Source of the DNA: Candidatus Manganitrophus morganii
Lineage (GTDB): Bacteria; Nitrospirota; Nitrospiria; SBBL01; Manganitrophaceae
DNA length: 64,000 nucleotides
Direction: 5' to 3'
Assembly: GCA_021651055.1 (NCBI GenBank)
Contig: JAJHOH010000001.1
Span: 1,736,001-1,800,000 of the forward strand
The notes under the pieces are model-generated. The model saw only the letters and a list, made by a program, of their open reading frames with translations. It made no database searches and had not been told where the DNA came from. Below, piece by piece: positions 1 through 64,000 of this stretch. The position numbers and the translations under genes are program-made. Position 1 is the first letter of the stretch. The number at the start of each line of letters is the position of its first letter.

Positions 1-675
1 CAACCTTCTGGGGGAAACGCCTCCGAAATAGAGAGCCAGCAAAACCAGATTGCGAAGAGTGGTGTAATAAATCCCTTCCCGAAGCCACCGCCGAGGAGAG
101 GTCGTGATCTCCTCCGCAAGCAGGACGACTTCCCCCTCCCTCTTCAAACGGCGGATGAAATCGACATCTTCCATGAGAGGCAACTCTGCATATCCCCCCA
201 AACGTTCAAAGAGATCCCTTCGAACAAAAAATCCCTGATCGCCATAAGGAAGGGTGAAAAGCCGAGACCTCAGATTCGCCAGTTTCCCGACGACTCTTAA
301 AAAGAAACGGTTGGAATCGATCTTCAATCGAAAAGCGCCGCCGGCCACGGCAGGCGAGCGGACCGCTCCCGCAACCGCATCGATCGCTCCTGCAGGAAGG
401 AGGGAGTCGGCATGAAGAAAAAGGAGGATCTCTCCCGTAGCCCGCTTCGCCCCGGCGTTCATCTGCCGCGCCCGGCCTCGTTCACCATAAAGGACAATCC
501 GCGTTTGATCGGAATGCCGGTCTGACCAGGATTGAAGGAGAGGGACGGTTTCATCGGTGCTCCCTCCATCGACGACGATCATCTCGACCTCTGGGAATTG
601 CTCCAATCGATCGAGCGTCCGGCGGAGCGCCTCTTCTTCGTTGAGCACCGGGATGACGATGGTCGTTTTTTTCAT
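1..675 (-). CDS. Family 2 glycosyltransferase, C-terminus beyond window
   Basis: Partial gene, 225 codons visible, open through the left edge. It starts at ATG 675 with MKKTTIVIPVLNEEE, the GT-A nucleotide-sugar-binding start. Next come a VVDGGS segment (residues about 35-40), the acceptor-side FLHADSLLP region and a GAFRLKID strand. This arrangement fits the TIGR04283-type family ('rSAM/selenodomain-associated transferase 2'), a subgroup of GT2; the family name is from memory of the fold pattern. The enzyme would move a sugar from a nucleotide donor to an unknown acceptor, and a hydrophobic stretch near the edge (TLRNLVLLALYFGG) suggests membrane association. It lies 39 bp downstream of the polyprenyl synthase on the same strand, so the acceptor could be a polyprenyl lipid, which is inference. 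Confidence 0.8.
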   Translation of the reverse strand, partial: MKKTTIVIPVLNEEEALRRTLDRLEQFPEVEMIVVDGGSTDETVPLLQSWSDRHSDQTRIVLYGERGRARQMNAGAKRATGEILLFLHADSLLPAGAIDAVAGAVRSPAVAGGAFRLKIDSNRFFLRVVGKLANLRSRLFTLPYGDQGFFVRRDLFERLGGYAELPLMEDVDFIRRLKREGEVVLLAEEITTSPRRWLREGIYYTTLRNLVLLALYFGGVSPRRL

Positions 676-714
676 TGAAGGAGATACGAAAGGAAAAAGA
701 TGATCGAGAAGGGA

Positions 715-1683
715 TCAGTGATCTCTTCGGACGACGTAGTCGGCGACGGTGCAGAGGGCTTGGCGATGGAGGGAGTCGCTAAAAACGGAAAGATCGCTCT
801 TCGCGCGGTTGGCATAATCTTGCGCCTTTTGCTGGGCATACGCGATGGAGCCGTATTGCTCCATCAACCCGGTCACGAAAGAGAGATCTCTCTTGAGAAG
901 GGCGCCTTTCTTGATGACCTTCTTGAGCTCTCTTTTGTCTTTTGAAGAACAATGCTGAAGCAGATGAAGGAGCGGGAGGGTCACCTTGCCCTCTTTGATA
1001 TCCTTCCCCGGAGATTTTCCGAGGCGCGCCCGATCGGCGACATAATCGAGGGTATCATCCGCCACTTGAAAGGCGATCCCCAAATTCCGGCCATATCGGG
1101 AGAGGGCTTCCTTTTTCTCATCCGATTCATTCCCGATAATCGCTCCCAATTTGCAAGAGGCGGAAAGGAGGGCCGCCGTTTTGTATTCGATGATCTGGAG
1201 ATAAGTCGCTTCGGTCAAATCAAGATCTCGGCTGTGAACCAATTGAAGCGTTTCTCCCTCGGACATCCTCCGGCAGGTGGTGGAGAGAAGATAGTTGATC
1301 TCAAAATTCTCCATCTTCACCGCTTGGCAGACGGCCAGGGTATAGAGGTAATCTCCGACCAGAATGCTCGCTTGGTTTCCCCAGAGAAGGCGGGCGGCGG
1401 GAATACCGCGGCGGACCTCCGCATTGTCCAAAACATCGTCGTGTAAAAGGGTGGCGGTATGGATGAACTCGACCATCCCGGCCAGGTGGATATGGCGTTT
1501 ATCAACCGATTGGCAGAGCTGGGCGCTGATGATTAAGAGGAGGGGGCGAATCCGCTTGCCGCCGCTGCTTAAGATATGGTAAGCGACTTTGTTGATGAGC
1601 GTGACCTCGGAATCGAGGCCTTTTTTGATCTGCTCTTCGACCTCATCGAGGGCTTCTTTGTAGTTGGACCAGACCTGATCCAT
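715..1683 (-). CDS. ispB: Trans-polyprenyl diphosphate synthase
   Basis: A 322-residue isoprenyl diphosphate synthase that elongates allylic diphosphates with isopentenyl diphosphate, normally for quinone side chains. Visible motifs are GGKRIRP near residue 42, the first aspartate-rich motif DDVLD at about 82-86 followed by RRG, and the second motif DDTLD at about 209-213, followed by the conserved GKDIKEGK stretch. Length matches octaprenyl/heptaprenyl synthases (about 320). I chose ATG 1683; GTG 1689 two codons upstream is an alternative. The ispB symbol reflects the quinone-type family; product chain length cannot be read from sequence. It precedes the glycosyltransferase on the same strand and diverges from nth. 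Confidence 0.88.
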   Translation of the reverse strand: MDQVWSNYKEALDEVEEQIKKGLDSEVTLINKVAYHILSSGGKRIRPLLLIISAQLCQSVDKRHIHLAGMVEFIHTATLLHDDVLDNAEVRRGIPAARLLWGNQASILVGDYLYTLAVCQAVKMENFEINYLLSTTCRRMSEGETLQLVHSRDLDLTEATYLQIIEYKTAALLSASCKLGAIIGNESDEKKEALSRYGRNLGIAFQVADDTLDYVADRARLGKSPGKDIKEGKVTLPLLHLLQHCSSKDKRELKKVIKKGALLKRDLSFVTGLMEQYGSIAYAQQKAQDYANRAKSDLSVFSDSLHRQALCTVADYVVRRDH

Positions 1684-1827
1684 TTCCACCGCATCTGACC
1701 TAAAGAGGAATAAAGTTGAGCGTAAAAAAATAGTAGGCTAAGCCACTACCTAAGTCAAGCTAAAAACGATTTTAGATCCGGAACCGGGAGAATTGCATCT
1801 CAAGAAAGCTTATGTTATTTTCAATTC

Positions 1828-2487
1828 ATGATCACGGCCGACTCCATTCATCCGATCATGGCAATCCTGAAAAAAGAGGTGCGCCGGTTGAAAGTGCCGG
1901 CCGTCGGCCTGATCGCGCAGCAGACCCAAGATCCCTTTCGGGTCTTAATCTCCTGTCTCCTGAGCCTCCGAACGCGCGATGAAACGACCGAGGCCGCCTC
2001 GGCCCGTCTCTTCCAATTGGCCGCAACACCGAGCCGGATGCTCGGCCTGCGGGCCGATCAGATTGAGTCGGCGATCTATCCCGTCTCTTTTTACAGGAAC
2101 AAGGCCCGACAAATCCTCGGGATTTGTCGCGACCTGATGGAGAAATTCGACGGCCATGTTCCCGATTCCATCGATGTCCTGCTGACCCTCCCCGGCGTCG
2201 GGAGAAAAACGGCCAATCTGGTGGTGACGGTGGCCTTTCGGAAGCCGGGAATCTGCGTCGACACGCATGTTCATCGGATCTCAAACCGGATCGGCTATAT
2301 CCGGACGAAGAGCCCTGAAGAGAGCGAAACGGCCCTCCGGGAGAAACTTCCCAAGCGTTACTGGATGATTTATAACGATCTCCTCGTCCCCTATGGGCAG
2401 TTCATCTGCAAACCGATCTCGCCGATCTGCAGCCGATGCGAAATCTCCCCCTATTGCAAGCAAATAGGCGTCGAGAAGAAGCGGTGA
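1828..2487 (+). CDS. nth: Endonuclease III (DNA glycosylase/AP lyase)
   Basis: A 219-residue base-excision-repair enzyme that removes oxidised pyrimidines and nicks the abasic site. All hallmarks are present: the helix-hairpin-helix LPGVGRKTAN at 121-130 with catalytic Lys127, the VDTHVHR segment with catalytic Asp145, and a C-terminal 4Fe-4S loop with Cys194, Cys201, Cys204 and Cys210 in the classic C-x6-C-x2-C-x5-C spacing. Length is normal for the family. It diverges from the polyprenyl synthase gene across about 140 bp and is followed closely by a 2Fe-2S protein on the same strand. Confidence 0.95.
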   Translation: MITADSIHPIMAILKKEVRRLKVPAVGLIAQQTQDPFRVLISCLLSLRTRDETTEAASARLFQLAATPSRMLGLRADQIESAIYPVSFYRNKARQILGICRDLMEKFDGHVPDSIDVLLTLPGVGRKTANLVVTVAFRKPGICVDTHVHRISNRIGYIRTKSPEESETALREKLPKRYWMIYNDLLVPYGQFICKPISPICSRCEISPYCKQIGVEKKR

Positions 2488-2528
2488 GTCTTTACTTTCT
2501 TGCATTATATGCTAGACTCAAAGACCGT

Positions 2529-2813
2529 ATGGAACCGACCCCCTCCCCTCAAAGCGGCCCCGTAACACTACAGATAACCCTTCAAGGAAAGGTTTGCCAC
2601 GTACAGGAGGACAACCTCATCTGGATCTTTCAGGAGATGGGACTGATTCGCTTTTCCAATAAATTCTGCTGGAACGGGGAATGCAAGAATTGCGTCGTGA
2701 CTTTCAAGGTCGGCCCGGGGGGAGAAGAAATCACTGAACGGGCCTGCAGAACGCCGGCGCAAGATGGAATGATCGTGACCGAAATGCCGACGCAGTTTTA
2801 TAAAAAACCGTAG
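2529..2813 (+). CDS. Small 2Fe-2S ferredoxin-type protein
   Basis: A 94-residue protein with the plant-type ferredoxin cysteine pattern: Cys47, Cys52, Cys55 (C-x4-C-x2-C) and Cys73, which would hold a 2Fe-2S cluster in a beta-grasp fold. It probably works as a soluble electron carrier; the partner is unknown. The open frame extends upstream to 2436, overlapping nth, but ATG 2529 is the sensible start because the residues before it are unlike a ferredoxin N-terminus. No clear ribosome binding site is visible, so translation may be coupled to nth, whose stop is 41 bp upstream. It converges with the lytic transglycosylase gene, leaving only 3 bp between stops. Confidence 0.82.
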   Translation: MEPTPSPQSGPVTLQITLQGKVCHVQEDNLIWIFQEMGLIRFSNKFCWNGECKNCVVTFKVGPGGEEITERACRTPAQDGMIVTEMPTQFYKKP

Positions 2814-2816
2814 GCG

Positions 2817-3545
2817 TTAGGAGCGGCTCGCCATCTGAACCGACTCCCCCTTCTTCGGGGCCCCTTTTCCACCCCCGTCAATCCCCAGAAACTGCTCATA
2901 GTAAGAAAGCACTTTTTCGGAATAACGGGTCGGTATCTCCTCACCCGCCTTGAGCCAACGAATCACCTTTCCGGGACCGTGGTTATACGCCGTCAGCGCG
3001 AGATGGATATCTCCGAATTTCAAATAGAGCATCCATAAATAGTGGATCCCGAGGCGAATATTCAGGAACGGATCAAATAGAGGATCCTTTCCATGCCAGA
3101 CGATGTTGTTCATCTCCGCCACCTGCTTCCCGGTTGTTGGAATAATTTGCATTAATCCAACGGCTCCCTTCGGAGAAATAGCCCAGTTGTAAAACGAACT
3201 CTCCGTTGAGATCACGGCGACGATCAATTCCGGATCAAATCCGTAGCGGCGGCTCTCCTGATGGATGAAACTCGCCAGCTTCTTCTCCTGATTTTTATCG
3301 AGTCCGGTTTTGAATCCGGAGAGAATCTCTAATATTTTCTTCTCTTTCCGGGAAGCCCCCCCCTGATAAGAGGGGGATGGGTGTTTTGCGGAAACTTCGT
3401 GCGAGGAAGACTCCCCCGGCGGCTGATGCAGGGGGACGCCGCGAGAATCGGACAGGGATAAATCAGAGGAAAAAGGATGAAAAATAAAGAGGCTGAGTGT
3501 TCCGGTTAATACCCAATATCGTCTATACTTCTGTCTCGCCGGCAT
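2817..3545 (-). CDS. Lytic transglycosylase with SLT domain
   Basis: A 242-residue protein with an N-terminal hydrophobic signal (WVLTGTLSLFIFHPF), a low-complexity linker to about residue 70, and an SLT catalytic domain. The goose-lysozyme-like motifs are STESSFYNW with catalytic Glu115, GAVGLMQIIPTTG, and the TAYNHGPGKV segment near 185. It would cleave peptidoglycan glycan strands non-hydrolytically in the periplasm. Length is typical of single-domain MltC/Slt-fold enzymes. It is read alone, between the ferredoxin gene (convergent) and the TMTC-like gene (same strand, 190 bp away). Confidence 0.88.
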   Translation of the reverse strand: MPARQKYRRYWVLTGTLSLFIFHPFSSDLSLSDSRGVPLHQPPGESSSHEVSAKHPSPSYQGGASRKEKKILEILSGFKTGLDKNQEKKLASFIHQESRRYGFDPELIVAVISTESSFYNWAISPKGAVGLMQIIPTTGKQVAEMNNIVWHGKDPLFDPFLNIRLGIHYLWMLYLKFGDIHLALTAYNHGPGKVIRWLKAGEEIPTRYSEKVLSYYEQFLGIDGGGKGAPKKGESVQMASRS

Positions 3546-3734
3546 CGGATCCGCCCCCCATTCCGATAATGCATCGTAACGGAACGTGTTTTTTGCAAAT
3601 CCAAGGCCGTTCTAAAAGGGTAATCCAAATGACTCCTTTAGGAGATAACGAGAGAGTTTCAGATGGGATATTCCACGAAACGATGCAAACCGACTGCAAA
3701 CGATTGCACAAAAGATTCTTTTTTGGATCAGATA

Positions 3735-6077
3735 TTATTGTTCAGACTGGAGTGCGATGTTTTGGACGGGACCCTGCAGCTGCATCAGGTTGATCCGGGG
3801 AAGATCCCATTGAGGACGGAACCGTAATGCCAGCTGGTATTCAAGGCGGGCGAGATCAACAAGACCTTTCTGCTGATAAAGATAGCCGAGGTTATTATGG
3901 GCCTCGGCCAATTCCGGCTGAAGCCGCATCGCTTCGAGAAAGGCCTTCATAGAGAATTCGAGCTGATTCTCCTTCTGATAATCGACCCCGAGGTTGATGT
4001 ACGCCTCCACCATTTTGGGATTAAGCTCAATGGCCTTTTGATAGACCCGAATGGCCTCTCTCCACTCTTTTTTCTGATCCAAAACCGTCCCGAGTTGATA
4101 GTAGGTCGTCGGGCTCGGGGCAAGCTGGGCCGCTTTTTCAAACTCCCGCAGTGCCAGATCGAACAGTTTCTGTTTTTTATAGAGGGAGCCCATTACGCGA
4201 TGGATGGCAGGGTCCTCCGGTCGGATCCGGGCGGCCTCCTGATAATGGTGCAGCGCCTCGTCGATCTGCTCTTCCTGGAGATAAAGCGCCGCAAGGTTCT
4301 TGTGGCTTTCAACCAGATCATTTTCTTGTCGGATCGCTTCCAAATATTCGTGAATGGCCTCCTGACGCATCCCCTTTCGATTCAACGCATACGCGAGATT
4401 ATGTCGAATCATCGTCTCATCTGGAAGGATCTCGATCGCTTTTTCATAAGTCTCGATCGCATCCTCCCATCTTTCCCGGTCGGTAAAAATATTGGCCAAA
4501 TTGTAATAGGCCAGTGCGTCCCGTTTGTCGATTTCAATCGCCCTTTTTAATTCGGAAATCGCCTGTTCTATTTTTCCCTTCTTGTAATAAGCGACCCCCA
4601 AATTGGTATGGACCTTGGCATCCTTTTCATTCAACCGCAACGCCGTCAGGAAAACCTGAATGGCCTCATCGAACCGCCCCTGTTCGGCGAAGGCCGCTCC
4701 GAGCGCCTCATAGGGGCGGGCTTTCCGGGGAGATTTCGATATGGTATCTTGCCAGAGGGTGATCTCCTCTCTCCAGACCTGGTTCCGTTCAAACGTCCAG
4801 AATGCCTGAACGGAAATGAGACCGGCCAGGAGAAGGGAAATAAAAGCGGAGGCCCATTCCGGAGCGGGAGCCGATGCCCATCGGAGTAATCCGAGGGTGA
4901 TGCAGACAAAAAAAGCGACGGAAGGAAGATAAAGACGGTGCTCGAACACCAAATCGAGCTGTAAAACAGTCGATTCGAGCAGAAGATTTCCAATATACCA
5001 AAAAACGAAAAAGGCGAGAAGCGGCTTTTTCTTCCAGGAAACAGCGGCGAAGAAGAGGAGCCCGATCAATGCAACGGCCGAAAGGAGGGTGGTCGGCGGA
5101 TTCAAGAGTGAATAGGAGAGCGGAAAATCATAGTCCAAATTCAGGCGAGACGGATGCGGGAAAAGAAGCAGGGAAAGATAATAGACCAGAACCCGCGCGC
5201 CGGTCATTAACCGAAGATCCCAAGGGATATAATCGACACCATACTGCTTCGAGATCCCTTCTTGAAGCGCGCCGAACGCGCCTGTCGCCCCCCAAAGATA
5301 AAGGAGTGCGATCAGACCCGTTCCAATCAACAGCGCCAGATAAATTGGAACGGCCTTTTTAACCCTCTTCCGATCTTCGCCGGTGAAAAAAAGAAAATCA
5401 TAAAGGACGATCATCATCGGAAGGGTAATCGCCGTCTCTTTGCTCCCGAAACTCATTAAGGCGGCCAGTCCGGAGCCGAGATACCAATAACCGAACCGCG
5501 ATTGGGAACCGGAAAGCCGCTTCTCTTCCATCCCCTTTCTACCTTGTAGATAGAGGACAAAGGCAAGCAGGTAAAAAAACGCGGAGAGGCTGGTCATCCG
5601 TTGTACAATATACGTTACCGACTGAGTTTGAATGGGATGGATCGCCCAAAGAAGGGCGGCGACGGCCGCCGCCTCGCCGGGAAAGGAGATCGATCGGCGC
5701 AGCCGTTGAAGTAAAAAGGTCTGATAAAGGAAAAAATAGAGCAGCAAAGCCGTGCCGAGATGGATCAGCGTGTTGATCCAGTGGTATCCGAAAACGTGAA
5801 GTCCCCCAAAATAATAGTTCAATGCAAACGACATGTTCGCGACAAATCGGTTCGGCAAAGGACTTTGGAATCCCGCCTGGATTAAGCTTGAAAGATCGAG
5901 GCTTTTGATCCGGATGGCCCGGTTCTCGACGATGTTGATATCATCATCCAGATGAAAACTCGCATTCCATGTGTTTGAATAAATCAGGAAGGTAAAAACG
6001 GGAAGCAGCCAAAGAAGCCACCGTCTAAAAACAAAACCGGAAAATGTCGGGAGAGAGAGTGTGAGATGCCGTGCCAT
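3735..6077 (-). CDS. TMTC-like membrane protein with C-terminal TPR array
   Basis: A 780-residue protein. The N-terminal half carries about ten hydrophobic segments and an extracytoplasmic-loop acidic motif HLDDDINIV near residue 45, as in GT-C fold glycosyltransferases. The C-terminal half (from about residue 430) is a run of around nine TPR units (for example AKVHTNLGVAYYKKGKIEQA and DALAYYNLANIFTDRERWEDA). This is the architecture of TMTC-type O-mannosyltransferase-like proteins, so transfer of a lipid-linked sugar to protein is possible but not shown. The open frame runs to 6200, but ATG 6077 (MARHLTLSLP) is preferred since upstream residues overlap the divergent gene and look noncoding. 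Confidence 0.75.
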   Translation of the reverse strand: MARHLTLSLPTFSGFVFRRWLLWLLPVFTFLIYSNTWNASFHLDDDINIVENRAIRIKSLDLSSLIQAGFQSPLPNRFVANMSFALNYYFGGLHVFGYHWINTLIHLGTALLLYFFLYQTFLLQRLRRSISFPGEAAAVAALLWAIHPIQTQSVTYIVQRMTSLSAFFYLLAFVLYLQGRKGMEEKRLSGSQSRFGYWYLGSGLAALMSFGSKETAITLPMMIVLYDFLFFTGEDRKRVKKAVPIYLALLIGTGLIALLYLWGATGAFGALQEGISKQYGVDYIPWDLRLMTGARVLVYYLSLLLFPHPSRLNLDYDFPLSYSLLNPPTTLLSAVALIGLLFFAAVSWKKKPLLAFFVFWYIGNLLLESTVLQLDLVFEHRLYLPSVAFFVCITLGLLRWASAPAPEWASAFISLLLAGLISVQAFWTFERNQVWREEITLWQDTISKSPRKARPYEALGAAFAEQGRFDEAIQVFLTALRLNEKDAKVHTNLGVAYYKKGKIEQAISELKRAIEIDKRDALAYYNLANIFTDRERWEDAIETYEKAIEILPDETMIRHNLAYALNRKGMRQEAIHEYLEAIRQENDLVESHKNLAALYLQEEQIDEALHHYQEAARIRPEDPAIHRVMGSLYKKQKLFDLALREFEKAAQLAPSPTTYYQLGTVLDQKKEWREAIRVYQKAIELNPKMVEAYINLGVDYQKENQLEFSMKAFLEAMRLQPELAEAHNNLGYLYQQKGLVDLARLEYQLALRFRPQWDLPRINLMQLQGPVQNIALQSEQ

Positions 6078-6156
6078 GCTAGTGTTCCCTACGTCATGTA
6101 ATTTAGGGATACCCCAACTCTGGTTACTTGTCAAGGAAGAGGAAATAAAGGAAAAC

Positions 6157-6537
6157 ATGGAAGAGGAAAAGAAAATTGCAATTGTAGGAGCCTCCCGCAA
6201 CCGCGCAAAATTCGGGAATAAGGCGGTTCGGGCCTTTATGGAGAAGGGATATCACGTCTTCCCGGTCCATCCTTCCGAAAAAGAGATCGAAGGACGACCG
6301 GTCTATCGATCGGTTCTAGAGATTCCCGACCAGGTTGCGCTTGCCAGCTTTTATATTCCCTCATCGATCGGGCTGAAGGTCATCGAAGAGGTGGCGCAAA
6401 AAAAGGGAATGCGAATTGTTTATCTGAATCCCGGCTCTGAAAGCGAGGAATTGATTCGGAAAGGACGCGCTCTAGGACTTGAAATTCGGGACACCTGCAG
6501 CATCGTCGCGATTGGAGCCGATCCAAGCAGGTATTAG
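6157..6537 (+). CDS. CoA-binding domain protein (YccU-like)
   Basis: A 126-residue single-domain Rossmann protein. Seen: IAIVGASRNRAKFGN at residues 6-20, VFPVHPSEKEIEG, and a terminal DTCSIVAIG segment. These are the CoA-binding domain motifs of the YccU group, related to succinyl-CoA ligase alpha chains. It probably binds CoA or an acyl-CoA; its role is unknown in the family. The start at ATG 6157 is set by AAGGA five bases upstream. The frame is open further upstream to 6061, overlapping the divergent TMTC gene, and that part is rejected as coding. Spacing to ilvE (convergent) is 15 bp. Confidence 0.85.
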   Translation: MEEEKKIAIVGASRNRAKFGNKAVRAFMEKGYHVFPVHPSEKEIEGRPVYRSVLEIPDQVALASFYIPSSIGLKVIEEVAQKKGMRIVYLNPGSESEELIRKGRALGLEIRDTCSIVAIGADPSRY

Positions 6538-6552
6538 GCGGTCGGGTGGTGG

Positions 6553-7467
6553 TTATACGAAGGTCAGCCATTCCGGATGGGCCTTCTCTTTGCCGCGGAC
6601 GATATCAAAGAAGGCCTTTTGAAGTTCAAGCGTCACCGGTCCCGGCTCCCCCTTGCCGATCGTTCGACCGTCCACTTCACGGATCGGCGTCACCTCGGCG
6701 GCCGTTCCCGTAAAAAATGCTTCGTCGGCCAAGTAGAGGTCGTCGCGCGTGAACCGCTCTTGAACGACTTTGATCTTCCGTTCATGGGCCAATTGCATGA
6801 TCGTGTCCCGCGTGATTCCCTCAAGGATCGAAGTCAGCGGCGTCGTCTTCAAAACCCCTTTTCGAACGATGAAGATATTCTCCCCCGGCCCCTCTGCAAC
6901 GAACCCTTCGGTGTCGAGAAGAACCGCTTCGTCATAACCGGCTTCCTTCGCTTCTCGTTTTGCCAGCTGAGAATTGACGTAATAACCGGCGACCTTCGCG
7001 CGGGTCATGCTGATGTTGACATGATGCCTTGCAAAGGAAGAGACGGCGACCCGAATGCCGCGCCGGATCCCCTCTTCCCCAAGATACGTCCCCCAGGGCC
7101 AGGCGGCGATCGAGAGACGAATGGGATTTTCCTTCACATAAAGCCCCATCTCCCCGTAGCCGATATAGGCCAGCGGACGGATATAGCCTTCTTCCAAACG
7201 ATTGACACGAACGGTTTCGACAATCGCCTGCTCAATCTCCTTTTGGGCAAAAGGGATCTTCATCCGAACGATGTGAGCCGATCCGAAAAGACGCTCGACA
7301 TGGTCTCCCAGCCGGAACACGGCCGTGCCGGAGTTCCCCTTGTAACAACGGATCCCTTCAAAAACAGCCAGACCGTAATGAAGGCTGTGGGTCAGCACAT
7401 GGACGGTCGCCTCTTTCCAGGGAACCAGTTTTCCATCCATCCAAATAAAGGGGGTCTCTTTCAGCAC
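6553..7467 (-). CDS. ilvE: Branched-chain amino acid aminotransferase
   Basis: A 304-residue fold-type IV PLP enzyme that converts branched-chain 2-oxoacids and glutamate to Leu, Ile and Val. Seen: FIWMDGKLVPW at the N-terminus, HSLHYGLAVFEGIRCY, the PLP-lysine region MTRAKVAGYY, GFVAEGPGENIF, and FFTGTAAEVTPI near the C-terminus. Length matches bacterial IlvE. I start it at GTG 7467: an AAAGGAGAAG ribosome binding site lies immediately upstream, whereas the upstream in-frame ATG codons are inside or before that site. It stands alone on its strand. Confidence 0.92.
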   Translation of the reverse strand: MLKETPFIWMDGKLVPWKEATVHVLTHSLHYGLAVFEGIRCYKGNSGTAVFRLGDHVERLFGSAHIVRMKIPFAQKEIEQAIVETVRVNRLEEGYIRPLAYIGYGEMGLYVKENPIRLSIAAWPWGTYLGEEGIRRGIRVAVSSFARHHVNISMTRAKVAGYYVNSQLAKREAKEAGYDEAVLLDTEGFVAEGPGENIFIVRKGVLKTTPLTSILEGITRDTIMQLAHERKIKVVQERFTRDDLYLADEAFFTGTAAEVTPIREVDGRTIGKGEPGPVTLELQKAFFDIVRGKEKAHPEWLTFV

Positions 7468-7775
7468 ACCTTCTCCTTTCATCAAATCGGATCTTTTGAT
7501 GGAGTATATAGAACAAAATCCGGGCCTGTCAATGTCTTTGTCATCGACAAGTCGTTCATCATCCGTTGGTTTATACTGGGTTTTTTGAAAAGAACCGACC
7601 GGTCATCGCGGCGAACGGATGACCTTCTGCCGAGGCAGAGGAAGATTATCCTGGGATCGGGGAGAAGCGTCCGAACCGTCGTTGGTCGCTCAAACGCAAG
7701 GTCGATCTGCCTCAGAGAAAACGACCAAGGCAGATCGACCGTAAGCAGGCCGACAGAAGTTGAGCGGAAGAAGAG
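7468..7775. other. Intergenic region with one hairpin
   Basis: About 308 bases between ilvE and the XRE regulator. No coding frame here looks real. The only clear structure is a perfect 13-bp inverted repeat near its right end, listed separately. The ilvE promoter should lie at the left end on the minus strand, but I cannot pick it out convincingly. Confidence 0.5.
7700..7740 (-). terminator. Perfect 13-bp inverted repeat downstream of XRE gene
   Basis: Arms GGTCGATCTGCCT (7700-7712) and AGGCAGATCGACC (7728-7740) are exact reverse complements around a 15-base loop. It lies 35 bp past the stop of the XRE gene, so it probably ends or stabilises that transcript. No long T-run follows on the minus strand, so it is not a textbook rho-independent terminator. 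Confidence 0.55.
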
Positions 7776-8057
7776 CTACTTTCTCTTTGCCTGACGCAGG
7801 CTCCGGGCTCCTCGAACCGCTTGAGGAGGCGTCGCGCGCCCCGCGCCCTTCTTTCCGGTGAGCAGCCAGTCGATGCTCACCCTTCCCATCTCGGCAATAC
7901 GGACCAAAAGATCCGGAGAGGGAATGCGTCCTCGTTCATATCGACTGATGTAGTTTTGTTTCTTCACCCCGAGCGCCTTTGCAAACTCGGTTTGAGTTCT
8001 GTTGCCGCGCACCGCTCTGATCCGCTCGCCGACTTTTTGCGGAGATACTTTTTCCAT
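7776..8057 (-). CDS. XRE-family HTH regulator, short form
   Basis: A 93-residue protein with a single Cro/CI-type helix-turn-helix (TQTEFAKALGVKKQNYISRYERGR, residues about 23-46, given here as the segment between TQTEF and YERGR) and a basic C-terminal tail. Start ATG 8057 is supported by AGAAGGGGG upstream; a seven-codon longer reading is less likely. It is preceded by a near-consensus sigma-70 promoter and a roughly 95-base leader. It lies next to, and in the same direction as, the XRE-S24 gene, suggesting a regulatory module of phage origin. Targets unknown. Confidence 0.85.
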   Translation of the reverse strand: MEKVSPQKVGERIRAVRGNRTQTEFAKALGVKKQNYISRYERGRIPSPDLLVRIAEMGRVSIDWLLTGKKGAGRATPPQAVRGARSLRQAKRK

Positions 8058-8109
8058 TGTTGACCCCCTTCTCATGATCGATGATCTCTTTATGGTTGAA
8101 TAAATACTA

Positions 8110-8127
8110 TGGATGGTTCTACATCCA
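8110..8127. promoter_or_regulatory. Small palindrome in the XRE leader
   Basis: TGGATG (8110-8115) and CATCCA (8122-8127) form a 6-bp-arm palindrome with a 6-base centre. It lies about 30-40 bp downstream of the predicted transcription start of the XRE gene. It could be an operator or an RNA hairpin; the arms are short, so chance is possible. Confidence 0.35.
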
Positions 8128-8158
8128 GAGGCGGGATACCACTTTTCTATTTTCTAAA

Positions 8159-8188
8159 AGTATACGTGAGTTAAAATTTAAAAGTCAA
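8159..8188 (-). promoter_or_regulatory. Sigma-70-like promoter of the XRE gene
   Basis: On the minus strand the sequence reads TTGACT (at 8183-8188), an 18-base spacer, then TATACT (8159-8164). This matches 5 of 6 bases in both hexamers and lies in an AT-rich stretch. Transcription would begin near 8152, about 95 bases before the chosen start codon. Confidence 0.65.
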
Positions 8189-8274
8189 GCACCTTGCGAT
8201 GAAAAACTTCCGATGGAGATATATATGTCTGGTAGATGACATTGGGGCGTACGCTCCCACCTCCGGCGGATACT

Positions 8275-8958
8275 TTATTGACTCTGCCACCACCAGTCGA
8301 CGCTGAAAAGAACCGGTCGCGCTGATCGCTCCAGATAAATCACCGAATAATTTTTGTTCTCCGCTTCGAAAATAAAATATTTTTGGTCGATTCGAAACCG
8401 TCGGACCATCATCCCCCCCTTCGCCGGCCAGAGGACAACCAGCTTCCCCTCCCATTTTTTCGACGGCATCGGGATTGGAATCGCGCCGACCAGAGCTCCC
8501 TGGCGGAGAAGCGGCGACATGGCGTCGTCGCGAAGGTAGAAACAGAACATCTCCTTCTGAAAGATCGCCCCCCACACCGGAAGATAAGCGGCAACGTCGT
8601 TCTCGGAGATCGGGTGGGGAGAACCCGATACGGCGCGATCATCGAGGAGCGGGACAGTGGGATAGGCGCTCTGCTTCTCCGCGGAAGAAGCGTATCCGGA
8701 AGCGGATTCCGCCGCGACAAGATCGACCGGCCGCTCCCCGGCCGCGCCGATCAGGAGCCAATGCGGATCGATCTGAAAGCGGGTCACGACCCCGATCAGT
8801 GTCTCGACGGACGGTTTGACCTTTCCCGCCTCGATTTCCGAGAGAAAGCTGCGAGAAACCCCGATTTGCGCCGCGAACTCCTTTTGAGTCAGCCCGACCC
8901 GCTCTCGGACCTGCTTCACTCGCTTGTTGATTTCTGTCGCCTTAGCGAATTTTCTCAT
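8275..8958 (-). CDS. XRE repressor with S24-like C-terminal domain, catalytic residues lost
   Basis: A 227-residue CI/LexA-like regulator. The N-terminal HTH spans about residues 12-65 (LTQKEFAAQIGVSRSFLSEI), followed by a linker and an S24-type domain (FYLRDDAMSPLLRQGALVGA, then VVLWPAKGGMMVRRF). In LexA and CI the motif is G/D-S-M with catalytic Ser, and the general base is Lys in V-K-R-L. Here these positions read D-A-M and V-R-R-F, so the Ser-Lys dyad is absent. The protein should not self-cleave, and the domain probably serves dimerisation. ATG 8958 is chosen; TTG 8964 is an alternative. It faces a Ner-like gene across shared promoter/operator DNA. Confidence 0.85.
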   Translation of the reverse strand: MRKFAKATEINKRVKQVRERVGLTQKEFAAQIGVSRSFLSEIEAGKVKPSVETLIGVVTRFQIDPHWLLIGAAGERPVDLVAAESASGYASSAEKQSAYPTVPLLDDRAVSGSPHPISENDVAAYLPVWGAIFQKEMFCFYLRDDAMSPLLRQGALVGAIPIPMPSKKWEGKLVVLWPAKGGMMVRRFRIDQKYFIFEAENKNYSVIYLERSARPVLFSVDWWWQSQ

Positions 8959-8981
8959 TGACAATGTCGCCTTAACGAATT
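8935..8981. repeat. Pair of 17-bp direct repeats, candidate operators
   Basis: TGTCGCCTTAGCGAATT (8935-8951) and TGTCGCCTTAACGAATT (8965-8981) differ at one base and are spaced exactly 30 bp. Each contains TCG-N6-CGA, a partial dyad. The first lies in the first codons of the XRE-S24 gene. The second lies just upstream of its start, inside the spacer of the predicted rightward promoter and against the -10 of the leftward one. This is where an autoregulating repressor would bind. Confidence 0.6.
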
Positions 8982-8986
8982 AAACT
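8958..8986 (+). promoter_or_regulatory. Rightward promoter towards the Ner-like gene
   Basis: A perfect -35 TTGACA at 8958-8963, a 17-base spacer and a -10 TAAACT at 8981-8986 (4 of 6). The second 17-bp repeat fills the spacer almost exactly, so repressor bound there would block RNA polymerase. Transcription would start near 8993. Confidence 0.55.
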
Positions 8987-9008
8987 GAAGATGGCTTTAC
9001 ACTCTCAA
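8979..9008 (-). promoter_or_regulatory. Leftward promoter of the XRE-S24 repressor
   Basis: On the minus strand: TTGAGA at 9003-9008, an 18-base spacer, then TTTAAT at 8979-8984. The -10 overlaps the second 17-bp repeat by three bases, consistent with negative autoregulation. It overlaps the rightward promoter head-on. Confidence 0.5.
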
Positions 9009-9024
9009 TTGGGAGAACACTAAT

Positions 9025-9264
9025 ATTCATAAGTCCTTTTCTCAAAAAAAGAGAGACCGCGGCCTGAAGATCTGTTTTGAGCTGAAACGGCGGGGGTGGA
9101 CACAGACACGTATTGCCCGCTCGCTCGGCGTCACCCAATCGGCCGTGCACCAGATTATTTTTAATCGTGCCCGCTCTAAACGGATTCGGAACTTCATTGC
9201 ATCTATTCTTCAGAAAGAGGTGACTGAAATTTGGCGCGATCGCGCGAAACATTTTTATCATTAG
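9025..9264 (+). CDS. Ner/Nlp-like winged-HTH DNA-binding protein, no standard start codon
   Basis: An open frame ending at TAG 9262-9264 encodes a clear winged-HTH protein: residues GLKICFELKRRGWTQ, then IARSLGVTQSAVHQII, then IASILQKEVTEIWRDR. The last segment resembles the ending of Mu Ner and enterobacterial Nlp (..IWPSRY). In frame there is no ATG, GTG or TTG before the conserved core. The best candidate is ATT at 9025 with GGGAGA nine bases upstream, giving 79 residues; CTG 9064 would give 66. A ten-codon ORF (ATG 8991 to TAA 9023) lies immediately upstream in another frame, so a frameshift that destroyed the original start is also possible. It is divergent from the XRE-S24 repressor. 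Confidence 0.6.
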   Translation: MHKSFSQKKRDRGLKICFELKRRGWTQTRIARSLGVTQSAVHQIIFNRARSKRIRNFIASILQKEVTEIWRDRAKHFYH

Positions 9265-9294
9265 CATAGCTCTGTAGAAAAGACAATCCCTTTT

Positions 9295-9729
9295 ATGGAT
9301 GGACCCCGGATTAAACGTCACGAGAGATCGTTGCTGTTTTTCGAATCGTCGCCGAATCTCCTCCCGATCAAGGGGGAGCTTCGGAAGAGCGGCTTTCTGA
9401 TTTTCGAATGCCGGACGCCGGCGGAGGTGCACTTTGCGGTCGCTTGGTTTCCGATCAACTTGATTCTGATCGATCTGTTGATTCCGGGAGAGCCAAGCGG
9501 CTATGAGGTATGCAGACAGTTGCGGGAGGATCGTCGGATTGGATCGGTCCCCGTCTTTCTGTTCTGTGATCATCCGCTCCCGGTGCAGGTGACCCGGAGT
9601 TACTGCTATGAATTAAAGGCGGAGCGACTCATCCTTCCGCCGCTCGATCCGGTTTACATCGCGCGACAGATCGATCTCACCCTCCGGCGCCGCGAAGACC
9701 CTTCCCGCCCGCCCCGCCCATCCCAATAG
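9295..9729 (+). CDS. Receiver-like (CheY-fold) single-domain protein
   Basis: A 144-residue protein with the alternating pattern of a response-regulator receiver domain: a RSLLFFE strand at the start, LILIDLLIPGEPSGYEVC with the likely phosphoacceptor Asp in the third strand, and VPVFLFCD near the fourth. The first acidic pair expected after strand one is replaced (FFESS), and the conserved Lys near the end is not clear, so phosphorylation competence is uncertain. There is no output domain. Its last 53 bp overlap the 3' end of the rluA-type gene on the other strand. Partner kinase unknown. Confidence 0.65.
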   Translation: MDGPRIKRHERSLLFFESSPNLLPIKGELRKSGFLIFECRTPAEVHFAVAWFPINLILIDLLIPGEPSGYEVCRQLREDRRIGSVPVFLFCDHPLPVQVTRSYCYELKAERLILPPLDPVYIARQIDLTLRRREDPSRPPRPSQ

Positions 9730-10681
9730 AAGAGGCCCCTGGACTCTCCTTCTCTACGCGAAGCGCTAAGAGGAGGGCCTGCATGTCGGCCGGCATCGAT
9801 GCGGTGAAGATCATCGGCTCGCCGGTCGTGGGATGAACAAAACCGAGCCGCTCCGCATGGAGCATCTGCCGCTCCACGTTGATCTCGAACATCCGCGCCG
9901 TTCGGCCGCCGTAAATCTTATCCCCCACCACAGGATGTCCGAGATGGGCCATGTGGACCCGAATCTGATGCGTCCGCCCCGTCTGAGGATAGACCTCCAA
10001 CAGCGTGGCGATTCGGAAGCGCTCCCGAACGACGTAGTGCGTCTCCGCCTCGCGCGGGCGGGCGGTTCGGGCGGAGATCTTTTTTCGATCGATCCGATCC
10101 CGGCCGATCGAAAGCTGAATCTTGCCGGAATTCTTCGCCACTTTCCCGGAAACAATCGTCAAATAACGCCGATCGATCGTATGCTGCTTGAATTGTTTCG
10201 AGAGGCGTTGGTGCGCTTGGTCAGTCTTTGCGACGACCAACACGCCGGAGGTCTCTTTATCGAGCCGGTGAACGATTCCAGGCCGCTCACGCCCGCCGAT
10301 TCCCGGAAGGACCCGACAGTGATGGAGGAGGGCATGAACCAGCGTTCCCCGATCGTGACCGGGGGCGGGATGAACTACCATCCCCGCTTCTTTATTAACG
10401 ACGAGGAGCACGTCATCCTCATAGAGAACATCGAGCGGAACTTCTTCCGGAATCAGCTCCAACGGAGCGGGGGGGGGAATCTGTAAATCGATCCGGTCCC
10501 CTTCGCGAACCCGATAGCTGGCCCGGATCGGATGGCCGTTGACAAGAATCTGACCCTCCTCGATCAGCTTTTGAATCCGGGATCGGGAAAGAGAAATACC
10601 CCTTCTGATCAGATAGAGATCGATCCGTTCGGGGGGGGTCTGGGATGAGACCACCAAAGAGGGGGGAGGGGAAAAGGACAT
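9677..10681 (-). CDS. rluD: RluA-family 23S rRNA pseudouridine synthase
   Basis: A 334-residue enzyme that isomerises uridine to pseudouridine in rRNA. The N-terminal S4 RNA-binding domain spans about residues 15-75 (GISLSRSRIQKLIEEGQILV), followed by the catalytic domain with GIVHRLDKETSGVLVVAKT containing the catalytic Asp, and QTGRTHQIRVHMAHLGHP. S4 plus this length fits the RluD/RluC group; exact site specificity is inferred. ATG 10681 is chosen with GGAG nine bases upstream; the frame opens further to a TTG at 10708. The Gly-rich C-terminal tail overlaps the receiver-like gene. Confidence 0.88.
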   Translation of the reverse strand: MSFSPPPSLVVSSQTPPERIDLYLIRRGISLSRSRIQKLIEEGQILVNGHPIRASYRVREGDRIDLQIPPPAPLELIPEEVPLDVLYEDDVLLVVNKEAGMVVHPAPGHDRGTLVHALLHHCRVLPGIGGRERPGIVHRLDKETSGVLVVAKTDQAHQRLSKQFKQHTIDRRYLTIVSGKVAKNSGKIQLSIGRDRIDRKKISARTARPREAETHYVVRERFRIATLLEVYPQTGRTHQIRVHMAHLGHPVVGDKIYGGRTARMFEINVERQMLHAERLGFVHPTTGEPMIFTASMPADMQALLLALRVEKESPGASSIGMGGAGGKGLRGAGG

Positions 10682-10724
10682 GCAGTGCGACTCCAAACGG
10701 CTCCTCAAAAGGTGCTTTGGGGAA

Positions 10725-11639
10725 TCACCGTTCTCCTTTTTTCTCCTGTTTCATTTTTTTTTCGTAAAGGCGGGCTTGGGACAAAAACTTGTGGATGAGT
10801 TTATTGTTCGGATCATATTGGCGAACCCACTCCCACTCGGCAATCGCCTCTTTAAATTGCATCTGCCCCATGAAGACGGCGCCGAGATCGATCCGGGCCT
10901 GAATATTCTGCGGGTTGACTTCAAGCGCTTTCCGAAGGAAGCTGACCGCCTCTTCCTCCTGGCCGATCATGTTGAACGCCCAGCCGAGCTCGCGCATCGC
11001 CTCGTCCGTTTCGGGCGCCAAATTGAGGACCGTCTTCCACTCGCCGATCGCATCGTCCCATTTCAATTCTTTTGAATAGATGATGCCGAGCATGTGGTGC
11101 GCATTCAGATGCCCCGGCTCGATATCGATGATCTTCTCGAACGCCTGTTTGGCGCCGGGCAGATCCTTTCTCTCAAAGAGGATCTTTCCCATCAGCTCAT
11201 ACGCTTCCGTATAGGCGGTATCTTCATCAAGCGCCTGTCGAAGATATCGAAGGGCCCGGGCCATTTGGTTCTTCGCATGATACGCTAAGGCGATGTTGAA
11301 GAAAAGATCGGTCACCTCCTGCTCGTCACACCGGAGCTTCTCCAGCCGCCGATAGATGCCGAGCGCTTGATCCGGCTTGTTCTGCACGAGGAGAATGTTG
11401 GCGAGAATAAAGCTGCTTTGATAGTCTTGCGGGAAGACTTGAACCGCTCTTTGAATCACTTCCAGCGCGGCGTCAAAGTGACCGAGGTGGAGATAGATAT
11501 CGGCCAGCTCGTGATAGGCCGGGAGGTGGTTTGGATCGGCGGCGAGGACCTTCTTGAGGAATTGCACGGCCAACAGCCAGTTTCCCCGGTCCAACGCCAT
11601 GACCGCCTTATTTACGAACTTCTCTGATTCTTTCCGCAT
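10725..11639 (-). CDS. Tetratricopeptide repeat protein
   Basis: A 304-residue protein made almost entirely of about eight TPR units in 34-residue register (for example HLPAYHELADIYLHLGHFDA, AQAFEKIIDIEPGHLNAHHM shifted by repeats). No signal peptide or membrane segment is visible, so it is probably a cytoplasmic scaffold. The C-terminus is basic and charged (YEKKMKQEKKGER). It ends 44 bp upstream of the rluD-type gene on the same strand, so the two are likely cotranscribed. Function unknown. Confidence 0.85.
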   Translation of the reverse strand: MRKESEKFVNKAVMALDRGNWLLAVQFLKKVLAADPNHLPAYHELADIYLHLGHFDAALEVIQRAVQVFPQDYQSSFILANILLVQNKPDQALGIYRRLEKLRCDEQEVTDLFFNIALAYHAKNQMARALRYLRQALDEDTAYTEAYELMGKILFERKDLPGAKQAFEKIIDIEPGHLNAHHMLGIIYSKELKWDDAIGEWKTVLNLAPETDEAMRELGWAFNMIGQEEEAVSFLRKALEVNPQNIQARIDLGAVFMGQMQFKEAIAEWEWVRQYDPNNKLIHKFLSQARLYEKKMKQEKKGER

Positions 11640-11791
11640 ACGGATCGAACTCCCTCGAAAACCTCCTGGCGCTTATTCATTCGATCGGCCCCCTCGCTTC
11701 GAGGAATCTGGGCGGCATCTTTCTTTTCGATCGATCTGACCCTATCGCTTCTCTTCTCTGTTTCCGACCGGTGAGGCCGCCGGTCCGTCCT

Positions 11792-12310
11792 TCATTCACA
11801 ACCTCTGAGATTGGCCGTCGGGACCTCTTTCTTAAGCCAAAAGAGATTGAACATCAGCAGTGAGATTCCGATTGTAATCGCCGAATCGGCGACATTAAAC
11901 GCAGGCCAGTGGAATTGGCCGACATAAAAATCGAGAAAGTCGACTACCTCTCCCATCCGAACGCGATCGATCAGGTTTCCAATCGCCCCGCCGAACAAAA
12001 GGGAGATTGCAACCAAGCTCGATTTATCTTCTTTGGGGGTCTGCGCGAGAAAATAAAGGAGAATGGAAAGGGCCACAATAGAAACGACAAGGAAGAAGAT
12101 CGATCGGAAGCCGGCGCTCTGATCCGCAAATAAACCGAAGGCGGCTCCCGGATTTCGGATGTAGGTCAGAGAAAAAAAATCTTGAATCACAACCACGGAT
12201 TCATGAAGACGAAAGACATTTTGAATAAGAAGCTTAGTAATTTGATCCAGAATGATAGTCCCGCCCCCGATCAATGTCAAGAAAATAAGCTTAATTTGGC
12301 CCAGCAGCAT
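11792..12310 (-). CDS. lspA: Lipoprotein signal peptidase (signal peptidase II)
   Basis: A 172-residue inner-membrane aspartyl protease that removes lipoprotein signal peptides. Four hydrophobic segments are visible with the family signatures [41 protein letters not shown] (in two parts: GNLIDR with one catalytic Asp) and [11 protein letters not shown] with the second. The start ATG 12310 lies inside the end of ileS, overlapping it by 20 bp; the longer open frame upstream is ileS shadow. ileS-lspA is a widely conserved pair, which supports the call. Confidence 0.93.
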
Positions 12311-15179
12311 CGGCACCCACCACCCCCGCACATCGCCCGCAGAGGGTCGGATAACCGGCATCGGCCCCGACGTCCTCTCGATAGATCCAACAGCGTTCAC
12401 ACTTGGTTCCCCGAGCCGGTTGAACCTGAGTTGCAAGGGACGCTTCCTTCATTTGAACGGTTGATACACCTTCCGGCTTTCTCTCCCACGGGAGAAGATC
12501 GACCTGCGAGACGATAAACAGGGTTGAGAGAAACGCTTTCTTCTCCTGGAGAAGCGGATAGAGCGGTTCATCCTCTTTTGCGAAGAGGGTGACGCTGGCT
12601 TCAAGCGAACTTCCGATTTTCTTTTCTCTGCGTTGTTGTTCCAGGAGACGGGATACTTCTTCTCTAACTTCGATAAGTTTACCCCATGTTTCTAAAAATG
12701 TCTTATTACTTTCCTCTTTTTCAGAAAATTTTTGTTCCAGCGGGCGCCCCATTTTTGAGGCCATCGGGAAGGTCGTCAGAAGAACACTCTCCTTCTCTTT
12801 CAAATCGGCCGGCATATACCCCCAAATCTCCTCCGCCGTAAACGACAGAACCGGCGCCATCAAACGAACCAGCGTCGTGAGCGTTTCCAGCAGCACCGAT
12901 TGGGCCGCGCGCCGCTCGGGCGATTTGGCCGCAGAGGCATAGAGCCGATCCTTCAAGATATCGAGATAAAAAGAGGAGAGATCGACGGCGCAAAAATTAT
13001 TCAGCGCATGGAAGATCGTGTGGAACTCCGCCTCGCGATAGGCCCGCTGCACTTTCTCATTGAGGATCTGAAGGCGGTAGAGCGCCCATCGATCGATCTC
13101 CTGCAGATCGGCTTCGCCCACCGGTCCGTCGGAGGGATGAAAATCATAGAGATTGCTGAGAAGGAACCGGCAGGTGTTCCGGATCTTTCGATACGCTTCG
13201 ACCAGCTGAACGAGGATATCCTGCGAGATCCGGACATCTTCCCTGAAGTCGGTCGCCGAGACCCAAAGGCGCAAGATCTCCGCGCCGTATTTGTTGATGA
13301 CCTCTTGCGGCGCGACGACGTTCCCCGCCGACTTCGACATCTTCTTTCCAGCGCCGTCGACGACGAACCCATGGGTCAAGACCGCTTTATAGGGGGGACA
13401 GCCGTCGGTTTCGAGCGCCGCGAGCAGACTGCTATGAAACCAGCCGCGGTGCTGGTCGGAGCCTTCGAGATAAAGATCGGCCGGCCAGGTCAGCTGCGGC
13501 CACCTTCTCGTATTTTTCAAAACGGCGGCGTGGCTCACCCCCGACTCGAACCAGACATCGAGAATATCGTTCTCTTGCTGGAAGCGGCTCCCGCCGCATT
13601 TTTTGCAGGCGGTCTCCTTCGGAAGGAGTTCGGCGGCCGCCTTGGAAAACCAGACGTCGCTCCCCCCCTCTTTCTCCATCAGATCGGCGACATGGTCGGC
13701 GATCTCCTTCGAGACCAAAATCTCGTTGCAGTCGAGGCAGGCGAAGGCGACGATCGGCACCCCCCAGACCCGCTGGCGCGAGATGCACCAATCGGGACGG
13801 CTCTGCATCATCCCCAAGATCCGGTCTTTTCCCCACTTCGGAATCCACTGGACCTCCTGCTCGATCGCCTTGATCGCCCGCTCGCGCAGATGGTGCTTCT
13901 CCATCGAGATGAACCACTGCTCGGTGGCGCGGAAGATCACCGGATTCTTGCAACGCCAGCAGTGCGGATAGGAGTGGCTGATCGTCTCCTTCTTCAGGAG
14001 CATCCCGCGCTGATTCAGAAGGGCGATGATCGCCTCGTTGGCCTCGAAGACTTTTTGTCCGGCAAATTCCCCGGCCTCATTCGTGAAGCGGCCCCGATGA
14101 TCGACCGGCGCATAGACCGGCAGTCCGTAGCGGAGACCGACCTCGTAGTCTTCCTGTCCGTGACCGGGGGCGGTGTGAACGCAGCCGGTCCCCTGCTCGA
14201 GGGTGACATGCTCGCCGAGAATGATCGGCGCGTCGCGATCGAGCCACGGATGGCGGCAGACGATTCCTTCGAGCTCGCTTCCAGTCCAGCCCCCGGGGGC
14301 CACTTCATAGGAACCGGGGGCGAAACCGAACGCCTTCATACAAGCTTCGATCAGATTCTGCGCCAAAATCAGATCCCCGGCGGGTGTCTTCACAAGGCGA
14401 TAGTGAAAATGCGGATGGACCGCAATCGCCTGGTTGGCGACGAGGGTCCAGGGGGTCGTCGTCCAGATCGCAATAGACGTCTGTCCATCCGGGCGGACGG
14501 AAAACTTTTCCTTCGGATCTTTGACCGGGAATTTGACGTAGATCGACGGCGAGGTGTGGTCGGCATATTCGACCTCCGCCTCAGCGAGCGCCGTCTCATC
14601 GACCGGACACCAGAGAACCGGCTTCTTTCCTTTATAGACGTCCCCCGTCGCAACGACCTTCCCGAACTCCCGGACGATCGCCGCCTCGTAGTCGGGGGTC
14701 ATCGTCAGATACGGATGCTCCCAATCGCCGAGAACCCCGAGCCGCTTGAACTCGTCGCGCTGGATGTTGACGAACTTGTCGGCGTATTCTCGGCAGCGCT
14801 TTCGGATCTCCCCCTTGCTCATCCCCTGCTTCTTCGGACCCAGGTCCTTCAACACCTGATGCTCGATCGGAAGACCGTGACAGTCCCAGCCGGGGACGTA
14901 GGGGGCGGCATGGCCGCTCATCGATCTTGACTTGACGACGAAGTCTTTCAGGATTTTATTGAGGGCATGCCCGATGTGGATATGACCGTTTGCGTACGGC
15001 GGCCCATCATGAAGGATGTACTTCTCCCGGTCCCCACGCTCATGCAGCACTTTCTGGTAGAGTCCGCTCTCTTCCCATCGCGCCAGCTGTTCCACTTCAC
15101 GCTGGGTGAGGTTGGCCCGCATCGGGAAATCGGTCTTCGGAAGATTCAGGGTCTGCTTATAATCGGCTTTATTTTCCAT
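12291..15179 (-). CDS. ileS: Isoleucyl-tRNA synthetase
   Basis: A 962-residue class I aminoacyl-tRNA synthetase. Seen: the HIGH motif in [15 protein letters not shown] near residue 75, the editing domain with [16 protein letters not shown], the KMSKS motif in [10 protein letters not shown] near 610, and a C-terminal zinc-binding pair of CxxC motifs (CERCW and CGRC). This is the bacterial, zinc-finger-containing type of normal length. ATG 15179 ([16 protein letters not shown]) is chosen over an upstream frame extension. It is followed by lspA with an overlap and preceded by the CCA-type enzyme on the same strand. Confidence 0.96.
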
Positions 15180-15278
15180 AAGAAAGATGATCGATAGTAA
15201 CATTCGACTTTTCGGATGTCAACGATTGTTCTCCCGGAAAGACGGGGCATTCCGCAGGAATTTCAGGGCCTCCGGCCC

Positions 15279-16811
15279 TCATGCCGGACCGGTTCGCTGC
15301 TTCTTCAGAAATGTGATCGCCCCCTCTCGATCGGTCAACCGACCGGAGAGTTGTTCTTCCCGAACCAGAGCGAGAACGCTTCCCACCTCCGGCCCCGGGG
15401 GGATCCCCAAAAGCGCCATCACCTCTTCTCCGGAGAGAAGCGGCGCCGGAATGCGCGCGCGCGACGCGGCCATCGCCTCCATCCCGGTGATCCGCTCTCG
15501 AAGCCGGCGATACGAAACCAATTGCGGGCTCCCGGAGGGCGGAACCGTGGCGCTCCCGTCGCAGAAGATCAGTTGCAGAAGTTTGTGTCCGGGCCGCTGC
15601 GGATTGAGAAAGTGTTTCTCGATCGTGGCGGCCCGCATCTGATCGACCTCCCCCTGGACCAGGATCAGATGTTTCTCGATCAGCCAGGCGAGCGCCTCCT
15701 CGTTCACATGATAGCGGCTCCCCTTCGTGAAGGTCGAGAACTTCAAACGCGCCGCAATCTCGCGGACCAGTCGGGCCCCGGCCAGATCATGCCCGTTGAA
15801 GCGGATCCGATCGACCCCGTCCCGCTCCGGGGTTTGGAGGGTGTACGGCTTTCCGATGTCGTGGAAGAGGACCGCCAGCGCCGTCTCCGCATCGTACGGC
15901 TCCTGAAACTCCGCCTGGAAAACGGGCGAGGCAAGAACGGAGAGGGCCAAACGGGTGTGGGTCCAGACATCTCCTTCGGTGTGATAGATCTCCGGCTGGG
16001 GACATCCCTTCATCCGGAGCAGCTCGGGAATCAGCTCGGCGAAGGCGCCGCTCTCGTCCCAGAGGTCGAACGCCCGGACCGGATCGGAGACGATCGCCTT
16101 GATGAACTCCTTCGCGATGATCTCGCGTGGGACGATCTCGGTCCCATCCTCCCGTTTGGCATTGAGCGCGCCGATGGCGGCGCGCAGCGCCGTCCAGGTT
16201 TTCTCCTCGAATCGAAATTGAAACTGACAGGCAAAGCGCAGGGCGCGTAAGAGTCTCGATGAATCTTCGGCAAACCGTTGCGCCGGATCGCCGACCGCCC
16301 GGAGCAGGCCCGCTTTGAGATCGTTCCCCCCGCCGAAGGGGTCGACCAGCGACTTTTTCCTTAGATCGGCGGCGATGGCGTTGACGGTAAAGTCGCGCCG
16401 GCGCAGGTCTTCCTCGACAGGAAGGGCGGCATCGCTTTGCACTTCAAAGTCGCGGCGCCCTCCTCCCCCCTTCAAGAAAGCGCGCTCCGTTCTGGGAAGG
16501 GCGATGTCGATCTGCTCTTCCAGGACCGCCCCGTGCGGCGCGAATTTGTAGACCCCGAAATTCTTTCCGACCCAGTTGACCTTGCCGTGCAGCTTCAAAA
16601 AATCTCTCAGCTTCTCAGCGGGAATCCCCCGGATCAAAAAGTCGAAATCTTTCGTCTCGCGCCCCAGGAGAAGGTCCCGGACCGCCCCCCCGACGAGGTA
16701 GATTTCCCCTTCCGGAAAGCGCGTTTCCAACGCGGCCAGGAAGGGAAACGCCGCCCGGCTCTGATCGATTTTATGCCACAGATGATCGACGAAAAGCGCC
16801 ATGCCTTTCAC
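15279..16811 (-). CDS. CCA tRNA nucleotidyltransferase / poly(A) polymerase family, with HD domain
   Basis: A roughly 510-residue class II nucleotidyltransferase. Seen: YLVGGAVRDLLLGRETKDFD with the catalytic DxD, RRDFTVNAIAADL, the RNA-binding LLRALRFACQFQF segment, and an HD domain motif AVLFHDIGKPYTL around residue 340. It would add or repair the 3' CCA of tRNA, although separate A-adding and CC-adding enzymes share these motifs. Nearby tRNA genes here already encode CCA, so repair is the likelier role. Start is uncertain: GTG 16811 has AGAGG eight bases upstream; ATG 16802 and TTG 16838 are alternatives. Confidence 0.88.
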   Translation of the reverse strand: MKGMALFVDHLWHKIDQSRAAFPFLAALETRFPEGEIYLVGGAVRDLLLGRETKDFDFLIRGIPAEKLRDFLKLHGKVNWVGKNFGVYKFAPHGAVLEEQIDIALPRTERAFLKGGGGRRDFEVQSDAALPVEEDLRRRDFTVNAIAADLRKKSLVDPFGGGNDLKAGLLRAVGDPAQRFAEDSSRLLRALRFACQFQFRFEEKTWTALRAAIGALNAKREDGTEIVPREIIAKEFIKAIVSDPVRAFDLWDESGAFAELIPELLRMKGCPQPEIYHTEGDVWTHTRLALSVLASPVFQAEFQEPYDAETALAVLFHDIGKPYTLQTPERDGVDRIRFNGHDLAGARLVREIAARLKFSTFTKGSRYHVNEEALAWLIEKHLILVQGEVDQMRAATIEKHFLNPQRPGHKLLQLIFCDGSATVPPSGSPQLVSYRRLRERITGMEAMAASRARIPAPLLSGEEVMALLGIPPGPEVGSVLALVREEQLSGRLTDREGAITFLKKQRTGPA

Positions 16812-16890
16812 TATAGAGGCCTCTTCTTTTTTGCGCAAGCTGATTTCGTCTCTTGGAATTAAACTCTTTTATTTCACCGAATCTCTATGT

Positions 16891-16896
16891 TATAAT
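16891..16896 (+). promoter_or_regulatory. -10 element of the tRNA-His gene
   Basis: A perfect TATAAT at 16891-16896 lies 22 bp upstream of the tRNA. The -35 is weak (TTTATT-like near 16868). Transcription would start close to 16903. Confidence 0.55.
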
Positions 16897-16918
16897 CCGA
16901 TCGTTTTTCATGGTGAGT

Positions 16919-16994
16919 GGTGGGTGTAGCTCAAGGGTAGAGCACTGGATTGTGGATCCAGGGGTTGGGGGTTCGAAACCCCTCATCCACCCCA
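16919..16994 (+). tRNA. tRNA-His (anticodon GTG)
   Basis: Cloverleaf readable by eye: acceptor GTGGGTG (16920-16926) pairs with CATCCAC (16984-16990) with one G-U. The extra G-1 (16919) opposes discriminator C (16991), the tRNA-His identity feature. Anticodon GTG is at 16952-16954 in a perfect CTGGA/TCCAG stem, and the T arm has TTCGAAA. CCA is encoded at 16992-16994. Confidence 0.95.
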
Positions 16995-17094
16995 ACCAAA
17001 ACTGCATTTATCGATATATTCCCCGCTTTATTCAAGCCCCAAGATAGCAGCAACTCTCCAGGATGCGTCCGATTCAGATAAGGAGGAGATCATA

Positions 17095-17394
17095 ATGCAG
17101 ACAGAAACCATCCATCCCAAGGTGACGGCGCTTCTCGCATTGGAAGCAATGATGATTGAAAATCAGCCCGACGTTTACCGGATCGAAAATTATATCTATC
17201 AAACCTTCAATCAGATCGAAAAGATCCTCTCCGCGGAACAACCGGAGCGTCTTTTGAACCGGGACGAGCTGAAGACCTTTCAAGACCTCGTCCTCGGCTA
17301 TAACGGAGGAGAGCGGCGGCGGGGAGACCGCCGGCGCGAGCAGCTCCCCACTTCAACGGACCGGCGGAGAAACGATCGCCGCTGGGCGGCATAA
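17095..17394 (+). CDS. Hypothetical protein with Arg-rich C-terminus
   Basis: A 99-residue protein with a strong ribosome binding site (AAGGAGGAGATCATA before ATG). The first 75 residues look helical (ALLALEAMMIENQPDVYRIE); the last 25 are rich in Arg and Asp (GERRRGDRRREQ and TDRRRNDRR), a tail often seen on small regulatory or membrane-adjacent proteins. I recognise no family. It is the first gene of a three-gene run with tusA and the dsrE-like gene, 26 bp upstream of tusA, so it may share their sulfur-relay context; this is inference. Confidence 0.7.
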   Translation: MQTETIHPKVTALLALEAMMIENQPDVYRIENYIYQTFNQIEKILSAEQPERLLNRDELKTFQDLVLGYNGGERRRGDRRREQLPTSTDRRRNDRRWAA

Positions 17395-17420
17395 TGGTTT
17401 GTGATGGAAGTTAATAATCG

Positions 17421-17663
17421 ATGACGGCTGAAATCAAGGCAGACAAGGTGCTCGATTGCAAAGGGATGAAGTGCCCCATGCCGGTTTTAAAAACCAAATT
17501 GGCGATGGAAACGCTCCAGGTGGGACAGGTCTTGGAAATGATCGCCACCGATAAAGGATCGAAGCCCGATATGGCCGCCTTCGCCCAGCAGACAGGCCAC
17601 ACGTTGATCTCGATGAAAGAGAGCGACGGGATCTATACCTATTACATCCGGAAAACAAAATAA
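17421..17663 (+). CDS. TusA-family sulfur carrier protein
   Basis: An 80-residue SirA/TusA-fold protein. The family motif is DCKGMKCPMPVLKTK, with persulfide-carrying Cys18 in the CPxP motif and an additional Cys13. Such proteins pass sulfane sulfur between desulfurases, DsrE-type proteins and acceptors in the cytoplasm. It is followed after 10 bp by a DsrE-like gene, the usual partner. It could serve tRNA thiolation, molybdopterin synthesis or sulfur oxidation; the window does not tell which. Confidence 0.9.
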   Translation: MTAEIKADKVLDCKGMKCPMPVLKTKLAMETLQVGQVLEMIATDKGSKPDMAAFAQQTGHTLISMKESDGIYTYYIRKTK

Positions 17664-17673
17664 AAAAGAACCG

Positions 17674-18249
17674 ATGGAACAGAAGCTAAAAGAAGGGATC
17701 GACCCGGCGCTGGAAGAACGGCTTCGATCGTTGATTGACGAGCGGATCGAGGCAAAACTGGGGTCGATCCTTGAGAAGCAACCCGCGCGGAAGAAAAAGC
17801 TGGCGGTGATCGTTTCGAAAGGGACGCTGGAGGCGGCCTATCCGCCGCTGATCCTGGCGACCACGGCGATCGCCCTCGACATGGAGGCGGCCCTCTTCTT
17901 CACCTTCTTCGGCTTGCATATTTTAAAGAAGGGGGCCGCCGAGTCGCTTCGGTTCGTCCCCCTGGGAAACCCGGCGACCCCGATGCCGAATATCATCTCG
18001 GCCCTTCCCGGCATGACGGCGCTCGCGACAATCATGATGAAGCAGACCATTGCCAATAAACAGATCGTTTCGATTCCGGAGTTGCTTGATCTTGCGCGGG
18101 AGAGCGGCGTGAAGCTCTGGCCCTGTCAGATGACAATGGACATGATGGGAATCGAGCGGAAAGGATTGATCGACGGATTGGCGGAGCCGGTCGGCGCCGC
18201 GACCTTTCTGAGCTATGCCGCCGACGCCGATATCACCCTATTCATATAA
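17674..18249 (+). CDS. DsrE/DsrF/DrsH-like (DsrE2) family protein
   Basis: A 191-residue protein. The N-terminal 40 residues are charged and coiled-coil-like; then comes a DsrE fold with LAVIVSKGTLEAAYPPLILA, a hydrophobic MEAALFFTFFGLHIL stretch and KLWPCQMTMDMMG containing Cys151, the expected persulfide-carrying cysteine of the DsrE2 group. DsrE2 proteins accept sulfur from TusA and are often membrane associated. The gene follows tusA by 10 bp and is followed by a hairpin and tRNA-Arg. Confidence 0.88.
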   Translation: MEQKLKEGIDPALEERLRSLIDERIEAKLGSILEKQPARKKKLAVIVSKGTLEAAYPPLILATTAIALDMEAALFFTFFGLHILKKGAAESLRFVPLGNPATPMPNIISALPGMTALATIMMKQTIANKQIVSIPELLDLARESGVKLWPCQMTMDMMGIERKGLIDGLAEPVGAATFLSYAADADITLFI

Positions 18250-18252
18250 AAA

Positions 18253-18276
18253 AGGGGCGACCCACAGGTCGCCCCT
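18253..18276. repeat. Intergenic REP-like hairpin
   Basis: AGGGGCGACC (18253-18262) and GGTCGCCCCT (18267-18276) form a perfect 10-bp stem with a four-base loop directly after the dsrE-like stop codon. No T-run follows. Similar hairpins ending in GCCCCT occur near 55302 and 57421. Confidence 0.6.
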
Positions 18277-18345
18277 ACATGAACATCACCCCCCGAGGAA
18301 AGCCCTTGCTTCTCTCCCCTCACATCTGGTAAATAGATATCCTTC

Positions 18346-18422
18346 GCGCCCATAGCTCAGCTGGATAGAGCACTTGGCTTCGAACCAAGGGGTCGGGAGT
18401 TCGAATCTCTCTGGGCGCACCA
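18346..18422 (+). tRNA. tRNA-Arg (anticodon TCG)
   Basis: Acceptor GCGCCCA/TGGGCGC, D stem GCTC/GAGC, anticodon stem CTTGG/CCAAG with TCG at 18380-18382, T arm GGGAG-TTCGAAT-CTCTC, discriminator A and encoded CCA at 18420-18422. Confidence 0.95.
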
Positions 18423-18428
18423 ACTCCG

Positions 18429-18821
18429 CTAGGTTTTCGGCAGGATCTCGATCGTTCCCCGCATCCTGGGATGAAGATGGCAGAAGAAGTCATACATCCC
18501 CGGCTTTGCCTCTTCTTCGACCGGAATCATTTTCGACTCCCCCGGCCGGATCACGTTGATCTGTGATAAGGCCGGAATGACGAGACCGTGGATATTGATC
18601 CCCTTGTTCTCCAAGGAGATCTCGTTTCCGGCAACGACTTTGACCTGCAAAAATCTGGGAGAATAATAATCATCCCGCGCGATGAGCTTGGGCGCTTCGG
18701 GACGTTGATCGACCAGCTTCGGATATTTGGGAGCACGAAGCTTTTTATTGATCGTTGCCTCCACCAAAGTGGTTGTTCCGATTAAAGATATAAGAGCGAA
18801 TAAAAAAACAAAACGGCGCAA
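18429..18821 (-). CDS. Secreted cupredoxin-domain protein
   Basis: A 130-residue protein with a signal peptide (FVFLFALISLIGTTTLVEA) and a cupredoxin fold. The type 1 copper ligands are all present: His78 in INIHG and the loop FFCHLHPRM giving Cys114, His117 and Met120. The short C-x2-H-x2-M ligand loop is as in plastocyanin/amicyanin-like proteins. It is likely a periplasmic copper electron carrier, or a stand-alone domain as in oxidase accessory proteins. It converges with tRNA-Arg, only 6 bp away, and no redox partner is adjacent. Confidence 0.88.
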   Translation of the reverse strand: MRRFVFLFALISLIGTTTLVEATINKKLRAPKYPKLVDQRPEAPKLIARDDYYSPRFLQVKVVAGNEISLENKGINIHGLVIPALSQINVIRPGESKMIPVEEEAKPGMYDFFCHLHPRMRGTIEILPKT

Positions 18822-18961
18822 ATGAACCTCCTTCTGTAAGCGAGCTTATGGTAACCACGCTTACAGTGTAAATATAAGCCCGATCTCAATATTGGACAAT
18901 AGCTCGAAAGAAGGAGATGATTGATATCGATTTACTTTTGTGGTAGGATTCCGGTTTCCCT

Positions 18962-19038
18962 GCGCCTGTAGCTCAATTGGATAGAGCGTCGGCCTCCGGA
19001 GCCGTAGGTTAGGGGTTCAAATCCCTTCAGGCGCACCA
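18962..19038 (+). tRNA. tRNA-Arg (anticodon CCG)
   Basis: Acceptor GCGCCTG/CAGGCGC, D stem GCTC/GAGC, anticodon CCG at 18996-18998, T loop TTCAAAT, discriminator A, encoded CCA at 19036-19038. The top pair of the anticodon stem (27:43) is T-T instead of a Watson-Crick pair; the other four pairs are intact. Confidence 0.93.
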
Positions 19039-19173
19039 TCCAATTTGAAGCAGATACGAGCGTTCGAAATAGAATAAAGGCGAGGATCAAGCTGAGCTTG
19101 TCCGAGCCGCGGGGCGTGGGGGCAATGGAGGACCTTTTCCCTTCCTTGCCGCACAGGCCCCCACCTATAAATA

Positions 19174-19249
<76 letters not shown>

Positions 19250-19416
19250 GATTTTAAACTACTTCGCCGGGCATCCTTACATATAGAGGGTGCCCGGCGA
19301 TTTTATGATCCGGCCGTTTCCTCCCTGTTTCGGACCACTGGAGCGAACATTGACCGGGAGAAACATCAATGGGAAAAGAGAGACGTTCGAATCGCTCTGG
19401 TTTTTTGGAGGTAAGG

Positions 19417-20688
19417 ATGGTTTTTAGATGGTTCTTCGCCCTGCTCACGCTGATCTCTTTTCCCCTGACGGCGCACGGTCAGGAGGAGGCGTCGATCCGC
19501 TCGCGCCTGGAAGCGCTCAAGATCCCCTTTTCCGAGGAAGCGTTCCTCGAAGAAATCCGGAAAGGAAATGCCGAAACGGTCTCCTTGTTTCTGGAAGGGG
19601 GGATGGGTCCGAACGTCCTTGATTCGAACGGCCGGTCGGCGCTGGTTTGGGCGGCGGGAAACGGACACGCGGCGATTGTGAAGCTGCTGCTTCAAAACAA
19701 GGCCGATCTTTGCGGCGGCGGCTCGCAGTCCCCTTTGCTCTGGGCGGCCGCCAACGGCCGGCGGGAGGCCGCCGCGGCGTTGCTCGGCGCGGGGGCGCGG
19801 GCGTGCGAGCAAGATAAAACACGGATGACCTCGGTGGTGGCCGCCGCGCAGAACGGCTACGTCGATACGGTCGAGTTATTTCTGGAGGAAACCGCCGACG
19901 TCACCGAGGAAGAGAAGACCTCCGCGTTGGAGCGGGCCGCCGCCAACGGCCATCTCGACGTCATTCACCTGCTGCTCCACCACGGGGTCGCCGCCGATGC
20001 GAAGACGGCGCCCGAATTCAATCCGGTCGGAAGCGCCGCCTTCCGGGGCCACACGGAGATCGTGAAATTTTTTCTGGATCGCGGCGCCGATCCCAACGGT
20101 CCGGTCCCGGTCTACGGCACCCCGCTCGGCGCCGCCGCGGGCGGGGGCCATCTGCAAACCGCCAAGCTGCTGCTAGAGCGCGGGGCCACGCCGACGGCGA
20201 CGGCCCTTCGGTCGGCGGCCCAAGGAGGGCATCTGGAGATCGCCCGGTTGTTGTTGGATAAAGGGGTCGATGTGAACGCCGTCGACGCCGATAAGACGCC
20301 GTTGATCGCCGCGATCGCCGGAAGAAAAACAAACACGCTGCCGTTGTTGATCGAACGGGGGGCCGATTTAAATGCCGGCGTCGGCTTCGTGGAGCCGCCG
20401 CTCCTTCTTGCCGCGCAATCGAGCGAGGCGGAGACGGTCCGGCTGCTCCTCAAAGGGGGGGCGAACCGCGACGTCCGGGGAAGAGACGGGCGCACCGCGC
20501 TGATGTGGGCGGCGATCAGCGGGCAATTGGAGATTGCCCGGGCCCTTGTTGAAGGGGGAGCCGATGTCCGCGCCAAAGACCAGATGGGAAGGACCGCCCT
20601 CGTCTATGCGAAAGAGCGGGGCTTTGCGGAGGTGGTACGGATGCTGATGGAGGCGGAGAAGAAGCCGGCCGGCGCAAAGAAAAAATAA
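19417..20688 (+). CDS. Secreted ankyrin-repeat protein
   Basis: A 423-residue protein with a signal peptide (FRWFFALLTLISFPLTAHGQ) followed by about twelve ankyrin repeats of 33 residues (typical units: GRSALVWAAGNGHAAIVKLL, GRTALMWAAISGQLEIARAL). The C-terminus is Lys-rich. It should be a periplasmic or secreted protein-binding solenoid; ligand unknown. Start ATG 19417 is fixed by GGAGGTAAGG immediately upstream; 16 further in-frame codons upstream are rejected. It is read alone, between tRNA-Lys and a repeat region. Confidence 0.87.
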   Translation: MVFRWFFALLTLISFPLTAHGQEEASIRSRLEALKIPFSEEAFLEEIRKGNAETVSLFLEGGMGPNVLDSNGRSALVWAAGNGHAAIVKLLLQNKADLCGGGSQSPLLWAAANGRREAAAALLGAGARACEQDKTRMTSVVAAAQNGYVDTVELFLEETADVTEEEKTSALERAAANGHLDVIHLLLHHGVAADAKTAPEFNPVGSAAFRGHTEIVKFFLDRGADPNGPVPVYGTPLGAAAGGGHLQTAKLLLERGATPTATALRSAAQGGHLEIARLLLDKGVDVNAVDADKTPLIAAIAGRKTNTLPLLIERGADLNAGVGFVEPPLLLAAQSSEAETVRLLLKGGANRDVRGRDGRTALMWAAISGQLEIARALVEGGADVRAKDQMGRTALVYAKERGFAEVVRMLMEAEKKPAGAKKK

Positions 20689-20761
20689 CCGGTTCCCGTT
20701 TGACGGGATGGACGCTGTAACGCCCTCACCAAAACAGAACCTTCTTCCCTAAATTCTTAAA

Positions 20762-21070
20762 ATTGGAATGGGGCTCTTCGCCCTAAGCCCCCACAGCGAG
20801 AAATCAAAGTCGTGGGGCTGCTTGCCCCACACCCCCGCCGCGGGGGGTGCGTGCCCACCCCCCTTCGGATTCCCAGGGCAGCGGGGGCTGCCGCCCCCCA
20901 GCACCCCCCACGGTCACAACTCGCACAACGCACGGAAGAACACCGTGGATTGTGCTTCGACATGCTGACCTGAATTGGTCGATGAAACGTCTGACAGAAG
21001 GAACGCAGGAGAATGGGGGGCACAGGACGCCCTCGACGCGCACGCTCTTTGCTTTTGGGTTTTGATTTAA
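20762..21070 (+). repeat. GC-rich structured repeat, copy A
   Basis: A noncoding roughly 310-bp element. Its core is a long hairpin: GCACAA (20923-20928) and CACGG (20931-20935) pair with CCGTG (20943-20947) and TTGTGC (20950-20955). It is followed by a GACC/GGTC hairpin and a conserved GATGAAACGTCTGACAGAAG stretch. Upstream are several GC-rich stems. The same element recurs inverted at 21090-21361 (copy B) and 23513-23850 (copy C). Confidence 0.75.
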
Positions 21071-21089
21071 TTCTGAGAATTCGGGGTGA

Positions 21090-21361
21090 TGTTCTGTGGG
21101 CCTCTGCGCCCGCAGCGTAAGGGACCCACTGGGGGATGGGTGGAGCGAGGACGCAGTGGCCCACTACAAATCAAAACGTTTCACCTACCCTATAAGGTCA
21201 GCTGTCTGAAGCACAATCCACAGTGTCCTTCTGTGGGTGTGCGAGTTCTAACCGTAAGCGGGGGGAGCAGGGGGGTTCTTTCCCCCCGCTGCCTGGGGAA
21301 GCCGGAGGGGCTGTGGCAAGACAGCCCCACGGTGGGGCTTGGGGTGAAACCCCATTCCAAC
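21090..21361 (-). repeat. GC-rich structured repeat, copy B
   Basis: Inverted relative to copy A and lying tail-to-tail with it. The start (TTGGAATGGGG on the minus strand) matches copy A. The core hairpin is GCACA (21211-21215), CCACAG (21218-21223), CTGTGG (21231-21236), TGTGC (21238-21242). Compared with A and C, one G-C stem pair is replaced by A-T on both sides, so pairing is kept. The 3' part after GAAACG is shortened. Confidence 0.72.
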
Positions 21362-21384
21362 ATTCTTTTGTTAGTAAAGATGAA

Positions 21385-21843
21385 TCAGCGGGAACGAGCG
21401 TCGGCCGGAGACGAATCAAGCTCGCGTTGCCCCCGGAGCACGATCATCCCCACGATGAACAATACCGTCGAGGCGAAGGCCGAAAGCATGCAGTAGGGGC
21501 AGATTGCTTTGATGACGAAGAGCTGGAGGTAGACGAACCAGAGCGACGCGAGAAAACCGACGGCGGTAAAGCCGGCGGTCATCCGGAGGATTCCGGGGCG
21601 GCGTGTGTCGAGGTAGGCGATGACCGAGAGAAAAACGGCGAGATAGTAGACCGCCCCCAGCAACGCGATCGGCACCCCGGCGATCGTGGCGTATTCGCTG
21701 GTGGTCACCGTTTCACATCCCCCGAAGCGCCCGCAGGGGGGCGGCGCGCCGAGATAATGCTTGGCGGTCAGATACGCGGCATCGATAAAGCCGATCAGGC
21801 TCGCCGCTAGCAGCAGGGCGACGATGATCCGCTTAGGAGGCAT
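21385..21843 (-). CDS. Vitamin K epoxide reductase (VKOR) family protein
   Basis: A 152-residue membrane protein with four or five transmembrane segments. The redox cysteines of bacterial VKOR are present: loop pair Cys37 and Cys43 (PCGRFGGC), a GVPIALLGAVYY segment, and the CxxC Cys115-Cys118 (CPYC). It reoxidises DsbA-type thiol oxidases and passes electrons to quinone, replacing DsbB. It overlaps the upstream DsbA-like gene by 11 bp, making the partner assignment strong. There is no fused thioredoxin domain, unlike many VKORs. Confidence 0.92.
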   Translation of the reverse strand: MPPKRIIVALLLAASLIGFIDAAYLTAKHYLGAPPPCGRFGGCETVTTSEYATIAGVPIALLGAVYYLAVFLSVIAYLDTRRPGILRMTAGFTAVGFLASLWFVYLQLFVIKAICPYCMLSAFASTVLFIVGMIVLRGQRELDSSPADARSR

Positions 21844-22552
21844 CGGCCATCGCTTTCTCGATCAGATTCTTGAATGGATCGTAGCCGCGCGGGTTTTGGA
21901 TTTTTACCCCGTTGAGAAAAAAAGTCGGGGTCGAATCGACCCCCAGCCGGTCCCCGGAGCGGCGGTCGGCGTCGACCGCCTGCCGGACCTCTTTCGAATC
22001 GAGGTCGGCTTCAAAGCGCGCCATATCGAGCCCGAGATCCCGCGCGTAGCCGATGAAGAGCGCCCGGGCGCTTCCGACTTTCTCCGACCAATCCTTCTGC
22101 TGTCTGAAAATCAGGTCGTGCATCTGCCAGAACTTTCCCTGCTTCCCGGCCGCCTCCGCCGCCTGGGCGGCCAATTCCGCATGGGCGTGGAAGCCCAATG
22201 GATAGTGGCGATAGACGATCCGGAGCCGGTCGTCGAATTCGCTGTTCAGTTCCTTGAGGAGGGGGAAGTAGGTCCCGCAGGAAGGGCACTGAAAGTCGCT
22301 GTATTCGACCAGCGTCACCGGGGCATTCGGATTCCCTTTGATCCACTCGTCTTGTGAAATTTCGGTAAGGCTCGCATCGGGGCGGCCCGTCACCTCGCCC
22401 GACGGCGGCGCCGCGACCCAGACGACGCCGATCACCACCGCCATCACGCCGGCGATCACCGATGTCCAGAGCGCCATACGGGAGCGGGCCCGTTGCGCCT
22501 TGCGCTCTTCTTTAGACACCCGTGCTTTTTCTTTTTGTTTCTTATTTGCCAT
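21833..22552 (-). CDS. DsbA-family thiol:disulfide oxidoreductase
   Basis: A 239-residue protein: a basic cytoplasmic tail, one membrane anchor (MALWTSVIAGVMAVVIGVVW) and a periplasmic thioredoxin fold with active site CPSC (residues 89-92) in YSDFQCPSCGTYFP. The cis-Pro loop is in STPTFFLNG. This is the DsbA_4/BdbD-like group. It introduces disulfides into exported proteins and is recharged by the overlapping VKOR gene. ATG 22552 is chosen; GTG 22555 is one codon upstream. A GGGGGAG ribosome binding site precedes it. Confidence 0.9.
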   Translation of the reverse strand: MANKKQKEKARVSKEERKAQRARSRMALWTSVIAGVMAVVIGVVWVAAPPSGEVTGRPDASLTEISQDEWIKGNPNAPVTLVEYSDFQCPSCGTYFPLLKELNSEFDDRLRIVYRHYPLGFHAHAELAAQAAEAAGKQGKFWQMHDLIFRQQKDWSEKVGSARALFIGYARDLGLDMARFEADLDSKEVRQAVDADRRSGDRLGVDSTPTFFLNGVKIQNPRGYDPFKNLIEKAMADAS

Positions 22553-22730
22553 CACTCCCCCTTTATTTCAATTCCTCATTCTTCATGCCTGATTCTTAAT
22601 TGTCTTTCCACATTCCTAATTCCTAATTGAACGATTCCTAATTGATTTATCGATCCAGTATACCCCAGCTTTTTTCATTCTTAAAGGGTGGGGGGGGGTA
22701 ATGGGGCGGGCGGAATTCCTGAACCGCCAA

Positions 22731-22748
22731 TGTCTCATCGGTGAGACA
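22731..22748. repeat. Palindrome 1
   Basis: TGTCTCA and TGAGACA arms around a four-base centre. It is upstream of the two larger palindromes and unrelated to them in sequence. Confidence 0.5.
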
Positions 22749-22791
22749 TATCCCCTTTTTGTTTTAGGCAAGAGACGCAACCGAGTTTTAC

Positions 22792-22822
22792 AACTTGAGG
22801 TCACAATCTGCGACCTCAAGTT
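22792..22822. promoter_or_regulatory. Palindrome 2, operator-like
   Basis: AACTTGAGGTC (22792-22802) and GACCTCAAGTT (22812-22822) are exact reverse complements around nine bases. The centre reads GGTCACAATCTGCGACC, closely matching palindrome 3. Confidence 0.6.
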
Positions 22823-22853
22823 CAAAATGTGCAGGTTCACGACGGGGAGTTCC

Positions 22854-22880
22854 GAACGGGTCGCAAATTGCGACCCGTTC
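22854..22880. promoter_or_regulatory. Palindrome 3, operator-like
   Basis: GAACGGGTCGCAA (22854-22866) and TTGCGACCCGTTC (22868-22880) are perfect 13-bp arms around a single base. Its centre is exactly 60 bp from that of palindrome 2. Confidence 0.6.
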
Positions 22881-23060
22881 CCTTGGACGCGACTGGAGTA
22901 TTTCGCTTGGGTACGGCTATCACTTTTAGTGGGAAGTCATGCGGCCGATAAAATTTCATTGACAAAGAAAAACAAAAAAGACTACCCTGTCCTTAATTCC
23001 CATTGTTCTCATTCTTCAACAAAGCCGGTGTTCCATCACTTCTCATTGGAGGAACAAGCG

Positions 23061-23423
23061 ATGAAAAAAGTAGTTCTGATGTCACTCGGAGCGGGCATTC
23101 TTGTCGCAGGCGGGATCGGAATGAGTTGTTTATTCAACTCCGCCGCGGACAACGCGATGCAGATGGCTTACTCGGGGAGCAATCCGGCGATGGCCCGGAC
23201 GGCTGCCATCGAGAAGGTCTCCGTCCAGTTCATGAAAGAAGACGGCGACTGCCCCAAGGCCGCGTCGAAAAAAGTCCTTCAAGTCCTCCTCTCCGTCCCC
23301 GGCGTGGTGGAAGCCTCGGTCGATCCAGACCAGCTTCTGGCGGCGGTGACCGTAGAAAAAGGAGCGGTCCCGGTGTCCTCCCTAAAAAGCGCGATTGAAC
23401 AAGCCGGGTTTATGACCCTATAA
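23061..23423 (+). CDS. Exported HMA-fold (MerP/CopZ-like) protein without CxxC
   Basis: A 120-residue protein with an N-terminal membrane/signal segment (VVLMSLGAGILVAGGIGMSC) and a C-terminal heavy-metal-associated fold: KKVLQVLLSVPGVVEASVD, then AVTVEK, then SSLKSAIEQAGF. This is the beta-alpha-beta-beta-alpha-beta pattern of MerP/CopZ. The metal-binding CxxC is missing; the corresponding loop reads MKEDGDCPKAAS with a lone Cys, so metal binding is doubtful. Start ATG 23061 has GGAGG ten bases upstream. The C at the end of the hydrophobic stretch (GMSC) might also be a lipobox. It may be a target or partner of the neighbouring DsbA/VKOR pair; this is inference. Confidence 0.7.
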   Translation: MKKVVLMSLGAGILVAGGIGMSCLFNSAADNAMQMAYSGSNPAMARTAAIEKVSVQFMKEDGDCPKAASKKVLQVLLSVPGVVEASVDPDQLLAAVTVEKGAVPVSSLKSAIEQAGFMTL

Positions 23424-23455
23424 CCGGTCTCACGCCGCGACGATCCATCTTATTT

Positions 23456-23495
23456 CAAGGCCCCGTGCCAGGGTAAAACCCTTCACGGGGCCTTG
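23456..23495 (+). terminator. Rho-independent terminator after the HMA-like gene
   Basis: CAAGGCCCCGTG (23456-23467) and CACGGGGCCTTG (23484-23495) form a 12-bp stem with an inner AGGGT/ACCCT extension, followed by ATGTTTTTGG. Confidence 0.85.
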
Positions 23496-23512
23496 ATGTT
23501 TTTGGGAATTTG

Positions 23513-23850
23513 AAATCCAAGAACAAAAAGCCCGCGCGTCGTGGGCGTTCTGTGCCCCTGATGGTCCCGCGTTTCTTCTGTCAGACGTTTCATCGACCAA
23601 ATCAGGTCAGCATGTTTAAAGCACAATCCACGGCTCTCTTCCGTGTGTTGGGCAAGTTCTGACCGTGGGGGGAGCAAGGGGGGGGCTTGCCCCCTCCGCT
23701 GCCCTGGGAATCCTTGGGTGTGGGGCAAGGCGCACCTGGTGTGAAGATCGGAAACCAACCGTCTTCTCCCAGCGCCGGCTCCACATCAGATAAACTGGGT
23801 GGGCACGCAACCCCCGCGGCGGGGTTCGGGGCAGCGCCCCGATTCAGCAT
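23513..23850 (-). repeat. GC-rich structured repeat, copy C
   Basis: Same element as copies A and B, read on the minus strand. The core hairpin is formed by CCACGG (23628-23633) and CCGTG (23641-23645), with GCACAATCC at 23621 pairing imperfectly beyond. It is followed on the minus strand by the shared ACATGCTGACCTGA and GATGAAACGTCTGACAGAAG segments. The GCGTGCCCACC stretch near 23790-23805 also matches copy A. It separates the terminator from the TPR lipoprotein gene. Confidence 0.72.
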
Positions 23851-23920
23851 CCACATTTTCGTTGAATCGATTTTAAAAAACCGCTACCCTTAGGAACTCA
23901 ATTCTTTATCGAAGACCAAA

Positions 23921-26350
23921 ATGACCCCAGAGAAAACAAAACACCGCAAAACCATCCCGCTGGCGATCACGCTGATCCTCCTCGGCCTCTCCGCGGCAAC
24001 CACCCTACCCGGCTGCGCGACCCCCTGCAACCTCGCCGACCTTTCAAATCCATGCCGCCCCCTGGCCGATCATTCCCGCGACGCCTACGAGTGGCTCGCG
24101 AAAGGAATCGTCCTCGGAAATAATGGCCGGAATGAAGAAGCGCTCGGAGCATTCGATCGGGCCATTCGCTATAAACACGATTATCCGGAAGCGTGGTTCG
24201 GCAAAGGGGTTTCCCTTCATAAATTGGGCGATGAGCGAAAAGCGCTGGAAGCGTTTCAGCAGGCGATCGAAATAAGACCTTCTTTCATCGAAGCGTGGTA
24301 CAGCAGCGGCTTTTCGCTCCATCAGCTCGGTAGAAACGAGGAAGCGGCCGCATCGTTTGAACGGGCCGCCGGCCTCGCCCCCGAATCGCCGGAAGCTTGG
24401 TACCATCAAGGCCTCTCATTGATCCGCTTGGAACGAAATGAAGCGGCCTTGAGCGCGTTTGAGCAGGCGCTCGCGCTCAAACCGTTTTATACCGAAGCAT
24501 TGCTGTACAAAGGCATCGCCCTGAACAAGTTGCGCCGTCACGGCGAAGCGCTCGTCGCCCATGAGCAGGCGCTCATCGTCAATATGTTTAATACAGACGC
24601 CCGGTATTACAAAGCCCTCTCCTTGGCCGGTCTCGGCCGGAATCAAGAGGCGCTGGCAGCGTTTGAAGAGACCCTCGCGCTGAAGCCCGATCATCCCGAA
24701 GCGTGGCTCGAAAAAGGAAACACCCTCGCCCACATGGGCCGGGAGGAAGAAGCGCTGGCGGCGTTCAATCAAGCGATCACTCTCCATCCGCGGCTCGACC
24801 GGGCCTGGTTCGGGAAAGGAGGATCGCTCAGTCGATCGGGCCGGGACCAAGCGGCGCTCGACGCGTTCGAGCAGGCGCTTCAACTCAATCCGGCCCATTC
24901 GGAAGCCTGGTTCGGCAAAGGGATCTCCCTCGGACGGTTGGGCCGGCATGAGGCGGCGCTGGCCGCCGCGGAGGAAGCGATCAAACGAAATCCTCACCAT
25001 GGATTGGCCTGGCATCATAAAGGAGTGATGCTGGGTCAATTAGGCCGGGACCCGGAAGCGCTGGCCGCGCTTGAAAAGACCCTCCAACTCCATCCCGAAC
25101 ACGCAGAAGCCTGGTTCAGCAAAGGGAATGCGCTCGCGAGATTACACCGGCACGAAGAAGCGCGGGCCGCTTACGGCAATGCCGTCCGATTCAAACCGGA
25201 TTTCTACGAGGGATGGTATGCAAAGGGCCTTTCCATCGTTAACTTGGATCAAGCGAAAGAAGCGCTGGCCGACTTCGAGAAGGCGATCGCGCTCAAACCC
25301 GATCATCCCGAAGCGTGGCTCGGCAAAGGGGTTGCGCTGGAACGATCCGGCCGGGACCCGGAAGCGCTGGCCGCTTTTGATGAGGCGATTCGGCTCAAAA
25401 GTGAATCCGCGGAAGCCTGGCATCGGAAGGGGCGCCTCCTCGAGAAAATAAATCTCTTCGAGGAGGCGCTGAAGGCCTACGAACAAGCGCTCGAACGAAA
25501 CGCCGGCCGGCCGGAGCTCTGGTACGACCAAGGGGCCCTCCTGGAGCGGCTCGGCCGTCACCGGGAGAGCGTGGCCTCCTTCGAAACGTTCCTCCAGCGC
25601 AATCCGAATGAAACGGAGCTCTGGCAAGAGAAAGGGATCGCCCTGATGCGATTGGGGCGGATTGAAGAGGCGCTGAAATGGACCGAGAAGATCGCCTCGG
25701 TCAAACCGGAGGCGCCGGAGGTCTGGCGGTTGAAAGGGATTGCGCTGGAGCGGCTCGGCCGGCTGGAAGAGGCGTTGAAAGCGAACGAGAAAGCGATCAC
25801 GCTGAGACCCGACTTTCACGAAGCCTGGTACAACAAAGGGATTGTCCTCGAAAGATTAGGACGCTTCCAACCGGCGCTGGAAGCGTACGAAAAGATGATC
25901 TCCTTTGCGTCCAATGATCCCAATCCCTGGTTTAGAAAAGGGCTTCTCCTGGAGCGTTTAAAAAGAGATGAAGAGGCGCTCGCCGCATACGATCGGGCCG
26001 CCTCCCTCAATCGGAACCTTCCGGGCCCGTGGTATCAGAGAGGCCTTGTTCTTGCCAGATTAGGCCGTCATGAAGCGGCGCTGGCGGCGTACGAGAAGGC
26101 CGTCGCGCTTTATCCCGAAAACGCGGAACCCTGGGTCAGCATCGGAATCTCCCTGGAAGATCTCGGCCGGGACGAGGCGGCGTTAAAGGCCTATGAGAAG
26201 GCCCTCTCCCTGAAGCCCGATTTTCAAAAAGCCTGGCAATACAAAGGCCATACCCTTCAAAGACTCGGCCGCTTTAGGGAAGCGGTCGACGCGTTCCGGA
26301 AGGTCCAGACGTTCGGATTGGCAAACGCGCAGGAGCGGCGCATCGAATAA
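23921..26350 (+). CDS. Large TPR lipoprotein with about 22 repeats
   Basis: An 809-residue protein. The N-terminus has a hydrophobic segment and a possible lipobox (TTLPGC, with an unusual Pro at -2). After it, from about residue 45 to the end, come about 22 consecutive 34-residue TPR units of very uniform sequence (PEAWFGKGVSLHKLGDERKA, PEAWLEKGNTLAHMGREEEA). The DNA shows the 102-base periodicity as recurring GAAGCGTGG/GAAGCCTGG. The protein would be a long periplasmic superhelix binding unknown partners. Such uniform repeats suggest recent expansion by unequal exchange. Confidence 0.85.
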   Translation: MTPEKTKHRKTIPLAITLILLGLSAATTLPGCATPCNLADLSNPCRPLADHSRDAYEWLAKGIVLGNNGRNEEALGAFDRAIRYKHDYPEAWFGKGVSLHKLGDERKALEAFQQAIEIRPSFIEAWYSSGFSLHQLGRNEEAAASFERAAGLAPESPEAWYHQGLSLIRLERNEAALSAFEQALALKPFYTEALLYKGIALNKLRRHGEALVAHEQALIVNMFNTDARYYKALSLAGLGRNQEALAAFEETLALKPDHPEAWLEKGNTLAHMGREEEALAAFNQAITLHPRLDRAWFGKGGSLSRSGRDQAALDAFEQALQLNPAHSEAWFGKGISLGRLGRHEAALAAAEEAIKRNPHHGLAWHHKGVMLGQLGRDPEALAALEKTLQLHPEHAEAWFSKGNALARLHRHEEARAAYGNAVRFKPDFYEGWYAKGLSIVNLDQAKEALADFEKAIALKPDHPEAWLGKGVALERSGRDPEALAAFDEAIRLKSESAEAWHRKGRLLEKINLFEEALKAYEQALERNAGRPELWYDQGALLERLGRHRESVASFETFLQRNPNETELWQEKGIALMRLGRIEEALKWTEKIASVKPEAPEVWRLKGIALERLGRLEEALKANEKAITLRPDFHEAWYNKGIVLERLGRFQPALEAYEKMISFASNDPNPWFRKGLLLERLKRDEEALAAYDRAASLNRNLPGPWYQRGLVLARLGRHEAALAAYEKAVALYPENAEPWVSIGISLEDLGRDEAALKAYEKALSLKPDFQKAWQYKGHTLQRLGRFREAVDAFRKVQTFGLANAQERRIE

Positions 26351-26364
26351 CGGCAAGGAGAGAC

Positions 26365-26387
26365 CAAGCCGCTTTAATTGCGGCTTG
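26365..26387. terminator. Hairpin between convergent genes
   Basis: CAAGCCGC (26365-26372) and GCGGCTTG (26380-26387) with a TTTAATT loop, 15 bp after the TPR lipoprotein stop. No T-run follows, so the terminator call is tentative. Confidence 0.45.
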
Positions 26388-26410
26388 ATCTACCGCTCCT
26401 GAGTTCCATC

Positions 26411-26641
26411 TCACCCGGGCACCTTGGTCTTCGGCCGGATCTCTTCGGAGAGGCTCTTTCGAACCCCCTCCGGCCCCGCATCCTCCAGATACTTCCAATC
26501 CGGATGACCCTCACCCGAAAGAGGTTCGTCCTCCGAGCCCCCAGGCGGCTTCGCCGCCGACACAATCCAGGCCCAGACGAAATTCACAAAGACCAGGGCA
26601 ATCAACGTCGGAAGCCCATATTCCAGAAATCCCTGATTCAT
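26411..26641 (-). CDS. Small single-pass membrane protein, unknown function
   Basis: A 76-residue protein with one transmembrane helix at residues about 9-30 (LPTLIALVFVNFVWAWIVSA) and an acidic, Pro/Glu-rich cytoplasmic or periplasmic tail (GHPDWKYLEDAGPEGVRKS). A strong GGGAGG ribosome binding site six bases before ATG 26641 supports it as real. I recognise no family; its size and composition resemble small subunits or assembly factors of membrane complexes, but nothing here says which. It is 140 bp downstream of the hybrid kinase gene on the same strand. Confidence 0.65.
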   Translation of the reverse strand: MNQGFLEYGLPTLIALVFVNFVWAWIVSAAKPPGGSEDEPLSGEGHPDWKYLEDAGPEGVRKSLSEEIRPKTKVPG

Positions 26642-26781
26642 CTTTTCCTCCCTTTTCTTAAAGTGGCCGATCTCTCCCTCCGGGAGAGGGCGAATCGATT
26701 CGCCACCCTCAGCATCCCATCTCCAGGCAACTACGGGATCAAATTCAGATCAATTTTCGGTTAAACCGTAGAGGCGGAAGA

Positions 26782-29313
26782 TCAACCGTTGGAACGAAAA
26801 GAGGACGGGAAATCGGAGGAGGCCGCGGGAGGTCTCTCCTGAACGGCCTGCCGCAAAGCGTCGATCACCTTTTGGAGGAGATCGGCCGGTCGGTAGGGTT
26901 TCTGAAGAAAGGAGACATCGGTGAAATCCAAGGAGTGATCGGCGCGATGGCCGCTGGAGATAATGACTTTCAGATTCGGTTCGATTTGGCGAAGTTGGTG
27001 CAGCACCTCTCCCCCCGAGAGGTAGGGCATGGTCAGGTCGAGGATCACCAGATCGATCTCTTGCTTTTTTCGAACGAACAGCTCGACCGCTTCCCGGCCG
27101 TCTTCCGCCGTCAGAACCCGATACCCTTCGTGTTCCAGAACGGCGCGTCCGAGTGTTCGAATCGCCTCCTCATCGTCGACGACAAGAATGGTTTTCCCTT
27201 CGTCCGCGGGAGGCTTCTCGGCAAGGGAGGAAGCGGGGATCGAACGGACTCCTTTCTCGGTCCGGGGGAAATAAACCGAGAAGGTGGTCCCTTCTCCCTT
27301 GACGCTCTGCATCTCGATCCAGCCTTGATGCGCGGCGACGATTCCGTAGACCGCCGACAGCCCCAACCCGGTCCCCCGCCCGACCTTCTTGGTGGTAAAG
27401 AAGGGCTCGAAGATCCGGTGGCGAATCTCCTCATCGATTCCGATGCCGTTGTCGGCGACGCGAAGACAGACATGTTTCCCCGTCCGGGCGTTCGGGTGGA
27501 CTTGGCGGTGCGCCCCATCGACCTCAACATTCCCGACATGGATCGAAATGCGCGGCTCCCAGTCGGCCGGCGACGGGGAGCCGTTGTTTTTCTCCATCCG
27601 CTCCAGCAGGGCGTCGCGCGCGTTTACGCAGAGATTCATGATCAGCTGGTTCATCTGTCCCGCATCGGCCAATACGGACCAGAAATCGTCGTCCACCCCG
27701 GTCTCCATCTGAATCCGGCGATCGATCGCTTGCCGGAAAAGGCGGGCGACCTTCTCCACCTCCTCCCCCAAATGCAGCGGCTGCCGGTCGATCGGACTCC
27801 GCCGGCTGAACGAGAGGAGCTGCTGCGTCAGCCCGGCGGCCCGCCAGCCGGCCGCATGGGCCGTGTCGAGCAGGCTGTATGCTTCGCTCTCGGGAGGAAC
27901 CTGCTCGCGCGCCAGCTCCAGGCTGACGGTGATCGCCGTCAGCAGGTTGTTGAATTCGTGGGCGACCCCGCCGGTAAGCTGGCCGACCGCCTCCAGCTTG
28001 TGGACATGTCGGAGCTGCGCTTCAAGTTGCTTCCGCTCGGTGACGTCCCGAAAGCTCCAGACCCTTCCGACATTTTCCCCTCCGATCCGCTGCGGTTTCG
28101 AATATCGCTCGAAGACCCTTCCATCTTTGAATTCCAGCAGGTCGTCGCTCTCCTTGTCCGATTGCTGGGAGAGCTCCCGCACTTTTTTCAAGAATCCTTC
28201 GGGGTCTTTCAGCTGATCGAGCAGATGGGCCAGCGCCTGATCGTCCTCTCGGAGGGCGACAATGCCGCGCGGAATGTTCCACATCTGGATAAACTTTTGG
28301 TTGAATCGTTCGATTTTTCCCTCTTGATCGACGACAAGAATGCCGTCGGCCGTCGACTCCAACGTCGCGCTGAGCAGGGAGAAGGTCTTCTTCAGCTTTT
28401 CTTCGGCGCGTCTGCGGTCGGTTTCGTCTTTGAGGGTGACGACGGCGCCGACGATCTGATCCTGCTCCAGGATCGGGTTGCTCGCGCAGTCGACCCATAC
28501 ATGTGCGCCGTCCCGGCGCAAAACCACCTTCTCCATGCGGGAACCCGCCCCCCCGCGATTAAGGAGGTCCGGCGCGTCCTGCAGAATGCGCTCGATCGGC
28601 TGCCCGACAAGCGTTTCCAGAGAATAGCCGGTCATCTTCGCCGCGGCCGGATTTGCAAAAGTGATCGTCCCTTTGAAATCCAATCCGATGATCGCTTCGC
28701 CCGCGGAGTTGAGCACCAGATCGACGCGGGCCCGCGCCTGTTCGATGATCCGCCAGTTGACGAGGAGGACGACACTTCCGCTCAAGACAAAGCCGGCATG
28801 GATGACGGCCCATTTCCAGGGATGAACGAATGCGTCGGGATGATTGTATACCATCGTGGGGACGAACTGACCGGTGAGCCCATGTTCGACGACCACGAAG
28901 AGGATCGCAAGAAGGTAGGGAACCCAATCTTGATAGAGTGAAATGACGGCGAGCATGACGAAGAAGTGGAAGTGGGCCTCGATGTAGCCCCCCGAGAACT
29001 GAACAAGGATGGCGGAAGAGGTGATGAGGGCCAGGCTGGCTGCCGCCGATCGGGCGCTGCGGCTGATCTTGCCCCAGGTCGCTGCAAGCGCGACGGCGGC
29101 GATCACCCCCCCCTCGGCAACACTTTGAACGATCCCGAACCCCTGATAGATCCCGAAAAGGGGAAGCCCCGCCGCGTGAAGCCATGTTAAAAGCAGGATC
29201 GCTCTATGTCGAACCCTCCACTCCTCCTCCGGGAGAACGCGCCCTTTAGGAAGAACCTTCTTGATGATGTCAACGAGCCGACCGGCTTCGGACGGCCCGC
29301 GCTCAGAGAGCAT
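26782..29313 (-). CDS. Membrane hybrid sensor histidine kinase with PAS and receiver domains
   Basis: An 843-residue protein. Order: about six N-terminal transmembrane helices with the motif [16 protein letters not shown], also found in front of many diguanylate cyclases; two PAS domains (about 205-320 and 325-445); a HisKA domain with [10 protein letters not shown] carrying the phosphoacceptor His; an HATPase with [17 protein letters not shown] and [15 protein letters not shown]; and a C-terminal receiver with [21 protein letters not shown] and FLQKPYR. The kinase would autophosphorylate and pass phosphate to its own receiver. No output regulator is adjacent. ATG 29313 has GAAGGA just upstream. 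Confidence 0.92.
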
Positions 29314-29655
29314 TTTCCTTCTCCGAAGAATAAGTATCCGATACGAAATATTCGATCACCGACCCATCGAACCGGATCGGCTTCCTCCATACCCTACCCA
29401 AACACATATTAGGGTATTCTGCTGAGGGAACCCTACCACAATCAGAAAAAAGATTCAATGGGAATATGCAGGCGTATTTTGCTTGAGGATGAACGGGAAA
29501 GAGAGATCAAGCCCGCTTCATTGAAAACCGGGGAGCGCGAACGAATCCTCACTCGATTGAGATAAAACAGCGAGGAATTGAGGAATTCGATGAGGCTTTT
29601 CTCGTCGGATCACTGATTGACGGTCTGGAGATTTGTGGTATACAGGCTATTGTCG
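29314..29655. other. Intergenic region, nothing recognised
   Basis: About 340 bp between the divergent kinase gene and the small exported-protein gene. It is AT-richer than its surroundings and must contain both promoters. I see no convincing hexamer pair, repeat or short gene. Confidence 0.5.
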
Positions 29656-30162
29656 ATGAGAATCAAACTCCTATACAGATACATGATCCTGGCATTGATG
29701 ACCGGGGCGGTCTGGACGCCGGCTCAGGCCGTCGCCGCCGAAGAGCCGATCTCTTTTTCGCCCCTCTCCTTTTCAACGGACGCTTCCTTAAAAGATCCTT
29801 CTCTCTTTGAGAAATACCTGGCCGACCCTTCGGATCAGGTCAAGCTGGCAAAGTACCTTGCGCTTCTGCCGCCGCTTTTGAAAGACCGGTCGCAAACGCT
29901 GCAACTGGATCGGCGGGGGTTTGAGGAAAACAATCCGCTCCTCGGCCGCCGCCCCTCCCAAACCAAGATCAACAGCTACTTTTTGGTTTTCGCCCTCTCC
30001 GTCTTCGCCGCCTCTTATCTGCCGGAGCCGTTTGCCTCCTCCCTTCTCGACACGGTCCGTTTCCAGGAAGAGATCGTCGCCTACGAAAACGAGCGCCTCT
30101 TCGACCGGGAAGTCCGCGTCGACGCCGCCCCGATCGCCTTCATGTTCACGATTCTTTATTAA
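29656..30162 (+). CDS. Exported conserved hypothetical protein
   Basis: A 168-residue protein with a signal peptide (YMILALMTGAVWTPAQAVAA). The mature part includes DRRGFEENNPLLGRRPS, then a transmembrane-like segment (SYFLVFALSVFAASYLP) and a last hydrophobic stretch (APIAFMFTILY). The 'ENNPLLG-x-PS' pattern followed by a membrane helix recalls a widespread family of small uncharacterised membrane proteins; this is from memory. The start is uncertain: ATG 29656 or 29683 both leave a signal sequence. It is ended by a strong hairpin terminator. Confidence 0.65.
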   Translation: MRIKLLYRYMILALMTGAVWTPAQAVAAEEPISFSPLSFSTDASLKDPSLFEKYLADPSDQVKLAKYLALLPPLLKDRSQTLQLDRRGFEENNPLLGRRPSQTKINSYFLVFALSVFAASYLPEPFASSLLDTVRFQEEIVAYENERLFDREVRVDAAPIAFMFTILY

Positions 30163-30196
30163 GACCCGCTTCCAAACCGGCGGACGCTCTAAACAG

Positions 30197-30238
30197 AAAA
30201 CCCCTTGTAAACCAGGCGAACCTGATTCAAGGGGTTTT
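30197..30238. terminator. Bidirectional rho-independent terminator
   Basis: AAAACCCCTTG (30197-30207) and CAAGGGGTTTT (30228-30238) with an inner CAGG/CCTG stem capped by CGAA. The A-run and T-run on either side allow it to serve both converging genes. Confidence 0.88.
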
Positions 30239-30284
30239 CGTGTAATGCAGACAATCGTCTTGATGAATCGGCTTTAAATCATTA

Positions 30285-30938
30285 CTAAGGGACCGGGCCG
30301 TCCACGGTGATCGTGCCGGTGGTCGGCCCCCCGGCTCCTCCTCCGCCGCCACCCCCTCCGCCGCCGCCCATCGAAGCGGCGGCGCCGAGAACCACGGCGC
30401 CGGCGACGGTCCAGACCCACGGTTTCTTGTACCACGGCCGGTCGTCCCCTTGAAACCGCTCCCACATGGAGGGGCTGTCGATCGCAACGAAGGTGGGAGA
30501 GAGATCGGGCGGCCGGAGGGTTTGGACCCGATTCCCCGCCCGGTCCGCCGCTTCCAGATAATATTCGATGCCGGGATCCTGCGCCTCCTCGCCCGGAATC
30601 GTCGCCCGATAACGATCATTCGCGTCGGGGATCATTTCGAGCGTCCGGTAGTTCCGCTCCCCCTTCGACCGGAAAAAGAGGCGGACGTCGTCCACCCCCG
30701 ATTCCGGATCGGTGACCGTCGCAACAATTTCAATCTCCTCCCCGCCGCGGAAAAGGCCGAGGGGCCGTGCATGCAGGATCTTCGGGGCGACCAGATCGAT
30801 TTCCGGCGCCTCCTGCGCGAGCAAAAGGAAGGGGTGGAGCAAAAACCCATAAAACGCCGCCGAGACGAGGAGGAGCGGAGCCACGCTCCGACAACGCCGA
30901 TCTTTTTCCTTTATTATTCCCAAATGATTTTTCCCCAT
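30285..30938 (-). CDS. Exported Ig-like domain protein with Gly-rich tail (paralogue 2)
   Basis: A 217-residue protein. Residues about 18-42 form a signal peptide; 45-150 form an Ig/Fn3-like beta domain (EIDLVAPKILHARPL, DDVRLFFRSKGERNY, PGIEYYLEAADRAGN). Then come a hydrophobic helix (VWTVAGAVVLGAAASM) and a run of eleven glycines near 190-200, before a short end. The Ig domain clearly matches that of the gene immediately upstream, so the two arose by duplication. It overlaps that gene by 25 bp and is probably translated with it. Localisation: periplasm or membrane-tethered; function unknown. Confidence 0.7.
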   Translation of the reverse strand: MGKNHLGIIKEKDRRCRSVAPLLLVSAAFYGFLLHPFLLLAQEAPEIDLVAPKILHARPLGLFRGGEEIEIVATVTDPESGVDDVRLFFRSKGERNYRTLEMIPDANDRYRATIPGEEAQDPGIEYYLEAADRAGNRVQTLRPPDLSPTFVAIDSPSMWERFQGDDRPWYKKPWVWTVAGAVVLGAAASMGGGGGGGGGGGAGGPTTGTITVDGPVP

Positions 30939-31696
30939 GTTTCATTCTCATTGCCCGGAAAGGGAAGACGGACCCGCGCCGTCGCCCAGGTCGCGCCGGG
31001 AACCACGCGGTTTCCCTGCGCATCGACCAAGCCTTTGATCATGAAGCGGGCCGCCGCGACCCGGTCGTCCCCGTCCCGATCGGCCTCTTCCAACGTCATT
31101 TCCAGCTGAACGCTCCGGTAGTTTTCGAACAGGAGCCGAAAGAACTCCTCCCGCGGCGCCGGCATCTCGGAGAGCGCCCGCATCTCGTCAAGATCTTTCT
31201 CCTCCCACGCCTCCTTCAGCCATTCGAAGCGCCGCTGCGCTTCCTTCAGGGTCGGCTTCGGAAGAATCGCCTGCATGAAAAGGGGACGGAGCGCCTCTCC
31301 TTTCACCGTCCGATTCCCCGACACGTTTTCGGCGACCAGATAATATTCCAGCCCTTCCGGACCGACCTCCCGCCGGGGGATCGAAAGCCGATAGACCCCC
31401 TTCTTTTCATCTCCCCTCAGTTTTTCAAAGGAAAGGCTCTGATACGCTTCCTCTCCTTTTTTCCGATAGAAGAGGCGCACCGATCGGACCCCCGCTTCAT
31501 CGGCGACGACCGCCGACATTTCAATTTCCTGAAGCGCCATGATGGGAAAAGGGGGGGTGTAATCGAGACGCGGCGCCACGACATCGATCAGCTGGGCGGA
31601 AACGGAAGGAGCCATTGAAAAGAGGAAGAGACCGAGGAGGAGCGCGCCCCAGGTGAAAATGGTCTCTCTTTTTTCGATTTGATCTTTTATTTTCAA
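30914..31696 (-). CDS. Exported Ig-like domain protein (paralogue 1)
   Basis: A 260-residue protein with a signal segment (TFTWGALLLGLFLFSM-like, residues about 12-33) and an Ig-like domain (IDVVAPRLDYTPPFPIMAL, RSVRLFYRKKGEEAY, EGLEYYLVAENVSGN) matching its downstream neighbour. A helical second domain follows from about 150 (EAQRRFEWLKEAWEEKDLDE), then an NTF2/SnoaL-like beta segment to the end; that last fold is a guess. TTG 31696 is chosen because AAGGA lies eight bases upstream; ATG 31723 has no such site. Confidence 0.65.
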   Translation of the reverse strand: MKIKDQIEKRETIFTWGALLLGLFLFSMAPSVSAQLIDVVAPRLDYTPPFPIMALQEIEMSAVVADEAGVRSVRLFYRKKGEEAYQSLSFEKLRGDEKKGVYRLSIPRREVGPEGLEYYLVAENVSGNRTVKGEALRPLFMQAILPKPTLKEAQRRFEWLKEAWEEKDLDEMRALSEMPAPREEFFRLLFENYRSVQLEMTLEEADRDGDDRVAAARFMIKGLVDAQGNRVVPGATWATARVRLPFPGNENETWGKIIWE

Positions 31697-31996
31697 GAGG
31701 GTCTTCCTTCTTACATTCAACATTCAGCCGAGCAGGCGGGGCCTGCCGATGAGGGATTCTGTTTCCGATTCCTTGGGGGAGATGTGAAAGCGGACGGACA
31801 GCTTCAATCCCTGCCCGAACGTTCGCGATAAGCGAAGAAAGGGGGCGCCGACCGATCAGAATCCCCACCGCTCTTTCCACACCTCAGCGGATGAGAAACA
31901 CGGATGAACCAGGGCATAAAGAAAATACCCCTACACCGGTCGATCTGTCAATAAAATTATCTATTTTTCTCGCCGTCCTGTCCGGTAAGAAGGTTT
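31697..31996. other. Intergenic region, nothing recognised
   Basis: Three hundred bases between the last gene of the glycan cluster and the Ig-like pair. No short gene or clear terminator is visible. Confidence 0.45.
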
Positions 31997-32752
31997 TTAT
32001 CCACTGATTGTCGGCGGGGTCCCTCGACGGCAAATGAAGACCTCCGCCTCGGGATGATCGATGATCCGAAACCCGGCGCTCCGAAGCATCGCCTCCGCAC
32101 AGGCGCGGTTCGGAATCCACCAATTCGTCGGATCGTTCGCGTATCGTTTTTCGATAAAATACATCCGCGGGAAAGCCGGATCGTCGAAGATCCCCTCCTC
32201 GCTGAAGGGGTAATCTTCTTCAAGCGGCCCATTCTCCGCGCTGCCGCGGCACATCGTCTGAAAAACGAGGAGATCCCCGACGACATGTTCGTAAAGAAGA
32301 TCGAGCGCCAGGAGCGGATGCCGGAGATGATAGAGCACCCCCATGAAAAGGACCAGATCGAACCGCCTCCCGAGCGCCGGGACATCATAAACCGAGAGCC
32401 GTCTGAAATCAATGTCAACGCCGCAGACCTCGGCCGCGAAGCGCGCCTGCGACAGATAAGCCTCATCGCTGTCGATCCCCACGACGAGGTCGGCCCCCCG
32501 CCGCTTCATCTCGATGGCGTAAAAACCGGCGTTGCAGCCGATGTCGAGGACCGACCGTCCGGTAAGATCGGCGGGGATCGCATGGGCGAACCGGCGCCAC
32601 TTGATCATCGGATAATCGCCGAGGAAATGACCGGGGGCGGTCTGGACCCCCTGCAGGTTAAGATTATGAAACCACTCACCGAGATCGCGGACCCGCTGCC
32701 GGATCTGATCGGGGCTGAAATTTCCGCCGAGCGTCAAACGGGAATGACTCAT
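31997..32752 (-). CDS. CmoB-like SAM methyltransferase of the glycan cluster
   Basis: A 251-residue class I methyltransferase. Seen: a conserved N-terminal WFHNLNLQGVQTAPG, the SAM-binding SVLDIGCNAGFYAIEM near residue 70, the acidic loop VVGIDSD, and DLVLFMGVLYHLRHPLLAL. The N-terminal extension and catalytic layout resemble CmoB/DUF1698. I believe it belongs to the 'Rta_06860' methyltransferase family (TIGR04290), defined within the rhizo-twelve system. It is the last gene of the long leftward cluster and would methylate a sugar or inositol intermediate; substrate unknown. Confidence 0.82.
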   Translation of the reverse strand: MSHSRLTLGGNFSPDQIRQRVRDLGEWFHNLNLQGVQTAPGHFLGDYPMIKWRRFAHAIPADLTGRSVLDIGCNAGFYAIEMKRRGADLVVGIDSDEAYLSQARFAAEVCGVDIDFRRLSVYDVPALGRRFDLVLFMGVLYHLRHPLLALDLLYEHVVGDLLVFQTMCRGSAENGPLEEDYPFSEEGIFDDPAFPRMYFIEKRYANDPTNWWIPNRACAEAMLRSAGFRIIDHPEAEVFICRRGTPPTISG

Positions 32753-32795
32753 TGCGCTTTCTCACCTCAACAAAGAGAACCTAAAAAGAGAACCT

Positions 32796-33599
32796 TCAAG
32801 CGACCCGCCGCGAATCGGTCTCTGTCGGATCGCTCTTTTGCGGCCGCTGCCGAAGACCGGGCCGCCTCCGCTCCGCGCCCCGCGCGCTGAGGAGCTTGAT
32901 CGCCTCGCGGTAGCCGTGGATCGTTCCGACGTCGACATACGCCTCTCCCGCCGCCAGCGCGCGGACCGCCCCCCCTTGCGCGATATAGGCATTGACGAGG
33001 GTTCCAAGATATTCGTCCCGGCGGTCCCGCGCGCACCAAAGCTCGAAGAGATCGCGCAGCACCCCGCCGGGAAGCCGGAACGCCCCCCAGATCCAGTGGG
33101 TCGACGGCTTCGGCTGCTTGACCTCGATCTTCAAAACCGCTCCCGCCGCGTCGGTCACCACCGCGTCGAAGAACTCGGGCCGCGCCACCGGGAAGAGGAG
33201 AAACGAGAGCCCCTCCGCCGGCAGCCGCGCCAGCCCCGTCTCCGGAAACCAGATGGTGTCGGGAAGACCGACGAGCACCGGCTCGTCCGGGTGGATCAGC
33301 GGGAGCGCCGAGAAGATCGCGTCGCAAAGACCGGCGGGGCGGGGCTGAACGGTGTAGCAAAGATGCGCCGAGGAGACACGGCCGCCGTAGTATTCAAGAA
33401 TGTCGGATTTGCCGGGAGAGACGATCAGACAGATCTTGTCGGCCCCGGCCAGGATCATCCGCTCGATCAGATACTCGCTCACCGCGCGGGGCCGCTCGAC
33501 CTCGCCGTCGAGCCGGCTCCCGACCGGAAGGAGCTCTTTTGAAAACGCCAGCGGTTGAATGCGGCTTCCGACCCCCGCCGCCGGGATGATTCCCCACAT
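32796..33599 (-). CDS. Sugar-phosphate nucleotidyltransferase
   Basis: A 267-residue NTP-transferase. The N-terminus IIPAAGVGSRIQPLAFSKEL carries the nucleotide-binding G-x-G-x-R signature and the PK/SKELLPVG loop; a later VLVGLPDTIWFPE has the metal-binding Asp. It would make an NDP-sugar from a sugar phosphate for the cluster's glycosyltransferases, similar to RmlA/UGPase. Start ATG 33599 follows GGAGGGGAG. The upstream extension of the open frame overlaps the next glycosyltransferase and is rejected. Confidence 0.87.
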   Translation of the reverse strand: MWGIIPAAGVGSRIQPLAFSKELLPVGSRLDGEVERPRAVSEYLIERMILAGADKICLIVSPGKSDILEYYGGRVSSAHLCYTVQPRPAGLCDAIFSALPLIHPDEPVLVGLPDTIWFPETGLARLPAEGLSFLLFPVARPEFFDAVVTDAAGAVLKIEVKQPKPSTHWIWGAFRLPGGVLRDLFELWCARDRRDEYLGTLVNAYIAQGGAVRALAAGEAYVDVGTIHGYREAIKLLSARGAERRRPGLRQRPQKSDPTETDSRRVA

Positions 33600-33616
33600 C
33601 GGTCTCCCCTCCTTCC

Positions 33617-34708
33617 CTATAACGTCACATCTTGGACCGAGGGACGGCACGCCCCTTCCAGCGCCCGATGCAGATCGTCGGCGCGGCGCTCCCCGGTATG
33701 CGCCGACAGCGCCCGCTCGCGGGCCGATCGGGCGATCTTCGAGAGGCACTCCTCCGGCGATTCGATCGCCGCGATCGCCTCCTCGGCGCTTCGGGCGATC
33801 AAGATCTCCGTGCCCGGCTCGAAAAACTGGTCGAGCCCTTCCCAGAGGTCGCTTAAGAGCGGGACGCCGCAGGCGGCCGCTTCAAAGAGGCGTCCCGAGG
33901 GGCAATAGCCGCTCTCCACCATCGGCCGGCGGGTCACATTGAGCGACAACCGCGACGAGCAGTAAAAAACCGGATGATCGGGCGGGGGGATATGCCGAAC
34001 ATAGAAAAGATTGGGGGTCCAGGGAAAATCGTTCGGATATTGCGACCCCCCCAAAACAAACCGCCGGTGCGGAAGCCGCCGCGCCGGCGCGAGGAACAAC
34101 TGCTCGAGCGCCTCCTGCCGGTCGGCGGCATAGGTGCCAAGATAGGAGAGATCGGCCCGATAGGCTTCGGCCGGCGGAACAGGACGATGCGACGAAAGAT
34201 CGACGCAGCCGTAAAGCGGCGCCACCTGCCGCGCCCCCAGCCGCTTTTGAAGCTCGGTGAGGGCGGCCCCCCCGGCGTAACTTAAAACCAGATCGAAATC
34301 GCCGAGCCCTTGGGAGGGGATGTAGACGACCCGCTCGCCCGCCCGGATCCGCTCCAGCGTCACCGGGGTGTCGAGATCGTAAAAGACGCGGAGCCGCGCC
34401 GGCGAGGAGAGAACCAGGTCCGACGCGGCGACCGCATCGGGACAGTAGGAGGTCACCATCGCCACATCGGCGTCGCTCAACGCCGTCTGCGCCCGCCGCC
34501 AGGCTTCTTCCCAATGGGAATAGAGAACGAGATCGATGCCGGGCGAGCCGGTAAAATCGCGATGCGCGGCATAATAAGGAACATCCCGCTCGAAGAAGAG
34601 AATCCGCTCTCCCCGCCGCGCCAAGGCGCGGCCGAGCGCGCGCCAGAAGGTGGCGTGCCCGTTTCCCCAAGAGGAGCTGATCGTCAATCCGAAGATCACC
34701 AGCTTCAT
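33617..34708 (-). CDS. CgeB-like glycosyltransferase
   Basis: A 363-residue GT-B fold protein. It begins IFGLTISSSWGNGHATFWRAL, followed by FFERDVPYYAAHRDF; the C-terminal domain has LFEAAACGVPLLSDLWEGLD and a GTEILIARSAEEA segment, the donor-binding side of CgeB/Glyco_trans_1_2 proteins. It is closely similar in layout to the genes at 37929 and 39050, so the three are paralogues. It sits 17 bp upstream of the nucleotidyltransferase start. Confidence 0.82.
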   Translation of the reverse strand: MKLVIFGLTISSSWGNGHATFWRALGRALARRGERILFFERDVPYYAAHRDFTGSPGIDLVLYSHWEEAWRRAQTALSDADVAMVTSYCPDAVAASDLVLSSPARLRVFYDLDTPVTLERIRAGERVVYIPSQGLGDFDLVLSYAGGAALTELQKRLGARQVAPLYGCVDLSSHRPVPPAEAYRADLSYLGTYAADRQEALEQLFLAPARRLPHRRFVLGGSQYPNDFPWTPNLFYVRHIPPPDHPVFYCSSRLSLNVTRRPMVESGYCPSGRLFEAAACGVPLLSDLWEGLDQFFEPGTEILIARSAEEAIAAIESPEECLSKIARSARERALSAHTGERRADDLHRALEGACRPSVQDVTL

Positions 34709-34737
34709 TGATCTGATCTCCTCCCTTCAATTCTCCC

Positions 34738-35991
34738 CTAAAGGAGTGTCGCGGCAAAGAGTCCGAGCGCGGTCGCCGACAGAACCAGCGTGGTCACCCA
34801 TCCGAACCCCTTCAACCATCGAGAAAGGGTGAAGCGTCCCATCACCTTCGGGCTCGAAGCGAGGATAACCATCATCCCCATCACCGGGGCGGCGACCACC
34901 CCGTAAATAAGGGCCGCCCAAAAGAGGGCCTGAATCGGATTGATCCTCAAAAAATTGAAGGCCAACCCCAACAACATCGCCGCGGCGAGGGTCGCATAAA
35001 AGCGCTTCGCCCGGCGCGGCTTCTGCTCCAGCCCCACCCGCCACTGCATCGTCTCTCCGATCGCGTAGGCCGCCGATCCGGCCAGAACCGGAATCGCCAG
35101 CAGGCCGGTCCCGATCATCCCCATCGAAAAGAGAACGGAGGCAAACCGGCCCGACACGGGGCGGAGCGCTTCCGCCGCCTGGGCGGTGCTCTGAATCTGA
35201 TGAATTCCTTGCGTATGCAGGGTCATGGCGCAGGTCAGAATGATGAAGTAAGCGATCAGGCTCGCGAACGCCATTCCAGTCGTCGTGTCGATTTTCATCC
35301 GCTCGAACTGTTCCGGCGCCTGCTCCGGCGCCTCCTTCAGCGGGGCCTCTCGATGATGGTTCTTCTGCTCCTCGGCCTCCCCGGTCGCCTGCCAGAAAAA
35401 GATGTAGGGGCTGAGCATGGCGCCGAGCAGCGCGACAAAGATCGTCAGGTAGGCGCGATCGAACCGGAGGGAGGGGAAGAGCGTCGCCCCGACGACCTCC
35501 CGCCACGGAATTTCCATCACGAAAGCGGTCGCCGCATAGGCAAGGAGGGCCAGGGTCAGCCCCTTGAGGTAAGGGACATACCGGGAATAGGGAACAAAGA
35601 CTTCGAGAGCAAGCGAGAGCAGAGCAAACGCCGTCGAGTAAACAAGGGCGGGTCCGCCGATGAGGAGTTTCATCACTTCTCCCATGGCGTTTAAGTCGGC
35701 CCCCAGCCCGATCGTATTGGCGGTGAAGAGAGCGCCGACCAACGGATAAACCAGCCGCTTCGGAAAATGGTGCCTCATATTCCAGGCAAGGCCGTGTCCG
35801 GTGACCCGTCCGATCTGCGCGCTGATCTGCTGGGCCGTCACCATCAAAGGATAAGCGAAGAGCGCGGCCCAGAGCATCCCGAACCCGAGCTGCGCGCCGG
35901 CCTGCGAGTAGGTGGCGATCGCGGTCGGGTCGTCGTCCGAGGCTCCGGCGATGAGACCCGGTCCCAATTTTCTGAAGAGATCCCTGAGCAT
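34738..35991 (-). CDS. NRAMP-family metal transporter with non-canonical motifs
   Basis: A 417-residue protein with about eleven transmembrane helices. In canonical NRAMPs, helix 1 carries DPGN and helix 6 M-P-H. Here the matching positions read DDDPTAIATYSQAG and LSPYIFFWQA, so the metal-coordinating Asn and Met are absent. This belongs to a divergent clade often annotated as divalent-metal transporters; the substrate could be Mn, Fe, Mg or something else. The start is uncertain: ATG 35991 (GGAAAG upstream) or TTG 36015, which would overlap the phosphatase stop. It lies inside the glycan cluster and may be an insertion into it. Confidence 0.78.
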   Translation of the reverse strand: MLRDLFRKLGPGLIAGASDDDPTAIATYSQAGAQLGFGMLWAALFAYPLMVTAQQISAQIGRVTGHGLAWNMRHHFPKRLVYPLVGALFTANTIGLGADLNAMGEVMKLLIGGPALVYSTAFALLSLALEVFVPYSRYVPYLKGLTLALLAYAATAFVMEIPWREVVGATLFPSLRFDRAYLTIFVALLGAMLSPYIFFWQATGEAEEQKNHHREAPLKEAPEQAPEQFERMKIDTTTGMAFASLIAYFIILTCAMTLHTQGIHQIQSTAQAAEALRPVSGRFASVLFSMGMIGTGLLAIPVLAGSAAYAIGETMQWRVGLEQKPRRAKRFYATLAAAMLLGLAFNFLRINPIQALFWAALIYGVVAAPVMGMMVILASSPKVMGRFTLSRWLKGFGWVTTLVLSATALGLFAATLL

Positions 35992-36011
35992 CTTCTTTCC
36001 CGGCGCGAAGG

Positions 36012-36533
36012 TCAAAGAGATCGGTTCGATCTGATCGGGACCGGCCGGCCCGCCTCATAACGTTGCCGCACGTATTCGGTCAGAACACCGAACTGATAAA
36101 CGCTCGGATCGCTTCCCGGATGTCGCTCGACGACCCGCGCGACGGCGGGAGCGATGTGAAATCCCCGCGCCAGGATCAGATAGGCGATCGCGACCGTCGG
36201 CGCCCGGCCGATCCCCTGCCGGCAATGCAGATAGACGCGGCGTCCCTCTTGATGCCAGCGCCCGATCTGTTCCACCGCCGCCGCTAATCCCTCGACGGTC
36301 GGAACCCCGTCCCACCCCCCCTCCCCGCCATCCTGAATCGGGACGTTCGCCCAGGCGAGGCGGCGCACCCCTTGAAGGCACATCATGGCCGGCTCCCCTT
36401 CAATCAGGTGTTCCTGAAGGCTGAGGACGGCATTGATCCCCTCCCGGAACAACACCCGAAGATCGGCATCGGTCGGATAACACCCCAGCGCCAACGTCTT
36501 CTCATCATCGACCCAACAGAATTGAAATTCCAT
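36012..36533 (-). CDS. Dual-specificity phosphatase-like protein
   Basis: A 173-residue protein of the cysteine-phosphatase fold. The catalytic P-loop HCRQGIGRAP has Cys104 and Arg110 (C-x5-R), and Asp68 in PIQDGG is a candidate general acid. It is the size of a lone DSP domain. Substrate may be phosphoprotein, phosphoinositide or phospho-sugar. It lies 3 bp or less from the NRAMP-like gene and next to inositol-3-phosphate synthase, so dephosphorylation of inositol phosphate is attractive but unproven. Confidence 0.82.
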   Translation of the reverse strand: MEFQFCWVDDEKTLALGCYPTDADLRVLFREGINAVLSLQEHLIEGEPAMMCLQGVRRLAWANVPIQDGGEGGWDGVPTVEGLAAAVEQIGRWHQEGRRVYLHCRQGIGRAPTVAIAYLILARGFHIAPAVARVVERHPGSDPSVYQFGVLTEYVRQRYEAGRPVPIRSNRSL

Positions 36534-36582
36534 TCTTCTTGCCTTCCATTCGTAATTCGTAATTCCTCATTCCTAATTGCCC

Positions 36583-37932
36583 TCAAGCCGCTTCCTCATA
36601 ATAATCGAGCCCCGAATGATGCAGCACCTCTTCGCCGGCCAGAATCCGCAGCGTGTTGGTCAGCTTGAGATGCTGGACGAAGAGGTCATGCATCGGGGCG
36701 AGATCGGGCCGCGCCATCGGCGCTTTGAAATAAAACGAGAGCCACTCCTGCGTCCCTTTGAGCTTCGCCCGCCGGGCGAGATCCATGAAAAGAATCAGAT
36801 CGAGGACCACCGGCGCCGCCAGGATCGAATCGCGGCAGAGGAAGTTGATCTTGATCTGCATCGGCTGCCCCATCCAGCCGAAGATGTCGATGTTGTCCCA
36901 TCCCTCTTTGGCGTCGCCGCGCGGGGGATAATATTCGATCCGCACCTTGTGGTAGAGCGCGTTGTAGAGCTCGGGGTAGAGGCCGGAATCGAGGATGGAG
37001 CTCAAGACCGACGATTTCGTCACCTCCTTGGCATGGAAAGAGCCGGGATCGTCGAGGACCTCGCCGTCCCGGTTGCCGAGGATGTTCGTCGAAAACCACC
37101 CGCGCACCCCGAGCATCCGCGCCCGCAGGCCCGGCGCCAGGATCGTCTTCATCAAGGTTTGGCCGGTCTTGAAATCTTTCCCCGCGATCGGGACCATCCG
37201 CGCCCGGGCCGTCTCGGCGAGCGCCGGAATTTCCACCGAGGTATTCGGCGCCCCGTTCACATAAGGGATGCCGAGCCGGATCGCCGCATAGGCATAGATC
37301 ATCGAGGGGGAGATGTCGGGATCGTTCTCTTTCAATCCCTTCTCAAACGCTTCGATCGTCCGGTGAACTTCTTTCTGTTCCTGATAAATCTCGGTCGATC
37401 CGCACCAGACCATGACGAGACGGGAGAGGTCGTTCGCCGTCTTGAACTCCTCCATCTCTTTCATCAACGCCTCGGCAAGATCGATTTTCCGCCGCCCCTG
37501 TTTGACATGGGGGCCGCGCAAATTCCGGAGGAACTTCGGATCGAAGACGGCGGGAAGGGGCCGGACCGACCGGAGCTCTTCCCGCACCGCATTCAACTGC
37601 TCCGCCGGGAGGACCCCCGCCTTGATCGCCGCTTCATGGCCGTCGTCGGGGAAGATATCCCATCCGCCGAAGACCAGATCGGTCAGGGGGGCGAGCGGGA
37701 CGAGCTCCTTGATCCCTTTCCAGCGGGGCCGGGAGCGCTTCCCCAGCCGGACCCGCTCCATCTGCGTCAGCGAGCCGACCGGTTTCGCCAGCCCTTTGTT
37801 GATCAGGTGGACCCCCGCGATCAGCGTCGTCGAGACCGCGCCGCCGACCCCCGGAATCAAAACACCGAGTTTTCCGGAGGCGGGGGCGATGGCGCGACCC
37901 CCTCCTTTTTCTTCCCGTTTCACACGCTTCAT
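36583..37932 (-). CDS. Myo-inositol-3-phosphate synthase
   Basis: A 449-residue NAD-dependent enzyme that cyclises glucose-6-phosphate to inositol-3-phosphate. Seen: the Rossmann start LGVLIPGVGGAVSTTLIAG at about residues 22-40, DLVFGGWDIFPDD, and in the catalytic domain GKDFKTGQTLMKTILAPGL and NILGNRDGEVLDDP. Length is normal. Its ATG overlaps the stop of the upstream glycosyltransferase as ATGA. It supplies inositol, probably as a building block or acceptor for the cluster's product. Confidence 0.92.
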   Translation of the reverse strand: MKRVKREEKGGGRAIAPASGKLGVLIPGVGGAVSTTLIAGVHLINKGLAKPVGSLTQMERVRLGKRSRPRWKGIKELVPLAPLTDLVFGGWDIFPDDGHEAAIKAGVLPAEQLNAVREELRSVRPLPAVFDPKFLRNLRGPHVKQGRRKIDLAEALMKEMEEFKTANDLSRLVMVWCGSTEIYQEQKEVHRTIEAFEKGLKENDPDISPSMIYAYAAIRLGIPYVNGAPNTSVEIPALAETARARMVPIAGKDFKTGQTLMKTILAPGLRARMLGVRGWFSTNILGNRDGEVLDDPGSFHAKEVTKSSVLSSILDSGLYPELYNALYHKVRIEYYPPRGDAKEGWDNIDIFGWMGQPMQIKINFLCRDSILAAPVVLDLILFMDLARRAKLKGTQEWLSFYFKAPMARPDLAPMHDLFVQHLKLTNTLRILAGEEVLHHSGLDYYEEAA

Positions 37933-39053
37933 GATGCAACCCTACCCAAAGTGGTCGCCTCCGGCTCCGGCCGGCGGCGATTTAAAATCTCGCAGGCATA
38001 CCGTTCCAATTCCGCCGCCCGTTGAACGGCGGTATGCTCCGCCAGCACCCGGTCGCAGGCCCGCAGGCCAATGGCGCGCCGCGCCTCTTCGGGGATCTCG
38101 CGCAGAGTGCGGAGGGTCTCTTCGGGGGAGCGGGAGAGAAGAATCTCCTCCCCCGGCTTGAAAAAAGTCTCCAGCCCCGGCCAGTGATCGCTGATGATCG
38201 GCGTCGCGCAAGCGGCCGCCTCGAAGAGACGGACGCTCGGCGAATAGCCGGCCCGGATCATGTCGGCCCGGGTCACATTCAGTGTAAATCGCTGCGCATT
38301 GTAAAAGACGCGGTGGCGCGACGGCGGCAGATGCTCGATCCGGTCGACATTAGAAGGCCAGGAGAGGCTTTCGGGATATTTGGAGCCGGCGACGACGAAC
38401 GATCCCTCGCCCCATCGCCGCGCCGGCTCGATCAATAGACGATCGAGCGTCTCCTGCCGGTCGAGGCTGTAGGTCCCCATGTAGCCGAGCGACCAGGTCG
38501 GCTCGGCCTCCTCCGGGTAGTAAAGATCGGGATCGACCGAGCAGTACAACGGCCGGGCCATCGGCGATCGGTACTCCCGCTCCAGACGTTTTAAAATCGG
38601 ACCGCCGGTGAAGGAAAGATAGAGGTGATACCGCGGGATCAGCGCCTTGGAGAGGTAGTCGATTTCGCCGCGATCGAGCTTCGCGAGGGTCACCGGGGTG
38701 TCGATATCGTAAAACGCCGTCACCCCCCGCGCGGTGGAGGTCACCCACTCCCCGATCGCAATCCCCTGCGGAACGTACGATCCGACGATCACCAGATCGG
38801 CCTCTTCGACCTGTTCGGTGAAACGCTCTTTCAGCTCCTCCAGATTCTCATACAGTTCGAACCTCCCATGGCGCGGACGCGGGAGATCGCGGTTTTCGGC
38901 ATACCAGGGGACATTTCGTTCGAAGAAAGTGAAATCATGGCCCCGCGCGCGGAGCCCCCGGACCAGACTCCGGTAAGTGGTGGCATGTCCGTTCCCCCAG
39001 GAGGAGGTAATCGACAGGCCGAAGATCACGATCGACATCCTTGATCCGCTCAT
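37929..39053 (-). CDS. CgeB-like glycosyltransferase
   Basis: A 374-residue GT-B protein, the closest relative in the window of the gene at 33617: IVIFGLSITSSWGNGHATTY at the start, FFERNVPWYAENRDL, and C-terminal LFEAAACATPIISDHWPGLE with LLSRSPEE. ATG 39053 overlaps the upstream stop as ATGA; an internal ATG at 39038 would remove five residues. Together with its neighbours it would assemble an oligosaccharide step by step. Confidence 0.83.
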   Translation of the reverse strand: MSGSRMSIVIFGLSITSSWGNGHATTYRSLVRGLRARGHDFTFFERNVPWYAENRDLPRPRHGRFELYENLEELKERFTEQVEEADLVIVGSYVPQGIAIGEWVTSTARGVTAFYDIDTPVTLAKLDRGEIDYLSKALIPRYHLYLSFTGGPILKRLEREYRSPMARPLYCSVDPDLYYPEEAEPTWSLGYMGTYSLDRQETLDRLLIEPARRWGEGSFVVAGSKYPESLSWPSNVDRIEHLPPSRHRVFYNAQRFTLNVTRADMIRAGYSPSVRLFEAAACATPIISDHWPGLETFFKPGEEILLSRSPEETLRTLREIPEEARRAIGLRACDRVLAEHTAVQRAAELERYACEILNRRRPEPEATTLGRVAS

Positions 39054-40153
39054 GACATCCCCCCCGTCTGGACCGTTTCCCTCCCTTCGAGCAGCGCCTC
39101 CAGCTGCGCCGCCCGATGGGCGTAGGTATGCTCCGCCAAAATTCGCCGCCGCGCCGCTTCTCCGATGCCGCGGGCGCGCTCGGCGGTGAGCGCTCGAAGC
39201 TGCTCGGCTACCTCCAACCCATCCCGCGCGACGAGAACTTCCTCTCCCGGATTGAGGAAAAGTTCAATCCCTTCCCAGGCGTCGGTGATCAGACAGGCCG
39301 CCGCCCCCGCCGCCTCGAAGACCCGGGTCGCCGGAGAGAAACCGTTGCGCGCCATGCTCTCCCGGGTGATGTTCAGGACCGCCCGCGGGGTGCAGTTAAA
39401 AGCGTTGTGATCCCGCGTGTAGAGATGGCCGACGGCGTGAACATTCGGCGGCATTCCCTTGTCCCCCCATCCGCTCCCCGCCAGGAGAAACCGGGCGGCG
39501 GGGAGGGCCTCGGCCGCTTTGAGGAAAAACGCTTCGACCCGCGCCTCCCGGTCGGGAAGGCGGTTTCCGAGAAAGGCGAGCTCCCCTTCGAACCTCGGAT
39601 CGGGAGGGACCGGATGATGCGTCTCCGGATCGAGCGCATTGTAGACCGGCACACAGGCCCGCGCCCCGAGCGACCGATAGGCCCGCACCACCGGATCGCC
39701 GCCGCCGTAGGTCAAGATCAGATCATAATGGGGGATGAGCGATCGGAATGGATCGGCGGGATCTTTCCCGACCCGATCGAGGGTGGCGGCGGCATCGACG
39801 TCCCAGAAGATCACTTCTGTCCCGGGCCCGCGCATTTCAAGCACGGCCGACTCCAGAAGTTCATCGAAGACCCCGACGCCGCTCGCTTTGACGATCAGAT
39901 CGGCGCCGCGCGCCTGCGCCAGCGCCTTCGCCACGGCCGCCTCCTGGTTGGGATAGACGACCACCTCGGCCCACGGTGGATCGGGGATGTCCCGATGCGC
40001 CTGCCGGCCGTAGGCGTCCGGCTCATAAAAAGTGATCTGGTAGCCCCGCCGGTGCAGGGCGCGGATGATGCCGCGATAGTAGGTCGCCGCCCCGTTCCAA
40101 TAAGCGGAGACAAGGCTCGATCCGAAAAAGGCGATCCGGGGCCGCCGGTTCAT
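39050..40153 (-). CDS. CgeB-like glycosyltransferase
   Basis: A 367-residue GT-B protein: IAFFGSSLVSAYWNGAATYY, FYEPDAYGRQAHRDI and C-terminal VFEAAGAAACLITDAWEGIE then NPGEEVLVARDG. It shares the layout of its neighbours but is more divergent than the 33617/37929 pair. Both its ends overlap adjacent genes by four bases (ATGA), indicating translational coupling. Confidence 0.82.
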   Translation of the reverse strand: MNRRPRIAFFGSSLVSAYWNGAATYYRGIIRALHRRGYQITFYEPDAYGRQAHRDIPDPPWAEVVVYPNQEAAVAKALAQARGADLIVKASGVGVFDELLESAVLEMRGPGTEVIFWDVDAAATLDRVGKDPADPFRSLIPHYDLILTYGGGDPVVRAYRSLGARACVPVYNALDPETHHPVPPDPRFEGELAFLGNRLPDREARVEAFFLKAAEALPAARFLLAGSGWGDKGMPPNVHAVGHLYTRDHNAFNCTPRAVLNITRESMARNGFSPATRVFEAAGAAACLITDAWEGIELFLNPGEEVLVARDGLEVAEQLRALTAERARGIGEAARRRILAEHTYAHRAAQLEALLEGRETVQTGGMS

Positions 40154-41262
40154 GCGGGAACCTCCTTTTCTTCGGGTAGATTCAGACTCGCAAAAATCGT
40201 GAGGAGCTGATCGACTCGATGGGCGCAGGTATGCCGTGCCAGGATCGTTACACGGCCGTGGGCGGCCAGCGCTTCCGCAGAGGACCGATCGTTGAGGAGC
40301 ATTTTCAAATGCCGCTTCATCTCCTCCCCCGTCCGGGCGACGAGGAAGTCGGCGCCGGGGGCGAACAGCACCTCCCGGTCGTCCCAGGGGGTCGAGATCA
40401 TCGGGATGCCGCAGGCGAGCGCCTCGAAGGGGCGGATGGTCGGGATGCCGGGAAGAGCCCGAACATACGGCCGCCGCGGGATATGGACCGTCACCCGGAA
40501 GCGGGCGAAGACCTCCGGCACTTCATCGTTCGGAAGCCATCCGGCATAGCCGATCCCGGCCTCGACGAGGGCGCGGCGGCCTTCTTCGGGGTAGCGGACC
40601 CCGTGGACACGCGCATTGAGACCGAGCGCTTTGACCGGCTCCAAAAGGAAGGTGTGTAGCTCCTCGGTCCGCTCGTTGTCTCCCCAGTTGCCGATCCAGA
40701 CAAGATCCCCCTCCCGCTTCCCTTCGATTGGGCGAAAGAGGCGGGTGTCGGCCGCCTCATGCCAGGTCCAGGCGGCAGCCGCCCAGCCGCGGGAAAGATA
40801 GAGATCGCGGATCACCCGCCCGTAGGCGAGGACGCCGTCGTAATGGGCAAGATCGTACCGGGCCATCTCTTCCGGCGCGGTGACGCTTCGATGATGGGTG
40901 TCGTGGAAGAGAAGCCGGTAGCCTCTGCTGCGGGCGCGATGTTGTCCGATCCGCCCGACCAGATCGGGGGGATTCCATTCGTGGACCACGACGAGGTCGG
41001 CCCCGTCGAGCGCTTCATCGAGATCGATTGCGGCCGGATCGTAAAAAGTGCTTCGCAGCCCCGGGTAGGCCCGCTGAAAGCGGTCGATCGCCGCGGGCCC
41101 CTGCTCCGCGAGGAGGCTGCGGAGGCTCCACCCGTCGCGCGGCTCGAAGATGCGAAGTTCGTGGCCGCGCGCGATCAGCTCGCTCGCCACCCCGCGCAAG
41201 AAATGGGCGTTACCGTGGTTCCAATCCGAGATCAATGAGTGATAGAAGAGGACGATCCGCAC
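40150..41262 (-). CDS. CgeB-like glycosyltransferase
   Basis: A 370-residue GT-B protein beginning with RIVLFYHSLISDWNHGNAHF and containing EPRDGWSLRSL, and a C-terminal PFEALACGIPMISTPWDDRE donor-site region. Start is GTG 41262, fixed by AGGAGG seven bases upstream. The gene begins inside the last codons of the GT4 gene (31-bp overlap) and ends in an ATGA overlap. Confidence 0.83.
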   Translation of the reverse strand: MRIVLFYHSLISDWNHGNAHFLRGVASELIARGHELRIFEPRDGWSLRSLLAEQGPAAIDRFQRAYPGLRSTFYDPAAIDLDEALDGADLVVVHEWNPPDLVGRIGQHRARSRGYRLLFHDTHHRSVTAPEEMARYDLAHYDGVLAYGRVIRDLYLSRGWAAAAWTWHEAADTRLFRPIEGKREGDLVWIGNWGDNERTEELHTFLLEPVKALGLNARVHGVRYPEEGRRALVEAGIGYAGWLPNDEVPEVFARFRVTVHIPRRPYVRALPGIPTIRPFEALACGIPMISTPWDDREVLFAPGADFLVARTGEEMKRHLKMLLNDRSSAEALAAHGRVTILARHTCAHRVDQLLTIFASLNLPEEKEVPA

Positions 41263-42368
41263 GTAAATGCCTCCTGTTCGTTTATCATCTTTTGATACAG
41301 CATGAGATACCCCGCCGCCATCCGGTCGGACGTATAGCAGTCGGCCTGGGCGCGGGCCCGGCAGGCGATCGACTCCCGCAGAAGAGGATCGTCGATCAAT
41401 CGCTGGAGGACGGCCCGGAGCGCCTCCGGATCATCGGGAGGGACGAACAGCGCCGCCTCTCCCCAGACCTCCCGAAGACTCGGCGGATCGCCGAGAACGA
41501 GCGCGCAGCCCGATAATGCCGCTTCGAGGGGGGCGAGACCGAACGGTTCATACCGGGCCGGGAGGACATAAATTGCCGCCCGCGAAAGCCAGCCGGCGAG
41601 TGCGGCCGCGGAGAGCCGGCCGAGCGGTCGGAGGGCGTTGAACGCGACTTCCTTCCCATCGGGATAACGCGACTCTCCCGCGACAAAAACCGGCCAAGAG
41701 AGATCGTGTGCGATCCGGTCGAGCAGGGCGACATTCTTCGCCTCATCCCAGAGCCGCCCCGCGGTGAAGATCAAAGGCTCCTTCGGATGCGCCGTAAAGA
41801 ACGAGGCCTCTCGTCCGTTGGGGATCACCCGGTCTCTCTGCAGCGGACCGTAATATTTCCGGAGCTCGGCGAGCATCGCCCCGGTCGGCGCAACGACACA
41901 ATCGGCCTTCTGCAGCCCTCGTGAAACCGCTTCACGGTAGCGGTCCCAGGCGGCGGGCGCCTCCTCTCCCTTCACACTCCGCCACCAGGAGAGGACACAG
42001 GAATGCCCGGCGACCAGGACCGGCGCTTTCCAAGGAAGCGCCCCGTGCGCGTAGCCGTTGAGATGGATCAGATCGGGATGAATTTGCCCCTCCAAATCGA
42101 GCAGCCATTCGCCCGCCCGGGCGACCTCCTCCCACGGCGACTCCATCCACTCCAGCTTGAACGCGCTCGGATAAAGCGTGAGATTCGGCATCGCTTCGGC
42201 TTCGGCCCGCTGCTCCGGTCGAATCGGCGCCCCCATCGTCGCAAGGGATACCGCCACGCCGTGCCGGCCGAGGGCGCGAGCCAGCTCCAGCGCATAGGTC
42301 CAGACCCCGCCGACGGTGTCGGCCGTCATCAAAATGCGGCGGGGCGCTTTTTCATGATGAATCGCCAT
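41232..42368 (-). CDS. GT4-type glycosyltransferase
   Basis: A 378-residue GT-B enzyme. Near its start is ADTVGGVWTYALELARAL, the glycine-rich donor-domain loop of GT4/glycogen-synthase-like enzymes, and later PARYEPFGLAPLEAALSGCA with the E-x7-E type catalytic signature. It uses a nucleotide sugar, donor unknown. ATG 42368 is chosen; the long open frame upstream is shadow of the radical SAM gene, whose stop lies 26 bp away. No clear ribosome binding site is seen. Confidence 0.85.
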   Translation of the reverse strand: MAIHHEKAPRRILMTADTVGGVWTYALELARALGRHGVAVSLATMGAPIRPEQRAEAEAMPNLTLYPSAFKLEWMESPWEEVARAGEWLLDLEGQIHPDLIHLNGYAHGALPWKAPVLVAGHSCVLSWWRSVKGEEAPAAWDRYREAVSRGLQKADCVVAPTGAMLAELRKYYGPLQRDRVIPNGREASFFTAHPKEPLIFTAGRLWDEAKNVALLDRIAHDLSWPVFVAGESRYPDGKEVAFNALRPLGRLSAAALAGWLSRAAIYVLPARYEPFGLAPLEAALSGCALVLGDPPSLREVWGEAALFVPPDDPEALRAVLQRLIDDPLLRESIACRARAQADCYTSDRMAAGYLMLYQKMINEQEAFTCGSSSSITH

Positions 42369-42394
42369 AAAGATCAAAAGACGGAAGGGGGGAG

Positions 42395-43708
42395 TCAAGC
42401 CGACCGTCTTCCGCGTTCTCCTGTATTCGATTCCAGCATCTGTAACGGAATGGGCCGTTGTTCCTGAATATCGCTGAATGCTTCGTACTCTCGAAGATAG
42501 TGCGCGTGCGCCCGCTCCCACGCTTGCTCGTCTGGGAGGCCCCATTTGCGGACGTAGTCGGGGGAGCCGGGGTAGGGAAAGAGCGGAACCGGCTTGTTCG
42601 CCCAGACCCCCTCTTTCGCCAGACGCTCCCGCCACGCTTCGATCGCCGCCGGATCGTCCATGTGGGCTTCGAGGAGGTTCGCCTGGACAAAGGGGACCTG
42701 CCGCTTGGCATCGATCAGACGCGCGACGATTTCGTCGGTGGAGAGCCGGCTCGGTTTATCGAGCCACTTTCTCCCCTCCGGGCTGATGCTTTCGACCCCC
42801 GCTTCGATCGACACGCAGCCGGCCCGGCCGAGGAGCGCCAGCATCGGCGGGCTCCAGAGATCGATCCGGGTCTGGACGCCGAAGCGAATCCCCCGCTCCG
42901 CGATCCCCTCCAGAAGCGGCTTGCTCGGGAGGAAGATCTCGTCGATGAAGTAGAGATAGGTCGCCCCCGCGTCGATGAGGCCGTCGAGTTCTTCCAAGAT
43001 GACCGGCAGGGGGCGCTTGCGATAGTCGTCCCGGAAGTTCTCCTTCGCGCAGAAGGTGCAGTGATAGGGGCAGCCGCGCGAGGTCTCCATCTCGGCGCCG
43101 GGGCCGTCGGGGGGGGCCTCGAACCGATGGTGATGGTGCGGATGCCGGGCGAGGCTCTCGCGCGACCAGCGGAGCGGCGGCAGGGCGGCCATGTCGCAGG
43201 CATGCGGCCCCCCCTGGACGCGGATCTGGTCTCCCGCGCGGTAGCAGACCGACGGGACCTCGTCCCACGCCCCGATCGGTTTCCGGATGAGAATCGGCAA
43301 GATCTCCTCCGCTTCGCCGAGGATCACGGCGTCGACCCCGAGCTTCTTCAAGGTGATGGTCGGGGTTGTCGAGCCGTGCGGGCCGACGGCGATTAATGTT
43401 CCGCCGGCCGGCCGCAGATCGGAAACCGTTTCGAGCGGGATCCGCAGCTCCGGCGGCGCGCAGCGCCAGAAGAGATAGCTCGGCGCGGTGGTGATCACGG
43501 AAAAATCAGGGGCGAAGGCCGCCACGCGGGCGCGGATCTCTTCCCGCGAAAGCCCCTCCGCCAAGCCGTCGATGAGGAGGACCTCCGCGCCCTCTTCCTC
43601 CAGCAAGGCCTTGGCGTAGCCGTATTCCAACGGGAGATGGACCTCGCGGCAGCCGAAGTAGATGCTTCCGTCGAAGGTCCAATGGGGATTGACCAGCGCG
43701 ACCTTCAT
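42395..43708 (-). CDS. B12-binding-domain radical SAM enzyme
   Basis: A 437-residue protein. The N-terminal 140 residues form a Rossmann-like cobalamin-binding domain (VALVNPHWTFDGS; GTLIAVGPHGS; VILGEAEEILPIL), but the DxHxxG cobalt-ligating motif is absent, so cobalamin, if bound, lacks a protein His ligand. The radical SAM cluster motif C-x3-C-x2-C is Cys213, Cys217, Cys220 (RGCPYHCTFC), followed by IEAGVESISPEG. I believe it matches TIGR04295, 'B12-binding/radical SAM, rhizo-twelve system'. It would perform a radical methylation or rearrangement on a sugar or cyclitol; unproven. ATG 43708 overlaps the upstream epimerase stop. Confidence 0.87.
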   Translation of the reverse strand: MKVALVNPHWTFDGSIYFGCREVHLPLEYGYAKALLEEEGAEVLLIDGLAEGLSREEIRARVAAFAPDFSVITTAPSYLFWRCAPPELRIPLETVSDLRPAGGTLIAVGPHGSTTPTITLKKLGVDAVILGEAEEILPILIRKPIGAWDEVPSVCYRAGDQIRVQGGPHACDMAALPPLRWSRESLARHPHHHHRFEAPPDGPGAEMETSRGCPYHCTFCAKENFRDDYRKRPLPVILEELDGLIDAGATYLYFIDEIFLPSKPLLEGIAERGIRFGVQTRIDLWSPPMLALLGRAGCVSIEAGVESISPEGRKWLDKPSRLSTDEIVARLIDAKRQVPFVQANLLEAHMDDPAAIEAWRERLAKEGVWANKPVPLFPYPGSPDYVRKWGLPDEQAWERAHAHYLREYEAFSDIQEQRPIPLQMLESNTGERGRRSA

Positions 43709-44823
43709 GCCGCCCCCTTTCCGGCGGCGCGTCCGCTCCGTACCTGCGACGCGCTGCGCGCGCGGGCCCCGCGAAGCGCCGGCTTTTCGGAGCGGGCCTC
43801 CCGCAGCCATTCGTAGAGCAACCGAACCCCTTTCTCAACGCCGACCCGGGGCGACCAGTCGGTCGCCGCTTGAAATCGGCGGGTGTCCGAAACATAGTAG
43901 CGCTGATCGGCGAGCCGCCACGGCTCGAAATGCGTCGTCAGCGGCCCCTCTCCGATGGTTTCGATCAGATGGATCAACTCCAAGAGACTGGTCGTGTTCG
44001 ACGGCCCGCCGCCGATATTAAACGCCTTTCCCGAGAGGGAGTCGATCCGCCCTTGGGCGAGGAGGAACGCATCGATCAGATCTTCGACATAAAGAACGTC
44101 TCGAACCTGCCGGCCGTCGCCGAAGAGGGTGATCGGCCGGCTCTCCATCGCGCGGATCATGAAATGGGCGACCCATCCCTGATCTTCGGTCCCGAACTGA
44201 TGCGGACCGTAGATACAGCTCATCCGGAAGACCGCCGCGGGGATGCCGTACGTGCGCGCGTAGTCGAGGACGTATTGATCGGCTGCCCCTTTCGAGCAGC
44301 CGTAAGGGCTGTGAAATTCGAGCGGCCGGGATTCGCCGATGCCGTAGGTCCGGATCTCCGGCGCTTCCGGCTCGTAACGTTTGATCCCCTGCCGAAGGGG
44401 GAGATTCTCCAACTCGCCGTAGACTTTATTTGTCGAGGTGAAGAGGAGGGGGGGAGGGGTCTCCAAGACGCGGATCGCTTCGAGCAGATTCAGCGTCCCG
44501 CGCGCGTTGACCTCGAAATCGTCGATCGGCTCGGTAAGGCTCGTCGTGACCGCCACCTGCGCGGCGAAATGAAAAACGGAGGCGGCCTGCCGGACGGCCC
44601 GCTGCAGCGCAAATACGTTGCGCACGTCGGCCACCGTCACCTGCAGGCGGCTTCCGTGCCGCTCGCGCAGCCAACGCAGGTTCTGCTCCACCCCGGCGCG
44701 CGAGAGATTGTCGAAAATCAAAACCGGGCGTCCCGCCTGAAGAAGGCGGTGCGCGAGGTTCGTCCCGATGAAGCCGGCCCCTCCCGTAATCAATACGGGT
44801 CGTTCCTTTTTTCCGTTGATCAT
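43705..44823 (-). CDS. NAD-dependent sugar epimerase/dehydratase
   Basis: A 372-residue extended SDR enzyme: PVLITGGAGFIGTNLAHRL at residues about 8-26 and the catalytic YGCSK (Tyr-x3-Lys) in HSPYGCSKGAADQY. It resembles CDP/UDP-sugar epimerases or dehydratases. Product cannot be read from sequence. ATG 44823 overlaps the stop of the upstream epimerase as ATGA. The C-terminus is Arg/Ala-rich. Confidence 0.87.
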   Translation of the reverse strand: MINGKKERPVLITGGAGFIGTNLAHRLLQAGRPVLIFDNLSRAGVEQNLRWLRERHGSRLQVTVADVRNVFALQRAVRQAASVFHFAAQVAVTTSLTEPIDDFEVNARGTLNLLEAIRVLETPPPLLFTSTNKVYGELENLPLRQGIKRYEPEAPEIRTYGIGESRPLEFHSPYGCSKGAADQYVLDYARTYGIPAAVFRMSCIYGPHQFGTEDQGWVAHFMIRAMESRPITLFGDGRQVRDVLYVEDLIDAFLLAQGRIDSLSGKAFNIGGGPSNTTSLLELIHLIETIGEGPLTTHFEPWRLADQRYYVSDTRRFQAATDWSPRVGVEKGVRLLYEWLREARSEKPALRGARARSASQVRSGRAAGKGAA

Positions 44824-45938
44824 CGCGTCAATCCCCGGGCAGCGAGTTCCGCGCGGGCATCCGACACACGATCGATCGCCACCTGCCCCTTCAACCATGA
44901 CGCCAACTCGACCAACCCTTCCTCCAATGTGACGCGAGGCTCGTACCCGAGGACCTTTCGGGCGCGGGTGATATCGGCGAAGCAGTGCCGGATATCACCG
45001 GCCCGGTATTGTCCGGTGATCTCAGGCTGAATCCCCTCTTTTCCGAGCGCCGCCGCCATCCGGTCGGCCACCTCCCGAATCGTATAAGAGCGGCCGCTTC
45101 CGATGTTCAACGCCTCCCCGGCCGCCTCCGGCACTTCCAAGGCCAGCCGGCAGGCGCGCGCCACATCATAGACGCTGACGAAATCGCGCCGCTGGAGGCC
45201 GTCCTCAAAAATCAACGGCCGATTGCCGTTCAGCAAACGGCTGGCGAAAATCGCCAAGACGCCGGTATAAGGATTGGAGAGGGCCTGCCGGGTCCCGAAG
45301 ACATTGAAGAAGCGGAGCGCGACCGCCGGGAAATGATAGGCGCGCCCGATCATCAGACAGATCCGCTCTTGATCGTATTTGGAGAGGGCATAAACCGAAG
45401 AGAGACAAGGCGGCTTCGTCTCCGGCGTGGGGATCGGATCGAGGATTTCTCCTTCGGCATTCCGGACCTCCCATTCGGAGGCCTTGAGTTGCAGCAGACT
45501 CCGTTCCGACTCGGGCATCAGGCGACCGTCGGCCGCCCGGTAGAGCCCCTCGCCGTACAAGCTCATGCTCGATGCCACGATCAGCCGCTCCACCGGCCGC
45601 TCAATCAACGCTTCCAGGAGGACGGCGGTGCCGAGGTTGTTCACCTCGGTGTAACGCGCGATCTCGTACATGCTTTGGCCGACGCCGACCGCCGCCGCAA
45701 AATGGTAGACGGCATCGACCCCTTCCAAGGCGCGCCGGACCGCCGTCCGGTCGCGAACGTCTCCCACGATCAATTCCACATCGGGATGTAGATAATCGGG
45801 CCGCCCCGCGCGGGGGCCGTGGACCTGCTCCGAAAGATTGTCGAGGGCGCGGACGCGATAGCCGTGCGCGAGGAGTTCATCGGCCAGATGAGAGCCGATG
45901 AAACCCGCGCCGCCGCTGATGAGAATCTGCTTCTTCAT
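44820..45938 (-). CDS. NAD-dependent sugar epimerase
   Basis: A 372-residue extended SDR: ILISGGAGFIGSHLADELL, VYHFAAAVGVGQSM and catalytic YALSK in SVYALSKYDQE. It is a paralogue of the gene after it and resembles UDP-glucose 4-epimerase-type enzymes. It is the first gene of the long leftward run; AAGGAG lies upstream of ATG 45938, so the cluster promoter should be in the 45.94-46.4 kb gap. Confidence 0.87.
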   Translation of the reverse strand: MKKQILISGGAGFIGSHLADELLAHGYRVRALDNLSEQVHGPRAGRPDYLHPDVELIVGDVRDRTAVRRALEGVDAVYHFAAAVGVGQSMYEIARYTEVNNLGTAVLLEALIERPVERLIVASSMSLYGEGLYRAADGRLMPESERSLLQLKASEWEVRNAEGEILDPIPTPETKPPCLSSVYALSKYDQERICLMIGRAYHFPAVALRFFNVFGTRQALSNPYTGVLAIFASRLLNGNRPLIFEDGLQRRDFVSVYDVARACRLALEVPEAAGEALNIGSGRSYTIREVADRMAAALGKEGIQPEITGQYRAGDIRHCFADITRARKVLGYEPRVTLEEGLVELASWLKGQVAIDRVSDARAELAARGLTR

Positions 45939-46429
45939 GTAGGACTCCTTACCTTCTTAAAAATGGGTTCATCCAACTTGCGAGTTGCGCAAAACTAAAA
46001 GCAAGAGATATGCCCCGAACCTTCACGCCGACACCACGGCATGGAACAGAGAAAGACCGAAAGGTTATCAACAGAAAGATTAACAGGATGTCCACAAGAA
46101 GGATGTGAGGCGCACTACACGAAGAAGCGCCGCAACACGAAATCGATCCCTCCGTAATCAGAGATGAAGTTCAAAACGCCTCTTCCTCTACCGAGAATCG
46201 AATGGCTCTCCTCACAATTTATTTTGTCATGGCGCGAGGTCATGTATCGCCGCCCCGCTTCCACCGTCTCTGCAATCCCGCTTACATTGCCACAACATTC
46301 GAAAAAGATTTGCAGAGAGTTCAACAGACCCTTCACCTCGGAAAAATTCTTTCAGCGGAAAAATAGTGCTCCTTCCGGATGGAAGAGGAGCGGCGTCGGA
46401 TTTGCATTCTCTACCGCAGCAGGACAGGC
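45939..46429. other. Divergent intergenic region upstream of the glycan cluster
   Basis: About 490 bp between the first epimerase and the divergent glycosidase. It is less GC-rich than its neighbours. It must hold the main leftward promoter and the glycosidase promoter, but I find no clear hexamers. Short frames at 46115-46336 and 46164-46429 look like chance. I searched it by eye for the missing N-terminal part of the glycosidase and did not find it. Confidence 0.5.
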
Positions 46430-47410
46430 GTGAGCGTACCGATGATCGAAGCGATCAAGTTCTGGAATGAGCCGAACAATCTTTCTCATTGGGATTTTAC
46501 GATCGATCCGGAGTGGAAAGAGTACGTGCGGATGACCCGGTCGGCGGCGGAGCGGGTGCGCGCCCTCTGCCCTTCCTTACGCCGGGTGCTGGGAGGGATC
46601 TCGCCGATCGATCCGAGCTTCATCGCCCTTCTCGGCCGGCACGGCTTGCTGGCATCGGTCGACGTGGTGGCGGTCCACGGCTTTCCGCTCGACTGGAATC
46701 ACTGGCAACTCGAAGAGTGGCCGAAGAAGATCGAAGCGATCGAGAAGGTGACCGACCTTCCGGTTTGGGTCACCGAGGTGGGGGTCTCCACCTTCGGGGC
46801 GGATGAAGTTCAACGCTTTGGATTGCAGCGGACGACGGCGCTTTTATTGGGGCGGGTCGAGCGGCTCTTCTGGTACAGCCTTCTCGATCTCCCCCCGGCC
46901 TGGGAGGCGACGACCCGCCACAAAGAGAGCGAGGGAAGTTCATATTACCGGCATTTCTATATGGGATTGGTTCGGGACGACGGCACGCCGAAACCGGCGC
47001 TCGATTGTTTCAACCCCGAGATGGGGATCTGCCAGTGGTTTCACTTTCAGGATCACCGCCTTGAATCGGCGGTCGCCTGGCTGCGGCGGATGGGGGTGAA
47101 AAAACTCCGGACCGGGTTGAGCTGGGCCGATTGGCACCGGCCCGGCGCCGTCGACTGGTTCGATCATCAAATGGCGCAACTCGCCGAATTCGACCTGACC
47201 CTTACCCTCTGCTTCACCCCCCCCTCGCGGGGGCGCCTCCCGCATTACACGAGTCCTCCCTTGGTGCCGGAGGAGTTTGCCGGATTCGCCGAGTGGGTGG
47301 TGCGGCGGTATGTCCTCGGTGAGAAAAAGGAGACCGACATGCCGCGGCGGATTCTCGATCCGATGAAGCCCGAGGGGGACGGCATCGCCCCGGTCAGATC
47401 GGATCGTTGA
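46430..47410 (+). CDS. Clan GH-A-like glycosidase, apparently circularly permuted
   Basis: A 326-residue TIM-barrel glycosidase resembling proteins annotated beta-xylosidase. It starts almost at strand 4: IKFWNEPNNLSHW with acid/base Glu14. Then come VVAVHGFPLDWNHW, VTEVGVSTFG with nucleophile Glu116, and LFWYSLLDLPPAWE. At residue about 195 a new start-like segment, MGICQWFHF, leads into GVKKLRTGLSWADW (222-235) and LTLTLCFTPPSRG, the strand 1-2 elements that normally come first. GTG 46430 has AGGA five bases before it; ATG 46442 is possible. The end overlaps the convergent ABC gene by 17 bp. Alternatives: a chimaera of two damaged copies. Confidence 0.65.
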   Translation: MSVPMIEAIKFWNEPNNLSHWDFTIDPEWKEYVRMTRSAAERVRALCPSLRRVLGGISPIDPSFIALLGRHGLLASVDVVAVHGFPLDWNHWQLEEWPKKIEAIEKVTDLPVWVTEVGVSTFGADEVQRFGLQRTTALLLGRVERLFWYSLLDLPPAWEATTRHKESEGSSYYRHFYMGLVRDDGTPKPALDCFNPEMGICQWFHFQDHRLESAVAWLRRMGVKKLRTGLSWADWHRPGAVDWFDHQMAQLAEFDLTLTLCFTPPSRGRLPHYTSPPLVPEEFAGFAEWVVRRYVLGEKKETDMPRRILDPMKPEGDGIAPVRSDR

Positions 47411-49196
47411 GAGAGGCCAGCGGGGTGGAAGAGGCGCTTGCGAGAAGCCCCTGCGTCTGCCGCCGGACGAGAGAGGCGTAATAGCCGTCAGCCTTCATCA
47501 GGGCTTCGTGATCGCCGCTCTCGATGATCTCCCCCTCCTTGAGCACCAAGATTCGATCGGCGCCGACAACGGTAGAGAGGCGGTGGGCGATGACGAAGGT
47601 GGTCCGTCCTTTGACCAGCCGCGCCAGCGCTTCTTGAACCAGCGCCTCCGACTCCGCATCGAGCGCCGAGGTCGCTTCATCCAAAATGAGGATCGGAGGA
47701 TTCTTCAGCAGCGCGCGCGCGATCGCGATCCGCTGCCGCTCTCCCGCCGAGAACCGGCCTCCCCGCTCCCCCACCAGGGTCTCATATCCTTCCGGAAGAC
47801 GCGCGATGAATTCGTGGGCATAGGCCGCCTGGGCCGCTTCGATGATCTCGCGCTGCGAGGCGCCCGGTTTGCCGTAGGCGATGTTGTTTCGGACCGAATC
47901 GTTGAAGAGCAGCGCCTCCTGAAGGACCACGCCGATCTGCCGCCGGAGCGATCGCTGCTTGAGGGTCCGCAGATCGGCCCCGTCGACGAGGATCGCGCCG
48001 GCGGTCGGGTCGTAGAGCCGCTGGAGCAGCGCCATGAGGGTCGTCTTGCCGGCGCCGCTCGGGCCGACGAGGGCGACCATCTCGCCCGGCCGGACATAGA
48101 GGTCGATCCGGCGAACGATCGGTTTTTTTTCATTGTAGGCAAAGCCGACACCGGAGAAGAGGACCTCCCCGCGGAGCGATTCGACTTCCCGCGCGTTCGG
48201 CGGATCGGCCAGCCGGTCCTGCGCGTCGAGAATCGCGTAGATCGTCTGGAGAGAGACCGAAGCGCGCCGGAGGGTTTGGTAAATCCCGGTGAGACCCTGG
48301 ACCGGTCCGAAGAGGCCGCCGACGTAGCCGAGAAAGGCGACGAGTGTACCGAGGGTCATTTCGCCCCGGAGAATCAGAACGCCGCCGAAGGCGATCGCCG
48401 CGATCCGGGCCAGCATGACGATCCCGTTCTTCGCCGCGCCGACGCCGGAATCAAAACCGACCCCGCGCGCCACCACCGCGTTCGCTTCACGGACGCCGCT
48501 CAGGAAACGTCGCTTCTCCTCATCTTCCATCGCAAAGCTCTTCACGGTCATGATGCCGGAGAGGACTTCATTGAAGCGCGAGTAGATCTTGGCCCAGCGG
48601 TCGAGCAGCGTCCGCTCCCGCCGGGTCTGCGGCTCGGCCGCCCAGGCGCCGATCAACGCCGGGAGCGGGGTGAAGGCGAGCACGACCCACGAAAGTCGCC
48701 CGTCGAGCCGGAGCATCAGAACAAAAGAAAGGGCGAGATAGACCAGCGCCGGCAGGACATTAAAAGCGATTTCGCTGAGCGCTTGGAGAAACCCCTGGAT
48801 TCCCCGGTCGAGCTTGGTCATGATCCCGCCGACGCTTTCTTCTTTGTGGAAGGCCAGGGGGAGCGAATGGAGGCGGTCGACCGTCGCTTCCAGCAGCCCG
48901 TAGTGGACCCCGAGCCGGACGCGCCAGGTGAGCCAGCTGGAGAGGGCGAGGATCGCTTCATGGCCGAGCCCCAGCGCCAGCAGCCCGCCGACGGCGAGCC
49001 CCACCGTCTGGAAGGTCCCCCCGCCGCCGAGCTCGTCGAAGAGATATTTGAGAACCAGCGGCTCCACCGCGCTCAGCGCCGCCCCTCCCAGCGTCAATCC
49101 GAGGATCACGAATACGACGCCGCGGAAAGGGCGGATAAAGATCAGCGCCCGCCGTCCTTGCGAAAGCCACTCCGGATTTGTTGTTTGATCTCTCAT
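47394..49196 (-). CDS. ABC exporter, fused membrane and ATPase domains
   Basis: A 600-residue half-transporter: six N-terminal transmembrane helices, then an ATPase with Walker A GPSGAGKTT, signature FSAGERQRIAIARALL and Walker B ILILDEATSALD, plus the H-loop His in VIAHRLSTV. This is the MsbA/lipid-exporter-like type B exporter class; it would work as a homodimer. Location in the glycan cluster suggests flipping of the finished lipid- or inositol-linked glycan across the inner membrane. Confidence 0.9.
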   Translation of the reverse strand: MRDQTTNPEWLSQGRRALIFIRPFRGVVFVILGLTLGGAALSAVEPLVLKYLFDELGGGGTFQTVGLAVGGLLALGLGHEAILALSSWLTWRVRLGVHYGLLEATVDRLHSLPLAFHKEESVGGIMTKLDRGIQGFLQALSEIAFNVLPALVYLALSFVLMLRLDGRLSWVVLAFTPLPALIGAWAAEPQTRRERTLLDRWAKIYSRFNEVLSGIMTVKSFAMEDEEKRRFLSGVREANAVVARGVGFDSGVGAAKNGIVMLARIAAIAFGGVLILRGEMTLGTLVAFLGYVGGLFGPVQGLTGIYQTLRRASVSLQTIYAILDAQDRLADPPNAREVESLRGEVLFSGVGFAYNEKKPIVRRIDLYVRPGEMVALVGPSGAGKTTLMALLQRLYDPTAGAILVDGADLRTLKQRSLRRQIGVVLQEALLFNDSVRNNIAYGKPGASQREIIEAAQAAYAHEFIARLPEGYETLVGERGGRFSAGERQRIAIARALLKNPPILILDEATSALDAESEALVQEALARLVKGRTTFVIAHRLSTVVGADRILVLKEGEIIESGDHEALMKADGYYASLVRRQTQGLLASASSTPLASLNDPI

Positions 49197-49325
49197 GAAA
49201 TCGATCCTCTACTCCCTTAAAATCATCCGTCTCCCGGAAGTTCAAAGGGAATAGGCTACCAGATCGACCGGCGGCTGCAATTGGGAATCGGCCTTAGTTT
49301 CGGCGGGGAAAAGGAGATAAAAAGG

Positions 49326-49357
49326 GACCTTTGCACCCGAAGGGCGATGCAAAGGTC
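49326..49357 (-). terminator. Rho-independent terminator after the UXS gene
   Basis: GACCTTTGCA (49326-49335) and TGCAAAGGTC (49348-49357) form a 10-bp stem. On the minus strand the stem is followed by CCTTTTTATC and a second T-rich stretch. It separates the decarboxylase gene from the ABC exporter gene. Confidence 0.82.
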
Positions 49358-49409
49358 ACCGGATGTGAGGGGTTAGATGTCTTTGGCGAGGGAGGAGATC
49401 AGGCGGTGC

Positions 49410-50459
49410 TTAGCCGGCCCGGCGCAGCGCGCCGGTCGGCAGGCGTGAGGCCGCATGGCCGTTTTGTTTCGTTCCGGCCGCTCGAATCGGAAGGGTCTTT
49501 TTCGAAAAGACATATTCTTCAAAATAGGCGATTGTCTTCTTGAGTCCTTCTTCGAGCGGGATCTTCGGCTCCCAAGAAAGCAGTTTCCCCGCCAAGGTTA
49601 TGTCGGGGCGGCGCTGTGTCGGATCATCCTGAGGGAGGGGCTTATGAACGATCTTGGAGCGGGACCCGGTGAGGGAGATGACCTTCTCGGCCAGCGCCAG
49701 CACGGTAAACTCCTCCGGATTTCCCAGATTCACCGGCCCGGTCACCCCCGGCGTCTCCATCATCCGGATGATCCCTTCGATCAGATCATCGACGTAGCAG
49801 AAGGAGCGGGTCTGGTCGCCGTCTCCGTAGACCGTGATCTCATTTCCTTGAAGCGCTTGAAGGATGAAGTTGCTCACCACCCGTCCGTCATTGGGGGCCA
49901 TGGCGGGTCCGTAGGTGTTGAAGATCCGGACGATCCGGATATCGATCCGGTACTGGCGGTGGTAATCCATCATCAGGGTCTCTGCCACCCGCTTTCCCTC
50001 GTCATAACAGCTTCGAGGACCGATCGGGTTGACGTTTCCCCAATAAGACTCCGGCTGGGGGTGGACTTCGGGGTCTCCATAAACCTCCGAGGTGGAGGCT
50101 TGGAGGATGCGGGCTTTGGTCCGTCGCGCCAATTCCAGCATATGGGTGACGCCGAGCACATTCGCCTGAACGGTGCGGACCGGGTCGAACTGATAATGGA
50201 CCGGCGAAGCGGGGCAGGCAAGATTGTAAATCCGATCGACCTCCAGATCGATCGGATGAACGATGTCGTGCCGGATCGCTTCAAACCGGGGATGATCCAG
50301 GAAAGAACGGATGTTCTCCTTTGACCCTGTGAAGTAATTGTCCAGGCAGAGGATCTGATGCCCCTGCGCGAGGAGCCGCCCGCAAAGATGCGAGCCGAGA
50401 AAACCGGCGCCGCCCGTGACCAAAATTTTCTTTCGCTCTGGATCAAAGCTTGAATGCAT
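49410..50459 (-). CDS. UDP-glucuronate decarboxylase-like SDR
   Basis: A 349-residue extended SDR highly typical of UDP-xylose synthase: [32 protein letters not shown], catalytic YDEGK in [17 protein letters not shown], and FNTYGPAM. It would convert UDP-glucuronate to UDP-xylose with NAD recycling. This fits with a xylosidase-like gene nearby. It has its own terminator and a short C-terminal Ala/Gly tail ([13 protein letters not shown]). Confidence 0.9.
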
Positions 50460-50715
50460 ACGACTCTCCTCTACTCGTTCTCATCCGGTTCTTCATCACG
50501 GCAGTGCAGAAAAAGTGCAGCCCCTTTCCATCGGGATCGGTCGGTTTGCAACTGCATGAACACTGCCACTCTTCATGAACTCCTGTTTTTCGATTATTTT
50601 ATGAAGGGAAGACGCCCCCTTGTTGATCGCCACCGTCCAAGGCGACGATCATGCAGGCACTAAAGAAGCAAAAGAGATGCCGATCAGAAAGAGAGCAACA
50701 CAAAGGTATTCCCCG
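50460..50715. other. Intergenic region, nothing recognised
   Basis: About 256 bp between the decarboxylase gene start and the end of the PRTase-kinase gene. No terminator hairpin or short gene stands out. Confidence 0.45.
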
Positions 50716-52473
50716 TCACAATGTTTGCAAGGAAACGGAACCGAGTTCGCCATGAAGGGCGGCCCTGTAACGCTGAGAGAGAGATTCGAACCGCGCTGCA
50801 TCCGGGGCGGGACCGAGCGCCTCCGCGGCCAGAGTCGCGTACCCGAGGCGATAGGCCAGGTAGGCCACTTTATAAAAGTGCAGCCGGTCGAGGAGACGCG
50901 GGTCGTTTGCGAGCGCCTGATACCGGCCGAGAAATCGTTCCTCGTCGCGGAAACTGAAGCCGAACTCGACACAACAGCCGGCGAGATCCCAGGCGATCTC
51001 CTGACCGCCTGGGAAAAAATGATCGTCATGATGATCCACGCCGTCGGTTTTCAAGTATCCCGCGGAAGTTTGAAGCCACTCGTGTGGGAACATCCTTCCG
51101 TCGATCGCCGCCGGCCGCTCCTTTTCAAAGAGGGCTCGAAATCGCCCGAGCCGATCCAACGCCCCCTCCCATCCTTTTCCCAGCCCTTCGCTGAGATTGA
51201 TCCGCATCATTTCGATCATCTCATCGAAAGACCGGCGGCGGGAGGCCGGGAACGTCTCCCTAAGAAACGCGAGATAACGCGCCATCGTCTCGATCAACGA
51301 GGAATCGGCTTCCCCTCCGGAAACCGGAGCGCCTTCTACATACTCCATCACGAGAAAGCCGTGCGCGAGACCGACCACCGGCGGGCCCCATCCGGCGCCG
51401 GCCAATCGCTCCGCGCGTTCGCGTTTCGATCGGCCATAACGTCCGAGGCCGGCGAACTTGAGCAGGCGCGGTTTCTCTTTTGATTCGAGCGACAGATACT
51501 TCCGCCGCTCATGTTGAGGCTGAACCGGAGGATAGCTCAATTCATTTTGATAAACGTGAGAGCGCCATCGGCCGCCGGAAAAATCAACAAACGGGCCTTG
51601 CGGCAGGGAGGAGAAATATTTCTCTCGATTCAGAAAAATCTCCTCGAAGGAAGTGGCGATCTTCCGGTGTCTCGGCCAGCGCCCCCGCGCCGCCTCGGAG
51701 CGGAAGCGGCTTCCGTCCGGCTCCCAACTCGGAAAGAAGAAAATTCGGTCGTCGGCCACACCGAGTTCGGAAAGCTTTCCCGCGACGGAGGTCATCGAAG
51801 AACCGCTCAGGCCGGGCCCTTCATCGATGATGAGAAAATAAGACCCCTTCTTCTGAACAAGCTCTTTTTCAAAAGAGGAAGAGAGGCGGAGGAATCGGTC
51901 GAACGGATGCCCGCGCGGCCGGACCGTGTAAGAGCAGATCGAAAAACCGTGGGCTTCAAGGGGGGCGGCCACCACCGCGGAGAGGCTGGTGCCAATGCTC
52001 CGGATGCCGATGCAGACCGCCGGCTGCGGACCGACTTCTTGAACCAATCGAAGCGCCGACTCCAGATAGGTTTCTGGATAGAGGCCGTAATAGGCATATC
52101 CTTCCGGAACACGCTGGGCGATTTTTGGAGGAAGAGTGGAGAAAAGCGGGTCTTTAAGCGCGCGGCCGAGCCGGGACGGTATGTCATCGGTCTGAAATTG
52201 CGCGCTCCGGGCGCTTCGCGCGCTTCGATAGAAAAGACGTCCGATCAATCGGCTCGCCTGCCGAAGCCGCCGTAAAAGGGGACCCTCCGAATCGAAATCG
52301 GGAGAGAGGGCGTCGGCGACGGCCGACTCGAAGACCCCCCACTCGATCAAAAGCTCCACGATCCGATCATGATCGCGGAATCCTTCTTTTTCCAAAGAGA
52401 AGAAAAGCGCTTGAAGTTGAGCAAGTTGTTCGGAGGCATCCACCACCTCTTCTTGTCCGCCGTAGACGATCAT
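50716..52473 (-). CDS. Predicted phosphoribosyltransferase-kinase fusion, unknown function
   Basis: A 585-residue protein in two parts. Residues about 100-290 look like a type I phosphoribosyltransferase: CIGIRSIGTSLSAVV then LIIDEGPGLSGSSMTSVAGK (215-230), the PRPP-binding loop pattern. Residues about 335-580 resemble an aminoglycoside-phosphotransferase-like kinase: RLLKFAGLGRYG, hinge LVMEYVEG (374-381), then TDGVDHHDDHFFPG (476-489) and IAWDLAG (493-499) as catalytic and metal loops. This pairing is not one I know as a named family. Start ATG 52473 has GGGAGG upstream. It follows nicotinate phosphoribosyltransferase on the same strand, hinting at nucleotide chemistry. Confidence 0.65.
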   Translation of the reverse strand: MIVYGGQEEVVDASEQLAQLQALFFSLEKEGFRDHDRIVELLIEWGVFESAVADALSPDFDSEGPLLRRLRQASRLIGRLFYRSARSARSAQFQTDDIPSRLGRALKDPLFSTLPPKIAQRVPEGYAYYGLYPETYLESALRLVQEVGPQPAVCIGIRSIGTSLSAVVAAPLEAHGFSICSYTVRPRGHPFDRFLRLSSSFEKELVQKKGSYFLIIDEGPGLSGSSMTSVAGKLSELGVADDRIFFFPSWEPDGSRFRSEAARGRWPRHRKIATSFEEIFLNREKYFSSLPQGPFVDFSGGRWRSHVYQNELSYPPVQPQHERRKYLSLESKEKPRLLKFAGLGRYGRSKRERAERLAGAGWGPPVVGLAHGFLVMEYVEGAPVSGGEADSSLIETMARYLAFLRETFPASRRRSFDEMIEMMRINLSEGLGKGWEGALDRLGRFRALFEKERPAAIDGRMFPHEWLQTSAGYLKTDGVDHHDDHFFPGGQEIAWDLAGCCVEFGFSFRDEERFLGRYQALANDPRLLDRLHFYKVAYLAYRLGYATLAAEALGPAPDAARFESLSQRYRAALHGELGSVSLQTL

Positions 52474-52502
52474 CTCGATCCCCGCCTCCCTTGGGGATCA
52501 TT

Positions 52503-52592
52503 CTACAATGATCTCGGCGGACGATGGAACGGTTCCCATTGCAAAGCCGCTTGACAGAGCGGACACCGCCCCCCCTTATCCGCTTCGGGCAT
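52503..52592 (-). CDS. Possible 29-residue CxxC peptide
   Basis: ATG 52592 lies within the last codons of the nicotinate phosphoribosyltransferase gene. The short frame reads through RCPLCQAALQWEPFHRP to a TAG at 52503-52505. The CPLC-x5-W pattern recalls the first half of a zinc ribbon such as YacG, but the second CxxC is missing. It may be translated by coupling, or be chance. Confidence 0.3.
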   Translation of the reverse strand: MPEADKGGRCPLCQAALQWEPFHRPPRSL

Positions 52593-53907
52593 CGACTTCG
52601 GCGGCCAGCCGCTGGAGCCCCTCGGAAATCTTCACCCGATACGGGGGGGCTTCTTCCAGCCGACGCAGCGGCTCCGGAAGGCGGGCCAGTTCGGCGGCGG
52701 CGCGCCGGCGCGCTTCGGCAAGGGAGGGAGACGGGGCGAGACGCCGGCCCGCGCGCATCATCGGCTGGAGGAGCCCTTCCCCTTCCTGCGGGTCACCCTC
52801 CAGCGTGAGAAGATCCTCGGCGATTCGTCCGTCCGGGCCGCTCCGGCGATAGACCTGTTTCCGTCCCGGCCAGGTGGCTTTTCCCTCCGACCGCTTCCGG
52901 CGCGCCCGCCCCGCATATTCCTGAAGCTTGTAGGCGCAGTCGAGGTAGGGGACGTCGGCCGAGGTGTCGAGGCGGGAGCCGATGCCGAAGCCGTCGATCG
53001 GGGCCCCCGACGCCAGCAGGTCGCGCACGACCTGTTCATCGAGATTGCCGCTGGCCCAGATCTTCGCCGTCGGCAATCCCCCCTCGTCCAAGATCCGCCG
53101 CACCTTTTTCGCATGATCGGCGAGATCGCCGCTGTCAATTCGGACCCCTTTGATCTCGATTCCCTTCGACTTCAGCCGCGGCGCGATCGAGACGACCTTC
53201 TTCGCGGCGGCCTCCGTGTCATAGGTATCGATCAGGAGGAGGACATTGTCCGGTTGCCCTTGGGCGAACCGGAGGAAGGCCTCCGTCTCCTCCTCATGGG
53301 CTTGAATGAAAGAGTGGGCCATCGTTCCGTAGGAGGGGACCCCATCGGCAAATTCGGCCAAGACGTTGGACGAGCCGGCGAAGCCGGCCAGATAAGAGGC
53401 GCGCGCCGCCGTCAAGCCGGCCTCCGCCCCGTGCGCCCGGCGCAGTCCGAAATCGATCAACAGCTTTCCCGGCGCGATCAGGACCGATCGGGCCGCTTTC
53501 GAGGCGATCAGGATTTGAAGGTGAAGCAGATTGATCAGGCGGGTCTCGATCAGCTGCGCCTGCGGAAGCGGCGCGGTCACCCGGACGATCGGCTCGTTCG
53601 GAAAGAAGACTGTCCCCTCCGGCATGGCATCGACATCCCCGGCAAACCGAAGCTGGGACAAATCATCGATGAACCGATTGCTGAACCGGCCGGTCTTTGC
53701 GAGCCACGCCAATTCTTCCGGGCTGAATTGAAGCGACTCCAGGTAGCGGAGCAGCGGCTCCAGACCGGCGGCGATGAAAAAGTTGCGCTCCGGCGGTTTT
53801 TTTCGAACAAAAAATTCGAAGACCGCCGTCTCCGCCATCCCCTCCTCAAAATACCCTTGGAGCATGGTGAGCTGATAAAGATCGGTTAACAGAACGCTCG
53901 ACGGCAT
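52576..53907 (-). CDS. pncB: Nicotinate phosphoribosyltransferase
   Basis: A 443-residue enzyme that makes nicotinate mononucleotide from nicotinate and PRPP in NAD salvage. Seen: TDLYQLTMLQGYFEEGM at the N-terminus, FFVRKKPPERNFF, a YGTMAHSFI segment with the active-site His, and GVRIDSGDLADHAKKVR (C-terminal phosphate-binding side). Length and motifs match the short bacterial class. It stands first in a possible operon with the fusion protein, after the adenosine-specific kinase-like gene 65 bp upstream. Confidence 0.92.
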   Translation of the reverse strand: MPSSVLLTDLYQLTMLQGYFEEGMAETAVFEFFVRKKPPERNFFIAAGLEPLLRYLESLQFSPEELAWLAKTGRFSNRFIDDLSQLRFAGDVDAMPEGTVFFPNEPIVRVTAPLPQAQLIETRLINLLHLQILIASKAARSVLIAPGKLLIDFGLRRAHGAEAGLTAARASYLAGFAGSSNVLAEFADGVPSYGTMAHSFIQAHEEETEAFLRFAQGQPDNVLLLIDTYDTEAAAKKVVSIAPRLKSKGIEIKGVRIDSGDLADHAKKVRRILDEGGLPTAKIWASGNLDEQVVRDLLASGAPIDGFGIGSRLDTSADVPYLDCAYKLQEYAGRARRKRSEGKATWPGRKQVYRRSGPDGRIAEDLLTLEGDPQEGEGLLQPMMRAGRRLAPSPSLAEARRRAAAELARLPEPLRRLEEAPPYRVKISEGLQRLAAEVDARSG

Positions 53908-53972
53908 TGGATATCACTCCTCATTGAAGACGGTGGCCGTAAGGGTTCAACGACAACAACAGTGAGAATGCC

Positions 53973-54455
53973 TCACACCTTGTATCCGACACGGCGGAGC
54001 AATTCTTTGCGGGACCGCAGATCGGCATCGGTCTCGACCCCTCTCGGCCGAAATCCGTCGATCACCCCCATCACCCCCCTCCCTTGCTCGGTTTCGGCCA
54101 CGATCACCTCCACTGGGTTTGAACTGGCGCAGTAAATCGTGCAGACCTCTTGAACCGACTTGACCGCATTTAAGACATTAATCGGATAGACCCCGCGCAG
54201 CAGGATGAGGAAAACATGTCCCGCGGAAAGGGTAAAGGCATTCTTCGTTGCCAGATCGATCAGAGAGGGGTCGGTCCCGCTCGTCCGAATCAGGCAGGGG
54301 CCGGAAGCCTCGCAGAACGCGAGGCCGAACTGGATCCCCGGCACCGCCGTCGCCAACGCCTCGTGAAGGTCGTCCACGGTTTTGATGAAGTGCGCCTGTC
54401 CGAGAATCAGATTAATCTCTTCCGGTTTGTCGATCTTGATCGATTTAAATTCCAT
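53973..54455 (-). CDS. Adenosine-specific kinase family protein (DUF355-like)
   Basis: A 160-residue single-domain protein: NLILGQAHFIKTVDDLHEAL near residue 15, GIQFGLAFCEASG, IRTSGTDPSLIDLA, HVFLILLRGVYPINVLNA and VIVAETEQGRGVMGVIDG. These are family-wide motifs of PF04008, described as adenosine-specific kinase from a structure-based study in an archaeon; the activity in bacteria is unproven. GGAGGAGAGG immediately precedes ATG 54455. It is upstream of pncB on the same strand, 65 bp away. Confidence 0.88.
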   Translation of the reverse strand: MEFKSIKIDKPEEINLILGQAHFIKTVDDLHEALATAVPGIQFGLAFCEASGPCLIRTSGTDPSLIDLATKNAFTLSAGHVFLILLRGVYPINVLNAVKSVQEVCTIYCASSNPVEVIVAETEQGRGVMGVIDGFRPRGVETDADLRSRKELLRRVGYKV

Positions 54456-54607
54456 CCTCTCCTCCTCCGTTGCAGCCACCTGTTTCGGAATATCAACGAT
54501 CGGCCGTCGCCGCCGGTTCCGTGGCGGATTCGCACCTCGTATGGTATATTTTGGATCGACTTCATGGTATTCATGATCAGCATCTTTTGCAAGTGTAGGG
54601 GTTCTTG

Positions 54608-55285
54608 ATGGACTTAAAAAAAACGGCCGCTCTCCTTTTATTTATCCTTTTCTTTACGTTCACTGCAACCTCCCATGCTTTCCCCCCCCAGTCGATTGAA
54701 CTTCTGCCGGGGTACACGGCGCCCGATTCGGCATCGGACGGAGGTCCCGCCGTCGATCTGCGCTACCTCCTCCACTTCCCCTCCCTCTATCTCGCCGCCG
54801 GAATCGGGGTCGGACAGATCAACGTCCCGGCGAATCATCGAAATCTGGCGATCGGAAGCGATCTCGAGATGACCCCGGTCGGCTTCACCCTCCGGCTCTC
54901 CCCGCCCCTCTTCGAATCGTTCGTGACCTTTGTCGAAATCGGAGCCGATCGGCTCTTTGGCCTTCACTATGAATTGGATCCTTCCGTGAATACCGGTGAG
55001 AACGATATCTGCATTGTCGACCCCGGGATCGGCCCCACCCCCTGCCGGAAAACAACGATCAAGGAGAGTTCGGTCGCTTATCGGTTCGGCGCCGGGATCG
55101 AGAAGGTCTTCCGGTCGGGTTTCGGCGTCGGCCTTCATTATACCTATCGCAGGGCAGAGCCCCTTGAACGGGTGGTCAGCGAGACGCCGGAACTCGGCGT
55201 GACAGCCACCCGGACGACACGGGAAGACCTCTTCAAAATCAGACAGTCGATCTTTTCAATCCTGATCAGTTATCACTTCCGGTAA
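54608..55285 (+). CDS. Outer-membrane beta-barrel protein
   Basis: A 225-residue protein with a signal peptide (ALLLFILFFTFTATSHA) and then alternating amphipathic strands (VDLRYLLHFPSLYLAAGIGV, YRFGAGIEKVFRSGFGVGLH) with a C-terminal strand SIFSILISYHFR, close to the aromatic-ending signature of outer-membrane proteins. It is probably an eight-stranded OmpA/OmpW-like barrel. Two Cys in the central loop (ICIVDPGIGPTPC) might form a disulfide. Divergent from the adenosine-specific-kinase gene. Function unknown. Confidence 0.75.
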   Translation: MDLKKTAALLLFILFFTFTATSHAFPPQSIELLPGYTAPDSASDGGPAVDLRYLLHFPSLYLAAGIGVGQINVPANHRNLAIGSDLEMTPVGFTLRLSPPLFESFVTFVEIGADRLFGLHYELDPSVNTGENDICIVDPGIGPTPCRKTTIKESSVAYRFGAGIEKVFRSGFGVGLHYTYRRAEPLERVVSETPELGVTATRTTREDLFKIRQSIFSILISYHFR

Positions 55286-55301
55286 GAGACGGCCCCACCC
55301 A

Positions 55302-55319
55302 GGCGACACATGCGTCGCC
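55302..55319. repeat. Intergenic REP-like hairpin
   Basis: GGCGAC (55302-55307) and GTCGCC (55314-55319) with the same CCCCT trailing bases as the hairpins at 18253 and 57421. It lies 17 bp after the beta-barrel gene. Confidence 0.45.
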
Positions 55320-55405
55320 CCTTTCATTCGACATTTCAGGACAGATCTGCTTGCCTGCGGGGAGGGAGTCGTGTTATGATCTGCCTCCCAATCAGAGATT
55401 GAGCG

Positions 55406-55870
55406 ATGTCAAACCGCGTGCAACAATTCTTGGTCGGATCAGGTCTCATCCTTTTGGCGGTGGGGATTGGCCGGATCTATACCCTCTTCACCGCCCGTTC
55501 CGAAGATCCTTTCTTCGCCCCCCACCTTTTGGTGACGCTCCTCTCCCTCTGGATCGCCACGTCGATTCTCCGGGTCGGCTTGCGCAAAACGGAGATCACC
55601 CCGCGCGGCGCCTTGTCGTTGATCCGATCCGGGTCGATCCTGCTGATGATCTGGAGTTACCGGCTCTATCTGGTCCTCAAAACCGTCCGCTCCCCGCTCG
55701 ACCTGAAGGCCCACTTCTACCTGGCCTTCATCTATATGGTGATGGGCGCCCTGGTCATGCTCTTCGGATTGAGGACCAGCCGCGCCCTTCGGAAGAAGGC
55801 GGCGCAGATCGCCTCTCCCGCTCCGATCCCTCTGACCGGCGCCCTTTCGAAAGATTCCGCAGAAAAATAG
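55406..55870 (+). CDS. Integral membrane protein, unknown function
   Basis: A 154-residue protein with four predicted helices: VGSGLILLAVGIGRIYTLF, HLLVTLLSLWIATSIL, SGSILLMIWSYRLYLVL and FYLAFIYMVMGALVMLFGL, followed by a short basic/Pro-rich tail. No family recognised. It is 65 bp upstream of the DnaJ-like gene on the same strand and could share its transcript. Confidence 0.65.
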   Translation: MSNRVQQFLVGSGLILLAVGIGRIYTLFTARSEDPFFAPHLLVTLLSLWIATSILRVGLRKTEITPRGALSLIRSGSILLMIWSYRLYLVLKTVRSPLDLKAHFYLAFIYMVMGALVMLFGLRTSRALRKKAAQIASPAPIPLTGALSKDSAEK

Positions 55871-55934
55871 CCTTTTTTCCGTCTCGCGATGATGTTAAAA
55901 TCTCCTTGAAGAGAAATGAACATCGGGTATTGCG

Positions 55935-56966
55935 ATGGCGGTAAAATATCGAGACTACTATGAAGTCCTGGGCGTTCCCCGGACCGCTTCCGCGGAGGAG
56001 ATCAAGAAGGCCTATCGAAAGCTCGCGCGGAAATATCATCCCGACCTCCAGACCGGTCCAGGCAAGGAAGAGGCCGAGCGGAAATTCAAAGAGCTCAATG
56101 AGGCCAACGAGGTGCTCGGCGATCCGAAGAAGCGGGAGAAATACGACCGCCTCGGACCGCAGTGGCAGGAAGGGATGGACTTTACCCCGCCGCCCGGGGC
56201 GGGCCCCCGAGAGGGGACCTTCCGGTACGAGGGGGGATTCGAAGGATTCGAGGAGTTCGGCGGTTTTTCCGATTTCTTCGAATCGCTCTTCGGCGACACG
56301 ATGGGGGCCCGCCGGAGAGGGAGAGGATTCGGCCGCGCCGGCGCCCCCCGCCCGAGGCGCGGCAGCGACGTCGAATCGGAGATGGAGCTCACCCTGGAAG
56401 AGGCGATCCACGGGGCGAAGCGGCGGGTCCGCCTTCAGGGACAGGCCCTCTGTCCCGTCTGCAACGGCCGCGGGGTGGTCGGACAACAGACCTGCCCCCG
56501 CTGCGGCGGGACCGGCCGGGTCGTCGAAGAAAGGGAGCTGACGGTTAACATCCCCCCCGGGGCGCGGGACGGGGATCGGGTCCGCCTCGCCGGGCAGGGA
56601 GAGCCGGGAGAAAACGGCGCCCCTCCGGGAGACCTCTTCATCCGCATCCGGCTTCTCCCCCATCCTCGCTTTAAAATTGTGAATGAAAATGATCTCGAGA
56701 CGGAAATTGAAGTGATGCCGTGGGAGGCCGTTCTGGGAACCGAGGTTCGGATTCAGACCCTCGACGGCGAAGGAAACCTGAAAATCCCGGCGGGAAGTCG
56801 CAGGGGGAAGCGGTTCCGGCTTCGCGGGAAAGGGCTTCCCATTCGAGGGAAAGGACGGGGGGATCTTTACGTTCAACTTGAGATCAATGTCCCCCCGCAG
56901 GTGACGCCGGAAGAACGGCGCCTTTACGAGGAACTCGCGCGTCTGGCAAAGGAGAAGCGGTCGTGA
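55935..56966 (+). CDS. DnaJ-family co-chaperone with half zinc finger
   Basis: A 343-residue J-domain protein. The J domain (5-70) has HPD at 35-37; residues 80-145 are Gly/Phe/Arg-rich. Only two CxxCxGxG motifs are present (CPVCNGRG 173-180, CPRCGGTG 187-194), where full DnaJ has four, so one zinc site rather than two. The C-terminal substrate-binding domains follow ([38 protein letters not shown]). It is intermediate between DnaJ and CbpA. It stimulates DnaK. Its last bases overlap the CbpM-like gene start. Confidence 0.88.
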
Positions 56967-57301
56967 TGCGGAGAATGGGATCGATCCAAAAATGGATCAC
57001 CTACCGGAAGGATGATTCGGGTGAAGAGATCTGCTACGTCACGCTCGAGGGGCTCGCGCGGTTGACCCATGTTCCGATGACATCGGTCCGCCGGATGCAG
57101 GAAGAAGGTTTGATTGCGCCGATTCGGGGCGAGGAGCGGTTGTTTCCGCAGGAGACCCTTCGCCGCATCGCCAAGATCGAGCGGCTTCGCGCCCAACTTC
57201 AGATCGATCTCGGCGGAATCGACATTATTCTCGGTCTGATGGAACGGATGGAGGAGATGGAGCGGGAGATCGCCACCTTGCGGCGGGAGGCGCGGCGGTG
57301 A
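56963..57301 (+). CDS. CbpM-like chaperone modulator (MerR-type)
   Basis: A 112-residue protein: an HTH-like segment ([24 protein letters not shown], read as TLEGLARL to RRMQEEG) followed by a C-terminal coiled coil ([17 protein letters not shown]). This is the organisation of CbpM, which binds the J domain of CbpA and blocks its action on DnaK, and of the related MerR-like HspR. GTG 56963 overlaps the dnaJ stop; ATG 56966 is an alternative. The position right after the J protein strongly supports a regulator of it. Confidence 0.82.
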
Positions 57302-57420
57302 AAAAGCTCTGGCGGCGCTACCGGATGAAATATTACTTCGTTTTTTCCCTCGTCCTTTTTGTCGCGCTGATCCTCGTCAATTTCTTTTTTCTTCGCCGTT
57401 TTTTTGCAGGGGCGGGATAA
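57298..57420 (+). CDS. Small 40-residue membrane protein
   Basis: GTG 57298 overlaps the stop of the CbpM-like gene (GTGA) and the frame ends at TAA 57418-57420. The peptide has a basic start ([12 protein letters not shown]), one transmembrane helix (FVFSLVLFVALILVNFFFL) and a basic end (RRFF). It is translationally coupled and topologically sensible, so I take it as a real gene. No family recognised; a role in tethering the chaperone module is conjecture. Confidence 0.55.
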   Translation: MKKLWRRYRMKYYFVFSLVLFVALILVNFFFLRRFFAGAG

Positions 57421-57440
57421 GGGCGTATTGCAATACGCCC
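57421..57440. repeat. Intergenic 20-bp perfect palindrome
   Basis: GGGCGTATTG and CAATACGCCC directly abut each other, starting at the base after one stop codon and ending six bases before the convergent hutH stop. It may end both transcripts. It belongs to the GCCCCT hairpin group also seen near 18253. Confidence 0.6.
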
Positions 57441-57446
57441 CTACGA

Positions 57447-58955
57447 TCAAAGACAAAAAACCCCGTCCCGGATCATCCGGCCCACCGTTTCGATCTCTTT
57501 TTGAAGGGAGCGGTCTTCCTCCAGCGGTGGAACCTTTGTCCGAAGTCGTTTAAGCGCTTCTGCCACCCCTTCCCCCGGCTTCAACGGCGCATGAAAGTCG
57601 ATTCCCTGCGCCGCCGCAATTAATTCGATCGCAAGGATTGCTTCCACGTTCGAAACAATCTGGTCGAGCTTTAAGGCCGATCCCATCGCCATGCTGACAT
57701 AATCCTCCTGATTCGCCGAGGTCGGGATGGAATCGACCGAGGCGGGATGCGCCAGCAGTTTGCACTCGGAAGCGAGCGCCGCGGCGGCGACCTGCGGCAT
57801 CATCAATCCGGAGTGGAGGCCCGGGCGCCGGGTGAGAAAACGGGGGAGGTCGATCAGATCGGGATCGACGAGCTGCGCGATCCGCCGCTCCGAGATCACC
57901 CCCAAATGGGTCAGGGCGATGGCAAGCAGATCGAGGACCAGGGCGATCGGGTGACCATGAAAATTCCCCCCCGCCAAGATCGATTCCGATTCCGGAAAGA
58001 CAAGCGGGTTATCGGTGATGCTGTTGGTCTCGATCGTCAGCACCCCCCGGACATGATCGATCGCGTCCCGGACGGCGCCGTGGACCTGCGGCATACAGCG
58101 AAGAGAGTAGGGATCCTGGACGCGGCTGCAAGCAATGTGGGAGGCGCGGATTTCGCTTCGCGCGAGCAGCGCGCGGATCTTTCGGGCGACATTTTTTTGA
58201 CCGGGGTAGGGGCGCAGGCGCTGAATCCGCTCGTCGAAGGCGGTCGGCGTTCCCATCAGCGCTTCGAGCGACATCGCCCCGGCCACATCGGCGCTCTCCG
58301 CCAGCCGCTCCGCCCCCTGCAACGAGAGAAGTCCCAGCGATAGAGCCGCCTGGGTCCCATTGACCAGGGCCAGCCCTTCTTTCGCCTCCAGAATGATCGG
58401 CGCGATGCCGGCTTGCCGTAGCGCGCGGCGGCCCGGAAGGCGCTTCCCATTTACGAAAGCCTCTCCCTCCCCGATCAGCAACTGGGCCAGATGGGCGAGG
58501 GGGATCAGGTCGCCGCTCGCCCCGACCGATCCCCGGCTCGGGATCACCGGATGGACCGCGCGGTTGAGCATCTCGATCAGCCGCTCGACCACCACCGGAC
58601 GGACCCCCGAATGACCGGCGGCCAGGACGTTGGCCCGCAAAAGGATGATGCCGCGGGTCTGCGCCTCGGAAAGAGGAGGGCCGACGCCGCAGGCGTGGCT
58701 TCGGACGAGGTTGGCTTGAAGCTGGCGAATCTCCCCCTCCGAAATTTTCTGATCGGCGAGTTTCCCGAAGCCGGTGGTGATCCCATAGACGACGCGATGC
58801 TCCGAGAGCATCTTCTCGACCACGCCGCGGGAGCGGCGCATCTTCGCGATCGCTTCCCGGGCCAGGCGAACCGTTCTTCGCCCCAGGACGGCCTCATAAA
58901 AATCGGAAGGTTTTAAATCATGACCGGTAAGATGTAGGGGGCGCATTTCGAGCAT
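57447..58955 (-). CDS. hutH: Histidine ammonia-lyase
   Basis: A 502-residue aromatic amino acid lyase that releases ammonia from His to give urocanate. The self-forming MIO cofactor triad is Ala-Ser-Gly in RGSVGASGDLIPLAHLAQL; the inner-loop Tyr is in YGITTGFGKL; ENSITDNPLVF is the conserved helix. The substrate-selecting loop reads LVRSHACGVG, with Ser-His as in histidine rather than tyrosine or phenylalanine lyases. No other hut gene is in the window, so it may act alone. The start is uncertain among ATG 58955, ATG 58946 and TTG 58982. Confidence 0.88.
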   Translation of the reverse strand: MLEMRPLHLTGHDLKPSDFYEAVLGRRTVRLAREAIAKMRRSRGVVEKMLSEHRVVYGITTGFGKLADQKISEGEIRQLQANLVRSHACGVGPPLSEAQTRGIILLRANVLAAGHSGVRPVVVERLIEMLNRAVHPVIPSRGSVGASGDLIPLAHLAQLLIGEGEAFVNGKRLPGRRALRQAGIAPIILEAKEGLALVNGTQAALSLGLLSLQGAERLAESADVAGAMSLEALMGTPTAFDERIQRLRPYPGQKNVARKIRALLARSEIRASHIACSRVQDPYSLRCMPQVHGAVRDAIDHVRGVLTIETNSITDNPLVFPESESILAGGNFHGHPIALVLDLLAIALTHLGVISERRIAQLVDPDLIDLPRFLTRRPGLHSGLMMPQVAAAALASECKLLAHPASVDSIPTSANQEDYVSMAMGSALKLDQIVSNVEAILAIELIAAAQGIDFHAPLKPGEGVAEALKRLRTKVPPLEEDRSLQKEIETVGRMIRDGVFCL

Positions 58956-59164
58956 TATATTGGAATCACCCGATGAGTGCAACGATTCAAAGAAGGGATG
59001 GTGTTACAAAAAATTCTGATCGATCTGATCTCACCTCTTTCCTGAAAGATACAAATCGGTTAAAATAGCGCAGATTATGCGACGGGACACGCCTACATAG
59101 AAATGGGGGAACCCAGGCACCAGCGTCTTTTTATCCTCAAGGGTACCAACTAGGAATATCTCGA

Positions 59165-59192
59165 TTGCATTTTGTAAAGAATATGTTAGGCT
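59165..59192 (+). promoter_or_regulatory. Candidate promoter of the CNB protein gene
   Basis: TTGCAT (59165-59170), a 16-base spacer and TAGGCT (59187-59192). Matches are moderate, and the position 40 bp before the start codon is suitable. Confidence 0.35.
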
Positions 59193-59232
59193 GTAAGCGA
59201 TTTCCCGCCCCTTGAATGAAGGTTAAAGGATT

Positions 59233-60255
59233 ATGCCGGCTCAAAAAGAGTCCCGAGACTCCCTGAACGAAGCCCTTCATCTTTGCATCAAAAAAAGCCA
59301 GTGGTCGGAGGCGATCGAGATCCTCAAGAAGCTGATGAGGCTGGAGCCGACGAACACGATGTACCTTCTTCGGGTGGGGGACTACTCCGCCAAAATCGGC
59401 GCGAAAAAAGAAGCGGTGACCGCCTACCTGAGCGCGGGAGATACCTTTTCGAAGAACGGCTTCCTTGTGAAGGCGATCGCGGCTTACAAGATGATCCTCA
59501 ATTTGGAGCCGAACCATCCCGAGGCGCGGAAACGGCTCCAAAGCGTCCATTCAGAGGCGCGGGGACAAACCGATCCGATGATGATCCTGGAGACCGCCCC
59601 CGCGGCGCCGTCCGCTTCGGCGGCCGTCGAAGCCTCCCCGCCCGAGTCGATTCCGTCCCAACCGAAGGAGGCGCCGCCGTTCGAGATTGAGCGGACCTCT
59701 CTGTCGGAAGAGACCGAGCCGGTCGGGTCCCGGGAGACTTTCGCAGAGGACCTCGTCGTCGGAGCGTCGACTCCGGGGGAAGAGACGGAGGGGCCGGAGG
59801 CGGCTCCGTTCCCCGCCGCAAAGAAGTTCGCCGGCGATGCCATCCCGCTTTTTGCCAATTTAACCCCGGAAGAATTCGCAAAAGTGATCGAGGGAACAAC
59901 GCCGCGAAGCTACCCCCCCGGCGCCTTCATTGTTCGTGAAGGGGAGAAGGGGAATTCCATCTATATTATTGTGAAGGGACAGGCCAAAGCGGTGACCAAG
60001 GTCGGCGGTCAGGAAATCGTTCTCGGCCTCCTGAATGAGAGCGATTTTTTTGGAGAGGTCGCCTTCCTGACCGGGCGGCCGAGGACGGCCGATGTCGTGA
60101 CGGCGCACGAGACCGACCTCTTGGAGCTTCCGGGGGAATCGGTCAATGCGCTTCTGGCGCAGTATCCTCACATTCGCGCCGTTCTCGAGAGCTTGTACAT
60201 CAAACGGATGCAGATCACGATCGATGCGATGAAAAGCGCGAAGGGGGCGTTGTGA
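59233..60255 (+). CDS. TPR and cyclic-nucleotide-binding domain protein
   Basis: A 340-residue protein. Residues 1-110 hold about three TPR-like helical repeats (SEAIEILKKLMRLEPTNTMY); 110-195 form a Pro/Glu-rich linker; 200-330 form a cyclic nucleotide-binding domain (LFANLTPEEFAKVIEG, GEKGNSIYIIVKGQAKAV, LNESDFFGEVAFLTGRPRTA). The phosphate-binding cassette reads FFGEVAFLTGRPRTADV, with the E and R expected for cAMP/cGMP contact. There is no DNA-binding domain, so it is a sensor or scaffold. AAAGGA precedes ATG 59233. The next gene is a predicted cyclic-nucleotide phosphodiesterase. Confidence 0.85.
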   Translation: MPAQKESRDSLNEALHLCIKKSQWSEAIEILKKLMRLEPTNTMYLLRVGDYSAKIGAKKEAVTAYLSAGDTFSKNGFLVKAIAAYKMILNLEPNHPEARKRLQSVHSEARGQTDPMMILETAPAAPSASAAVEASPPESIPSQPKEAPPFEIERTSLSEETEPVGSRETFAEDLVVGASTPGEETEGPEAAPFPAAKKFAGDAIPLFANLTPEEFAKVIEGTTPRSYPPGAFIVREGEKGNSIYIIVKGQAKAVTKVGGQEIVLGLLNESDFFGEVAFLTGRPRTADVVTAHETDLLELPGESVNALLAQYPHIRAVLESLYIKRMQITIDAMKSAKGAL

Positions 60256-60316
60256 AAAGGTTACATTGCATCGCTGAGAAAGAGATCACCTATCGACGGC
60301 CGTGGAGGAGAGAGCG

Positions 60317-61105
60317 GTGAGAGTGAAGGTGCTCGGTTGCTACGGGGCTGATTTCTACGAAAAGAAAAATGGAAAGGCGATACGCTATAATCCCTCCGGT
60401 TTTTTGATCAATCAGTCGGTCGCCCTCGACGCAGGGACCCTCTGCGGCGCGCTGACCCTCTCGGAGCTGAGCAAAGTCCGGTATGTCTTCATCTCGCACG
60501 CCCACCTCGACCATATCCAAAGCCTCCCCTTCATGGCTGAAATTCTCTTCGGAAAAATTCAAAACCCGGTCGTGATCGTGAGCATCGCCGAGGTGATCGA
60601 GGTCCTCCGGAAACATTTCTTCAACGGCCACCTCTGGCCCGACTTTACCCGTCTGCCGACCCCGGAGAACCGGATCCTCTCCTATCAGGTGATCCCGGTC
60701 GGAAAACCGGTCGAGGTGGAAGGGCTCAAGATCACCGCCATTCAGGTCAGCCACATCGTCCCGGCGGTCGGGTTCATCGTCGAGGAGGACCGGTCGGCGA
60801 TCGTTTACAGCGGCGACACATGGAAAACCGATGAGCTCTGGAAGGTGGCCGCTCAGATCGATCATCTCAAGGCGATCTTCGTCGAGTCGTCCTTTCCCGA
60901 TCAACTCTCCGAGCTCGCGATGATCTCGGGGCATCTGACGCCGCAGTTGACCTTCCAAGAATTCAACAAGGTTCACCGGCCCGATCTCCCCCTCTACATT
61001 TACCATATGAAACCGCCTTATCTGGATGAGATCCGCCGGCAGGTCAAAGAACTCCGAAGCAAAACGGTCCACCTTTTGCGGGACGGCCAGGTGTTACACT
61101 TCTAG
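60317..61105 (+). CDS. MBL-fold class II cyclic-nucleotide phosphodiesterase
   Basis: A 262-residue metallo-beta-lactamase-fold hydrolase. Metal ligands: HAHLDH at 61-66 (His61, His63, Asp65, His66), a later His in VSHIVPAV, and Asp in VYSGDTW. The HxHLDHI-x-S stretch fits the class II phosphodiesterase signature except at its final positions. It would hydrolyse cAMP or cGMP. Start GTG 60317 follows GGAGGAG; GTG 60302 is the upstream alternative. It lies 61 bp after the cyclic-nucleotide-binding gene, making a sensor/phosphodiesterase pair. Confidence 0.8.
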   Translation: MRVKVLGCYGADFYEKKNGKAIRYNPSGFLINQSVALDAGTLCGALTLSELSKVRYVFISHAHLDHIQSLPFMAEILFGKIQNPVVIVSIAEVIEVLRKHFFNGHLWPDFTRLPTPENRILSYQVIPVGKPVEVEGLKITAIQVSHIVPAVGFIVEEDRSAIVYSGDTWKTDELWKVAAQIDHLKAIFVESSFPDQLSELAMISGHLTPQLTFQEFNKVHRPDLPLYIYHMKPPYLDEIRRQVKELRSKTVHLLRDGQVLHF

Positions 61106-61237
61106 CCGGCCGGCCCTTTGACCTCTCCTTGTTTCACCTCCCCTACTATGTTAGAATTTCCCTCAATCGAATGAACTGTTCAGACACCCGCATCGGTCCT
61201 CTTTTGATGACCCCAAGACCTTTTTTGACCCGGCCGA

Positions 61238-62092
61238 ATGGACTCTGCTAAGATGGAAGTACAATCAGCAACTGAGGAAAATCGCTCGGAAGAGACCGTC
61301 CTCTCTTCAATCGATCGGTTCTTAACGGTGATGACCTATAATATCCATCACGGAAGGGGACGGGACGGCCGGGTTGATCTGAAGCGGATCTGCACCGTCA
61401 TCCAAGAAGGAAAACCCGATCTCGTCGCCCTCCAAGAGGTCGATCTGGGGATGACAAGGAGCGAGCGGCTCGATCAGGGCCGGGAGTTGGCCGACCTGCT
61501 CGAGATGAATCATGTGGCCGGACACAACTGGTATCTGGGAGAAGGGGCGTATGGCAATGTCTTTCTCTCCCGATGGCCGGTCACCATTGTGGGGAACCTC
61601 GATTTGAGCGTTCCGGGGCGGGAGCCGAGGGGCTGTCTTTTAACCGAAGTGCATTACGGCGCCTCCCTCCTTTTGGTTGCATCGGTGCACCTGGGCCTTG
61701 GAATGGCGGAGAGAAAACGGCAGTCCTTGACGATCTTGGATCAATTGAAAATGCTCTACACGGATGAGCCGATCTTGATCATGGGGGATTTCAATACCTT
61801 CTCTTTCTCGTCGATTGCGCGCCGATTTCGCGCTTCGTATACCGATGTCTTCGAAGAAGCGGGGGTCGGACCCCGATCGACCTTTCGAAAAATCGGCATT
61901 CCCCTCCGGCTCGATTACATTTACGCCTCCGATCACCTTCTTCCGGTAAAGGCCCATGTCCTCCGGACACAGACCGCTTCGGCCGCTTCCGACCACTTTC
62001 CGCTGATTGCGCAATTTTTGTGGAAGGATCGAGATGAACGCCGAAAAAACCATCAGACCGGGGCGGAACTGTTATCGCATCGCCCAAGCTGA
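61238..62092 (+). CDS. Endonuclease/exonuclease/phosphatase-family protein
   Basis: A 284-residue EEP-fold protein: MTYNIHHGRGRDG near residue 30, VALQEVDLG with the metal-binding Glu, SVHLGLGMAERKRQS, IMGDFN and a terminal SDHFPL with the catalytic Asp-His. It may cleave phosphodiester bonds in lipids, nucleic acids or sugar phosphates. It overlaps the phospholipase D gene by 59 bp. EEP and PLD/VTT modules are often found together, so membrane phospholipid turnover is the preferred reading. Confidence 0.85.
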   Translation: MDSAKMEVQSATEENRSEETVLSSIDRFLTVMTYNIHHGRGRDGRVDLKRICTVIQEGKPDLVALQEVDLGMTRSERLDQGRELADLLEMNHVAGHNWYLGEGAYGNVFLSRWPVTIVGNLDLSVPGREPRGCLLTEVHYGASLLLVASVHLGLGMAERKRQSLTILDQLKMLYTDEPILIMGDFNTFSFSSIARRFRASYTDVFEEAGVGPRSTFRKIGIPLRLDYIYASDHLLPVKAHVLRTQTASAASDHFPLIAQFLWKDRDERRKNHQTGAELLSHRPS

Positions 62093-64000
62093 CCGGGTCG
62101 ATCTCCTGGTCGACGCCGCCGCTTATTACAGGGCTCTTTACCACGCGATTCTCCAGGCGCAAGAGCGCCTTGTTTTCTTAGGATGGCAATTCGACAGCCG
62201 TGTCTCCCTCCTTCGCGGAAAGGAGGCCGACCGGGCCCGTTATCCGGTTCAGTTCCTTCCTCTTCTGCAAAAAATCACCGAAGAGCGCCCCCATCTCCAG
62301 GTCTACATCTTGGCCTGGGATCACTCCATTGTCTTCTCCCCCGAACGGGAATGGTTTCAGTCGTACCGGTTTCAACAAGGGACGGGAGATCAGATCCATT
62401 TTGTCTTCGACCATTTCCATCCTGCGGGAGGAAGCCACCACCAAAAAATCGTTCTGGTAGACGGGGTCGCCGGCTTCTGCGGCGGGCTCGATATCTGCGG
62501 CGATCGATGGGACACTCCGCAGCATCGCCGCCAGGATCCCCTTCGGAAAAACGAGGACGGCACCCCGTACAGCCTTTTTCATGACGTTCAGATCGCCGTT
62601 CAGGGAGAAGCGGTCCCGGTCTTGGAAGAGATCTTTCTCGACCGATGGGCAGCCGCCACCGGAGAGCGCCTCGCTCCCGTCCGGCCCGATCGCATACGCC
62701 GGTTCGATCTTTCCCATACCTTGCGCCTCTCCGGCGGGCCGGCCTCAATCTCAAGAACCGTTCCGGCGGGAACCTGCGGCCGGGAAACGCCGGTGCAAGA
62801 GATCGCTCAGCTCTACGATGACGCGATCGCTTCCGCCGAGCGCTTGATCTTGATCGAAAACCAATACTTCACTTCGCGCCGCGTTTTCGATGCCCTCCAT
62901 AAGCGGATCTCCGACACAAGCCGCCCCGGCATCGAGGTGGTTGTGATCTTGCCCCAGGCCGCACAAAACTGGAAGGAAGAGCTGGCGATCGGATTCGAGC
63001 AACGGCGCATGCTTCAACGACTAGAGACGGCCGCAAAGGCCAATCATTGCCCGCTCGGAATCTATACCCCGATTAAAACCGGGAACCCTCCCCTTCCGCC
63101 GACGCCGATTTACGTTCACAGCAAGGTGCTGGTGATCGACGACCGGATCCTCTCGATCGGATCGGCCAATACCAGCAACCGGAGTTTGGGGCTCGACACC
63201 GAGTGCAACATCAATATTGAAGCCGACGGGAATCAACGACGCCGGGAAATCGCGATGGTCTGTTATACCCTGTTGGGGGAGCATCTCGAACAGCCGGCGG
63301 AGGCAGTGGAATCATTCATTCAACAAAAACGGGGGTGGGTGACCGCCCTGGATGCCCTCTCCGGACAGAGCGGGCGGCTCCACAAGCTCAACGATACGTT
63401 TCCTGAAACCTGGATCGACCAGGTTCTGCCCGAGGGGATCTGCTTTGATCCGGAATCGCCGCTCAGTTCGGAAGATCTCTTTGAGAAACTCTTTTTCCCG
63501 CCGATCCCATCCGTTCAAGAAGAGGAAGCCCTGGAAGAAAAAGAGCAGGGAGAGCCTCAGAAGCCGGAGGCGCATCCGGAAGGTTCCAAAAAGAGGACTT
63601 TTCTAAAGGGAATTCCGTTGTTTCTCCTCCCCCTGATCGGCATTATCCTCTACTTTTTTTTGGAAAAGAAAGGAATTGATCTTCGCTCCTGGGTGACCAC
63701 CCTCGACGAAGCACGGGCCTCTCACTGGACCATTCCCCTCTTTATGATCGGAACCGTGATCGCAAGTGTGATCTCCTTTCCGATCACTTTCTTTTTAGTC
63801 CTGGGGGGGATCTTGTTCGGGGCGTATTGGGGGACGCTGCTGAATTGGACGGCGGCCCTCGCCGGCGCCACCGTCTCCTACTTCCTCGGCCTCTACCTCG
63901 GGAGGCCGCTCTTTCGCTTCGGCCAGAAGCGGGCCCCCGCGGCGGCCGACTGGATCAAACAGAAGGGATTCTGGGCGATCTTGATCCTCCGGGTCATCGG
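62034..64000 (+). CDS. Phospholipase D-like protein fused to VTT/DedA membrane domain, 3' end beyond window
   Basis: At least 655 codons, open through the right edge. Two HKD motifs are visible: HHQKIVLVDG with GGLDICGDRWD near residue 140-160, and VHSKVLVIDDRILSIGSANTS near 361-380 followed by E. From about residue 520 a membrane part begins (LFLLPLIGIILYFFL) and then the VTT/SNARE-associated signature ITFFLVLGGILFGAYWG and ATVSYFLGLYLGRP. It would cut or transfer phosphatidyl groups (cardiolipin-synthase-like chemistry) at the membrane. ATG 62034 has AAGGA five bases upstream and lies inside the EEP gene. Confidence 0.88.
   Translation, partial: MNAEKTIRPGRNCYRIAQADRVDLLVDAAAYYRALYHAILQAQERLVFLGWQFDSRVSLLRGKEADRARYPVQFLPLLQKITEERPHLQVYILAWDHSIVFSPEREWFQSYRFQQGTGDQIHFVFDHFHPAGGSHHQKIVLVDGVAGFCGGLDICGDRWDTPQHRRQDPLRKNEDGTPYSLFHDVQIAVQGEAVPVLEEIFLDRWAAATGERLAPVRPDRIRRFDLSHTLRLSGGPASISRTVPAGTCGRETPVQEIAQLYDDAIASAERLILIENQYFTSRRVFDALHKRISDTSRPGIEVVVILPQAAQNWKEELAIGFEQRRMLQRLETAAKANHCPLGIYTPIKTGNPPLPPTPIYVHSKVLVIDDRILSIGSANTSNRSLGLDTECNINIEADGNQRRREIAMVCYTLLGEHLEQPAEAVESFIQQKRGWVTALDALSGQSGRLHKLNDTFPETWIDQVLPEGICFDPESPLSSEDLFEKLFFPPIPSVQEEEALEEKEQGEPQKPEAHPEGSKKRTFLKGIPLFLLPLIGIILYFFLEKKGIDLRSWVTTLDEARASHWTIPLFMIGTVIASVISFPITFFLVLGGILFGAYWGTLLNWTAALAGATVSYFLGLYLGRPLFRFGQKRAPAAADWIKQKGFWAILILRVI

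Follow-up and report, generated by a model that had tools for sequence, protein, structure and literature searches.

The window, the whole 64,000-nucleotide stretch of the Candidatus Manganitrophus morganii genome that was analysed, contains a gene that we named PRTK. The gene begins a mostly same-strand block, and a glycan cassette fills positions 31997-50459 (Table 1). The open reading frame given in the original prediction was exact (50716-52473, minus strand, 585 amino acids). PRTK is a real gene under purifying selection and not a chance reading frame; its homologs align end to end, from an N-terminal M-x-V-Y-G/R to the C-terminus, with 31-94% identity, and dN/dS against three congeners was 0.20-0.23 (0.030/0.129, 0.194/0.959 and 0.344/1.481). 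Promoter and terminator scans stayed at or below chance level.

Table 1. Features of the PRTK locus (positions in the window, or residues of the PRTK protein where stated).
Feature	Position	Strand	Basis or remark
TIGR04290 methyltransferase, cassette far end	31997..32752	-	392.8 bits, cut-off 300
Sugar nucleotidyltransferase	32796..33599	-	PF00483
Glycosyltransferase GTa	33617..34708	-	PF13524
DSP/PTP-type phosphatase	36012..36533	-	PF00782
myo-Inositol-1-phosphate synthase	36583..37932	-	PF07994, PF01658
Glycosyltransferase GTb	37929..39053	-	PF13524
Glycosyltransferase GTc, best-conserved cassette marker	39050..40153	-	
Glycosyltransferase GTd	40150..41262	-	
GT4 glycosyltransferase	41232..42515	-	PF13439/PF13692
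B12-binding radical SAM protein TIGR04295	42395..43708	-	696 bits, cut-off 400
NAD-dependent epimerase (SDR1)	43705..44823	-	
NAD-dependent epimerase (SDR2)	44820..45938	-	
Glycosyl-hydrolase-fold protein	46379..47410	+	PF11790 just above cut-off; 'beta-xylosidase' in other records
ABC exporter	47394..49196	-	PF00664 + PF00005; conserved in cassettes
UDP-glucuronate decarboxylase-like SDR (UXS)	49410..50459	-	PF16363/PF01370; also in other cassettes
PRTase-kinase fusion gene PRTK, 585 aa, ATG start	50716..52473	-	ORF, homologs, purifying selection, AF2 model
APH/choline-kinase-fold domain (supported), residues ~275-585	50719..51651	-	fold search, profile match, motifs
Kinase-half sites	beta3 Lys 339; hinge LVMEYVEG about 374-381; WD 495-496 (residues)		
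Type I PRTase domain (supported), residues ~117-276	51646..52125	-	fold search, loops, L039 PF00156 match
PPi loop GIRSIG	residues 156-161		
Flexible loop TVRPRGHPFDR	residues 183-193		
PRPP loop DEGPGLSGSS	residues 217-226		

No family in Pfam or NCBIfam matched the PRTK protein even at E 10, and a PDB sequence search with the single protein gave no match. An AF2 model built with 12 homologs reached a pLDDT of 86.7 and a pTM of 0.88. The earlier view that no named family joins a phosphoribosyltransferase (PRTase) to a kinase in this way agrees with the family scans, the structure prediction, the fold search and the motifs, and no single known family was found over the full length. PRTK is a new family that combines known folds inside an uncharacterised cassette; its domain combination is absent from the protein-family libraries searched. 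The suggestion of a conflict system fared less well. PADLOC and PHROGs models gave no match to PRTK and searches of phage and viral-contig collections returned no relatives, so that a defence or phage role has no support from these searches.

A fold search with the whole model showed the kinase half only, and residues 1-303 were therefore folded alone (AF2, pLDDT 86.0) and searched separately. Residues 8-113 form a mostly helical N-terminal extension, and type I PRTases matched over about residues 125-276. The best structural match was PyrR (Z 9.6, rmsd 4.0, 142 residues), followed by the PRPP synthetase 3mbi (Z 9.3, rmsd 2.7); UPRT and HGPRT gave Z around 8-9, the latter with a Foldseek E of 7e-4. 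The top matches were mostly PRTases (Z 7.5-9.6 over about 120-146 residues). By itself this match does not settle the fold, given its moderate Z-scores and the values of up to 8.5 obtained for some periplasmic binding proteins. The assignment is strengthened by the placement of the PRPP motif, by the alignment of GIRSIG with the PyrR loop and by a distant homolog with canonical features (L039, described below).

The PRPP-binding-like loop of the original prediction was recovered in this fold: LIIDEGPGLSGSS spans residues 214-226, after strand 212-216 and entering helix 225-236. It has the composition that we used to define the PRPP motif (13 residues, four hydrophobics, D-D/E and T/S-G-x-T/S, located after a core strand), though it exceeds the standard DDxxxTGxT by one residue. 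DEGPGLSGSS is kept in nearly all homologs, with SGTS in L038 and DEGPGATGET in L034 as variants. GIRSIG aligns with the PyrR PPi loop GIRTGG, and the pair of PPi and PRPP loops aligned in a profile comparison (P 4.7e-4); in single-sequence comparisons with APRT and PyrR the loops aligned with weak statistics. Across 16 homologs, G156, R158 and G161 of the PPi loop, T183, R185, P186, G188 and R193 of the flexible loop, and D217, E218 and the remaining PRPP loop are invariant. PRTK thus shares with the type I PRTases of PF00156 (HGPRT, PyrR, UPRT) the predicted fold, the PPi loop and the canonical position of an acidic PRPP loop, but differs from them in its longer loop, its N-terminal extension of ~110 residues, its fused kinase and the lack of a Pfam match. 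The window protein did not match at the PF00156 gathering cut-off and L034 (E 0.031) fell below it; because only the distant homolog L039 passes, we call PRTK a PRTase-fold relative and not a PF00156 member. For residues ~117-276 the model supports a type I PRTase fold in which the PPi and PRPP loops are both intact, and, given the invariance of the residues in all three loops, this half looks active.

PyrR, the best structural match, is itself a PRTase-fold regulator. The PRTase half might then be a PyrR-like sensor of PRPP (or a nucleotide), with catalysis confined to the kinase half, whose aspartates are invariant and which would phosphorylate a cassette sugar or cyclitol at times of high PRPP. 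We regard such a sensor as unlikely, because the PPi loop, the five flexible-loop positions and D217-E218 are nearly invariant, as in a working transferase, and a phosphatase is a recurrent partner, with a HAD enzyme fused in L039.

Residues 275-585 matched choline kinases and aminoglycoside phosphotransferases in the PDB, including LicA (Foldseek E 3e-7) and 3csv (best VIA Z 19.1, rmsd 3.6, 266 residues). A profile search by sequence also matched this half to LicA (E 0.0024). The kinase-like half and its hinge LVMEYVEG had been foreseen correctly. A catalytic pattern DHHDDHF/IAWDLAG had been proposed as well: the kinase fold stands, whereas DHHDDHF is not the catalytic loop. Alignments with LicA and L039 place the putative catalytic aspartate at D458 (DGRMFPHEW) and the putative metal-binding aspartate at D477 (LKTDG), and IAWDLAG corresponds to the structural 'WDLA' motif of choline and APH kinases. 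PRTK shares with LicA and other APH-like small-molecule kinases the fold (Z up to 19), the catalytic and metal aspartates and the WDLA motif. It differs from them in a conserved DHHDDH insert, in giving no PF01636 match, and in Glu 465, which in the LicA alignment takes the position of the Mg-binding asparagine and is nearly invariant (Lys in L003). A profile comparison of PRTK with the APH proteins of the window's own genome was not significant.

The structural model supports an APH/choline-kinase fold for residues ~275-585. Judged by its conserved residues, the kinase is probably active but atypical; its activity is less certain because the Mg-binding asparagine appears to be replaced. That replacement, together with the exchange of the beta3 lysine for arginine in several members, could also point to an active PRTase joined to a degenerate kinase that binds the glycan acceptor or a nucleotide allosterically. 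Against this, D458, K475, D477, H481, W495 and D496 are all invariant in the 16-member alignment; we regard such a pseudokinase as unlikely.

The distant homolog L039, a protein of 970 residues (4388-7300 of its locus) from an Acidobacteriota genome, fuses a PRTase and a kinase-like region to a C-terminal HAD phosphatase (PF08282, E 2.3e-9). Its PRTase region scores above the PF00156 cut-off (E 1.8e-7), and its PRPP motif, VVDDHPNTGLT, is canonical; the kinase motifs DGRM..EEW...KVD are retained. No further copy of this three-part type was found in 199 genomes of the same phylum or in plasmids.

The cassette beside PRTK passes both curated cut-offs of TIGR04290 and TIGR04295, the two hypothetical equivalogs with which NCBIfam marks such cassettes. 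PRTK, for which NCBIfam lacks a model, is added here as a member. Although the cassette is a biosynthetic one, its glycosyl-hydrolase-fold protein belongs to the best-conserved members. An Nramp-type (Mn/Fe) transporter gene (PF01566, 34738-36015) lies between the GTa and phosphatase genes of the window, in a host lineage that is manganese-oxidising; a tblastn reference search did not show it in the cassettes of other groups.

Full-length relatives of PRTK occur in at least eight bacterial phyla. The gene is present in four Ca. Manganitrophus genomes, that of the window among them, and a DNA scan of MAGs recovered relatives in Gemmatimonadota, Acidobacteria, Chloroflexi, Bacteroidota, Bdellovibrionota and Planctomycetota. 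Others are located on megaplasmids of Sinorhizobium, Rhizobium, Ciceribacter, Azospirillum and Roseomonas. When the cassette genes around PRTK were mapped by tblastn at about 30 loci, about 14 lineages outside Manganitrophus had three or more of them, the partners being TIGR04290, TIGR04295, glycosyltransferases, inositol-phosphate synthase, UDP-sugar enzymes, a phosphatase and the ABC exporter. PRTK belongs to many, though not all, TIGR04290/TIGR04295 cassettes and is usually co-located with them.

This distribution bears on the role in NAD or nucleoside salvage that had been proposed from the adjacency of pncB and a PF04008 gene. Both genes are on the same strand as PRTK and adjacent to it in the window and in the PRTK-bearing Manganitrophus relatives, as expected of a salvage or modification enzyme acting with them. 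They adjoin PRTK only in this genus, however, and beside none of the relatives outside it, where the glycan cassette is found instead. The Manganitrophus strain GAC4 keeps pncB and PF04008 (96-99% identity), but its PRTK and cassette are both lost. We rejected the salvage role, which is very improbable on these grounds; adjacency to pncB within one genus was a misleading guide to the pathway, and PRTK probably acts in decorating an uncharacterised oligosaccharide and not in NAD or nucleoside recycling.

The loss in GAC4 (L061, 8009-9790) comprises a large internal deletion in PRTK and a separate cassette deletion of ~17 kb that removed most of the UXS-TIGR04290 interval. UXS is intact between the scars and, like pncB and PF04008, 96-99% identical to the window copy. 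That both disappeared in distinct deletion events is consistent with a functional dependence, albeit in a single case. Among 200 Gemmatimonadota genomes, PRTK was present in 6, TIGR04290 in 8 and both in 5 (Fisher p 1.3e-7, with genomes treated as independent, though they are not). Nearly all genomes with an intact PRTK in a 26-genome panel also have GTc and TIGR04290, and in two (G098, G174) PRTK and the cassette co-occur unlinked, on different contigs or far apart. PRTK was found with no detected cassette in G059, G390 and G072, the last with the gene in two pieces. Four genomes, some of them drafts, have the cassette and no PRTK (G157, G207, G225, G461), so PRTK is not essential to every version of the cassette. 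In the PRTK-less Gemmatimonadota cassettes examined (L049 of G225, L050 of G157 and L051 of G207), we noted that the slot between the TIGR04290 and glycosyl-hydrolase genes of L049 is occupied by another reading frame.

A histidine phosphatase gene lies near PRTK in about 15 loci and, in Alphaproteobacteria and several other groups, replaces the DSP phosphatase of the window. In a Bacteroidota locus outside the cassette (L013), the histidine phosphatase gene (6413-7030) directly abuts PRTK (7031-8830). Alpha-ribazole phosphatase models were among the matches of the Azospirillum histidine phosphatase, below cut-off. In a Bdellovibrionales genome, a gene near PRTK (L014, 4160-5926) codes for a HAD hydrolase in fusion with a HerA-like (DUF87) region.

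There is precedent for PRPP-dependent ribosylation in glycoside biosynthesis. In the ribostamycin/butirosin pathway, BtrL transfers ribosyl phosphate from PRPP to a cyclitol glycoside and BtrP then removes the phosphate; the cluster brings together a cyclitol-forming enzyme, glycosyltransferases and a phosphatase. The same kinds of genes are clustered in the PRTK cassette, an analogy at the level of gene linkage. We know of no kinase fusion in the BtrL/BtrP system. In ter-linked and other predicted nucleoside-like pathways, too, PRTase modules are combined with further enzymes by fusion or gene clustering; PRTK differs from these in matching no Pfam PRTase family and in its operon context. Searches of a limited literature collection for the cassette families, the PRTase-kinase fusion and the ribostamycin precedent gave no relevant paper, and we found no description of the cassette product.

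Our preferred reading, to which we assign a probability of roughly 0.4, is that PRTK acts as a bifunctional tailoring enzyme in the pathway to an uncharacterised, probably inositol-containing, oligosaccharide, with PRPP-dependent ribosylation, dephosphorylation and a kinase step. The PRTase half would use PRPP to place ribosyl-5-phosphate on a hydroxyl group of a glycan or cyclitol intermediate of the cassette, and the neighbouring phosphatase, of the histidine type in most cassettes, DSP in the window and HAD in L039, would strip the 5-phosphate. The kinase half may phosphorylate the acceptor or the product and so activate, trap or protect it, while export of the product would fall to the ABC exporter. 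That three phosphatase families are linked to PRTK or its relatives supports the need for a dephosphorylation step. Against this reading, not every protein with a type I PRTase fold need be a transferase, regulators such as PyrR being an example, and the phosphatase of the window comes from a different family than in most cassettes.

The UXS and nucleotidyltransferase genes of the cassette point to pentose chemistry, and a PRPP synthetase is the second structural match of the PRTase half. PRTK could on this basis make an activated pentose donor for the cassette glycosyltransferases by PRPP synthetase-like chemistry, its kinase half phosphorylating a sugar and its PRTase-fold half handling pyrophosphate. 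We find this donor role highly doubtful, as the PRPP loop is of the transferase type and an APH-type kinase transfers the gamma-phosphate and not pyrophosphate.

More speculatively than the tailoring role itself, a widely transferred and hitherto unrecognised pathway may lead to an inositol oligosaccharide that is ribosylated and perhaps also phosphorylated, with a single fusion enzyme responsible for both the addition of ribosyl-5-phosphate from PRPP and the phosphorylation. PRTK would then represent a new enzyme family and the product a new class of natural product or cell-surface glycan in S. meliloti, Azospirillum and the Mn-oxidising Manganitrophus. With PRTK as the likely PRPP-using component, a pentose or pentose phosphate on the glycan becomes a specific, testable prediction, and the search for the product gains a starting point. 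The cassette occurs in tractable bacteria, including S. meliloti 1021, which carries it on pSymB at about 242-260 kb.
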